Below, one piece after another: positions 1 to 64,000 of a stretch of DNA of 64,000 nt (the first letter of the stretch is position 1; every line of letters begins with the position of its first letter). A program made the position numbers and the translations under genes. Source of the stretch: Actinoallomurus soli (GTDB lineage Bacteria > Actinomycetota > Actinomycetes > Streptosporangiales > Streptosporangiaceae); assembly GCF_024055715.1 (NCBI RefSeq), contig NZ_JAMXMV010000019.1, positions 62,001 through 126,000 on the forward strand. Reading direction: 5' to 3'. The notes below the pieces were generated by a model that had not been told where the DNA came from, searched no databases, and saw nothing but the letters and a program-made list of their open reading frames with translations.

Positions 1-27
1 GGCGGGGAGTTCAAGGACCTCGCCTGG

Positions 28-48
28 CTGTAACGTCATCTGTTACAG
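28..48. promoter_or_regulatory. Inverted-repeat operator upstream of the Rrf2 gene
   Basis: A perfect 7-bp inverted repeat, CTGTAAC-N7-GTTACAG, lies directly before the Rrf2-type regulator gene and ends 10 bp before its ATG, overlapping the Shine-Dalgarno stretch AGGAGG. The core TGTAAC-N7-(G/A)TTACA recurs before the next gene at 525-543. The simplest reading is that the regulator binds here and represses itself. The repeat is visible in the sequence; the binding is inferred. Confidence 0.6.
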
Positions 49-58
49 GAGGTGGGTC

Positions 59-490
59 ATGGCGGCGAACAGTCGGCTCACGATCGCCGTGCACGCTCTC
101 GCGTGGCTGGCACTGGCCCAGCGGCAGGGCCGCGATCAGCTCACGTCGGACCAGGTCGCCGCCAGTGTCAACACCAACCCGGTGATCATCCGTCGCAGCC
201 TCGGCGACCTTCGCCGGGCAGGCCTCGTCAGTGTCCGCCACGGACCGGGGGCAGGCTGGAGCCTCGCCCGGCCACCCGAGGAGATCTCCCTCGAGGAGGT
301 CTACGACGCGGTCGAGCGGGATCCGCTGTTCGGGATGCACCACACCGAGCCGAACCTCGAGTGCCCGGTCGGCAAGGGCATCCGGCCGGCACTCGGATCG
401 ATCTACGGGGGAGCCGAGCAGGCCCTGCGGCGAGAACTCGCCCGTACGTCGATCGCCGACGTGCTCCGCCAGACCTTGCGGGCGGGCTGA
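59..490 (+). CDS. Rrf2-family transcriptional regulator
   Basis: This encodes a 143-residue protein, the usual size for Rrf2 regulators. The N-terminal half is a winged helix-turn-helix (SRLTIAVHALAWLAL, then SDQVAASVNTNPVIIRRSLGDLRRAGLV and the wing RHGPGAGWSLARP), followed by the Rrf2 dimerisation helix region (EISLEEVYDAVE). It lacks the three-cysteine cluster of iron-sulphur Rrf2 members such as IscR and NsrR. There is a single Cys in NLECPVGKGI, as in the YwnA-like subgroup, so it probably does not bind a cluster and might sense a thiol-reactive or other small ligand. The ATG at 59 follows AGGAGG. A matching dyad before this gene and before the following NIPSNAP gene suggests autorepression and control of that neighbour. 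The family assignment is firm; the signal it senses is unknown. Confidence 0.9.
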   Translation: MAANSRLTIAVHALAWLALAQRQGRDQLTSDQVAASVNTNPVIIRRSLGDLRRAGLVSVRHGPGAGWSLARPPEEISLEEVYDAVERDPLFGMHHTEPNLECPVGKGIRPALGSIYGGAEQALRRELARTSIADVLRQTLRAG

Positions 491-524
491 CGATGTACGC
501 CCCGCCCCACTGACGGGGCAAAAA

Positions 525-543
525 TGTAACAACTTTGATTACA
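525..543. promoter_or_regulatory. Second copy of the Rrf2-type operator, upstream of the NIPSNAP gene
   Basis: TGTAAC-N7-ATTACA matches the repeat at 29-47 in half-site sequence and 7-bp spacing, with one base different in one arm. It lies between the Rrf2 stop codon (490) and the NIPSNAP start (560), partly overlapping the likely ribosome-binding site AGGAAGGA. It suggests that the Rrf2 protein represses the NIPSNAP gene. Confidence 0.55.
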
Positions 544-559
544 GGAAGGACCTCCCCCG

Positions 560-1294
560 ATGACCGAACCCCGGTCTCAGGTCGTGGAACTGCGGCAGTA
601 CACCCTGCACAACGGAAAGCGCGATGTGCTGATCGACCTCTTCGATCGGCAGTTCGTCGAGTCCCAGGAGGCGACCGGCATGGAGGTGATCGGCCAGTTC
701 CGCGACGTGAACGCCGCCGACCGGTTCGTCTGGCTGCGCGGTTTCCCGGACATGCGCAGCCGGGATGCCTCGCTCCGCGCCTTCTATGGGGGTCCCGTCT
801 GGGCGGCCCATCGGGACGCGGCCCGGGACACGATGATCGATACCGACGACGTGCTCCTGCTACGGCCCGTGGACGAGGACTCCGGCTTCCCGGCCGCCGC
901 CGGACCACGGCCCCCGGTGGGCCCGGCGGACCGGCCGTCCTCGCTCGTCGTCGCGACGCTCTGTCGCCGCGATCGGCCCTTCGACGATGAGTTCGCCGAG
1001 TTCTTCCGCCACCGGGTGCGGCCGGTGCTGACCGAAACGGGTGCCGCGCCACTGGCGTACCTGCAGACCGAGCACGCTGAGAACACCTACCCCGCGTTGC
1101 CCGTACGGGCCGGCGAGAACTTCTTCGTGTGGTTCGCCCGGTTCGCCGACCGGGACGACCTCACCGGGCACCTGGGGCTGCTGGAGCGTTCGCCCTCGTG
1201 GCGCGACGACGTGCTGCCGAGACTGTCGGCCGTCCTCACGGGCGAGCCACAACGGCTGACGCTCACCCCGACCGCGCGGTCACTCCTGCGCTGA
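560..1294 (+). CDS. NIPSNAP family protein with two ferredoxin-like halves
   Basis: This encodes a 244-residue protein. The N-terminal half (about 5-100) has the NIPSNAP signature: VVELRQYTLHNGKRDVLIDLF near the start and then RFVWLRGFPDM, the usual strand of the dimeric alpha/beta barrel fold. The second half (about 125-235) repeats the fold more weakly (ENFFVWFARFADRDDLTGHL). The biochemical role of bacterial NIPSNAP proteins is poorly defined; some are thought to bind or detoxify small hydrophobic or quinone-like molecules. The ATG at 560 follows AGGAAGGA. The gene lies 69 bp after the Rrf2 gene with an Rrf2-type dyad between them, so it is probably the main target of that regulator. No catalytic residues can be assigned. 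Confidence 0.8.
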   Translation: MTEPRSQVVELRQYTLHNGKRDVLIDLFDRQFVESQEATGMEVIGQFRDVNAADRFVWLRGFPDMRSRDASLRAFYGGPVWAAHRDAARDTMIDTDDVLLLRPVDEDSGFPAAAGPRPPVGPADRPSSLVVATLCRRDRPFDDEFAEFFRHRVRPVLTETGAAPLAYLQTEHAENTYPALPVRAGENFFVWFARFADRDDLTGHLGLLERSPSWRDDVLPRLSAVLTGEPQRLTLTPTARSLLR

Positions 1295-1402
1295 GGTGGT
1301 CGCCTGCCCGGATGGCCGAGGGTAGTGGCGGCTCGGCGAGGAGGACCGCGACCGCGCGGGCGTCTCGCCGGATCGGCGTCGTCCTGGTCATCGCGGCCGT
1401 AC

Positions 1403-2323
1403 TCAGCGCGGGGCCGCAGGGCTTCGGGTGTATCCGAGCATCGAGTCGTAGAGGTCGGTGCGCCGGTCGCGGATCAGGTCGTTCAACGGGGTCCAGATCG
1501 GGGCGCTGCGGGCCGAGACGACGTCGATGTCGGCCGTCAGGATGGTCTCCTCCTCGGCGCCGGCGACCCGGCCGATGGGCCAGCCGTTGGTCCCGGCGAT
1601 CAGCGAACAGCCGAGGAAGCGAGCGCCCCGGTCGGTTCCGACCCGGTTGGCTGCGGCGATGAACACGTTGTTGACGTGCGCGGCGGTCATGGTCAGGTAC
1701 GAGGCCATGCACCTGCCGCTCTCGTCGAAGATCGGCGGTGGTGTCCAGACCCAGTTGTTGACGCTGCAGATGATGTCCGCGCCCTGCTGGGCCAGCAGCC
1801 GGGGCGCCTCGGGGAACCAGATGTCCCAGCAGACCAGCAGGCCGATCCGCCCGATCCTCGTCTCGAACACCGGGAAGCCCAGGTCACCCGGGGTGAACCA
1901 TAGCTTCTCCTCGTTCCACAGGTGCGCCTTTCGGTAGCGACCCACATACCCGTCCGGTCCGACGAGGACGGCCGTGTCGTACAGGCGCACGCCGTCGCGC
2001 TCGGCGAGGCCGCCGACCACGTACACCCCGTGACGCCGGGCGAAGGACTCCCAACCCCTGACCGTCTCTCCGGCCGGCACGCTCTCCGCGTGGTCGTACG
2101 CCTCGGCGCGGTCGCGGAAGCTGTAGCCCGTGGTCGCCAACTCCGGCAGGACGATCAGCGTGGCACCGTCCTCGACGGCCTGGGACGCCAGGGCGAGCGC
2201 CCGTTCGGAGTTGGCGGCGCGGTTCTCCAGGCCGGCCTGGGGGGCGAACTGGATCACGGCGACCCGCACCGGGCTGACGGACGAGTCCGGCGCCGATGGT
2301 CCTTGCGAAGAGGTGGTCGTCAT
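1403..2323 (-). CDS. Carbon-nitrogen hydrolase (nitrilase superfamily)
   Basis: This encodes a 306-residue cytoplasmic amidase or nitrilase-type enzyme. The Glu-Lys-Cys catalytic triad is visible: E61 in LPELATTGYSF, K132 in GRYRKAHLWNEEKLWF and C165 in LLVCWDIWFPEA, followed by the family's SVNNWVW and ANRVGTDRG segments. The family cleaves non-peptide C-N bonds (amides, nitriles, N-carbamoyl compounds). The CWDIWFPE form and overall length resemble N-carbamoyl-D-amino-acid hydrolases and omega-amidases more than true nitrilases, but the substrate cannot be named. I chose the ATG at 2323 rather than the longer frame (to 2401) because the longer reading would run through the two LacI-type operators and the promoter. 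It is divergent from the LacI-family gene at 2478, which probably represses it. Confidence 0.88.
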   Translation of the reverse strand: MTTTSSQGPSAPDSSVSPVRVAVIQFAPQAGLENRAANSERALALASQAVEDGATLIVLPELATTGYSFRDRAEAYDHAESVPAGETVRGWESFARRHGVYVVGGLAERDGVRLYDTAVLVGPDGYVGRYRKAHLWNEEKLWFTPGDLGFPVFETRIGRIGLLVCWDIWFPEAPRLLAQQGADIICSVNNWVWTPPPIFDESGRCMASYLTMTAAHVNNVFIAAANRVGTDRGARFLGCSLIAGTNGWPIGRVAGAEEETILTADIDVVSARSAPIWTPLNDLIRDRRTDLYDSMLGYTRSPAAPR

Positions 2324-2342
2324 CACGGGCCCTTTCCCGTTG

Positions 2343-2368
2343 CCCAAACGTTTGGGCCAAACGTTTGG
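2343..2368. promoter_or_regulatory. Two tandem LacI-type operators
   Basis: Two back-to-back palindromes are present: CCCAAACGTTTGGG at 2343-2356 (14 bp, perfect) and CCAAACGTTTGG at 2357-2368 (12 bp, perfect), with centres 13 bp apart. The central CG dyad within AAACGTTT is the classic LacI/GalR-family operator style. They lie just upstream of the nitrilase ATG and downstream of a candidate -10 on the minus strand, where a repressor would block transcription start. The LacI-family gene begins 110 bp away. Confidence 0.8.
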
Positions 2369-2371
2369 GTT

Positions 2372-2401
2372 AGCATGAACGCCAGTACACAAGGCCGTCA
2401 A
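2372..2401 (-). promoter_or_regulatory. Candidate promoter of the nitrilase gene
   Basis: On the minus strand there is TTGACG (complement of 2396-2401), an 18-bp spacer and CATGCT (complement of 2372-2377). The -35 element is strong and the -10 weak. A transcript from it would start close to or inside the tandem operators, which fits repression by the divergent LacI-family protein. Confidence 0.4.
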
Positions 2402-2477
2402 GAGGGGTGATCCGGCTCATCCCCGGAACACGACGACCGGCATGGGGTGAGCCGGTGCCGAAGGAGGTGAGGGGTCG

Positions 2478-3512
2478 GTGGCGGACCCGAAGGCTCGCCC
2501 GGTGACTCTGCGGTCCATCGCCGATCAGCTCGGGCTGCACATCTCCACCGTCTCCCGCGTGCTGAACGGCCCCGCCGAGGACGGTGCGCGCGCGGCCTCC
2601 GGCGACACCGCCGAGCGCATCCGCCGCCTGGCCGCCGAACTCGGCTACCAGCCCGACCCCCACGGCAGCGGCCTGCGCACCGGGCGCAGCAGGCTCATCG
2701 GGGTCCTGGTCCCCCGCGTGTCCGACCTCGTGCTCGCGACGATCTACGAGGGCATCGACGAGGCCGCCGGCGAACGCGGGCTCACCACCATCGCCGCCAA
2801 CAGCCTCGATGACGACGAGGTTCGGCGAACGCGAACGAAGATGCTGCTCGCGCGACGCGTCGACGGCCTGATCTTCGGCGATGCCCGCCTCGACGACGCC
2901 TTCCTCGACCGCCTGGCCGCGGACGGAGTGCGGTTCGTCCTGGTCAACCGCAGGGCGGGGAACCATCCGTCGGTGACGCCCGACGACCGGCTCGGCGGCC
3001 GGTTGGCCGCCGAACATCTCCTGGACCTCGGCCACACCGACGTCGCCGTCATCGCGGGCCCGCCCTTCGCCAGCACCGGTGCCGACCGCACCGCCGGCTT
3101 CCTCGACCACTACCGGGACAGCGGCATCCGCATCCCGGACGCCCGGGTGCTGCACTCGGCGTTCGACACGGCGGGCGGACGGGCCGCCGCGGACACGCTG
3201 CTCCGATCGCCGGACCGGCCCACCGCGATCTTCGCCGTGAACGACTTCGCGGCGATCGGCGCTCTCGGCGCGGCCCGTGATCACGGCCTCCGCGTCGGCG
3301 CCGATGTCGCGATCATGGGCTACAACGACACCCCGCTGGCCGCGGAGCTGCCGATTCCGCTCACCAGCGTCGCCGTACCGATGCACGAGATCGGCCGCCG
3401 GGCCCTCGAACTCCTGACCCGACTGCTGGCGGGCGAGCAGATCGAATCGGAGCGCCTGGCCCCGATACTGGCACCTCGCGCCTCGACCGGCGCCGGACAG
3501 ACGGGCCCCTGA
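2478..3512 (+). CDS. LacI-family transcriptional regulator
   Basis: This encodes a 344-residue repressor of standard LacI size. The helix-turn-helix is at about residues 9-35 (VTLRSIADQLGLHISTVSRV, then the hinge LNGP and ELGYQPD near 55), followed by a periplasmic-binding-protein-like effector domain (LIGVLVPRVSDLVLATIYEG to the C-terminus). The C-terminal part has the usual family segments VFAVNDFAAIGAL-like and YNDTPLAAELPIPLTSV. The GTG start at 2478 follows an excellent AAGGAGGTGA at 2461-2470. The effector is unknown and is presumably linked to the substrate of the divergent nitrilase-family enzyme. Two LacI-type palindromes at 2343-2368 are the likely binding sites. A perfect dyad overlaps its stop codon. 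Confidence 0.93.
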   Translation: MADPKARPVTLRSIADQLGLHISTVSRVLNGPAEDGARAASGDTAERIRRLAAELGYQPDPHGSGLRTGRSRLIGVLVPRVSDLVLATIYEGIDEAAGERGLTTIAANSLDDDEVRRTRTKMLLARRVDGLIFGDARLDDAFLDRLAADGVRFVLVNRRAGNHPSVTPDDRLGGRLAAEHLLDLGHTDVAVIAGPPFASTGADRTAGFLDHYRDSGIRIPDARVLHSAFDTAGGRAAADTLLRSPDRPTAIFAVNDFAAIGALGAARDHGLRVGADVAIMGYNDTPLAAELPIPLTSVAVPMHEIGRRALELLTRLLAGEQIESERLAPILAPRASTGAGQTGP

Positions 3513-3527
3513 CCGATCCATCGGTCA
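3510..3527. repeat. Perfect 18-bp inverted repeat over the lacI stop codon
   Basis: TGACCGAT-CC-ATCGGTCA has two perfect 8-bp arms around a 2-nt centre, and the TGA of the regulator gene forms its left edge. The centre is too short for an efficient hairpin loop, so it could be a protein-binding dyad or a weak terminator. The remaining gap to 3710 shows nothing else clear. Confidence 0.4.
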
Positions 3528-3710
3528 CGGCGCCGCGGTATCTCCGGCAGGCTGCTCGTGCGGACGTACGAAGGGCGTGGCGAAGGCGTATCCATAGCGG
3601 GCCGGAACCGACGAATCAGCGCCTGCGGCGAAGCCTCCTGCCGGCACCCGCCCAGGCGGCGGATGGGAGGATGCGAGGATCGCGCCGGCCCAACGGAAGA
3701 GAGCCTGAGC

Positions 3711-4352
3711 ATGGCCGTCATCCATCACACCACCCTCAGGCCGACCAAGCTGGAACTGCTGGCCTCCTGGCTGCCCTCCCGGCCGTGGTACCTCGGCGGC
3801 ACCGACGAACCGGACCTGGCCAAGGCGGGCGGTTTCCGGCTGGACGACCCGCAGGGTGCGGTCGGGATCGAGTTCATGGTGGTCACCGACGCCTCCGGCG
3901 CTCGACCGACCACCTACCTGGTGCCGCTCACCTACCGCGGCGCCCCGCTCGACGGGGCCGAACACGCCCTCGTCGGCACCATGGAGCACGGAGTGCTGGG
4001 GCGGCGCTGGGCCTACGACGGCTGCCACGACCCGGTACTGGTCAGCCGGTTGCCGGCTCTGATCGAGGGCCGGGTCCAGGCCCAGGCCCAGAGCATCAGC
4101 GACACCCCCGACCTGGAGGTCACCCGCTCCTACAGCGGTGACGGCCTCGCCGCCACGGACTTCACCAGTGCCACCGACGACCCAGAGGGCACTGAGCTGT
4201 CCGCGCCGGACGGTGCGGTCCTCCGCCTGCACCGGGTCCTGCGCCCCGCCCCGGACGGCACGCCGGAGGGAGCGGTAGGCCACCTGGCGGGCCCCTGGCG
4301 GATGCCGGACGGCACCCGCCAGCGGGGACTCTTCGCGGTCGTGCACGCCTGA
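3711..4352 (+). CDS. Maltokinase N-terminal cap-like domain protein
   Basis: This encodes a 213-residue protein whose opening (HHTTLRPTKLELLASWLPSRPWY) resembles the N-terminal cap domain of actinobacterial maltokinases and the stand-alone proteins built from it. Further family-like stretches are TYLVPLTYRGAPL, AEHALVGTMEHGVLG and RWAYDGCHDPV. There is no kinase catalytic domain, so it is not expected to phosphorylate maltose by itself. I chose the ATG at 3711 because the homologous-looking sequence begins there; the upstream extension to 3558 is low-complexity Arg-rich sequence. It sits alone, convergent with the phosphoesterase gene that ends at 4411. The function is unknown and the domain call comes from pattern memory. 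Confidence 0.65.
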   Translation: MAVIHHTTLRPTKLELLASWLPSRPWYLGGTDEPDLAKAGGFRLDDPQGAVGIEFMVVTDASGARPTTYLVPLTYRGAPLDGAEHALVGTMEHGVLGRRWAYDGCHDPVLVSRLPALIEGRVQAQAQSISDTPDLEVTRSYSGDGLAATDFTSATDDPEGTELSAPDGAVLRLHRVLRPAPDGTPEGAVGHLAGPWRMPDGTRQRGLFAVVHA

Positions 4353-4410
4353 TCCCTGGCCTGTGCCGAGGGTTTTCGTCGTCGCGACGCCGCCCGGTCC
4401 TTGACGCCCA

Positions 4411-6495
4411 CTAGGCGTTCATGAACTCACGGGGCGACAGCGCCCGGTTGGTGATCCGCACGTCGCCGATGGTGCCGTGGAAGACCTGGTTGACCGCGCC
4501 GGCCCATTGGTATCCGCCGAGTAGGAACGGCATCTTGAGGGTGGTCAGGCCGATGGCTTCGCTGGTGGGGTTGCGTCCCTCTTCGCAGCCGTTGACATAG
4601 AGCTTGATGATCCGGCCGTCGTTGGTGACGGCGACGTGCCACCACTGTTCCTTCTGCAGCAGGTGGCTCCAGGCGGTCGTCGCCCCGTTCTGGTTGAGCG
4701 GGTAGGCGTTCCACTGCAGCTCGATGGAGCTTGACAGGCTGAGGGTGAGGACGGGCTCGTCCGCGGTGGCGGAGGGGCCGTTCTTTCCGGCCTGGCCGGC
4801 GCTGCCCGCACGGCTCAGCATCGATGACCAGCCGTTGCGCCCTCCGTCCCAGTCGGCCGGCACCTTGAAGAACACCTCGAACGTGTAGCCCTTGGCGAAG
4901 GTCTCCTGGTTGATCGGCGCGCGGTCGACCGTCTGGAGGTAGGCACCGCTGACCGGGTTGCCCTGACCTGCGAAGACCAGGCCGGCGTGGCCGGGCTGGT
5001 CGGGGTGGTGGTCGTCGGTCCAGGTGAGCGCGTGCGCGGGAGTGCCCGGCACGCTGCGCAGGACCAGGTCGTTGCCGTTCCCCGCCTGGTCCTTGACCAC
5101 GGTGTTCGCAGCGACGTCGCCGCCGGCGGCGCCGCCGTTGTCGAACCGCCAGTAGGCGAGCGTCCCGCGTACCAGCATCTGACGCGCGGGGCGGGCCTTG
5201 CGCGGCGGCACCGGCGCGAAGCCGGCGAAGCGCTCGTCGAAGTCGATCGCCATCGAGAAGTAGTCGACCGGCGAGGTCAGTTCCATCTCCTCCGCGGCGA
5301 GGGAGTTGGCCTCCTGCCTGGCGGCCAGCTCCCGGATCCATGGCGAGAAGGTCGCGACGTCGATCCTGCCCCTGTCGAGGTCGAAACGATAGGAACGGAT
5401 CATTCCGGCACCGCCGTAGTACCGGTCCTGGTAGTTCGTGATGTGCAGGTGCACGTCGTTGCCGTGGCTGTTCTTCATCACGGTCGAGCCGGGCGGCCAG
5501 TAATGCCCGTTGAGGGTGAGGAAGATCTGGTCGTTGTTCTTGATCAGGTCGTCCCACATCTGCTGCCCGTAGTCGGACAGCCCGGCCGTGCCGTCATCGT
5601 ACGAGCCGACGATCTCATGGGTGGTGACGATCACCGGCAGGGTCGGGTTCGCGGCGATGACCGCGTTGGCCCAGGCGAAGCCCTTCTGCGACATCCGCCA
5701 GTCGAGCGCGAGGAGCATCCAGGAGCGGCCGCCGGCCCGGAAGATGTGGCAGGTGTTGTAGCCGTCCGGGCTGGAGGAGTGGTAGCTGGGAGTCTTGCGG
5801 GCCCGTGCGGAGCTGAAGGTGTCCAGGTACGGAGTGGCGCCGCGCTGGTCGTCGCCGTGGACGTCGTGGTTGCCGGCCAGGACGCTGTACGAGGCGCGCG
5901 CACGGTCCAGCATGTCGAACACCTTGGTGGCCGCGGCGTACTCCTCGGTGAGACCGTTCTGGGTCACGTCACCGAGGTGGGCCAGGAAGACGATGTTCTC
6001 GTCGCCGTCCCCCGCGCGGCCCTTCGGGTCGAGGACGTAACGGAAGGACGCCTCCATGGGGACCGGGTGAATCCTGTCCTGGTCGAACATGTACTGCGTG
6101 TCGGGCATGACGACCAGGGTGAACCGGGGGCTCTCGGGGTCCGGCCTCCACTTGCCGCGCGGCGCCGGAGTCATCGCGGTCTGGCCGTAGGGGTCGCCGT
6201 CCGCGCCCGACCTGCTCCCCGATGCGTACGCGGGCGTCGCGCCCAGCAGGCCGGCGGCTGCCGCACCTGCGCCGAGAACGCCGGCTCCGCGCAGGAACCT
6301 GCGGCGGCTCGACGCGGCGATGCCGTTCCCGTCGAGGTCTGCGGTGCGGGGGCAGGCGCAACCGGCCGCGTGCTCGTCATGCCCGGTGTGCTCGGTGGCC
6401 GCCGCCTGCGCCTCCTCCTGGTCGGGTTTCGGAGTCGTCATAGGGAGGGATCCGGTTTCACCGGTGTCGCCGCCGCCCGCAGGAGAGCTGTGCAT
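4411..6495 (-). CDS. Tat-exported metallophosphoesterase with C-terminal LamG-like domain
   Basis: This encodes about 694 residues. A twin-arginine signal (SSRRRFLRGAGVLGAGAAAAGLLGA, ending in TPAYA) follows a roughly 60-residue hydrophilic leader, so the protein is exported folded. The calcineurin-like phosphoesterase core follows: VVMPDTQYM, HLGDVTQNG, AGNHDVHGDD, VTTHEIVG and NGHYW. The last motif has Trp where many members have the second His of GHxH. The C-terminal third (from about TLAYWRFDNGG) is a concanavalin-like LamG domain of the type that binds glycans. It may act on phosphate esters outside the cell; the substrate is unknown. I preferred the ATG at 6495 because TTGGAG precedes it by 5 nt; the ATG at 6441 lacks a good ribosome-binding site. 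It is separated from the CCR gene by a hairpin terminator, so it is probably its own unit. Confidence 0.85.
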   Translation of the reverse strand: MHSSPAGGGDTGETGSLPMTTPKPDQEEAQAAATEHTGHDEHAAGCACPRTADLDGNGIAASSRRRFLRGAGVLGAGAAAAGLLGATPAYASGSRSGADGDPYGQTAMTPAPRGKWRPDPESPRFTLVVMPDTQYMFDQDRIHPVPMEASFRYVLDPKGRAGDGDENIVFLAHLGDVTQNGLTEEYAAATKVFDMLDRARASYSVLAGNHDVHGDDQRGATPYLDTFSSARARKTPSYHSSSPDGYNTCHIFRAGGRSWMLLALDWRMSQKGFAWANAVIAANPTLPVIVTTHEIVGSYDDGTAGLSDYGQQMWDDLIKNNDQIFLTLNGHYWPPGSTVMKNSHGNDVHLHITNYQDRYYGGAGMIRSYRFDLDRGRIDVATFSPWIRELAARQEANSLAAEEMELTSPVDYFSMAIDFDERFAGFAPVPPRKARPARQMLVRGTLAYWRFDNGGAAGGDVAANTVVKDQAGNGNDLVLRSVPGTPAHALTWTDDHHPDQPGHAGLVFAGQGNPVSGAYLQTVDRAPINQETFAKGYTFEVFFKVPADWDGGRNGWSSMLSRAGSAGQAGKNGPSATADEPVLTLSLSSSIELQWNAYPLNQNGATTAWSHLLQKEQWWHVAVTNDGRIIKLYVNGCEEGRNPTSEAIGLTTLKMPFLLGGYQWAGAVNQVFHGTIGDVRITNRALSPREFMNA

Positions 6496-6695
6496 TTGTA
6501 CTCCAATGTCGGAATTCAAGCGCAGCTACGGTACGGCCGATCATGGAACGGCGGCCTTGCGCGCCGGATACCGGATACCGAACGCTCAGCCAACAGCGTG
6601 ACCGCCACGGAAAGTGCTGTAACGGCGACGGCGCCGGCCGGTGCCCCGCACTCACCTGAGTCGAGCGGGCTGTTCGACCGGTGCGGCCCGCCCAT

Positions 6696-6735
6696 GCCGA
6701 GGGTCTCCGTCGTCGGAACGACGGAGACCCTCGGC
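6696..6735 (-). terminator. Strong hairpin terminator after the PKS-CCR operon
   Basis: A perfect 18-bp stem (6696-6713 paired with 6718-6735) is closed by a 4-nt loop, CGGA. It begins 20 bp beyond the CCR stop codon. There is no clear T tract, which is common in actinomycete terminators. It should separate the PKS-CCR transcript from the phosphoesterase gene. Confidence 0.8.
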
Positions 6736-6755
6736 GGCGGTGACCGGTACGGCGG

Positions 6756-8069
6756 TCAGCGGCGGTACAGCGTCAGGTTGTCTTCGCCGATGCGGTCGCG
6801 GAGGGCCGGGTTCTCGATGCCCTGGCCCTCCTTGTCGGCGGCGACGAGAAGGCCGACCTTGCCGATGTGCTGGTTCGTCTGGACGGCTCGGGTCGCCTCG
6901 CCCGCCTCCTCCAGGGGGTACACCGCGGAGAGGGTCGGGTGGATCATGCCGAGGCCGATCAGGCGGTTGGTCTCGACGGCCTCGTGGTAGTTGAAGCCGT
7001 GGCTGCCGACGATGCTCTTGATGTTCATCCACAGGAACCGGTTGTCGTACTCGTGCCGGTAGCCCGTCGACGAGCCGCAGGTGACGATCTTGCCGCCGCG
7101 CCGTGCGACGTACACCGACGCCCCGAACGTCTCCGCGCCGAGGTACTCGAACACGATGTGCGGGTCCTCGCCGGTGAGGGACCGGATGCTCTCGCCGAGC
7201 CGCCGCCACGCCTTCGGGCTGCGCAGCCCCTCGTCGCCGAGTTCGAGTTCGCTGCGGTTGATGACGTGCTCGCAGCCCTGCCGGCGGACCAGGTCGGCCT
7301 TCTCCTCGGAGCTGACGACCGCGACCGGGATGCCGCCGCCGTTCCTGACGAGCTGGACGGCGTACGAGCCGAGGCCGCCGGTGCCGCCCCAGACCAGCAC
7401 GACGTCGCCCTGCTTCATGCGGGCGCCGTGCGCGCCGACCAGCATCCGGTACGCCGTCGCTGCGCACAGCGTGTTGGCCGCCGCCTCCTCCCACGTCAGG
7501 TGCGCGGGCTTGCGGATCAGCTGGTTGGCCTTCACGACCGTGAACTCCCCGAACGCGCCGAAGTTGTTCTCGAACCCCCAGGCCAGGGCGTGGCTCGACA
7601 CGCCGTCCTCCTGGCTGGCGGGCTCCTGGTCGTCGATCACGCCCGCGTGGACGACGACCCGGTCACCGACCTTGAAGTTGTGCACGCCGTCGCCGACCCG
7701 GACGACGACGCCCGCGGCGTCGGAGCCGAGGATGTGCCACGGCTGGTCGTGCCGGGCGCCCCACGGGCCGGTACGGCCGAGCTTCTCCAGGAACGCGAAG
7801 GTCGGGATCGGCTCGAAGATCGCCGACCAGACGGTGTTGTAGTTGATCGCCGCGGCCATCACCGCGACGACGGCCTCGTCCGGGGCCGGTTCGGGCATCT
7901 CGACCTCGCCGACGTGGATCGAGCGCCGGACGTCCTTGTCCGTCTCGCCGTCGAAGATGCCCACCTCGTCCTTGAGCGTGTGCGCGGCACGGAATCGCGT
8001 CGGCAGCTCGCAGGCGAGCAGTTCGGCGGGTCCGGCACCCGCGCGGACCGCTTCGAGCAGATCGGACAT
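6756..8069 (-). CDS. ccrA: Crotonyl-CoA carboxylase/reductase
   Basis: This encodes a 437-residue enzyme of the medium-chain dehydrogenase superfamily. It reductively carboxylates an enoyl-CoA (crotonyl-CoA or a longer 2-enoyl-CoA) with NADPH and CO2 to give ethylmalonyl-CoA or another alkylmalonyl-CoA. Family marks are the long N-terminal cap, WHILGSDAAGVVV, the nucleotide-binding WGGTGGLGSYAVQL and GSHGFNYHEA. Residues N78, F166, E167 and H361 correspond, by my own alignment, to the CO2-pocket residues reported for the Kitasatospora enzyme (N81, F170, E171, H365), so it should carboxylate and not merely reduce. Its ATG follows the PKS stop codon after 8 bp, so the two are co-transcribed. 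It most likely makes the extender unit for that PKS. Chain-length preference cannot be read. Confidence 0.93.
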   Translation of the reverse strand: MSDLLEAVRAGAGPAELLACELPTRFRAAHTLKDEVGIFDGETDKDVRRSIHVGEVEMPEPAPDEAVVAVMAAAINYNTVWSAIFEPIPTFAFLEKLGRTGPWGARHDQPWHILGSDAAGVVVRVGDGVHNFKVGDRVVVHAGVIDDQEPASQEDGVSSHALAWGFENNFGAFGEFTVVKANQLIRKPAHLTWEEAAANTLCAATAYRMLVGAHGARMKQGDVVLVWGGTGGLGSYAVQLVRNGGGIPVAVVSSEEKADLVRRQGCEHVINRSELELGDEGLRSPKAWRRLGESIRSLTGEDPHIVFEYLGAETFGASVYVARRGGKIVTCGSSTGYRHEYDNRFLWMNIKSIVGSHGFNYHEAVETNRLIGLGMIHPTLSAVYPLEEAGEATRAVQTNQHIGKVGLLVAADKEGQGIENPALRDRIGEDNLTLYRR

Positions 8070-8077
8070 GGAACCTC

Positions 8078-14947
<6,870 letters not shown>

Positions 14948-15098
14948 TACGCACGGTCACTGATGAAACAACGCGGAAGAGTGAACACCGTGTCTTATCC
15001 GGCATGAGTCCCGATGCGCACAAAGGTCACTTTTCTCTCAGCTGCCTTATCACCGCGATGACAAGACTCACCGTGGTGAATATGGCCTTATAGGTCGA
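14948..15098. promoter_or_regulatory. Divergent promoter region between PKS and NRPS operons
   Basis: The 151-bp gap separates the minus-strand PKS-CCR operon from the plus-strand MFS-NRPS operon, so it should hold promoters for both. I see AT-richer patches (around 14994-14999, 15043-15049 and 15083-15092), two direct copies of GCCTTAT about 42 bp apart, and a loose TCACC/GGTGA dyad. I could not fix a convincing -35/-10 pair or a known regulator site. Confidence 0.45.
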
Positions 15099-16745
15099 AT
15101 GACCCGCACGCGACATGGATGGACGCTCACTGTGATCGCGGTCGCCGGGTTCATGACCACACTGGACAACACGGTCGTGAACGTCGCGCTGCCGTCGATC
15201 CAGCGTGACCTGCACATCTCCCTGTCCGCCCTGGAATGGGTCGCGACGTCGTACATCCTGATCTTCGCGAGCGTCATGCTCGCCGGCGGCCGCATGGCCG
15301 ACGTGTACGGCCGCAAGCGGATCTTCCTGATCGGCCTGACCGTCTTCACGGCGGCGTCCGGGCTCGCCGGGCTGGCCGGAAGCGCCGAGACGCTGATCGC
15401 CGCCCGCGTCGTCCAAGGCGCCGGCGGCGCACTGGTCATCCCGGCGGGGCTGGCACTCGTCACCGTCGGCCGTACCGAGCGGGAACAGGCGCGGGGCACC
15501 GTCGTCTGGGTCGGCTCGGCCGCGCTCGCGCTCGCCCTCGGCCCGGTGGCCGGCGGGTACATCGCCCAGCACTGGGCCTGGAACTGGATCTTCCTCATCA
15601 ACCTCGCGCCCGGCCTCGCCGTCGTGCTGCTGGGCGTGTTCGTGATCCCGGAGTCGCGGGACACCACCGCGGACGGCGTCGACCTGCCCGGCATGCTCGC
15701 CTCCGGGACCCTGCTGTTCGCCGTCACGTACGCGCTGAACGAGGTCGCCTCCCACGGGTGGGGCAGCGGCATGGTGCTCGGGGCGTTCGCGCTGGCCGCC
15801 GTGGCGCTCGTCGCGCTGGTCACGGTCGAGCGGTGGGCGCACACGCCGATGATCGACCTGGTGTTCTTCCGCAGCCGGGCGTTCACGGGCGGGGTCGCGG
15901 TGCAGATCCTGTGGGGGGTCGGCTTCAACGGCGTGCTGTTCTACGCCTCGCTGTTCCTGCAGCAGGTGCTGCGGTTCTCCCCGACGAAGACCGGCTCGGT
16001 GTTCCTGCCGCCGGCCGTCGTGATCGCCGCCCTGACGCCGGTGTCGTTCTGGGTGGGCCGCAGGATCGGCGCCCGCTCGACGATCGCCTGGGGCCTGTTC
16101 CTCATGGCCGCCGGGATGGCGGCGTTCGCGCTGCTGCGGCCCGGGGACGGCTACGCCGACCTGCTGCCCGGCGTGGCTCTGATCGGTGTCGGCTCCGCGC
16201 TGAACATGCCGCTCACCGGTTACGTCCTGACGTCGATCCCCGAGGAACGTTCCGGCGTCGCGGGCGGCATCCTCAGCGTCGGCCGCGAGGTCTCCGGGGC
16301 CTTCGGCATCGCGATCATCGGCGTCATCATCTCCGCGCGGCAGCGGTCCGAACTCGCGTCCGGGAAGGGGCACGCCACCGCGTTCCAGCACGCCACCTCG
16401 GCCGGGCTGCTGTGCGGCGCCGGCCTGGTCTGCCTCGGCGCGCTCATCGCCTTCGCCACGCTGCCGCCCCGCCCGCGCCGCGCCCGGCACGCCCGCCCGT
16501 ACGGCCCGGTCGGGACCGCGGACGCCGACGCTCTGGGCACGGCCGCCGACGTCCGGAACGCGCTCGCCGACGTCACGCCGGCCCCCGAGCCGGCGGCACG
16601 CCCGGGCCGGGGCGAGGTCCCCGACGTCGCGGGCGCCCCGGAGCCGGCGGCACGCCGGGGCCCGGGTGAAATCCCCGGCGTCGCGGGCACGCCGGAACGG
16701 CGGCCGCTGCGGGCCTGGTCACCGCCTGCCGAGAGCGTGCGGTGA
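15099..16745 (+). CDS. MFS drug transporter, DHA2 (14-TMS) family
   Basis: This encodes 548 residues, and the pattern of about 14 hydrophobic segments fits the EmrB/QacA DHA2 family of proton-driven exporters. Early family motifs are DNTVVNVALPSIQ in helix 1 and GRMADVYGRKRIF (motif A). Motif C is ALGPVAGGYIAQ, followed by WNWIFLINLAPG. It is the first gene of the NRPS operon and overlaps the glycosyltransferase start by 4 bp (GTGA), so it probably exports the lipopeptide or gives self-protection. The C-terminal tail of about 70 residues is low-complexity and contains two copies of a roughly 19-residue unit (EPAARPGRGEVPDVAG and EPAARRGPGEIPGVAG), which is not part of the family fold. The ATG at 15099 has only a weak ribosome-binding site. 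Confidence 0.92.
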   Translation: MTRTRHGWTLTVIAVAGFMTTLDNTVVNVALPSIQRDLHISLSALEWVATSYILIFASVMLAGGRMADVYGRKRIFLIGLTVFTAASGLAGLAGSAETLIAARVVQGAGGALVIPAGLALVTVGRTEREQARGTVVWVGSAALALALGPVAGGYIAQHWAWNWIFLINLAPGLAVVLLGVFVIPESRDTTADGVDLPGMLASGTLLFAVTYALNEVASHGWGSGMVLGAFALAAVALVALVTVERWAHTPMIDLVFFRSRAFTGGVAVQILWGVGFNGVLFYASLFLQQVLRFSPTKTGSVFLPPAVVIAALTPVSFWVGRRIGARSTIAWGLFLMAAGMAAFALLRPGDGYADLLPGVALIGVGSALNMPLTGYVLTSIPEERSGVAGGILSVGREVSGAFGIAIIGVIISARQRSELASGKGHATAFQHATSAGLLCGAGLVCLGALIAFATLPPRPRRARHARPYGPVGTADADALGTAADVRNALADVTPAPEPAARPGRGEVPDVAGAPEPAARRGPGEIPGVAGTPERRPLRAWSPPAESVR

Positions 16746-18046
16746 CCGGGGTGCGGCGCGACATCGTCATCTTCGCGGCCGGCTCGCGGGGCGACGTCCA
16801 GCCCTGCGTCGCGCTCGGCCGGGGCCTGGCCGAGCGCGGCCACGGCGTCCGGCTCATCGTCGCGGCCGGCCACGAGCCCCTCGCCGCCGGGCTGGACACC
16901 TCCGTCCTGTCCGTCGACCCGGCCCGGCTCCTGGAGACCGACGAGGTCCGCGAGTGGCTGCGGAACGGCCGTAACCCGCTCGGCTTCGTCGCGGGGTTCC
17001 GGCGCGTGATCCGGCCGATGGCCGAGATGCTGCTCGGCGAGATCCTGGCCGGCTGCAAGGACGCCGACCTGCTGATCTTCCCGACGCTGGGCTTCGTCGG
17101 GCACCACCTCGCCGAGTACCTCGGCATCGACGACGCGCTGATCCACTTCCAGCCCAGCCAGCCGACCAGCGCCTTCCCGCACCCGCTGGTGTCCCGGGCG
17201 TACGGCGCGAACCGGCTGAGCTACCACCTGGTGGAACAGCTCGCCTGGCAGCTCTCCCGGCCCTTCCTCAACACCTGGCGGCGCGACACGCTCGCGCTGC
17301 CGAAACTCCCCCTGGGCGGCCCGATCCGCACCGTACGGGACGTTCCGGTGCTGGCCTGCTTCAGCGAGGCCGTCGTGCCCCGGCCGCCGGACTGGCCCTC
17401 CCACGTCCACGTCACGGGGTACTGGTTCCTGGACGAGCCCTCGTGGACGCCGGGCCCGCGGCTCGCCGACTTCCTCGCCGCCGGGCCGCCGCCGGTCTAC
17501 GTGGGGTTCGGCAGCATGACGCCGCCGCACCCCGAGGCGATGGCCGCGACGGTACGGGCGGCGCTGCGCGCCGCGGGCGTGCGCGGGATCCTCGCGTTCG
17601 GGGACGACGGGGCGGGCGACGACGACGTCCTGGTGGTCGGGGACGTGCCGCACTCATGGCTGTTCCCCCGGATGCTGGCGGCCGTGCACCACGGCGGCGC
17701 GGGCACCACCGCCGCCGCGCTGCGGGCCGGGATCCCCGCCGTCGTCTGCCCGTTCTTCGGCGACCAGACGTTCTGGGGCGGCCGGGTGGCGGCGCTCGGC
17801 GCCGGTCCCGCCCCGCTGCCGATCAGGAGGCTCGCACCGGAGCCGCTCACCGCGCGGATCACGGCGGCCGTGGGCGACGAACGGATGCGCCGCCGTGCGG
17901 CGGACCTGGGCCGGCGGATCGCGGCGGAGGACGGTGTCGCCCGCGCCTGCGCCGCGCTGGAGAACGCCCACGGAGCCGGGGCGGCCCGACGCGTTGGAGA
18001 CGGCCTGGGGGCGGCCGGAAACCATGGAAACGGGGACGATCGATGA
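16742..18046 (+). CDS. Glycosyltransferase, GT1 / sterol-glucosyltransferase-like
   Basis: This encodes 434 residues of the GT-B fold. The N-terminal domain opens with IVIFAAGSRGDVQPCVALGRGL, typical of GT1 enzymes such as sterol 3-beta-glucosyltransferases and the glycopeptidolipid rhamnosyltransferases. The C-terminal donor-binding signature is VHHGGAGTTAAALRAGIPAV, then PFFGDQTFWGGRVAALG. It should transfer a sugar from a nucleotide donor to a hydroxyl of a lipid or peptide. It overlaps the MFS gene by GTGA and the FAAL gene by ATGA, so it is translationally coupled inside the biosynthetic operon; a role in glycosylating the lipopeptide (Thr, Ser or hydroxy-acyl group) is the natural inference. 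No deoxysugar pathway genes lie in the window, so the donor probably comes from general metabolism. Confidence 0.88.
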   Translation: MTGVRRDIVIFAAGSRGDVQPCVALGRGLAERGHGVRLIVAAGHEPLAAGLDTSVLSVDPARLLETDEVREWLRNGRNPLGFVAGFRRVIRPMAEMLLGEILAGCKDADLLIFPTLGFVGHHLAEYLGIDDALIHFQPSQPTSAFPHPLVSRAYGANRLSYHLVEQLAWQLSRPFLNTWRRDTLALPKLPLGGPIRTVRDVPVLACFSEAVVPRPPDWPSHVHVTGYWFLDEPSWTPGPRLADFLAAGPPPVYVGFGSMTPPHPEAMAATVRAALRAAGVRGILAFGDDGAGDDDVLVVGDVPHSWLFPRMLAAVHHGGAGTTAAALRAGIPAVVCPFFGDQTFWGGRVAALGAGPAPLPIRRLAPEPLTARITAAVGDERMRRRAADLGRRIAAEDGVARACAALENAHGAGAARRVGDGLGAAGNHGNGDDR

Positions 18047-19773
18047 CGAGCTTCGTGCACCACCTGCGGGCCCAGGTCGCGCGCCACGGCGACGACCGCT
18101 GGTACGCGCTGGTCGACGAGCACAAGGGCGAGCTCGTCGAGCTCGAACGCGCGACGTTCGCGGAGCTGGACGGCCGCGCGCGGTCGGCGGGCGCGTGGCT
18201 CGCCGCCGCCGGCCTGGACGGTGAGGCCGCGCTGCTGCTCTACCCGACCGGGCTGGAGTTCCTCCGCGTCTTCCTCGGCTGCCTGTACTCGCGGGTCATC
18301 GCCGTGCCGTCGCCGCTGCCGTCCACCGACCCGCGCGCGCTCGAACGCGCGGAGGGCATCATCAAGGACGCCGACATCCGGATGGTCCTCACCGACACGG
18401 CGAACGCGCCGATGCTCACCTCCTGGCTGCGCGAGAGCGGGCTGGACGGCCGGGTGACGTGCGTGGCCACCGACGCCGCCGCGATGCCGGACCCCGACGC
18501 GTGGGAGCCGCCGGAGCCGGAGCCGGGCACCCCCGCCTACCTGCAGTACACCTCCGGCTCCACGAGCGAACCGCGCGGCGTCCTGCTGTCCCACGGCAAC
18601 CTGCTGCACAACTCCGCGCAGATCTACACGATCCTCGGCCGCCCCGAGGACGGGATCGGCGCGGGCTGGCTGCCGCACTACCACGACATGGGACTCGTCG
18701 GCCTGCTCCTCCAGCCGCTGTACGCGGGCGGCAGCCTGGCGTTCGCCTCGCCCGTGTCGTTCGTGATGAGACCGGCGCTGTGGCCGCGAATGATCAGCCG
18801 GTACCGCGCCCAGTACACCGTCGCGCCGAACTTCGCCTACGAATGGCTGGTGCGCGGGGTCAAGGACGAGCAGCTCACCGGCCTGGACCTGTCCTCGCTC
18901 ACCTGGGCGCTCAACGGCGCCGAGCCCGTCCGTACGTCGACGCTGGAGAAGGTCGTCCGGCGGTTCGGCGAGGTGGGGTTCCGGCGGGGGGCCTGGGCGC
19001 CGGGCTACGGGATGGCCGAGGCGACGCTGCTGGTCACCGGCACCGAGCGCGGCCGTGGCCCGGTCGTCGGCCGGTTCGACCCGGCCGCGTTGGAACAGGA
19101 CCGCGCCGAGCCCGCCGCGGAGGGAGTGGAGCTGGTCGGGTGCGGGCGGCCGATCGACCTGACGGTGCGGATCGTCCACCCCGAGTCGGCCGAATCGCTG
19201 CCCGACGGCCGGATCGGCGAGATCTGGGTCGCGGGCGGCAGCATCGCCCTCGGGTACCGGCAGCGCGCCGAGGCGACCGAGGAGACCTTCCGGGCGCGCC
19301 TGGCCACCGGAGAGGGGCCGTTCCTGCGCACCGGGGACCTCGGGTTCGTCCACGACGGCGAGCTGTACGTCACCGGACGTCTGAAGGACCTGATCATCGT
19401 CAACGGCCGGAACATCTATCCACAGGATGTGGAAGAGGCGAGCCGGGACGTCCACCCCGCCGCCCGCGCCGCCGCCGCGTTCGGCGTGGAGGCCGGGCGC
19501 GAGCACGTCGTCCTCGTCCAGGAGGTACGGCCCAAGGACCTGGGCGAGCTCACCTACGCGGACCTCGCCCGGCGGATCAAGGGGGAGCTGGCCCGTGCGT
19601 TCGGGCTGCCCTCGATGAACGTCGTCCTCGTCCAGCGCGGCGGCGTCGGCAAGACCACCAGCGGCAAGATCCAGCGGCGGCGGATGCGCGAGACGTTCCT
19701 GGCGGGCCGGATCGCCCCCCTCCACACCGAACTCGAACCGGAGCTGCGCGCCCTCATCCCCACCGGTGAATGA
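18043..19773 (+). CDS. Fatty acyl-AMP ligase (FAAL) for lipoinitiation
   Basis: This encodes 576 residues of the adenylate-forming superfamily. Core motifs are YLQYTSGSTSEPRGV, GWLPHYHDMGLVG, APNFAYEW, ALNGAEPVR, GYGMAEATLLV, FLRTGDLGFV and GRLKDLIIVNGRNIYPQDVE, with the C-terminal Lys region GKTTSGKIQRRR. The FAAL-type HYHDMG and NIYPQDVE motifs point to an enzyme that passes the acyl-AMP to a carrier protein rather than to CoA. It is followed by a stand-alone ACP and then by an NRPS that begins with a condensation domain, the classic arrangement for N-acylating a lipopeptide. The ATG at 18043 overlaps the glycosyltransferase stop (ATGA). Chain length and substituents of the acid are not readable; the PKS product is one candidate. 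Confidence 0.94.
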   Translation: MTSFVHHLRAQVARHGDDRWYALVDEHKGELVELERATFAELDGRARSAGAWLAAAGLDGEAALLLYPTGLEFLRVFLGCLYSRVIAVPSPLPSTDPRALERAEGIIKDADIRMVLTDTANAPMLTSWLRESGLDGRVTCVATDAAAMPDPDAWEPPEPEPGTPAYLQYTSGSTSEPRGVLLSHGNLLHNSAQIYTILGRPEDGIGAGWLPHYHDMGLVGLLLQPLYAGGSLAFASPVSFVMRPALWPRMISRYRAQYTVAPNFAYEWLVRGVKDEQLTGLDLSSLTWALNGAEPVRTSTLEKVVRRFGEVGFRRGAWAPGYGMAEATLLVTGTERGRGPVVGRFDPAALEQDRAEPAAEGVELVGCGRPIDLTVRIVHPESAESLPDGRIGEIWVAGGSIALGYRQRAEATEETFRARLATGEGPFLRTGDLGFVHDGELYVTGRLKDLIIVNGRNIYPQDVEEASRDVHPAARAAAAFGVEAGREHVVLVQEVRPKDLGELTYADLARRIKGELARAFGLPSMNVVLVQRGGVGKTTSGKIQRRRMRETFLAGRIAPLHTELEPELRALIPTGE

Positions 19774-19829
19774 CGCCCGCCGACCGGCCGGGCTCCCCCG
19801 CACCCGGCGCACGACTCTACGGAGGCCCC

Positions 19830-20156
19830 ATGCCCAGTGAGACGCTCATCCGCGACTGGCTGATCGAGCGCGTCGCCGAGTACCTCGAACGCTCCCCCGC
19901 CGACATCGACCCGTCGGCGATGCTCGCCGAGTACGGCATGGACTCGGTGTACGCGATCAGCCTGTGCGGCGACATCGAGGCGGAGTACGACCTGGACGTC
20001 GAGCCGACCCTCGCCTGGACCCACCCCACCATCGACGCCATCGCCGCCCACCTCGGCGAACGCGTCGGCGACCACCCCGCCCCCGACTCTGTTCCCCCCG
20101 ACCAACCGACCCCGACCCACCTCCCGGCCCACCCCGACCAACCGACCCCGGCCTGA
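19830..20156 (+). CDS. Stand-alone acyl carrier protein
   Basis: This encodes a 108-residue ACP. The phosphopantetheine attachment serine lies in EYGMDSVYAISL, near residue 38, followed by the usual helix III region (EPTLAWTHPTIDAIAAHL). It should carry the acyl chain from the FAAL to the first condensation domain of NRPS1. The start at 19830 is supported by GGAGG at 19821-19825; an ATG at 19770 that overlaps the FAAL stop would add 20 residues without ACP similarity. The last 25 residues are Pro-rich, with two copies of DQPTP, probably a flexible docking tail. It lies 6 bp before NRPS1. Confidence 0.93.
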   Translation: MPSETLIRDWLIERVAEYLERSPADIDPSAMLAEYGMDSVYAISLCGDIEAEYDLDVEPTLAWTHPTIDAIAAHLGERVGDHPAPDSVPPDQPTPTHLPAHPDQPTPA

Positions 20157-20162
20157 CCCTCC

Positions 20163-41742
<21,580 letters not shown>

Positions 41743-41746
<4 letters not shown>

Positions 41747-41806
41747 GCACCGGACGCGGGCGGCGGGAGGATCTGTGACGACCGGACGCGGGCGGCTGGA
41801 GGACGT
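41743..41806 (+). repeat. 32-bp tandem duplication at the NRPS2/NRPS3 junction
   Basis: Units 41743-41774 and 41775-41806 match at 27 of 32 positions, and each begins with GTG followed by an A. The first GTG overlaps the NRPS2 stop as GTGA but opens a frame of only 11 codons that ends at the second unit. The second GTG starts NRPS3. The duplication moved the working start codon 32 bp away from the upstream stop codon. Confidence 0.85.
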
Positions 41807-44800
41807 CCTGCCGCTGTCCCCGCTCCAGCAGGGGCTGTACTTCCACGCCGCGCTGGACGACCGGGACCTGTACGCGACGCAGCTCGTGCTCGACCTGGAG
41901 GGCCCCCTGGACGTCGCCGCGCTGAAGCGCGCCGCGTCCGCGCTGCTCGCCCGGCACGCGAACCTGCGCTGCGGCTTCCGGCAGCGCAAGAACGGCGAAC
42001 CGGTCCAGCTCGTCCACCGCGAGGTCGCCCTGCCTTGGGAGGAGGCGACCGGCGACCCCGGCGCCGTCGCCGAGCGGGAGCGCGCCCGGCCGTTCGACCT
42101 GGCGCGGCCGCCGCTGCTCCGGTTCACGCTGGTCCCCGGCGGGCCGGACCGGAACCGGCTCATCGTCACGAGCCACCACATCCTCCTGGACGGCTGGTCG
42201 ATGCCGGTCCTCGCGGAGGAGTTCTTCACGCTCTACCTCGGCGGCACGCTTCCTCCCGTCACGCCGTACAAGCGGTACCTGGAGTGGCTGGCCGGCCGGG
42301 ACCGTACGGCGGCCCGCGAGGCCTGGGCGAAGGCCCTCGACGGCGTCGAGGAGCCCACGCTGGTCGCACCGGCGACGGCGGCAGGGCCGCCGGTGCCGCC
42401 GCGCCGGGTCACCACCGAGGTCGCGCTGGACCTGTCGGCGGTCCGGCGGCACGGGCTCACCCCGAACACGCTGGTCCAGGGCGCGTGGGGGCTGCTGCTG
42501 TCCCGGCTGACCGGCCGCGACGACGTGGTGTTCGGGGCGGCGGTGTCCGGCCGTCCCCCGGAGATCCCCGGCGTCGGGCGGATGGTCGGGCTGTTCGTCA
42601 ACACGGTTCCGGTCCGGGTGCGGATCGACGAGGAGCGGTCCGTCGCGGCGCTGCTCACGCGGCTGCAGGACGAGCAGGCCGAGCTGTTCCCGCACCAGCA
42701 CGCCGGGCTGACCGAGATCAGCCGGACGCCGCTGTTCGACACGATGACCGCGTTCGAGAACTATCCACAGCCTGGGGATATCGCGCTCGGCGACGTACGA
42801 CTGACCCGTGTGGATCTCTTCGACGCGACGCACTACCCCCTCGCCCTGGTCGCCGCGCCGCTCGGCGGCGACCGGCTGTGGCTGCGGCTCGACCACCGGC
42901 CCGACGCGTACGACGACGCGGAGGCCGCGCTGCTGCTCGCCCGCGTCGAGCGGCTGCTGCGCGCGATGGCCGCGCGCCCCGACGCCCCCGTCGGCGACCT
43001 GGACATTCTGCTGCCCGGCGAACGCGACCGGATCCTGGGCGACTGGGCCGACGGCCCGCCCGCCGCGCCGCCCCGTACGCTGCCGGAGCTGGTCGGGACC
43101 TGGGTCGGGCGCACGCCCGACGCCCCCGCCGTGACCTGCGAGGACACGACGCTCACGTACGCGGAGCTGTGGGCGCGGGCCGGTGCGCTCGCCGGCGAGC
43201 TGACCGCGCTGGGCGTCGGCCCGGAGACGATCGTGGCGATCGCGCTGCCCCGGTCGGTGAACTTCGTCGTCTCCGCCCTGGGCGTGAGCCGGGCGGGTGG
43301 CGCGTACCTGCCGATCGACCCCGGCTATCCGCCGGACCGCGTCGCGTTCATGCTCGACGACGCCCGGCCCGCCTGCCTGATCGCCCCACCCGGCGTGCCG
43401 CTCCCGTACGACGGGCCGCGCCTGTCCCCGCCGGCGGCCGGGCGCGACGTCCGGACCCGGCCCGTACGGCCCGAGAACGCGGCGTACGTCATCTACACCT
43501 CCGGGTCGACCGGGCGGCCGAAGGGCGTGGTCGTCTCGCACGCGGGCCTGGCGAGCCTCGCCGCGACCGAGATCGAGGGGTTCGGCCTCGCGCCGGGCGA
43601 CCGTACGCTGCACTTCTCCTCGCCGAGCTTCGACGCCTCGGTGTTCGAGCTGCTGATGGGCCTCGCCTCGGGCGGGACCGTGACGATCGTGCCCCCGGAC
43701 GTGTACGGCGGCGAGGCCCTCCGCGACGTGCTCCGGGAGGTGACGCACGGCTTCGTCGCCCCGGCCGTGCTCGCGGGCCTCGACGCCGACGGCCCGGCGA
43801 ACCCGCGCACCCTCGTCGTCGGCGGCGAGTCCTGCCCGCCCGGCCTCGTCGAACGCTGGGCGCCCGGCCGCCGGATGATCAACGCGTACGGGCCGACGGA
43901 GACCACCGTCGCCGCGACGATGAGCGCGCCGCTCACCGGCGACGCCACGACGATCGGCCTGCCCATCACCGGCGCGCGGGTGTACGTGCTCGACGGGCGG
44001 CTGCGGCCCGTCCCGCCCGGCGTGCCCGGTGAGCTGTACGTCGCCGGGATCGGCCTGGCCCGCGGCTACCTGAACCGGCCCGCACCGACCGCCGAGCGCT
44101 TCGTCGCCGGCCCGTTCGGGCCGGGCCGGATGTACCGGACCGGGGACCTCGTCCGGCGGCGGGCCGACGGCCGCCTGGAGTACCTCGGCCGTACGGACGC
44201 GCAGGTCAAGGTGCGCGGCTTCCGGATCGAGCCCGGTGAGATCGAGGCGGTGCTCGCCGGGCAGGACGGCGTCGGGCGGGCCGCCGTCGTCGTCCGCGAG
44301 GATCGGCCGGGCGACCGGCGCCTCGTCGCGTACGTCACCGGCGACGCCGACCCGGCCGAGCTGCGGCGGGCGGCGGCGCGGACCCTCCCCGGCCACCTGG
44401 TCCCCTCCGCCGTCGTCGTCCTGGACGCCCTCCCGCTCGGCCCGAGCGGCAAGCTCGACCGCGCGGCGCTGCCCGCGCCGGAGGTCTCCGGGGTTTCCCG
44501 GCCGCCGCTGGGGCCGCTGGAGGAGGTCCTGTGCGGCCTGTTCGCCGAGGTCCTGGGCCTGGACCGGGTCGGGGTCGAGGACGGGTTCTTCGAGCTCGGC
44601 GGCGACTCCCTGCTCGCCACCCGCCTGGCCGGCCGGGTCCGCGCCGAGCTGGGCGCCGACCTGCCGGTCCGTACCGTGTTCGAGGCGCCGACCGTCGCGG
44701 CGCTCGCCGGCCGCCTCGACGCGGCGCCCGCCGGCGGGACCGCGCCGCTCGACGTGCTCCTGCCGCTGCGCGCGCGGGGCGACCGGCCGCCGCTGTTCTG

Positions 44801-45482
44801 CGTGCACCCCGCCGTCGGCGTGGCCTGGTCGTACGCCGGGCTGCTGCGCCACCTGCCGGACCGGCCGGTGTACGGCCTGCAGGCCCGCGGCATCGCCCGC
44901 GACGAGGACCTGCCCGGATCGGTGGAGGAGATGGCCGCCGACTACGTCGCCGTCATCCGCGGCGTCCAGCCCCACGGCCCGTACCACCTGCTGGGCTGGT
45001 CGCTCGGCGGCCTGATCGCGCACGCCATGGCCGTACGGCTGCGGGCCGGCGGCGAACAGGTCGCCCTCCTCGCGCTCCTGGACGCCTACCCCCTCGACGG
45101 CGACCCGGATGCCGAGGTGCCGCTGCCCGACCTGCTGCGCGACCTCGGGTTCGCGGTGCCCGAGGAGGTGACGGCGGAGGACGTCGCCGGTCTCCTGGAG
45201 GGCAGCGCGCTCGGCGGGATCGACGTCCACCGCCTGGAGGGCCTCTACCGCGCCTACCTGAACGCCCTGCGCAACGGGCGGCGGTTCGTTCCCGGACGGT
45301 TCGACGGGGACCTGCTGCTGTTCACCGCCGCGCGCAACACCGAGGCGCCGCCCGCCGACGTGTGGGCGCCGTACGCCGCCCGCGTCGAGCCGTACGCGGT
45401 CGACTGCGCGCACACCGAGATGGCCGATCCCGGCCCACTGGCCCACATCGCCGCGAAGTTGAAGGAGAGTCTGGATCCATGA
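41775..45482 (+). CDS. NRPS, module 7 with thioesterase: C-A-PCP-TE
   Basis: This encodes 1235 residues. C7 begins with [19 protein letters not shown] and has HHILLDG; like C4 it follows an E domain, so it should accept a D-residue. A7 reads DAFFVGAVAK by eye; Phe at the fourth position and the DAF opening suggest a hydrophobic aliphatic residue, but there is no exact match that I know. PCP7 has S945. The TE (about 1007-1232) has S1076 in GWSLGG, an Asp in LLDAYPLDG and a His in CAHTEM; it releases the seven-residue chain by hydrolysis or macrocyclisation, and Thr1 or Ser3/Ser4 hydroxyls would be possible ring-closing nucleophiles. I chose the GTG at 41775 because GGGAGG lies 4 nt upstream and the C-domain motif begins 9 codons later. 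The stop overlaps the mbtH-like ATG (ATGA). Confidence 0.94.
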
Positions 45483-45700
45483 CCAACCCGTTCGAAGACC
45501 CCGACGGCCGGTACCTCGTCCTCGTCAACGAGGAGGGGCAGCACTCCCTGTGGCCGACGTTCGCCGACGTCCCCGCGGGATGGACCGTCGCGCACGGCGA
45601 GGACACCCGGCAGGCGTGCCTCGACTACGTCAACGAGCACTGGACCGACATGCGCCCGAAGAGCCTGATCGCGGCCATGGAACAGCACGAGAGGGGCTGA
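45479..45700 (+). CDS. MbtH-like protein
   Basis: This encodes 73 residues, the standard size. The signature is complete: [10 protein letters not shown], then VPAGW, then a Leu-containing spacer and NEHWTDMRP. MbtH-like proteins bind NRPS adenylation domains, often as solubility and activity partners, and are needed by many actinomycete NRPSs. The ATG at 45479 overlaps the NRPS3 stop (ATGA), with GAAGGAG upstream, so it is translated together with the synthetases. It is too short to be safely missed, and its position directly after the TE module fits its role. Confidence 0.97.
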
Positions 45701-45701
45701 C

Positions 45702-46448
45702 GTGCCGGGCTGGATCCGCACCTTTCAGGCCCGGCCCGCCGCGGCCACGCGGCTGATCTGCTTCCCCCACGCGGGCGGGTCGGCGGCGTTCTACCGGCCC
45801 TGGGCCCTGGCGGCCACGGAGGTCGACGTCCGCATCGCGGAGTACCCCGGCCGGGCGGACCGGCTGTTCGAGCCCCTCGTCGACGACGCGGTCGAGGTCG
45901 CCCGCGCCGTCACGGAGGCGCTGCTGCCGCTGCTGGACCGACCGGTCGCGCTGTTCGGGCACAGCATGGGAGCGACCATCGCGTACGAGACGGCCCGCCT
46001 GCTGGCCGCGCGCGGCACCCCGCCGGCGCACCTGTTCGTCTCCGCCTCCCGCGCCCCCGGCGACCGCCCGGTCAAACCGGCCGGAGAGGTCTTCCACGAC
46101 AAGGACGACGACGTGCTCGTCGCCGAGCTGGTCCGGCTCGGCGGGACGGACGCGCAGGCTCTCGCCGACCCGCAACTGCGCGAACTCGTCCTCCCGTACA
46201 TCCGGAGCGACTTCCGGCTCCTGGAGAGTTACCGGCACGCGCCGGGCCCGCCCCTCGACGTCCCGATCACCGCCTTCACCGCGGACGCCGACCCGATCGT
46301 CACGCCCGCGCAGGCCGAACGCTGGGCCGAGGTCACCACCGGCGCGTTCGCGCTGCGGATCTACCCCGGCGACCACTTCTACCTGCTCCCGCACCGGGAC
46401 GCGCTGCTGGCGGCGATCCAGGAGGGTCTCGCCGGACGGGTCAGGTGA
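45702..46448 (+). CDS. Type II thioesterase
   Basis: This encodes 248 residues of the alpha/beta hydrolase fold. Type II TE features are LICFPHAGGSAAFYRPW near the start, GHSMGATIAYE with the nucleophile Ser, DPIVTPAQAERW and the catalytic His in GDHFYL. These stand-alone enzymes clear misloaded or stalled acyl groups from carrier domains and so restore blocked assembly lines. The GTG at 45702 lies 1 bp after the mbtH-like stop, with GAGAGGGG upstream. It is the last gene of the NRPS operon, and its 3' end overlaps the oppositely oriented lipoprotein gene by 8 bp. Confidence 0.94.
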   Translation: MPGWIRTFQARPAAATRLICFPHAGGSAAFYRPWALAATEVDVRIAEYPGRADRLFEPLVDDAVEVARAVTEALLPLLDRPVALFGHSMGATIAYETARLLAARGTPPAHLFVSASRAPGDRPVKPAGEVFHDKDDDVLVAELVRLGGTDAQALADPQLRELVLPYIRSDFRLLESYRHAPGPPLDVPITAFTADADPIVTPAQAERWAEVTTGAFALRIYPGDHFYLLPHRDALLAAIQEGLAGRVR

Positions 46449-47088
46449 AGTTGACGCCGTCCGTGATGGGCTGGATGGTGCCCAGGACGATGGAGTCGCA
46501 GATCGGCGGCTTGTGGTCGCCGTCCCCGGAGTACGTGAGCGGGATCCAGGAGCTGTTCCAGGCGACGCCGAGGCCGGAGGTGGCCCCGCCGCAGTCCGGG
46601 CCGGTGTGCCACTTCATTCCCGCGAACACCGAGTTCCCGGCGCGCAGCGCGATCGTCCTCCCCCTGCCGGGGTAGTTCAGGCGCGTCGCCGGCAACGGCC
46701 TGTAGTCCGGCCCGCCGGCGCCGATCGGCGCCCACCCGGCCGGAATCAGGCACTGGTGATTCGACCGGTTGGTCAGAATCAGCATGCCGATGCCCTTCTC
46801 CTCGGAGTTGGAGTTCTGCACCTGAAGGTCGGCACGGAGTTCGGCGGCCATGCAGGTCGGCGTGGTTCCGCGGTTCGAGGCCGTCGTCGCGTGGCCCGCC
46901 GTACCTCCCGCGTTCCCACCGCTGTGGCCGGTGGACGACGACGACGCGGTCGGGCTGGACGACGGCTGCTCCGCGTCGAATGGGGGCTTCGGCTTGTCCC
47001 CGCCGACATTGCACCCGGTGACGGAGAGGGCGACCAGACCGCCTCCGCAAGCGATGACAGCGGCGGAACGCAGGCGCTTGAGCTTCAT
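46441..47088 (-). CDS. DUF4232-type secreted lipoprotein
   Basis: This encodes 215 residues. The start MKLKRLRSAAVIACGGGLVA, followed by a lipobox ending LSVTGC, marks a lipoprotein signal; the mature protein would begin at the Cys. A Ser/Thr/Gly-rich linker (about 35-70) leads to a DUF4232-like beta domain of about 135 residues with four further cysteines (PTCMAAEL, HQCLIPAG, GPDCGGAT, PPICDSI), probably two disulphides. The ATG at 47088 follows GGGAGG; upstream residues in the open frame are not signal-like. The function of this family is unknown. It is convergent with the type II TE gene, so it probably marks the edge of the cluster. Confidence 0.82.
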   Translation of the reverse strand: MKLKRLRSAAVIACGGGLVALSVTGCNVGGDKPKPPFDAEQPSSSPTASSSSTGHSGGNAGGTAGHATTASNRGTTPTCMAAELRADLQVQNSNSEEKGIGMLILTNRSNHQCLIPAGWAPIGAGGPDYRPLPATRLNYPGRGRTIALRAGNSVFAGMKWHTGPDCGGATSGLGVAWNSSWIPLTYSGDGDHKPPICDSIVLGTIQPITDGVNFT

Positions 47089-47242
47089 TCGTGAGCCTCC
47101 CAGCGGAATCAGATCCGGAACACTGAAGGAGATGTCCGCGCATGGACGGAGGTTCGTCATGACACCCGTCTGATCAGCGGAAACGCGGTGATCGTCTTCA
47201 CACGAACTTCGCACGCCTCTTCGTCGTCTGCGCGCGAAAGCG

Positions 47243-48154
47243 TCAGAGCGTGCGCCGCAGATGCTGCTCGGCCCACTCCGCGAAGCCGGTGAGGGGCAGG
47301 CCGAGCGCGCGGGCGTACGCAGGGCGGGCGGGCTGGTCGGCCTCGTTGTACCACATGTGCGAAACGGTCCATTCCGGCATTCCGGCGGCGATGGCCTCCT
47401 CCGCCGTCATGGACGGCGCGGTCAACTCGGTCCCCAGGACGCCGGAGAGGACCTCGGCGATCTCGGTCATCGACAAGTGGTCGCCCGCCAGCTCCAGTTC
47501 GACCGTGTGGAACCGCTGCGGGGCGGCGAAGGCCGCCGCGGCCGCGGTGCCGATATCGGCGACGGCGACGAGGGGAATCCTGGTGCCGGGCTGGATGACG
47601 GTCACGATTCCGCCCTCGATGCCGTGGGGGAACAGGAAGTCCATGAGGAAGTTCTCCATGAAGAACGCCGGTTTGAGCAGTGTCCAGTGCTCAAAGCCCG
47701 CCTCACGAACCCGGTCCTGGAGTGCCGTCTTGGTCTCGTAGTAGTGCTCCAGCGCCGCCCAGCGGCCATCCGCCCAGCCGGGTGCGTTCCGGTGCTGTCC
47801 GGCGCCGGAGACGGAGGTGTGCACGAACTGCGCCACCCCTGCGTCGCGCGCGCCGTCGATCAGATTGCGTCCCTGGACCCACTCGGAGTCACCCTGGAGG
47901 TCGTTCATGTCGGGCATCTGCACGGAGAAGACGGCACGCGTCCCGGCGGCGGCCCGGCGTACCGAATCGAGGTCGTCGAGGTCGCCGGTGACCAGCTCGG
48001 CGCCGAGCGCCGCGACGGCCCTGGCCCGCTCGGTGGCCGGGTCGCGGACCAGCGCACGTACGGGGACGCCCGCCGCGAGCAGGGCGCGGGCGGTGGCGCC
48101 GCCCTGTCGGCCGGTGGCGCCGGTGACGAGGACCGGTGCGGGATCGATGGGCAT
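47243..48154 (-). CDS. NmrA-like NAD(P)-binding oxidoreductase
   Basis: This encodes 303 residues of the atypical short-chain dehydrogenase fold. The dinucleotide-binding loop is VLVTGATGRQGGATARAL near the N-terminus (GATGxQG), followed by VRALVRDPATERA and a VTGDLDDLDSVRRA segment as in NmrA/HSCARG proteins. The canonical catalytic Tyr-x-x-x-Lys is seen only loosely as YETKTALQ. Members act as redox sensors or as NAD(P)H-dependent reductases. The ATG at 48154 has GAGGAG upstream. It is divergent from a TetR-family gene across a 105-bp gap that contains repeated sequence, so it is probably the target of that regulator. Confidence 0.87.
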   Translation of the reverse strand: MPIDPAPVLVTGATGRQGGATARALLAAGVPVRALVRDPATERARAVAALGAELVTGDLDDLDSVRRAAAGTRAVFSVQMPDMNDLQGDSEWVQGRNLIDGARDAGVAQFVHTSVSGAGQHRNAPGWADGRWAALEHYYETKTALQDRVREAGFEHWTLLKPAFFMENFLMDFLFPHGIEGGIVTVIQPGTRIPLVAVADIGTAAAAAFAAPQRFHTVELELAGDHLSMTEIAEVLSGVLGTELTAPSMTAEEAIAAGMPEWTVSHMWYNEADQPARPAYARALGLPLTGFAEWAEQHLRRTL

Positions 48155-48185
48155 GGCTGCTCCTCGGGAGTGCAGGCGGATAAAC

Positions 48186-48238
48186 GGCGGGGCCCGCCAC
48201 TTACTGGCCCCGTAATATATGGAGGGCCCCGCCACTTA
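48186..48238. promoter_or_regulatory. Repeated element in the divergent nmrA-like/tetR promoter region
   Basis: Two direct copies of a GC-rich block followed by GCCACTTA lie at 48189-48203 and 48224-48238, 35 bp apart, flanking an AT-rich TAATATAT that provides a candidate -10 (TATATT on the minus strand) for the NmrA-like gene. The first copy sits in a 13-bp dyad, GGCGGG-G-CCCGCC, at 48186-48198. This is the likely operator region for the TetR-family protein. Confidence 0.5.
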
Positions 48239-48259
48239 TGCAAACCCGGAGGTGACGCG

Positions 48260-48841
48260 ATGTCCGCCCAGCGTGCGGATGCCCGGCGCAACTACGAGCG
48301 CATCCTCGCCGTGGCCATGGAGGAGGTCGCCGCGCACGGCGCCGACGCCTCCCTGGAGCAGATCGCCCGCACGGCGGGGGTCGGCTCCGCCACCGTGCGA
48401 CGGCACTTCCCCGGCCGCCGCGCGCTGCTGGAGGCGGTCTTCCGCGAGCGGATCGCGACCCTGTGCGCCCGTGCCGGCGAGTTGGCCGAGGTGGCGGACG
48501 CGCGAGCGGCGCTGCTGGAGTGGCTCGGCGCGTTCACCGCGTACGCGGCCTCGGCGCGGGGGATGGCCGCCGCGCTGGCCCAGGAGGGGCTGCTCGACCC
48601 GGAGGACGGCGGCGACAACGCATGCTCGGCGCAACTGATCCAGGCATGCGGGCCGCTGCTGCGGCGGGCACAGCGAGCCGGTGCGGTGGCGCCCGGCGTG
48701 GCCGTATCCGACCTCCTCACGCTGATCACGGGCATCGCGCTGGCGACGGAGCGCCATCCGGACGCGGCAGCCGAGGCGGAGCGATTGCTGGGACTGGTGG
48801 TGGCAGGGGTGAGCCCATCGGTGGTCACCGCTCGCGGGTAG
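48260..48841 (+). CDS. TetR-family transcriptional regulator
   Basis: This encodes 193 residues. The N-terminal helix-turn-helix is RRNYERILAVAMEEVAAHG, then ASLEQIARTAGVGSATVRRHFPGRRALLEAVF, a textbook TetR pattern (residues about 9-58). The C-terminal ligand-binding region resembles the SbtR-like group. The ATG at 48260 follows GGAGGTGA. It is divergent from the NmrA-like gene with repeats between them, which suggests control of that gene and of itself. There is no sign that it regulates the biosynthetic cluster. Confidence 0.92.
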   Translation: MSAQRADARRNYERILAVAMEEVAAHGADASLEQIARTAGVGSATVRRHFPGRRALLEAVFRERIATLCARAGELAEVADARAALLEWLGAFTAYAASARGMAAALAQEGLLDPEDGGDNACSAQLIQACGPLLRRAQRAGAVAPGVAVSDLLTLITGIALATERHPDAAAEAERLLGLVVAGVSPSVVTARG

Positions 48842-48954
48842 CCCCATGCCGGCCGTACGCGAAAGCGTCACGCTTCGCTCACGGTGCCATCTTTTCCGTG
48901 ATCGTCGGCGTCTCATCTGTCGCGAGGGCATCCGATCCCGCCGAAAGGAACGCC

Positions 48955-49719
48955 ATGGCGGACAACAACGGGAACGACCAGGTCGCACTGTTCATCGACC
49001 TGGAGAATCTGTCGATCAACGCGAAGACGGCGCTGCCCGGCCAGGTGACGAATCCGGTGCCGTACAAAGTGCTGGAAGGGCTGTGCCGCCGCTACGGGCA
49101 CGCGTCGATCCGGCGGGCGTACGCCGACTGGTCGAAACCGGAGTTCGCGCGGTTCCTCAAGGACCTGGACCTCAACGGAATCGACCCGATCCAGGTCGTA
49201 CGCCTCGGCGCGCAGCAGAAGAACGCGGTCGACATCCACATGTCGGTGGACGTGATGGAGGTGCTCTTCACCCGGCCCGAGGTGACGACGTTCCTGCTGG
49301 CCACCGGGGACAGCGACTACGCGCCGCTCGTGAAGAAACTGCGCGGCTTCGGCAAGCACATCGTCGGCATCGGCACCGAGGCCAGCGCGAGCAACCGCCT
49401 GATCGCCAACTGCTCGGAGTACAAGTACTGGGGCACGCTGGTCGCGGAGGTCGACCCGGTGGCCCGCGCGACCATCGGCGACACTTTTCCGATCGCCGAG
49501 GCGAAACGGCTCGTCCTGTCCGCGTTAGAAGAGAGCGCGACGCCCGAGGCGAAGGGCGCCTGGCTCAAGTCGAAGATGCGCACCCTGGACCCGTCCTTCG
49601 ACGAGAAGAACTACGAATGCCGCAGCTTCCGCGAGTTCCTCGGCCGCCTGGAGGGCGTCGTGACCGTCACGACCTCCAGCCACGGCGACATGATCGTCAC
49701 GCCCCTGACCCGCAAATGA
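48955..49719 (+). CDS. NYN-domain protein with C-terminal OST-HTH/LOTUS-like domain
   Basis: This encodes 254 residues. The N-terminal NYN (PIN-like) domain carries the conserved acidic residues in ALFIDLENLSI, AVDIHMSVDVME and LLATGDSDYAPLV; these Asp residues would bind a metal for RNA cleavage, as in LabA/YacP-type nucleases. The segment from about 180 to the end (PIAEAKRLVLSAL, AWLKSKMRTLDPSF, SFREFLGRL) fits an OST-HTH/LOTUS-like RNA-binding domain. It probably acts on RNA in the cytoplasm. The ATG at 48955 has AAGGA upstream. It stands alone between regulator and hypothetical genes; no partner is evident. Confidence 0.88.
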   Translation: MADNNGNDQVALFIDLENLSINAKTALPGQVTNPVPYKVLEGLCRRYGHASIRRAYADWSKPEFARFLKDLDLNGIDPIQVVRLGAQQKNAVDIHMSVDVMEVLFTRPEVTTFLLATGDSDYAPLVKKLRGFGKHIVGIGTEASASNRLIANCSEYKYWGTLVAEVDPVARATIGDTFPIAEAKRLVLSALEESATPEAKGAWLKSKMRTLDPSFDEKNYECRSFREFLGRLEGVVTVTTSSHGDMIVTPLTRK

Positions 49720-50145
49720 GGCTGCAGCCGGGTCTCTCTTCGCGTCCTGCGCTGTGGCGGCCGGTTGAGGCGGCCGACACCGACCAACTCACCCGAGCGG
49801 TCTTGGAAGCGCGCACCTGGCCGTGGCCTCGGACGACATGATTCAGGGACTCCTCCCCGCGCCGGCCTTTCCAACGGAAGTGGACCTCGACCGTCCTGAC
49901 GCCTGCGTGTCGTCTCGGCGAGAACGCCCTGGGAAGTCACCGGCCGACTCGGCCGCCGCTACTGCCTCCTTGCCGTCGCAGCGACCGGGTTTCGTCCGAC
50001 TTGTGGCCTCTGCGCCGTCAATACCGATGACAAGCATCAGGACGCCGACTCGGCGAGTGGCGGGTCAACGGTCGTCGCCCAAGTCCGACCGGAAGGTCAG
50101 AGAAGGGTTGTCGCGTTTGTCGGAGGGGATGATTAGCATCCGCGG
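49720..50145. other. 426-bp region without a clear gene
   Basis: This gap follows the NYN gene. It contains a 54-bp relic (49781-49834) that recurs at 50715-50768. A short open frame at 49823-50149 is Ser/Arg-rich and looks non-coding. I see no terminator hairpin of note. Confidence 0.5.
49781..49834 (+). repeat. Relic element, copy 1
   Basis: The 54-bp segment matches 50715-50768 at 44 of 54 positions by hand alignment. In one frame it reads DQLTRAVLEARTWPWP and soon stops, which looks like the last residues of a lost gene. Confidence 0.55.
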
Positions 50146-50688
50146 ATGACTGCCGATCAGGATGATCAACGCCTTCCGACGCCGGATGAGGAAGTGCGCT
50201 TTTGGGGCCTGCTTGAAGCGGCATGGGCACCGTTGGGTGACGACGTCGATCGGGCGCGGCGAGCATTGGCGGGCCGCGTGCCGGACGATGATGGTGACTC
50301 CGCGCTCGTCTCCATCATCGATGGTGCCCTCGAGGGCTTCCTGCGCAACCTCGCGAAGCAGAGTCGGGAACTGTCGGCGGCAGAGCTGACCGACTTTGAT
50401 CGAGTCCTTGAGCGAAAGCTCTATGACATCGACCGCGCAGACATCCAAGCGGTCACCGATGGCTCCGACGACGGCTTCTTGTATGCCCGAGGCTTCATCG
50501 TCGCACTCGGCCGTGCCTACTACGCTGCGGTGGTCCGCAATCCCGACATGGCCGTGGTCGATGCGGAATGTGAGGAGATGTGCTACTTCTTCGCCCACCT
50601 GCACCGCGAGCGGTTCGGCGGCTTCCCGGCAACCGGTTCGGGAATCACACGAGAATCATGTTCGAATCCCGCCGGCTGGCACTTCTGA
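50146..50688 (+). CDS. DUF4240-like protein
   Basis: This encodes 180 residues. EEVRFWGLLEAAW at the start, then VSIIDGALEGFLRNLAKQSREL and LYDIDRADIQAVTDGSDDGFLYARGFIVALG, match the pattern of DUF4240 proteins, small cytoplasmic proteins of unknown function that are common in actinomycetes. The C-terminal 20 residues (ITRESCSNPAGWHF) do not look like the family and may have been altered. The start ATG is at 50146 with GGAGGGG about 20 bp upstream, so the ribosome-binding site is not ideal. GC content is lower than in the neighbouring cluster genes. No functional partner is visible. Confidence 0.7.
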   Translation: MTADQDDQRLPTPDEEVRFWGLLEAAWAPLGDDVDRARRALAGRVPDDDGDSALVSIIDGALEGFLRNLAKQSRELSAAELTDFDRVLERKLYDIDRADIQAVTDGSDDGFLYARGFIVALGRAYYAAVVRNPDMAVVDAECEEMCYFFAHLHRERFGGFPATGSGITRESCSNPAGWHF

Positions 50689-50714
50689 CCCGAACCTCGA
50701 CTTCTCGCGAGCGC

Positions 50715-50768
50715 CGACCAGTTCACCCGCGCGGTGCTGGAGAGACGCACCTGGCCGTGGCCTCCGAC
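50715..50768 (+). repeat. Relic element, copy 2
   Basis: This is the second copy of the element at 49781-49834. It reads ADQFTRAVLERRTWPWP in one frame, followed shortly by a stop codon. It lies after the DUF4240-like gene just as copy 1 lies after the NYN gene. Confidence 0.55.
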
Positions 50769-50928
50769 CGCCTTCGCGGCGGCGGGGTGAGAGCTGCCCG
50801 TTCTGAGGTGTCTGCCTGGACCAGAAATCGTCTCGCCTGAGTAGACGGCCTCGGATCAGGTGCCGCCTGCCCTGTTCCGTTCGACCCTGGTCGTCTGAAC
50901 CGCGAGGCCGTGGGGTGCGCGGCCCGGG

Positions 50929-50968
50929 AACATTCGACCTGGGGCCGAGTGGCCTATGACCGAATGTT
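50929..50968. repeat. Nested 40-bp inverted repeat
   Basis: The outer arms AACATTCG and CGAATGTT are perfect complements. Six bases inward on each side is an inner GGCC-GAGT-GGCC pair. The whole is symmetrical around 50948/50949. It lies in a gene-free gap, 125 bp beyond the end of the esterase gene; it may be an operator, a secondary terminator or the end of a lost mobile element. Confidence 0.5.
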
Positions 50969-51043
50969 GCCGTCCGCTTTCACAGTGTGATCACCCAGTC
51001 GTAGATTGAGGCCCCACGTAGGGCCGGGACGAGGTGTGGCCCT

Positions 51044-51079
51044 GCCCGCCGCACGACCGGCGGTGCTCATGCGGCGGGC
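51044..51079 (-). terminator. Hairpin after the FAAL-MMPL-esterase operon
   Basis: Perfect 9-bp arms, GCCCGCCGC and GCGGCGGGC, enclose 18 nt, starting 13 bp beyond the esterase stop codon on the minus strand. There is no T tract, but GC-rich hairpins without T tracts are usual in this type of genome. Confidence 0.6.
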
Positions 51080-51092
51080 CGAGTCGGCGAGG

Positions 51093-52127
51093 TCAGACGC
51101 GCTTGGCGCCGATGGCGGCCATGATCTTGGGCCAGGCGGTGTGCATCTCGCGCTTCCAGGCGGGCCAGGAGTGCCGGCCGTCGCCGTAGATGTGCGAGGT
51201 GATCGGAACGTGGAGCTCCTGGGCCTTCTGGGCGAACGTCACGTTCGTGGCGCCGACCATCCGCTCGCTGAGCAGGCCGATGTCCCAGGGCGCGGTCTTG
51301 GGGTTGTCGCCGGGGCCGGGCTTGCCGGTCGTGCCCGACGAGATGTAGACGCCGGTGCCCTTGAGCCGCTGGATGAGGTACAGCGGGTCGTGCTGACGCC
51401 AGTTCACGTCGTCCAGGCCCGGCACGCCCCAGATGCGGAACGGGTCCGTGCCGTCGTTGGCGCCGACGATCGTGAACATCAGCAGCGCGGGCACGCCCGG
51501 CGACCGGATCGACAGCACGCCGCTGTACGAGGCGGCGTACCGGTACAGGCCCGGGTAGCGCTCGGCGTACGTGATGGCGCCCTCGCCGCCGGAGGAGTTG
51601 CCCATGACGGCGCGCGCGGTCCCGGCGTGGTAGGCGCGCTCCACGATCTCGCGGACCTCGGTGGTGTGGAAGGTCTCCCACTCGGGGGTGCCGTACTTGC
51701 CGTAGTTGTACCAGTTCGTATATGAGCCGTTCACGCCGCCCTCCGGCATGACGACCATGACGTTGTACTTGTACGCGTAGGTCTCGATGTCGGTGCTACG
51801 GGTCCACGACTGATAGTGGTCGCGGCCGCCGTGCAGGGCGTACAGCACCGGGTACCGCTTGGTCGTCGAGGTCTTCCAGCCCTTCGGCACCAGGATCCGC
51901 ACCTTGACCGACTGGCCGAGCGCGACCGACTTCACCGTCAGGTCGACCTCGTGACTGGTGAGCCACTTCTGCGAGGTGACGCGCGCCCCGTCGCTCGCCT
52001 TGGCGGTCGTCGGCACCTTGTTGCTCGGCTTGCTCGCCGCGTCGGCGGGCGACGCACCCGCCATGGCGACGGCCAGGGCCGCACCCATGGTCGACGCGAT
52101 GGCGCGGCGGAGCGGAGTTCCTGGCAT
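51093..52127 (-). CDS. Secreted esterase of the antigen 85 / mycolyltransferase-like family
   Basis: This encodes 344 residues with a Sec signal peptide (RRAIASTMGAALAVAMAGAS, likely cleaved after SPADA). The alpha/beta hydrolase fold shows YPVLYALHGG, the nucleophile S178 in MGNSSGGEGA and H319 in GDGRHSWPAWK; the His-Ser-Trp context resembles the HSWEYW of antigen 85 proteins. Such enzymes transfer long acyl chains between trehalose or cell-wall sugars, or hydrolyse them, outside the membrane. Its ATG at 52127 lies 2 bp after the MMPL stop, with GGAGGATTGA upstream inside the end of that gene, so it is translationally coupled. Together with the FAAL and MMPL genes it suggests activation, export and final transfer of a lipid. 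The exact acceptor is unknown, and an ordinary esterase is also possible. Confidence 0.85.
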   Translation of the reverse strand: MPGTPLRRAIASTMGAALAVAMAGASPADAASKPSNKVPTTAKASDGARVTSQKWLTSHEVDLTVKSVALGQSVKVRILVPKGWKTSTTKRYPVLYALHGGRDHYQSWTRSTDIETYAYKYNVMVVMPEGGVNGSYTNWYNYGKYGTPEWETFHTTEVREIVERAYHAGTARAVMGNSSGGEGAITYAERYPGLYRYAASYSGVLSIRSPGVPALLMFTIVGANDGTDPFRIWGVPGLDDVNWRQHDPLYLIQRLKGTGVYISSGTTGKPGPGDNPKTAPWDIGLLSERMVGATNVTFAQKAQELHVPITSHIYGDGRHSWPAWKREMHTAWPKIMAAIGAKRV

Positions 52128-52129
52128 GC

Positions 52130-54862
52130 TCAATCCTCCGGTGTCTTCCAGTGCCACCCGGGGCGGTCCGGGTTGGGAACGATCTCTCGCTGGGGACGGG
52201 GGGCGCTCGGGCCGCCTTCCGCCTCCTCGAATGTCTCGCGGGACGCCAGAGGCCGGCCGTTGACGGCCGCGACCCGGCGCAGGATCTCGTCGGCGAACGT
52301 CGGCTCGCCCGCGTTCTCGGACTCGTCGGTGAGCGTCGGCTCGCCCAGGCTCTCGAGCTCTTCGGCGCGCGTCGGCTCGCCCAGGCTCTCGAGCTCTTCG
52401 GCGCGCGTCGGCGTGCCGGTGCTTTCGAGCTCGCCGGTGCTCTCGGGCTCGTCGGCGGCGGGCGGCCCGGGGACGGCCGGGGGCTGCGGGGCCGACCGCA
52501 GCGCCCTCCGTTCCGCCCTCAGTTCGGCCAGCCGCTGCGACTGCCGCCGCGCCCTGGGCGCGGGGGCCGCCGCGACCAGCGCGGGCTCCAGCGGCGAGGT
52601 CTCGCCCGGGGCCGGTGCGTCCTCCTCGGCCGCGGCCCGCTCCACGGCAGGCGAATCCCCCGCGGCGCCTCCCACGGCCGGCGGCGGCTCCTCCTCGGTC
52701 TCGTGTTCGCCGAGGTCGATGCGGGAGTGGAGGGCGCGCAGGGGGCGGGGCAGCCACCAGTTCGCCGGGCCGAGGAAGCGCATCGTCGCCGGGACGAGCA
52801 GCATCCGGACGAGCGAGGCGTCGACGACGATCGCCACGAACATCCCGACGCCGATGAGCTTGACCAGGGTGATCTCCGCCGTGGAGAACACCGCGATCAC
52901 CACGAGGAACAGCACCGCGGCGCTGGAGATGATGCCGCCCGTACGCTGCAGGCCGATGGCGACGGACCGGGCGTTGTCCCCCGTACGGTCCCACTCCTCG
53001 CGGACCCGGCTGAGCAGGAACACCTCGTAGTCCATCGACAGCCCGAAGACCGTGAGCAGGACGAGGATGATCGTCGTCGGCTCGGTCGTGCCGGTCGGGG
53101 TGAAGCGCAGCAGGCCCGCGAGGTGGCCGTCCTGGAAGCCCCACACGATCGCGCCGAACGACGCGCCGAGGGACAGCAGGTTCATGGCGACGGCCTTGAG
53201 CGGCAGCACGATCGACCCGAACGCCATGAACAGCAGCAGGAACGTGACCAGCCCGATCACCGCGCCGACCGTGGGCAGGCCGCGCCGCAGGCTGTCCATC
53301 ATGTCCATCTGGGCGGCCGTGGAACCGCCGACGTCGGCGTACAGGGCCTCGCGCTGCGGCGGGACGGCGCGGATGCGGCGGACGAGGTCGCGGGCCTGGT
53401 CGCTCATCGCGGCGTACCGGTGGCGGACGGAGATGCGCACCGCGGCGTACTTGTCGGCGTATCCGGTGATCTCCACGCTGGTGACGCCGGGCAGGTGCCG
53501 CAGCCGGTCCTCGTAGTCGGTGATGAAGGACGGCACCGGCCGCTTCTTCGACGGCACGAAGTTCTTCGGGATGAGGTCGCCGGACAGGACGACGTCGATC
53601 GGGTCCTTCGAGCCGGTCGGGAACTCCCGCTGGAACGCCTCGTACAGCCGGCGGTTCGGGCTGCTCGTGGGCAGCACGCGCACGTCGGTCGTGCCGAACC
53701 GCACGTGCAGGAACGGCGTGGTCGCCGCGCCGAGGACCACCATGACGCCGACGAAGTACAGGATCGGGTGGCGCATGACGCTGGTCGCCAGGCGGTACCA
53801 CGGGCCGCTGTCGCGCCGGACCTCGCGGGCCCGGCGGCGCCAGGGCATCCGGCCGAACTCCACGCGGGGGCCGAGGAGGGCGAGCAGCGCGGGCAGCAGG
53901 ACCAGCGCGCCGACGATCGCGACGGCGACGACCGCCATGCCGCCGAGGCCGACCGAGCGCAGGAACATCTGCGGGAACAGCAGCAGGCCGCTGAGCGCCG
54001 TCGTCACCGTGATGCCGGAGAACGCGATCGTGCGGCCCGCCGTCGCCATCGTGTTCGCCAGGGCCGTCGGCCGGTCGGCGCCGCGCGCCAGCTCCTCCCG
54101 GAACCGGTTGACGATGAACAGCGAGTAGTCGATCGCCAGGCCGAGGCCCATCATCGTGATGACCTCGGCGCTGAAGGACGAGACGTCGGTGACCATCGTC
54201 AGCAGCCGCAGGACGGTGAACGCCCCGACGATGGAGAACGCGCCGACGACGAGCGGCAGCCAGAACGACCCGAGGCTGCCGAACACCAGCAGCATCAGGA
54301 CCAGCAGCACCGGGAAGGAGATCGTCTCCGCGCGGGCCAGGTCGCCCTGCGTCTGGGTGTTGAACTCCTTGGCCAGCGGCACGCCCCCGCCGACCCGTAC
54401 GCTCAGGCCCGGCGCGCCGAACCGGTCCTTGATGGCGTCGTACGAGGCGGCCTTGGCCGAGTCGTCGCCGGCGAGCTGCACGGCGGCGAACGTCGCGTGC
54501 CGGTCCTTGGACGCCAGCTCGGCGACGCGCGGCGTCTGGCTCCAGTACGTCAGGACGCCCCGGATCCGGTCCTGGGGCAGGCGGGCGAGGGTCGTGGTGA
54601 CGGCGCCGCGGAAGCGCGGGTCGTCGATGGTCAGCCGGTCGCTGCGGTAGATGACGAAGACGTCGGGCGTGGAGTTGCTGAAGTACTGCGCGGACAGCTT
54701 GGCCACGAGCGAGGACGAGGAGTGCGGGTCGTCGAAGCCGCCGCTCTTCAGCCGCGCGACCGCGCCCGACCCCCACATGCCGGACAGGACCGCGAACGCC
54801 AGGCACAGGGCGAGACAGCTCAGCCGTCGTCGATGGACGAGGCGTCCCAGACCGGCGAACAT
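52130..54862 (-). CDS. MMPL-family lipid transporter (RND superfamily)
   Basis: This encodes 910 residues with about 12 membrane segments in two repeats and two large extracytoplasmic loops. The proton-relay Asp-Tyr pairs typical of MmpL proteins are present: GLGLAIDYSLFIVNRFREE and FGLSMDYEVFLLSRVREEW. Such proteins move lipids such as trehalose mycolates and other glycolipids across the membrane. The C-terminal cytoplasmic tail (about 170 residues) is low-complexity and contains two exact copies of a 36-bp unit encoding ELESLGEPTRAE-like repeats, then ends with RPGWHWKTPED. It follows the FAAL gene after 13 bp and runs into the esterase gene after 2 bp, so the three form an operon. The substrate is probably the acyl product of the FAAL branch. 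Confidence 0.93.
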   Translation of the reverse strand: MFAGLGRLVHRRRLSCLALCLAFAVLSGMWGSGAVARLKSGGFDDPHSSSSLVAKLSAQYFSNSTPDVFVIYRSDRLTIDDPRFRGAVTTTLARLPQDRIRGVLTYWSQTPRVAELASKDRHATFAAVQLAGDDSAKAASYDAIKDRFGAPGLSVRVGGGVPLAKEFNTQTQGDLARAETISFPVLLVLMLLVFGSLGSFWLPLVVGAFSIVGAFTVLRLLTMVTDVSSFSAEVITMMGLGLAIDYSLFIVNRFREELARGADRPTALANTMATAGRTIAFSGITVTTALSGLLLFPQMFLRSVGLGGMAVVAVAIVGALVLLPALLALLGPRVEFGRMPWRRRAREVRRDSGPWYRLATSVMRHPILYFVGVMVVLGAATTPFLHVRFGTTDVRVLPTSSPNRRLYEAFQREFPTGSKDPIDVVLSGDLIPKNFVPSKKRPVPSFITDYEDRLRHLPGVTSVEITGYADKYAAVRISVRHRYAAMSDQARDLVRRIRAVPPQREALYADVGGSTAAQMDMMDSLRRGLPTVGAVIGLVTFLLLFMAFGSIVLPLKAVAMNLLSLGASFGAIVWGFQDGHLAGLLRFTPTGTTEPTTIILVLLTVFGLSMDYEVFLLSRVREEWDRTGDNARSVAIGLQRTGGIISSAAVLFLVVIAVFSTAEITLVKLIGVGMFVAIVVDASLVRMLLVPATMRFLGPANWWLPRPLRALHSRIDLGEHETEEEPPPAVGGAAGDSPAVERAAAEEDAPAPGETSPLEPALVAAAPAPRARRQSQRLAELRAERRALRSAPQPPAVPGPPAADEPESTGELESTGTPTRAEELESLGEPTRAEELESLGEPTLTDESENAGEPTFADEILRRVAAVNGRPLASRETFEEAEGGPSAPRPQREIVPNPDRPGWHWKTPED
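52335..52406 (-). repeat. Two exact 36-bp tandem units in the MMPL tail
   Basis: The 36-bp unit at 52335-52370 is repeated without a mismatch at 52371-52406, with degenerate copies on both sides. It encodes a 12-residue acidic unit. Exact identity suggests a recent slippage event. Confidence 0.85.
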
Positions 54863-54875
54863 CGCTGCCCTTCGT

Positions 54876-56615
54876 CTACCGGATCACGGGCAGCGTCCCG
54901 GCGAGGTACCGCTCCCGGCAGGCACTGCGCGCGATCTTTCCGCTGGACGTGCGCGGAACTCCGCCCGGCTCCACGAGCACGAAGTCGTCGAGCCGCAGTT
55001 CGTGGGCGGCGCTCACGGCGCTCCGTACGGCGCGGGCGATGTCCTCCACGGGGACGCCCTCGCCGCCCCGAGCGCGTTCGGCGACGACGACGACCCGTTC
55101 GCCGTCCTCGCCGGCGAGCGCGAACGCCGCCACGTGGTCGCGCCGGATCCCCTCGTGCGCCTCCTGCGTGCTGACCTCCACATCCTGGGGATAGTGGTTG
55201 CGGCCGTCGACGATGATGAGGTCCTTGATCCGGCCGGTGACGTACAGCTCGCCGTCGTGGACGACGCCGAGGTCGCCGGTGCGCAGCCAGCCCTCGGCGG
55301 GCAGCCCGCCGGCCGGGTCATCCAGGACGGCGCCGAACACCTCGGCGGTCCTGCCGGGGTTGCGCCAGTAGCCGGGTGAGACGTTCGGGCCGTTCACCCA
55401 GATCTCGCCGACCCGGCCGTCCGGCAGTTCGATCCGCGACTCCGGGTCGACGACGGCCACGTGCTGGCCGGTCGGCGTGCCGCAGGACACCAGGACGGTG
55501 TCGCCGCCGGGCCGCGCCTCGCCCCCGGCCAGCGCCACCCGGTCGAACGCGGTGAACCGCGGCTCGCCCCGCGTCTTGCTGGAGACGTACACCGTCGCCT
55601 CGGCCAGGCCGTACCCCGGCGACTGCGCGGCGGGCCGCAGCCCCGCCGAGGCGAAGGCCTCGGCGAACATCCGCACGGTGTCCGGCCGGATCGGCTCCGC
55701 GCCGTTCAGCGCGACCCACAGGCCGTCGAGCCGCAGCCGGGCCTTCTCCTCCTCGGTGACCCGTGAGGCGCAGTACTCGTACGCGAAGTTCGGCCCCGCC
55801 GTGATCACGTCGTCGTGCTCGGACAGCAGCTCCAGCCAGCGCAGCGGCTCCATCACGAACGCCACCGGGTCGGTCAGGACGAGGTGGTTGCCGTGCACCA
55901 GCGGCAGGGCCAGCGCCAGGATCAGCCCCATGTCGTGGAACAGCGGCAGCCAGCTCACGCCGACCGTCACCCGCGGCCGCGCCTCGTACGCGGCCCACAC
56001 CTGCAGCGCGTTGGCGGTGATGTTCCGGTGGGTGATCTGCACGCCGGCCGGCGCGCGGGTCGACCCGGAGGTGTACTGCAGGTACGCCACGTCGTCCAGG
56101 GCGATCTCCTCGCCCGGCCAGGAGGCGGCGAGCGAGACGTTCACCGTGTCGGCCAGCACGATGTCCTTGGGCCGGGGCGCGCTCTGCTCGTCCAGGAAGC
56201 GCTCCACCTGCGGGAGCGCGGACGTCACGGTCACCACCACGGACGGGTCCGCGTCGCCGTACGAGCGGATCAGCCGGTCGCCGTGGCCCGGCAGGTCCGG
56301 GGAGAACAGCGGCACGGCGATGAGCCGGGCGTACATCGCCCCGATCATCGTGGTGAGGTACTCCAGGCTCTGCGGCATGAGCAGCGCGACGCGCTCACCG
56401 GGTTCGGCGACCTCGCGCAGCCGGGCGGCGATCGCGCGCGCCCGCCGGTGCATCTGCCCCCAGGTGAGCTCCTGCCGCTCGCCCGCCGGGTCGGCGGCGT
56501 AGTCGACGAAGGTCAGGGCCGGCGCGGACGGCATCTCGGCCGCCCTGCGGGCCACCGCCGCGATGAGCGGTTCGTCCAGGGCTCCGGGCTCCAGAGGCCG
56601 ACCACTCAGTGCCAC
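54876..56615 (-). CDS. Second fatty acyl-AMP ligase, FadD32-like
   Basis: This encodes 579 residues from a GTG at 56615, preceded by GGGAG. Adenylation motifs are YLQYTSGSTRAPAGV, SWLPLFHDMGLI, AGPNFAYEY, ALNGAEPIR, GYGLAEATVYVSS, WLRTGDLGVV, GRIKDLIIVDGRNHYPQDVE and the catalytic Lys in RTSSGKIARSA. The LFHDMG and NHYPQDVE forms belong to the FAAL group, and the order FAAL-MMPL-esterase is reminiscent of FadD32-linked mycobacterial lipid loci. It should form acyl-AMP for a carrier protein, yet no ACP lies in this operon; the N-terminal ACP of the PKS at 8078-14947 is one candidate partner. It is clearly distinct from the FAAL at 18043. Confidence 0.92.
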   Translation of the reverse strand: MALSGRPLEPGALDEPLIAAVARRAAEMPSAPALTFVDYAADPAGERQELTWGQMHRRARAIAARLREVAEPGERVALLMPQSLEYLTTMIGAMYARLIAVPLFSPDLPGHGDRLIRSYGDADPSVVVTVTSALPQVERFLDEQSAPRPKDIVLADTVNVSLAASWPGEEIALDDVAYLQYTSGSTRAPAGVQITHRNITANALQVWAAYEARPRVTVGVSWLPLFHDMGLILALALPLVHGNHLVLTDPVAFVMEPLRWLELLSEHDDVITAGPNFAYEYCASRVTEEEKARLRLDGLWVALNGAEPIRPDTVRMFAEAFASAGLRPAAQSPGYGLAEATVYVSSKTRGEPRFTAFDRVALAGGEARPGGDTVLVSCGTPTGQHVAVVDPESRIELPDGRVGEIWVNGPNVSPGYWRNPGRTAEVFGAVLDDPAGGLPAEGWLRTGDLGVVHDGELYVTGRIKDLIIVDGRNHYPQDVEVSTQEAHEGIRRDHVAAFALAGEDGERVVVVAERARGGEGVPVEDIARAVRSAVSAAHELRLDDFVLVEPGGVPRTSSGKIARSACRERYLAGTLPVIR

Positions 56616-56739
56616 GTCCGCACTCCCTGCCTCGCCACGGCCGCAAGGCCGACACCACCCGTGATCATCGTGACCGCGTGAAGCTATCGCAGTACGCGAA
56701 GCCGCCACTTGCCCCCGAGCCCACATTCGCCGCACCGTC

Positions 56740-56759
56740 CTTGTCACGCCGGTGACAAG
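56740..56759. repeat. 20-bp inverted repeat between the VWA and FAAL genes
   Basis: CTTGTCAC-GCCG-GTGACAAG has perfect 8-bp arms and a 4-nt loop, 17 bp beyond the stop of the VWA gene and 125 bp before the FAAL start. It may terminate the VWA transcript or serve as an operator for the FAAL-MMPL-esterase operon. Confidence 0.55.
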
Positions 56760-56776
56760 CGGAAGAGCCGCAGGGC

Positions 56777-59020
56777 TCAGCGGCACTTCCGGGTGGAGCA
56801 GATGCGCTGGTCGATGATCTCCTGCAGGATCCGCTGCACGTCCGACGAGTCCATGGCGTGGTACGCGGCGCCGTTGGTCTCCTCGGCGATGCTCTGCATC
56901 GTCCTCATGTCGACGGACGGGCCGAAGCCGATGGCCAGGACCGGGACCGGCTTGTCGGGGTCGTTCTCCTTCGCGAGCGTGCGCCGCAGCTCCTTGAGGG
57001 AGATGCCGGAGGGATCGTCGTTCCTGCCGTCGGTGAGCAGGAGGACGTTGTTGTAGTAGCCCTGCTTGTAGGTGGTGCGCAGCGAGCGGACCGCCGCGAG
57101 CACGGTGTCGTACAGACCGGTGTCGCCGTCCGGCTTCGGGCGGATCCGGCCGAGCACGTGGTTGATCGCCTGACGGCGCGTGCCCGATCCCGACCGGGTC
57201 GAGAGTGGCCCGATCGGCACGTCCACGCGATAGTCCCGGCTGCCGTCCAGTCTGGTGGAGAACGTCCACAGGCCGACGTCGGTGTCGTCGGGCAGGGTCG
57301 CCAGTGCGCTCGTTCCTATCTTCGCGGTCGCCTGCAGGCGGCTCACCCCGCCGCGGACCGGCTCGGCCATCGACCCCGACACGTCGAGAACGCACAGCGC
57401 CCGGGCGGTCAGCGACAGCTTGCTCCAGACCTGCATCGCCTGGGTCACGTCGTCGGCCGACGGGGTCGGCAGCGCCCGCGGGACCTGGGTGTTCAGCCCA
57501 CCGGCGGCGAAGTCCCGGCCGGGACGGCCGTCCGGGGTGCGGAAACCGAGTGCCTGGACGGCGGCCCGCGCCTGTCCGGTGTTCATCGCCTGCGCCAGCA
57601 GGGTCGTGGCGCCGGCGCGGGTACGGTCGCCGGTGGTCACCGCGAACGGGTAGTCGAGGCTGAGCACGCCCTCGCGGGGATAGAGCACGGCCGCCGGGGC
57701 GGTCGTGGCGTGGTTGTACTTCCACACCGCCTGCTCCGGAGCGATCAGCACGGGCGCCCTGCCGTCCTGGTTCCGTGCCATCCCGGCGAGCAACGCCTGG
57801 GTGGTCGGCGAGACGTTCTTCCGCACGTCCTGGACGAGCCGGCCGAAGACCGACAGCGCGTTCGGGTCGCGCTGCAGCAGGACCCGGGTCATGACGACCG
57901 TGCCGATGCCGGCCGCCTGACTCGCCGGATCGAGGATCTGCAGCCGGACGGACTTCGCCGAGATCCCGGCCTTCCCACCGGTGCCGGAGGAGGGCGACGC
58001 CACCGACCTGAGCAGCGTGTCCCAGCTCAGCGGAACCTTCTGCGCGGCCATCGCGGTGGCGAGCGAGCGCGTCGTCGCGACGACGACCGGGGTCCTGGCC
58101 ACGGAGAGCGGAGCCGGACCGCCCTCGGCCGCGCCCGAGGAGACGTGCGCCATGGCGAGCCAGATGGAGGAGTCGGGGATCCAGACATCCGGCCTGGCCG
58201 TCCCCGGTGCCGGCACCGCGCCGGAGAGCGTTCGGGCCACTCCGGCCGGATCCGCCGCCTGCACGCCGGCCTGGACGCACCTGCCGTCGATGGAGTGGTG
58301 TTCCTTGTTGAACGTCCGGGTGATCTCGACGATGGCCGGCGCGACCTCCGGCGCCGCGGCGACGTTCAGCGCGATCGGGCTGCCGCCGCACTCCGGCTTG
58401 CCGGACAGCGCGTACACGGCCACCCCGACCAGGAGCACCACGACGGTGACCCCCGCGACCAGACCGGTCAGCGCACGGATCCTACGGCGCCGCGCGGCCC
58501 GCTCGTGCTCCATGCCGCCGGGACCGAGATCCCAGGGATCCGGAGGGCGGATCCCGGCACCGGCCGTGCCCAACCCGGCGGAGACCGCCGGCCGCTCCCG
58601 GGGCCCGGTGCTCTCGCGGGATCCTGCGGTGGTGTGAGGCCCTGTCGTCTCCCGGGGCCGTATGGTCTGGCGGGGTCCGGTGGCAGAGCGCTCACCGCCG
58701 GCGGCGGTGTCGTGCCCGAACAGGTCGGGGCGCGTCACCTCCGACGGCGCCTCGGCGGGCCCGCCGTCGTCGTCCTCAGCGGGATACGGAGGAGTCGCCG
58801 GGGCGTACGGAAGCCATCCGGCGGGCCCTTCGCCGCGCGGTCCGCGAGGTCCGCCCGTGGGCGCCTCATCGTACGGCTCGTTCCGCCGGTCGCGCGGAGG
58901 CGCGTCGTCGCCGCTCGCCGCTTCGGACCCGTCCGCGGGCGGTGCGGGGGGCGTGTCACCGTCGCGAGGGGCCTCACCGTCGGCCGATGTCGACTCCTCG
59001 AAGGTCACGTACTCCGACAT
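56777..59020 (-). CDS. Membrane-anchored protein with solute-binding-like and von Willebrand A domains
   Basis: This encodes about 747 residues. An N-terminal Pro/Gly/acidic-rich disordered region (about 1-170) precedes one membrane helix (LTGLVAGVTVVVLLVGVAVYAL, about 187-208), so most of the protein should lie outside. A region resembling bacterial extracellular solute-binding proteins follows (VWIPDSSIWLAMA, LDYPFAVTTGD). The C-terminal VWA domain has a complete MIDAS motif, DVSGSM at 546-551, with GLWTFSTRLDG and LLTDGRNDDPSG. VWA domains mediate metal-dependent protein binding. The ATG at 59020 lacks a clear ribosome-binding site; an upstream ATG at 59071 in the same frame cannot be excluded. 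The role is unknown; it lies upstream of the FAAL-MMPL-esterase operon on the same strand, with a dyad between. Confidence 0.83.
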   Translation of the reverse strand: MSEYVTFEESTSADGEAPRDGDTPPAPPADGSEAASGDDAPPRDRRNEPYDEAPTGGPRGPRGEGPAGWLPYAPATPPYPAEDDDGGPAEAPSEVTRPDLFGHDTAAGGERSATGPRQTIRPRETTGPHTTAGSRESTGPRERPAVSAGLGTAGAGIRPPDPWDLGPGGMEHERAARRRRIRALTGLVAGVTVVVLLVGVAVYALSGKPECGGSPIALNVAAAPEVAPAIVEITRTFNKEHHSIDGRCVQAGVQAADPAGVARTLSGAVPAPGTARPDVWIPDSSIWLAMAHVSSGAAEGGPAPLSVARTPVVVATTRSLATAMAAQKVPLSWDTLLRSVASPSSGTGGKAGISAKSVRLQILDPASQAAGIGTVVMTRVLLQRDPNALSVFGRLVQDVRKNVSPTTQALLAGMARNQDGRAPVLIAPEQAVWKYNHATTAPAAVLYPREGVLSLDYPFAVTTGDRTRAGATTLLAQAMNTGQARAAVQALGFRTPDGRPGRDFAAGGLNTQVPRALPTPSADDVTQAMQVWSKLSLTARALCVLDVSGSMAEPVRGGVSRLQATAKIGTSALATLPDDTDVGLWTFSTRLDGSRDYRVDVPIGPLSTRSGSGTRRQAINHVLGRIRPKPDGDTGLYDTVLAAVRSLRTTYKQGYYNNVLLLTDGRNDDPSGISLKELRRTLAKENDPDKPVPVLAIGFGPSVDMRTMQSIAEETNGAAYHAMDSSDVQRILQEIIDQRICSTRKCR

Positions 59021-59216
59021 ACCGCCACGACCAGGTCTCTTGCGGCGGTTTCCGCGCACGACTGTCCTCATTTCGACTGTCGGTGATACGACGCGGAACT
59101 GTAGCGCCTGGGACAAGTGTGTCAAAACGGTCTAAATGATGAATCAGCGCTGAGTAACGAGGCATAACATTTCCCCTACCGGTCACCCCGAGGACACCCG
59201 GAAGCGCTGCATTACG

Positions 59217-60353
59217 GTGCAAGACGTGAGAATGCCCCGGCTGCCGCGCGGACAGCGCGCCGACATCCTGCTGGCCGCGGTCGTCGGGGTGCTCGTGGCC
59301 CTCAGCACCGTGTGGCACGCGGGAGGTTTCCGCCCCGTCCACGCCCGCGCGTACGCCATGATGGCCGTCGGCGTCGCCGCGCTCGCCGTCCGCCGCCGGG
59401 CGCCGGTCCTCGCCGTCACCGTCGTCGGGGTCTCGACGGCGTACTACTACATCGGCCCGTTCCCGGACGGCGCGGAGATGCTCACGTTCGCCGTCGCCTC
59501 GTACCTCGCGGCGGCACAGGGGCAGCGGATCGCCGCGTACGTCGGAACCGCGGCAGGGCTCTCGGTGTTCGGATGGGCCGAGTTCGCGATCGGGCCGGGC
59601 CGCCCCGCGCGGTTCCTCGGCGTCCTCGCCTGGGTGCTCGTCGTCGTCATCGCGGGCGAGGTGACGCGCTACCACCGGGCGTACCTGAGCGAGGCACGGC
59701 GACGGCTCGCCGAGGCGGAGCGCACCCGCGAGGAGGAGGCCCTGCGGCGCGCCACCGAGGAACGCCTGCGCATCGCCCGCGAACTGCACGACGTCCTCGC
59801 GCACAAGATCTCACTGATCAACGTGCAGGCGGGCGCCGCCCTGCACCGGCGCGACCCCGAACAGGCGTACGCCGCGCTCAGCGCGATCAAGGACGCGAGC
59901 AAGGAGACGCTGCGGGAACTGCGCACGACCCTCGGCGTCCTCCGCCAGGTCGACGAGGCCCAGCCGCTGGCCCCCGCGCCGTCGCTCGACCACCTGGAAG
60001 ACCTGATCGCCCAGACAAGGAAGGCCGGACTGCCCGTCGACCTCACCGTCTCCGGCGAGCGCGCGCCCCTGCCGTCACCGGTCGACCTGGCCGCCTACCG
60101 CATCGTCCAGGAGGCGCTCACCAACGCCGTACGGCACGCCGGCCCGGCGACCGCGACCGTCCTGGTCCGGTACGACCCGGACCGGGTGACCGTGGAGATC
60201 ACCGACGACGGGCGCGGCCCCGCCGCCGGCGAGGGCAACGGCATCCGCGGCATGCGCGAACGCGCCACCGCCGTCGGCGGCACCCTCACCGCGACCGGCC
60301 GCCCCGGCGGCGGCTTCCTGATCCACGCCACGCTCCCCCTGGCCCCGCCCTGA
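59217..60353 (+). CDS. Sensor histidine kinase (HisKA_3 family)
   Basis: This encodes 378 residues. The N-terminal region has four to five hydrophobic segments. The HisKA_3 dimerisation and phosphoacceptor box is RIARELHDVLAHKISLINVQ, with His in ELHD near residue 190, and the ATP-binding region shows AAYRIVQEALTNAVRHAG, ITDDGRG and GIRGMRERA. NarL-type kinases of this class almost always sit beside a LuxR-type response regulator gene, but none follows here; instead there are gene fragments. Alternative starts are GTG 59226 and ATG 59232, and no strong ribosome-binding site separates them. The partner regulator may have been lost or lie elsewhere. Confidence 0.9.
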   Translation: MQDVRMPRLPRGQRADILLAAVVGVLVALSTVWHAGGFRPVHARAYAMMAVGVAALAVRRRAPVLAVTVVGVSTAYYYIGPFPDGAEMLTFAVASYLAAAQGQRIAAYVGTAAGLSVFGWAEFAIGPGRPARFLGVLAWVLVVVIAGEVTRYHRAYLSEARRRLAEAERTREEEALRRATEERLRIARELHDVLAHKISLINVQAGAALHRRDPEQAYAALSAIKDASKETLRELRTTLGVLRQVDEAQPLAPAPSLDHLEDLIAQTRKAGLPVDLTVSGERAPLPSPVDLAAYRIVQEALTNAVRHAGPATATVLVRYDPDRVTVEITDDGRGPAAGEGNGIRGMRERATAVGGTLTATGRPGGGFLIHATLPLAPP

Positions 60354-60560
60354 CACGACCGCATCGCGGTCACCACCTTCGACGTCATCACCGACGCCGG
60401 AGAAGACGCTGCCCGCAAGGCCGCCACCGTGCTGCACAGCGCGACCATCCTCAGCTGGTCGCATGCGGGAAGCGAATGTCCCTACTACGGGATCACCCTG
60501 GCGTACTCCGAAGTGCGGGACCTGCTCACCCCACAGATCGCCGCGGCACTACCCGGATAG
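60354..60560 (+). pseudogene. Headless fragment of an unknown gene
   Basis: The 68 codons directly after the kinase stop, in the same frame, read as a plausible protein (IAVTTFDVITDAGEDAARKA, later SECPYYGITLAYSEVRDLL) ending at a TAG, but they have no start codon until a GTG two-fifths of the way along. It looks like the 3' end of a gene whose 5' part was deleted. I do not recognise the family. Confidence 0.5.
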
Positions 60561-60701
60561 TCGCGCAGGCGCGCATCAATGCGGGTGAGCGGCGGGACTC
60601 GCCATCCTGGGCGGCGGAGGAGGCGCGCCGTCCGCGGCTCGCGTGGACGCGGCGGAGAATATCGATCGCGGGAGGAGGCCGAGGACCGCCATTCTGCGTT
60701 C

Positions 60702-60989
60702 ATGGATCAGGCGCAGGCACTGCTCATGGGAGGACGCTCCGGCGTCGGCAAGACCACGGTGGGGTGGGAGGTCTCGGCGCGGTTGCGGGCTGCCGAGGTC
60801 TCTCGTGCGATCATCGACGGGGACTTCATGGGGCAGGTGCATCCGGCGCCCGCGTGCGACCCCGACCGGTCGCGGATCACCGAGCGTGATCTCAGCGCGA
60901 TCTGGGCCAACTTCGCGGCTCTCGGCTACCGCCGCCTCATGTACGTGACCACCCTTTGTGTGCTGCCCGAGACGACCGGCATGTTCGAG
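60702..60989 (+). pseudogene. Truncated P-loop nucleotide kinase / ATPase
   Basis: The frame from ATG 60702 encodes a P-loop protein start (LLMGGRSGVGKTTVGWEVSARL, then RAIIDGDFMGQVHPAPA and YVTTLCVLPETTGMFER), typical of small adenylate-kinase-like proteins of actinomycetes. After about residue 95 the sequence changes abruptly to Arg/Ser-rich nonsense, and the expected second half is missing. The break coincides with the beginning of a methyltransferase fragment in another frame, so a deletion fused two genes. Confidence 0.65.
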
Positions 60990-61170
60990 CGAAGAAGTCC
61001 TCCAGTTCTTCGAAGGCTTCGATCTCGTCGAACCTGGACTGGTCGACGTCAGGGAATGGCACCCCGAGCAGGAAGCTCCGGAAGTAAAGATCGAACTCGT
61101 CGGTGCCATCGCACGGAAAGCGGGTTGGGAACTGCCGGCATGGCAGAATCACGAGGCGCGAGGGGGGTGA
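60985..61170 (+). pseudogene. C-terminal fragment of a DUF574-type SAM-dependent methyltransferase
   Basis: From about 60985 another frame reads SSEEVLQFFEGFDLVEPGLV and then VREWHPEQEAP, ending at 61170. This is the recognisable C-terminal end of the DUF574 (Methyltransf_19) family, which is common in actinomycetes. The SAM-binding part is absent. It is joined to the truncated kinase at a deletion point near 60981-60993 and ends 4 bp before the SARP ATG. Confidence 0.65.
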
Positions 61171-61174
61171 GCGC

Positions 61175-63859
61175 ATGCGGGCCAACGTGTTGGGGCCGCT
61201 CGTCGTACGCGGCGAGGCCGGGGAGGTACCGACAGGGTCGCCGCAGCAACAGGCACTCCTCGTCGCGCTGGTGCTGCGCCGGGGCGCACCGGCCACCACC
61301 GCCGACCTGATCGACGAGCTCTGGGACGGGGATGCGCCGGTCAGCGCCGCCGCGATCATCCGGACCTACGTGCACCGGCTGCGGCGGTCAGGGCTGGCCG
61401 TCACCTCGTCGCCGCATGGGTACAGCGCCGGTGCGACGCTCGACCTCGATCGCTTCGAGGCACTGGTGGCCGAGGCGGATCACACCCGGGCGGCCGGTGA
61501 CCGGTCGACGGCCGCCGCGCTGCTGCGCGAAGGGCTGGACTTGTGGCGTGGTCCGGCGCTCGCCGGCGTCGTCGGTCCCGGCGCCGACCGTCGACGGGTC
61601 GCCCTGGAAAAGCAGCACCGGGCCGCGCTCGTCGCCCGGCTCGAGATCGATCTGGAGCTTGGGCTGCTCCGGCCGCTCGAGCCCGAGCTGTACGCGCTGG
61701 TCGCCGCCCACCCGCTGGATGAGTATCTGCGCCGGCTGCTGATGACCGTCCTCTACCGGCTCGGGCGCCAGGCCGACGCGATCGCCGCCTACCACGAGTG
61801 CCGTCGGCTGCTCGACACCGAGCTGGGCGTCGATCCCGGGCCCGAACTGCAGGACCTCTACACCCGCATGCTGCGGGCCGACCCCGAGCTGATGAGTACG
61901 GGCGACCGTCCCCGCCCGGCCCAGCTGCCGGCCGTCCCGGCGGTCTTCGTCGGCCGCGAGCACGAGCTGCGACAGGACCCGGGTCCGGCCCGGATCCTGG
62001 TGATCGCGGGGCTGGCCGGAGTCGGCAAGACCACGCTGGCGCTGCGCTGGGCGCACCGGCACGCGGCCCGCTTCGACGATGGCCAGCTCTACGCCGACCT
62101 GCGCGGATACGCCCCCGGCCGTGCCCCGGCGGAACCGGCCGACGTGCTGCACGGGTTCCTGCTGACGCTCGGCGTCCCGGCCGCCGACATCCCGGCCGAC
62201 CCTGCCGCACGGGCGGGCCGGTTCCGGACCGCACTGGCCGGCCGGCGGATGCTGATCGTGCTGGACGACGCCGGAAGCGCCGAACAGGTCCAGGATCTGC
62301 TGCCCGGCGACGGTGACTCGGTCGTGCTGGTGACCAGCCGCAGTACGCTGTCCGGCCTGATCGCGCGTACCGGCGCCCGGCTGATCCGGGTGCGGCCGCC
62401 GGACGTGGACGAGGCCGTCGCCCTGGTGGCCGGACGTCTCGGGGCCGAACGGGCCGCGGCGGAACCGGCCGCGGTACGTGACATCGTCGAACTCTGCGGC
62501 CGCCTGCCGCTGGCCCTGGCGGTGGTGGCCGCGCGGGCGGTCACGCACGAGCACCTGCCGCTGGCCGCGATCGCCGGCGAGTTGCGCGAGTCCCGGAGCG
62601 CGCTGGACGCGTTGCGCACGCCGGACGCGACCGTCGACGTCCGAGCGGCCCTGTCCTGGTCCTACGACGCACTCGGCGAGCACGCGGCCGACGTGTTCCG
62701 GCTGCTCGCCGCGCATCCCGGCCCCGACCTCACCGGCGGCGCGGCCGCCGCCCTCCTGGGCCGGCCGGTCGGCGGCGCCCTGGCCGAGCTCGCCTCGGTG
62801 CACCTGCTCGACGAGCATCGGCCCGGCCGGTACACGATGCACGGCCTGGTCCGCGAGTTCGCCCGGGAGAGGGCCGGATCGGAGCCGGACCGCGCCGCGG
62901 TGCACCGCATGCTCGACTATTACCTGCACATGTCGTACGCGGCGGCGATCTCCGCCTTCCCGGCCCGCTACCGCGTGCCGATCGACCCACCGGCGGCCGG
63001 CGTCGTATGCCCGGAACCGGACGCGACCTGGTTCGACGCCGAGCACCCGGTGCTGCTGAGCGCGCTCGACCACGCCGCCCGGCTCGGGTTCGACCGGCAC
63101 GCCTGGCAGCTGGCGTGGGTGCTGCGCGACTACCTGAACCGGCACGGGCTCTGGCATCACCTGCAGTCGGCCCAGGAGATCGGGCTGGCCGCCGCCGAAC
63201 GTACCGGCGATCCGCTCGCCATCGCGCACAGCCTGCGCGGAATCGCGCACGCCGACACCAACATGGGCCGCTTTCGAGCCGCGACGGACCGGTTGCGGTT
63301 CGCGCTCGCCATCTTCACGGCCGACGGCGATCGCGAGGCCATCGCCGACTGCCGGCGCCAGATCGCATACGTGCTGGAGCTAGAGGGCGACTTGGAGGCG
63401 TCGCTGGCCGAGGCGCTGCGGGTGCTCGACCTCTATCCGCCCGGCGCCGACCCAGGGCGGCGCGCCGCCGCACTGAACGCGGTGAGCTGGGACAACGCCG
63501 TTCTCGGACGGTTCGAGGCGGCGCTCGCGTACGCCCGTGAAGCCATCACCCTCGGCAGCAGCCTCGGACCGTACGCGCTGGCCGACACCTACGACACCCT
63601 CGGGTACGTCCAGGCCGGCACGGGCGCCCGGGCCGCGGCCGAGGCGAGCTACCGGCAGGCGGTGAAGATCTACCGCGAGCGGGGAGCGGTGTTCCGGGCG
63701 GCGGACTCGTTGCGCTCGCTCGCTGAGACGCTCGACGCCGGGCGTGCCGGGGATACGTACCGGGAGGCCTTGGTCCTGCTCGCGGACGCCGACGATCCGC
63801 GTGCCCCCGCGCTCGTCGCTCAGCTGAAAGATCGTCTACGCCGCGTCCACGATTCGTAG
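61175..63859 (+). CDS. SARP/AfsR-type transcriptional regulator with NB-ARC and TPR domains
   Basis: This encodes 894 residues. An OmpR-like winged helix (about 1-90; SPQQQALLVALVLRRG, TTADLIDELWDGDAP, IRTYVHRLRR) is followed by the bacterial transcriptional activation domain (about 95-240; ALLREGLDLWRGPALAGV, RRLLMTVLYRLGRQADAIAAY). Next comes an NB-ARC ATPase with Walker A GLAGVGKTTLALRWA near 277, LIVLDDAGSAEQVQDLLP and LCGRLPLALAVVAAR, and C-terminal TPR repeats. Such proteins activate antibiotic gene clusters in response to nucleotide binding and other signals. It starts at ATG 61175 after GGGGGGTGA. It is the only SARP in the window and a candidate activator of the lipopeptide cluster, but it lies 15 kb away and may instead serve genes beyond the right edge, beginning with the O-methyltransferase. 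Confidence 0.93.
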   Translation: MRANVLGPLVVRGEAGEVPTGSPQQQALLVALVLRRGAPATTADLIDELWDGDAPVSAAAIIRTYVHRLRRSGLAVTSSPHGYSAGATLDLDRFEALVAEADHTRAAGDRSTAAALLREGLDLWRGPALAGVVGPGADRRRVALEKQHRAALVARLEIDLELGLLRPLEPELYALVAAHPLDEYLRRLLMTVLYRLGRQADAIAAYHECRRLLDTELGVDPGPELQDLYTRMLRADPELMSTGDRPRPAQLPAVPAVFVGREHELRQDPGPARILVIAGLAGVGKTTLALRWAHRHAARFDDGQLYADLRGYAPGRAPAEPADVLHGFLLTLGVPAADIPADPAARAGRFRTALAGRRMLIVLDDAGSAEQVQDLLPGDGDSVVLVTSRSTLSGLIARTGARLIRVRPPDVDEAVALVAGRLGAERAAAEPAAVRDIVELCGRLPLALAVVAARAVTHEHLPLAAIAGELRESRSALDALRTPDATVDVRAALSWSYDALGEHAADVFRLLAAHPGPDLTGGAAAALLGRPVGGALAELASVHLLDEHRPGRYTMHGLVREFARERAGSEPDRAAVHRMLDYYLHMSYAAAISAFPARYRVPIDPPAAGVVCPEPDATWFDAEHPVLLSALDHAARLGFDRHAWQLAWVLRDYLNRHGLWHHLQSAQEIGLAAAERTGDPLAIAHSLRGIAHADTNMGRFRAATDRLRFALAIFTADGDREAIADCRRQIAYVLELEGDLEASLAEALRVLDLYPPGADPGRRAAALNAVSWDNAVLGRFEAALAYAREAITLGSSLGPYALADTYDTLGYVQAGTGARAAAEASYRQAVKIYRERGAVFRAADSLRSLAETLDAGRAGDTYREALVLLADADDPRAPALVAQLKDRLRRVHDS

Positions 63860-63866
63860 ACGCGCG

Positions 63867-63904
63867 CCTTCCGAGAATGGTCTCCGACGCCGAAACTCGG
63901 AAGG
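63867..63904 (+). promoter_or_regulatory. Inverted repeat covering the O-methyltransferase ribosome-binding site
   Basis: Perfect 9-bp arms, CCTTCCGAG at 63867-63875 and CTCGGAAGG at 63896-63904, enclose 20 nt. The right arm includes the AAGG that would serve as Shine-Dalgarno for the ATG at 63915. If the hairpin forms in RNA it would hide the ribosome-binding site; as DNA it could be a regulator site. It may also act as a weak terminator for the SARP gene. Confidence 0.5.
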
Positions 63905-63914
63905 ACCTCGTCTC

Positions 63915-64000
63915 ATGAATGAACAACCACCCCCCAGCGCCGTGATGACCCAGCTGCTGGCCGGCTTTCAGGTCTCCCAGGCCCTGTACGTGGTGGCCAA
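63915..64000 (+). CDS. O-methyltransferase, partial (cut by window end)
   Basis: Only the first 28 codons are present. They read MNEQPP, then MTQLLAGFQVSQALYVVA, which matches the N-terminal dimerisation helix of SAM-dependent O-methyltransferases of the acetylserotonin/caffeate type (usual form: LLxGFxxSQALYVAAKLG). The ATG at 63915 is preceded by AAGGA within the right arm of a hairpin. It lies 55 bp after the SARP gene on the same strand, so it may be its first target. The rest of the gene is outside the window. Confidence 0.65.
   Translation, partial: MNEQPPPSAVMTQLLAGFQVSQALYVVA

Follow-up and report, generated by a model that had tools for sequence, protein, structure and literature searches.

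What does a compact group of three genes, of a kind familiar from mycobacterial lipid biology, belong to in the genome of Actinoallomurus soli? The genes encode a fatty acyl-AMP ligase (FAAL), an MMPL transporter and a secreted Ag85-like enzyme (EST), and they lie on the minus strand (56615-51093) of the 64,000-nucleotide stretch of DNA that was analysed (the window), with 13 and 2 bp between neighbouring genes, as a first-pass annotation of this DNA had described. Pfam and PDB sequence matches agree with its description of the products as a FadD32-like FAAL, an MmpL-type transporter and an Ag85-like secreted esterase, and the HSW motif that it noted in EST is found at H319-S-W321. Gene calls were made with a home-made GC-frame method, so some gene starts are possibly off. 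The triad is part of a seven-gene locus (FAAL, MMPL, EST, GT, MFS, PKS and CCR, Table 1) that is conserved across the Streptosporangiales. Taken together, the seven genes resemble, in a rebuilt form, the mycobacterial machinery for making, exporting and attaching mycolic acids.

Table 1. Genes of the locus and the intervening NRPS island, in window coordinates
Feature	Position	Strand	Basis and remarks
FAAL, fatty acyl-AMP ligase, FadD32/FadD26-type	54876..56615	-	GTG start, 579 aa; Pfam AMP-binding; proposed to load the N-terminal ACP of the PKS
MMPL transporter, MmpL3-like subfamily, long C-terminal tail	52130..54862	-	910 aa; Pfam MMPL
EST, secreted Ag85/mycoloyltransferase-like enzyme	51093..52127	-	344 aa; Pfam Esterase; S178-E288-H319, WETF and HSW motifs
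GT, GT1-type glycosyltransferase	16742..18046	+	PDB and NCBIfam matches, conserved position
MFS exporter, DHA2 (EmrB) type	15132..16745	+	family match, conserved position
PKS, ACP-KS-AT-(degenerate DH)-KR-ACP-(carrier-like, no Ser)-TE	8078..14854	-	single module; NCBIfam, motifs, tree
CCR, crotonyl-CoA carboxylase/reductase family	6756..8069	-	TIGR01751, PDB match; proposed source of an alkylmalonyl-CoA extender
NRPS lipopeptide island, outside the system	18043..46448	+	own FAAL, ACP, three NRPSs, MbtH-like protein, TE (NRPS, MbtH and TE labels assigned by eye)

The named loci used for comparison were gathered by MMPL similarity alone, as the best 79 of 342 relatives. In 75 of these 79 the gene immediately upstream of MMPL is FAAL, slightly overlapping genes included, which makes chance an unlikely source of the triad. 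In the 54 named loci (from the best 79 of 342) that contain FAAL and have at least 9.5 kb downstream, the flanks hold MFS 48 times, GT 47 times, PKS 41 times and EST 30 times; GT, MFS and PKS occur together in 39 loci and any of the three in 49. Of the five loci that have none of them, L125 is split by the NRPS island and L144, L146, L152 and L166 have PKS-CCR elsewhere. The PKS and CCR genes that had been noticed in the window are both real, and their proposed partnership with the triad is borne out by the 41 of 54 loci as well as by scaffolds other than our own, 17 of 29 of which carry all five genes in one locus. Since the 29 scaffolds were chosen by EST matches, only the MMPL-picked named loci are an even sample. 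The converse situation, a triad that is common without a PKS, was looked for in part: in five genomes tested, FAAL-MMPL has a PKS-less 10 kb flank, and all five have PKS-CCR farther off.

The members of the locus are not equally constant. In 24 of the 54 loci the roughly 10 kb downstream of MMPL yielded no EST (it may lie past the flank in some of them), hence the third gene is the least fixed of the triad; in Actinomadura madurae all genes but EST are side by side. GT was not detected by our own clustering in 3 of the 17 full scaffolds (G067, G031 and G076), and no CCR at E<=1e-80 was found in L187, which has lost FAAL. The FAAL, PKS and MMPL trees show similar groupings. In the titles and abstract openings of the literature matches listed, a set without subscription papers or preprints, no description of the locus was found.

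The best PDB sequence matches of the triad proteins are mycolate proteins, and the three proteins form clades apart from these counterparts. The best PDB sequence match of FAAL is 5d6j (1.2e-130), an entry titled 'Acyl-CoA synthase' that we take to be FadD32; an entry titled FadD32, 5ey9, follows with 2.6e-123. The NCBIfam model of FadD32 (NF038339) is the third model, its score of 555 bits misses the cut-off of 975, and the FAAL of the locus forms a clade apart from FadD32. MMPL behaves similarly: its best PDB sequence match is MmpL3 (9.7e-107, as against 1.3e-31 for the best MmpL5), it scores 453 bits with the MmpL3 model NF052608 (cut-off 1400, missed), and in the tree it joins a broader clade of MmpL3-like proteins, where it stands apart from true MmpL3. 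Of 98 genomes of the class, 26 have MmpL3-like MMPLs (E<=1e-80); 22 of the 26 lack a match above the cut-off, two being in the family of the window. The survey is an undercount, as our own genome is unmatched at this threshold though a whole-protein hmmscan gives 2.7e-135. On the missed cut-off, the tree placement and the genome survey we rejected the reading of MMPL as a true MmpL3.

EST has a Sec-type signal peptide (read by eye), and its best PDB sequence match is 6sx4, 'Protein PS1', the mycoloyltransferase A of C. glutamicum (1.2e-49); Ag85A is matched at 3.8e-19. When the predicted model is compared with PDB folds, its 28 best matches are all Ag85, MPT51 or mycoloyltransferase chains, so that EST is predicted to have the mycoloyltransferase fold, of the alpha/beta hydrolase type. 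The Ser-Glu-His triad is invariant in 33 of 33 rows of the system, and likewise in a set of 20 rows in which mycolate enzymes are included. EST lies outside the clade of enzymes from mycolate bacteria: 32 rows of the order (97) stand beside a 14-row mycolate clade (98), with a joint branch of 92, in a tree that left out homologues of other orders and one PF00756 locus of our own set, L004, that had no gene call. Of 197 genomes of the class, 29 have Ag85-like proteins (E<=1e-25), and 17 of the 29 belong neither to the family of the window nor to f6, which holds the mycolate genomes. An MmpL3-like or an Ag85-like protein alone thus does not imply mycolate-like chemistry.

The PKS was first labelled PpsA-like, a label that overlooked the fact that Pks13 is its top NCBIfam model, if only by 1.5 bits over NF045894 (1159 vs 1157.5); the Pks13 model (NF040607) has a cut-off of 2100, which is missed. 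In the KS tree the proteins of the system, Pks13 and Pps each form a clade of their own. Identity to a protein of L282, for which the PpsA-like label was given in this analysis, is 63% in KS and 42% in AT, as compared to 52-54% and 34-37% for Pks13. The KS, AT, KR and TE motifs are present in all 20 aligned PKSs, the dehydratase motif HxxxGxxxxP in none of the 20. Read by eye, the C-terminal ACP serine is present in 20 of 20 and the N-terminal one in 18 of 20, since two starts were cut by the gene calls; a hand-written regular expression undercounts both (16/20 for the N-terminal and 12/20 for the C-terminal ACP). Judged by these motifs, the PKS looks like a single-condensation, beta-hydroxyacyl type enzyme with a dead DH, which fits the beta-hydroxy product predicted in the first-pass annotation. 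That annotation as a whole is upheld in part, i.e. for the PKS-CCR partnership and the beta-hydroxy fit, while it had overlooked GT, MFS and the split of the locus by NRPS genes.

CCR passes TIGR01751 (496.9 bits, equivalog cut-off 378.55), and its best PDB match is 4a0s, an octenoyl-CoA carboxylase/reductase that is presumably CinF. Among 150 genomes of the order, 36 have a CCR with at least 574 bits, which is the score of the lowest CCR whose locus was seen; no clean gap separates it from the next matches (G106 571.9, G147 568.4 bits). The system-type PKS adjoins CCR in 22 of 22 of those 36 whose surrounding DNA was read, the window included. The distribution of the system-type CCR is uneven: 13 of the 14 g19 genomes listed have it, and it is patchy in g7 (5/16) and g17 (2/9). 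As for GT, the best PDB match is a sterol 3-beta-glucosyltransferase, and the best NCBIfam model is Rgt, a rifamycin-inactivating enzyme, with 103.5 bits of 800, i.e. below the cut-off.

On balance we lean towards reading the triad as the activation, export and transfer half of one seven-gene lipid pathway with mycolate-like logic, whose product would be an alpha-alkyl-beta-hydroxy (glyco)lipid. The genes, their conservation and their motifs were observed and the EST fold was predicted, while every substrate and reaction of this scheme is inferred from homology and motifs. FAAL would convert a long fatty acid to acyl-AMP and load it on the N-terminal ACP of the PKS, CCR would form alkylmalonyl-CoA from an enoyl-CoA by reductive carboxylation, and AT (GAGH loop) would choose this extender. 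After one KS condensation KR would reduce the beta-keto group, and with a dead dehydratase the chain should remain an alpha-alkyl-beta-hydroxy acid. TE may then release it, perhaps onto a sugar, for which trehalose is a guess, and GT may add sugar to the lipid; MMPL, possibly with MFS, would export the product. Outside the membrane, the secreted EST could take the acyl chain off the exported carrier and pass it to a second acceptor. CCR would thereby take the role of an acyl-CoA carboxylase and the cis KR that of the separate mycolyl reductase. We counted against this pathway the unmet Pks13, FadD32 and MmpL3 cut-offs, the overall closeness of KS and AT to the PpsA-like PKS, the loci without EST in the flank, the patchiness in g7 and g17, the GT gaps and chemotaxonomy.

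There are other ways to read these genes. The NRPS cluster that separates the two halves of the locus, in this strain as in A. purpureus, raises the thought that FAAL, MMPL and EST serve the lipopeptide (lipidation, export and deacylation) instead of a PKS lipid. We find this very improbable: the NRPS cluster has its own FAAL and ACP, and among the scaffolds of other genera, in which the locus is conserved in two gene orders (A and B), none has an NRPS-sized gene between the halves. A. spadix has only a TE remnant of the island and keeps all seven genes (83-96% protein identity), for which reason a triad dedicated to the NRPS is largely refuted. The second gene order also includes a secreted protein, F9, that has no Pfam or NCBIfam match and whose model (pLDDT 64.5) has no PDB fold match at E<=0.001.

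A secreted glycolipid of the biosurfactant or antibiotic type, e.g. a glycosylated alpha-branched beta-hydroxy acid, deserves more weight, even if we hold it to be the less likely product. GT would then act on the beta-hydroxyl, MFS and MMPL would export the compound, and EST would be an extracellular esterase or form a macrodiolide. Actinobacterial macrodilactone glycolipids exist, GT and MFS belong to types often met in natural product clusters (GT being nearest to a rifamycin-inactivating model), the g7 and g17 genomes are patchy and the locus adjoins an NRPS cluster in the window. However, the near-constant presence of CCR in g19 and the alike tree groupings would be unusual for a niche metabolite, and MMPL with an Ag85-type enzyme is an envelope pattern. 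A role in degradation or uptake, with FAAL and EST processing exogenous esters and PKS-CCR as an independent pathway linked by accident, seems improbable to us. PF00756 esterases are often catabolic, and in five genomes PKS-CCR is found beyond the 10 kb flank of FAAL-MMPL; yet FAALs feed carrier proteins, not beta-oxidation, the separated halves still share a genome in 5 of 5 cases tested, and the FAAL-less L187 also has no CCR at the threshold used.

It is useful to compare the mycolate-like pathway that we favour with known systems. Like the mycolate machinery (FadD32, Pks13, AccA3/AccD4/AccD5, mycolyl reductase, MmpL3, Ag85), the locus combines FAAL with a single-condensation PKS that has an N-terminal ACP and a C-terminal TE, an MmpL3-like exporter and a transferase of predicted Ag85 fold; both have their FAAL, PKS and Ag85-type genes close to one another, and the AT loop is GA[GS]H in both (GAGHS in 20 of 20 aligned PKSs, GA[SG]HT in 5 of 5 Pks13 proteins). 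The differences are a KR and a dead DH within the PKS, the presence of GT and MFS, and the position of all four proteins in clades apart from their counterparts. Furthermore, no gene for an acyl-CoA carboxylase beta subunit is beside the PKS, where CCR is found instead, whereas in L278 and L280 Pks13 is followed by a gene that is presumably AccD4. The mycobacterial lipid loci (PDIM/Pps, sulfolipid, acyltrehaloses, glycopeptidolipids) share the FAAL, PKS and MmpL logic, and the KS and AT similarity to the L282 protein belongs here; the present locus differs in its one module with TE, its CCR partner, its Ag85-type transferase and its AT loop, which reads VAPHN in two Pps-like PKSs of L282. Finally, CCR-PKS pairs that use unusual alkylmalonyl extenders (CinF) resemble the locus in that CCR adjoins the PKS and in the 4a0s match. 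To our knowledge, such pairs make modular polyketides, whereas this PKS is one module, presumably FAAL-primed, tied to MMPL and EST.

Mycolic acids are reported as absent in passages on Actinomadura (PMC8631618) and on Nonomuraea corallina (PMC10694255). As the seven-gene set is present in such relatives, they may make an unrecognised surface lipid. We go one step further only as a speculation that we ourselves consider doubtful: Actinomadura, Actinoallomurus, Planobispora, some Nonomuraea and their relatives, which belong to a group classified as mycolate-free, might make a second kind of mycolate, an alpha-alkyl-beta-hydroxy acid, with a CCR-made extender, a FAAL-primed PKS module, sugar-borne MmpL3-like export and Ag85-type attachment to the envelope, in a mycomembrane-like layer that arose alongside that of the Mycobacteriales. 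If so, mycolate-type lipids would not be a single invention of the Mycobacteriales, and a large family of antibiotic producers, to which the mycetoma agent Actinomadura madurae also belongs, would have a sister solution that draws the carbon of the branch from a different source. Such a system would allow a comparison of how the mycolate route came to be put together from its parts, and would be a source of non-mycobacterial MmpL3-like and Ag85-like proteins for study. It would also explain why several Ag85-like enzymes are found in these genomes without mycolic acids; the Ag85-type enzymes are expanded, with up to 11 matches per genome.

The three genes that the first-pass annotation had described as a compact operon, coding for a fatty acyl-AMP ligase (FAAL), an MmpL3-like transporter (MMPL) and a secreted mycoloyltransferase-like enzyme (EST), are indeed found at that place on the minus strand, separated by 13 and 2 bp. 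The best-named solved relative of FAAL by sequence is FadD32 (5ey9, 2.6e-123), and its top PDB chain is 5d6j (1.2e-130), a record titled only 'Acyl-CoA synthase'. MMPL is closest to MmpL3 (9.7e-107, versus 1.3e-31 for MmpL5) and EST to mycoloyltransferase A/PS1 of C. glutamicum (1.2e-49; Ag85A, 3.8e-19). The window corresponds to contig C10:62001-126000 in a genome of 9.4 Mb. Judged by the best MMPL segment, the closest named loci are those of Actinoallomurus purpureus (81%) and A. spadix (85%), which makes an Actinoallomurus the most probable source. A gene for a solute-binding plus von Willebrand A protein lies directly upstream of FAAL in the window (56777-58513, minus strand) and in A. spadix, and is not beside FAAL in A. 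purpureus. The C-terminal tail of MMPL (window about 52290-52440) contains short in-frame repeats (ELESLGEPTRAE).

Positions of the triad and of the neighbouring NRPS cluster in the window
Feature	Position	Strand	Remark
FAAL	56615-54876	minus	gene call
MMPL	54862-52130	minus	gene call
EST	52127-51093	minus	gene call
NRPS lipopeptide cluster	18043-46448	plus	own FAAL and ACP

The triad is part of a seven-gene system that is real and conserved. In DNA around EST matches in other genomes of the order, an uneven sample as it was chosen by EST, FAAL, MMPL, EST, a single-module polyketide synthase (PKS) and a protein of the crotonyl-CoA carboxylase/reductase family (CCR) occur together within 40 kb in 17 of 29 non-own scaffolds. 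Protein clustering added two further regular neighbours, a GT1-type glycosyltransferase (GT) and a DHA2-type MFS exporter (MFS); GT was not found by this clustering in 3 of the 17 five-gene scaffolds (G067, G031, G076). Two gene orders predominate. Order A, FAAL>MMPL>EST> <GT <MFS PKS>CCR>, is found in Actinomadura, Spirillospora, Actinocorallia, Actinoallomurus and others, and in many of these loci, including that of A. madurae, EST is absent from its spot. Order B, FAAL>MMPL>MFS>GT>F9> <EST PKS>CCR>, is found in Nonomuraea, Planobispora, Planomonospora and Streptosporangium. F9, present in many order B loci (L182 16747-18051 and 21 homologues), is a secreted protein of about 430 aa that contains cysteines; Pfam and NCBIfam gave no match and the fold comparison no clear one, TIM barrels making up many of the weak hits. 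An IclR-type regulator gene lies 2-3 kb upstream of FAAL in L128, L152, L166 and other order A loci, a PucR-type regulator gene is close to CCR in many scaffolds, and EST is duplicated in tandem within three loci (L085 3501-5508, L167 12498-14508, L173 12498-14505).

An even sample consists of named-organism loci gathered by MMPL similarity alone, limited to the best 79 of 342 relatives. In 75 of the 79 the gene directly upstream of MMPL is FAAL; the exceptions are L176, L187, L188 and L201. At least 9.5 kb of downstream sequence was available for 58 loci, 54 of them with FAAL, and the flanks of these 54 contain MFS in 48, GT in 47, PKS in at least 41 and EST in at least 30 cases; the PKS and EST counts are lower bounds because both lie near the flank end in order B, and 24 of the flanks yielded no EST. 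GT, MFS and PKS are all present in 39 of the 54 and at least one of them in 49. The five others are L125, where the NRPS island intervenes, and L144, L146, L152 and L166. CCR was searched for in the genomes of the latter four, of L168, whose flank has GT alone, and of L187, which lacks FAAL. All five FAAL-bearing genomes have a CCR 73-78% identical to that of the window, with a system-type PKS (60-62% identical) ending next to it, so the triad, for which the first-pass annotation had suggested a check of co-occurrence with PKS-CCR, is not common without a PKS partner in the MMPL-picked set. L187 gave no CCR at E<=1e-80, and A. iriomotensis (L176), where MMPL also stands without FAAL, none beyond a weak match.

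Seen from its minus strand, the window shows order A, interrupted between EST and GT by the NRPS lipopeptide cluster. This cluster is also present at that place in A. purpureus (proteins 83-91% identical, thioesterase 61%). The A. spadix counterpart of window 6696-18131 is one stretch that aligns piecewise at 89-93%, and collinearity resumes at window 45598-46434; the 27.5 kb in between are naturally absent, and of the cluster just the thioesterase remains (87%). Since A. spadix keeps all seven system genes (83-96% protein identity) without it, the NRPS cluster is separate from the lipid system.

In all 20 PKS orthologues the KS cysteine and histidines, the AT GHSMGE, the KR nucleotide site and Ser-Tyr motif, the TE GWSFG and histidine and, by eye, the C-terminal ACP serine are kept; 18 show the N-terminal ACP serine, and in the other two the start was cut off by the gene call. 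The dehydratase HxxxGxxxxP motif occurs in none of the 20, and because of this pattern the simplest reading would be one condensation giving a beta-hydroxy product. In the window PKS a third carrier-like domain before TE (aa about 1930-1980) has GGREDQ in place of the expected phosphopantetheine serine, and a linker near aa 1480-1550 carries short, Gly-rich in-frame repeats. The AT loop, which reports extender choice, is GAGHS in all 20 system PKSs, GASHT (four) or GAGHT (one) in Pks13 of five genomes, and VAPHN in both Pps-like PKSs of L282. Over whole domains the window KS is 63 and 56% identical to the Pps-like PKSs versus 52-54% to Pks13, the AT 42% versus 34-37%. CCR scores above its NCBIfam cut-off and is closer to octenoyl-CoA carboxylase/reductase (2.7e-161) than to crotonyl enzymes (4e-143) among solved structures. 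The closest structures to GT are sterol 3-beta-glucosyltransferases, a kinship that would suit a lipid hydroxyl acceptor; its best NCBIfam model, a rifamycin-inactivating enzyme, is below cut-off. EST has a signal peptide, an invariant Ser178-Glu288-His319 and a conserved WETF/HSW region, and the 28 best PDB fold matches of its AlphaFold2 model (pLDDT 87) are all Ag85/MPT51/mycoloyltransferase chains. From the motifs and structure matches of PKS, CCR, GT and EST we propose a reaction chain with predicted substrates: FAAL would load PKS, CCR would provide the extender for an alpha-alkyl-beta-hydroxy acid, GT would add a sugar, MMPL, possibly with MFS, would export the product and EST would transfer its acyl chain.

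On paper the system works like the mycolate route (for the parts played there by Pks13, the carboxylase, the mycolyl reductase, MmpL3 and Ag85, see PMC4949712); by the tests run it is not a member. PKS, FAAL and MMPL fall far below the Pks13, FadD32 and MmpL3 cut-offs. At E<=1e-80, 26 of the 98 class genomes searched have an MmpL3-like MMPL, and in 22 of these no match exceeds the cut-off. In quick trees, for which SH-aLRT was the sole measure of support and several long branches were flagged, the EST proteins of the order form one clade (97) that neighbours the clade of mycolate enzymes (98), the two being joined at a branch with support 92. Six other PF00756 proteins of the window's own genome were placed in this tree: five lie far from the EST clade, and L002 (C11:900007) is a paralogue within it. 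The PKS tree has a system clade (99), a Pks13 clade (100) and a Pps clade (100), the branching order of which is not fixed. System FAALs group with four extra FAALs that adjoin EST paralogues (88), FadD32 being separate (100). The MMPL system clade (97), which also contains L187 and three proteins whose FAAL was cut off by fetch limits, lies within a wider MmpL3-like clade (98) including MMPLs of other actinobacteria, and true MmpL3 is separate (100). Chemotaxonomic papers give mycolic acids as absent in the genus Actinomadura (PMC8631618) and in Nonomuraea corallina (PMC10694255), strains that may or may not carry the locus; for the latter species three unidentified glycolipids are listed. 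The product may thus be a shorter or a labile compound, or no mycolate of any kind. No description of the seven-gene system was found among the matches listed in an open-access literature search.

Across an order-wide sample of 150 genomes, CCR is present in 46 at E<=1e-100 and in 36 at >=574 bits, a threshold set by the lowest-scoring CCR with an inspected locus (the next matches have 571.9 and 568.4 bits). By genus, with totals taken from the genomes listed (all but ten), the latter threshold is reached in 13 of 14 (g19), 5 of 16 (g7) and 2 of 9 genomes (g17), and wherever the surrounding DNA was read (22 of the 36, window included) a system-type PKS adjoins CCR.

At E<=1e-25, 29 of the 197 class genomes searched have Ag85-like proteins: six belong to the window's family, six to f6, the family of the mycolate genomes, and 17 to various other families, with a single copy in 14 of the 17. 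EST alone therefore proves little. A second, convergent FAAL-EST pair is present in four genomes of the order (L030 5491-8345, L032 8387-11227, L033 5437-8311, L035 5536-8470; identity to the query proteins 54-56% for FAAL and 56-60% for EST); the 18 kb fetched gave no MMPL or PKS match. The window's own genome has a second Ag85-like gene (G000:C11:900007-900921; L044 about 8007-8921), 52% identical to EST; elsewhere in the order the number of Ag85-like matches per genome reaches 11.
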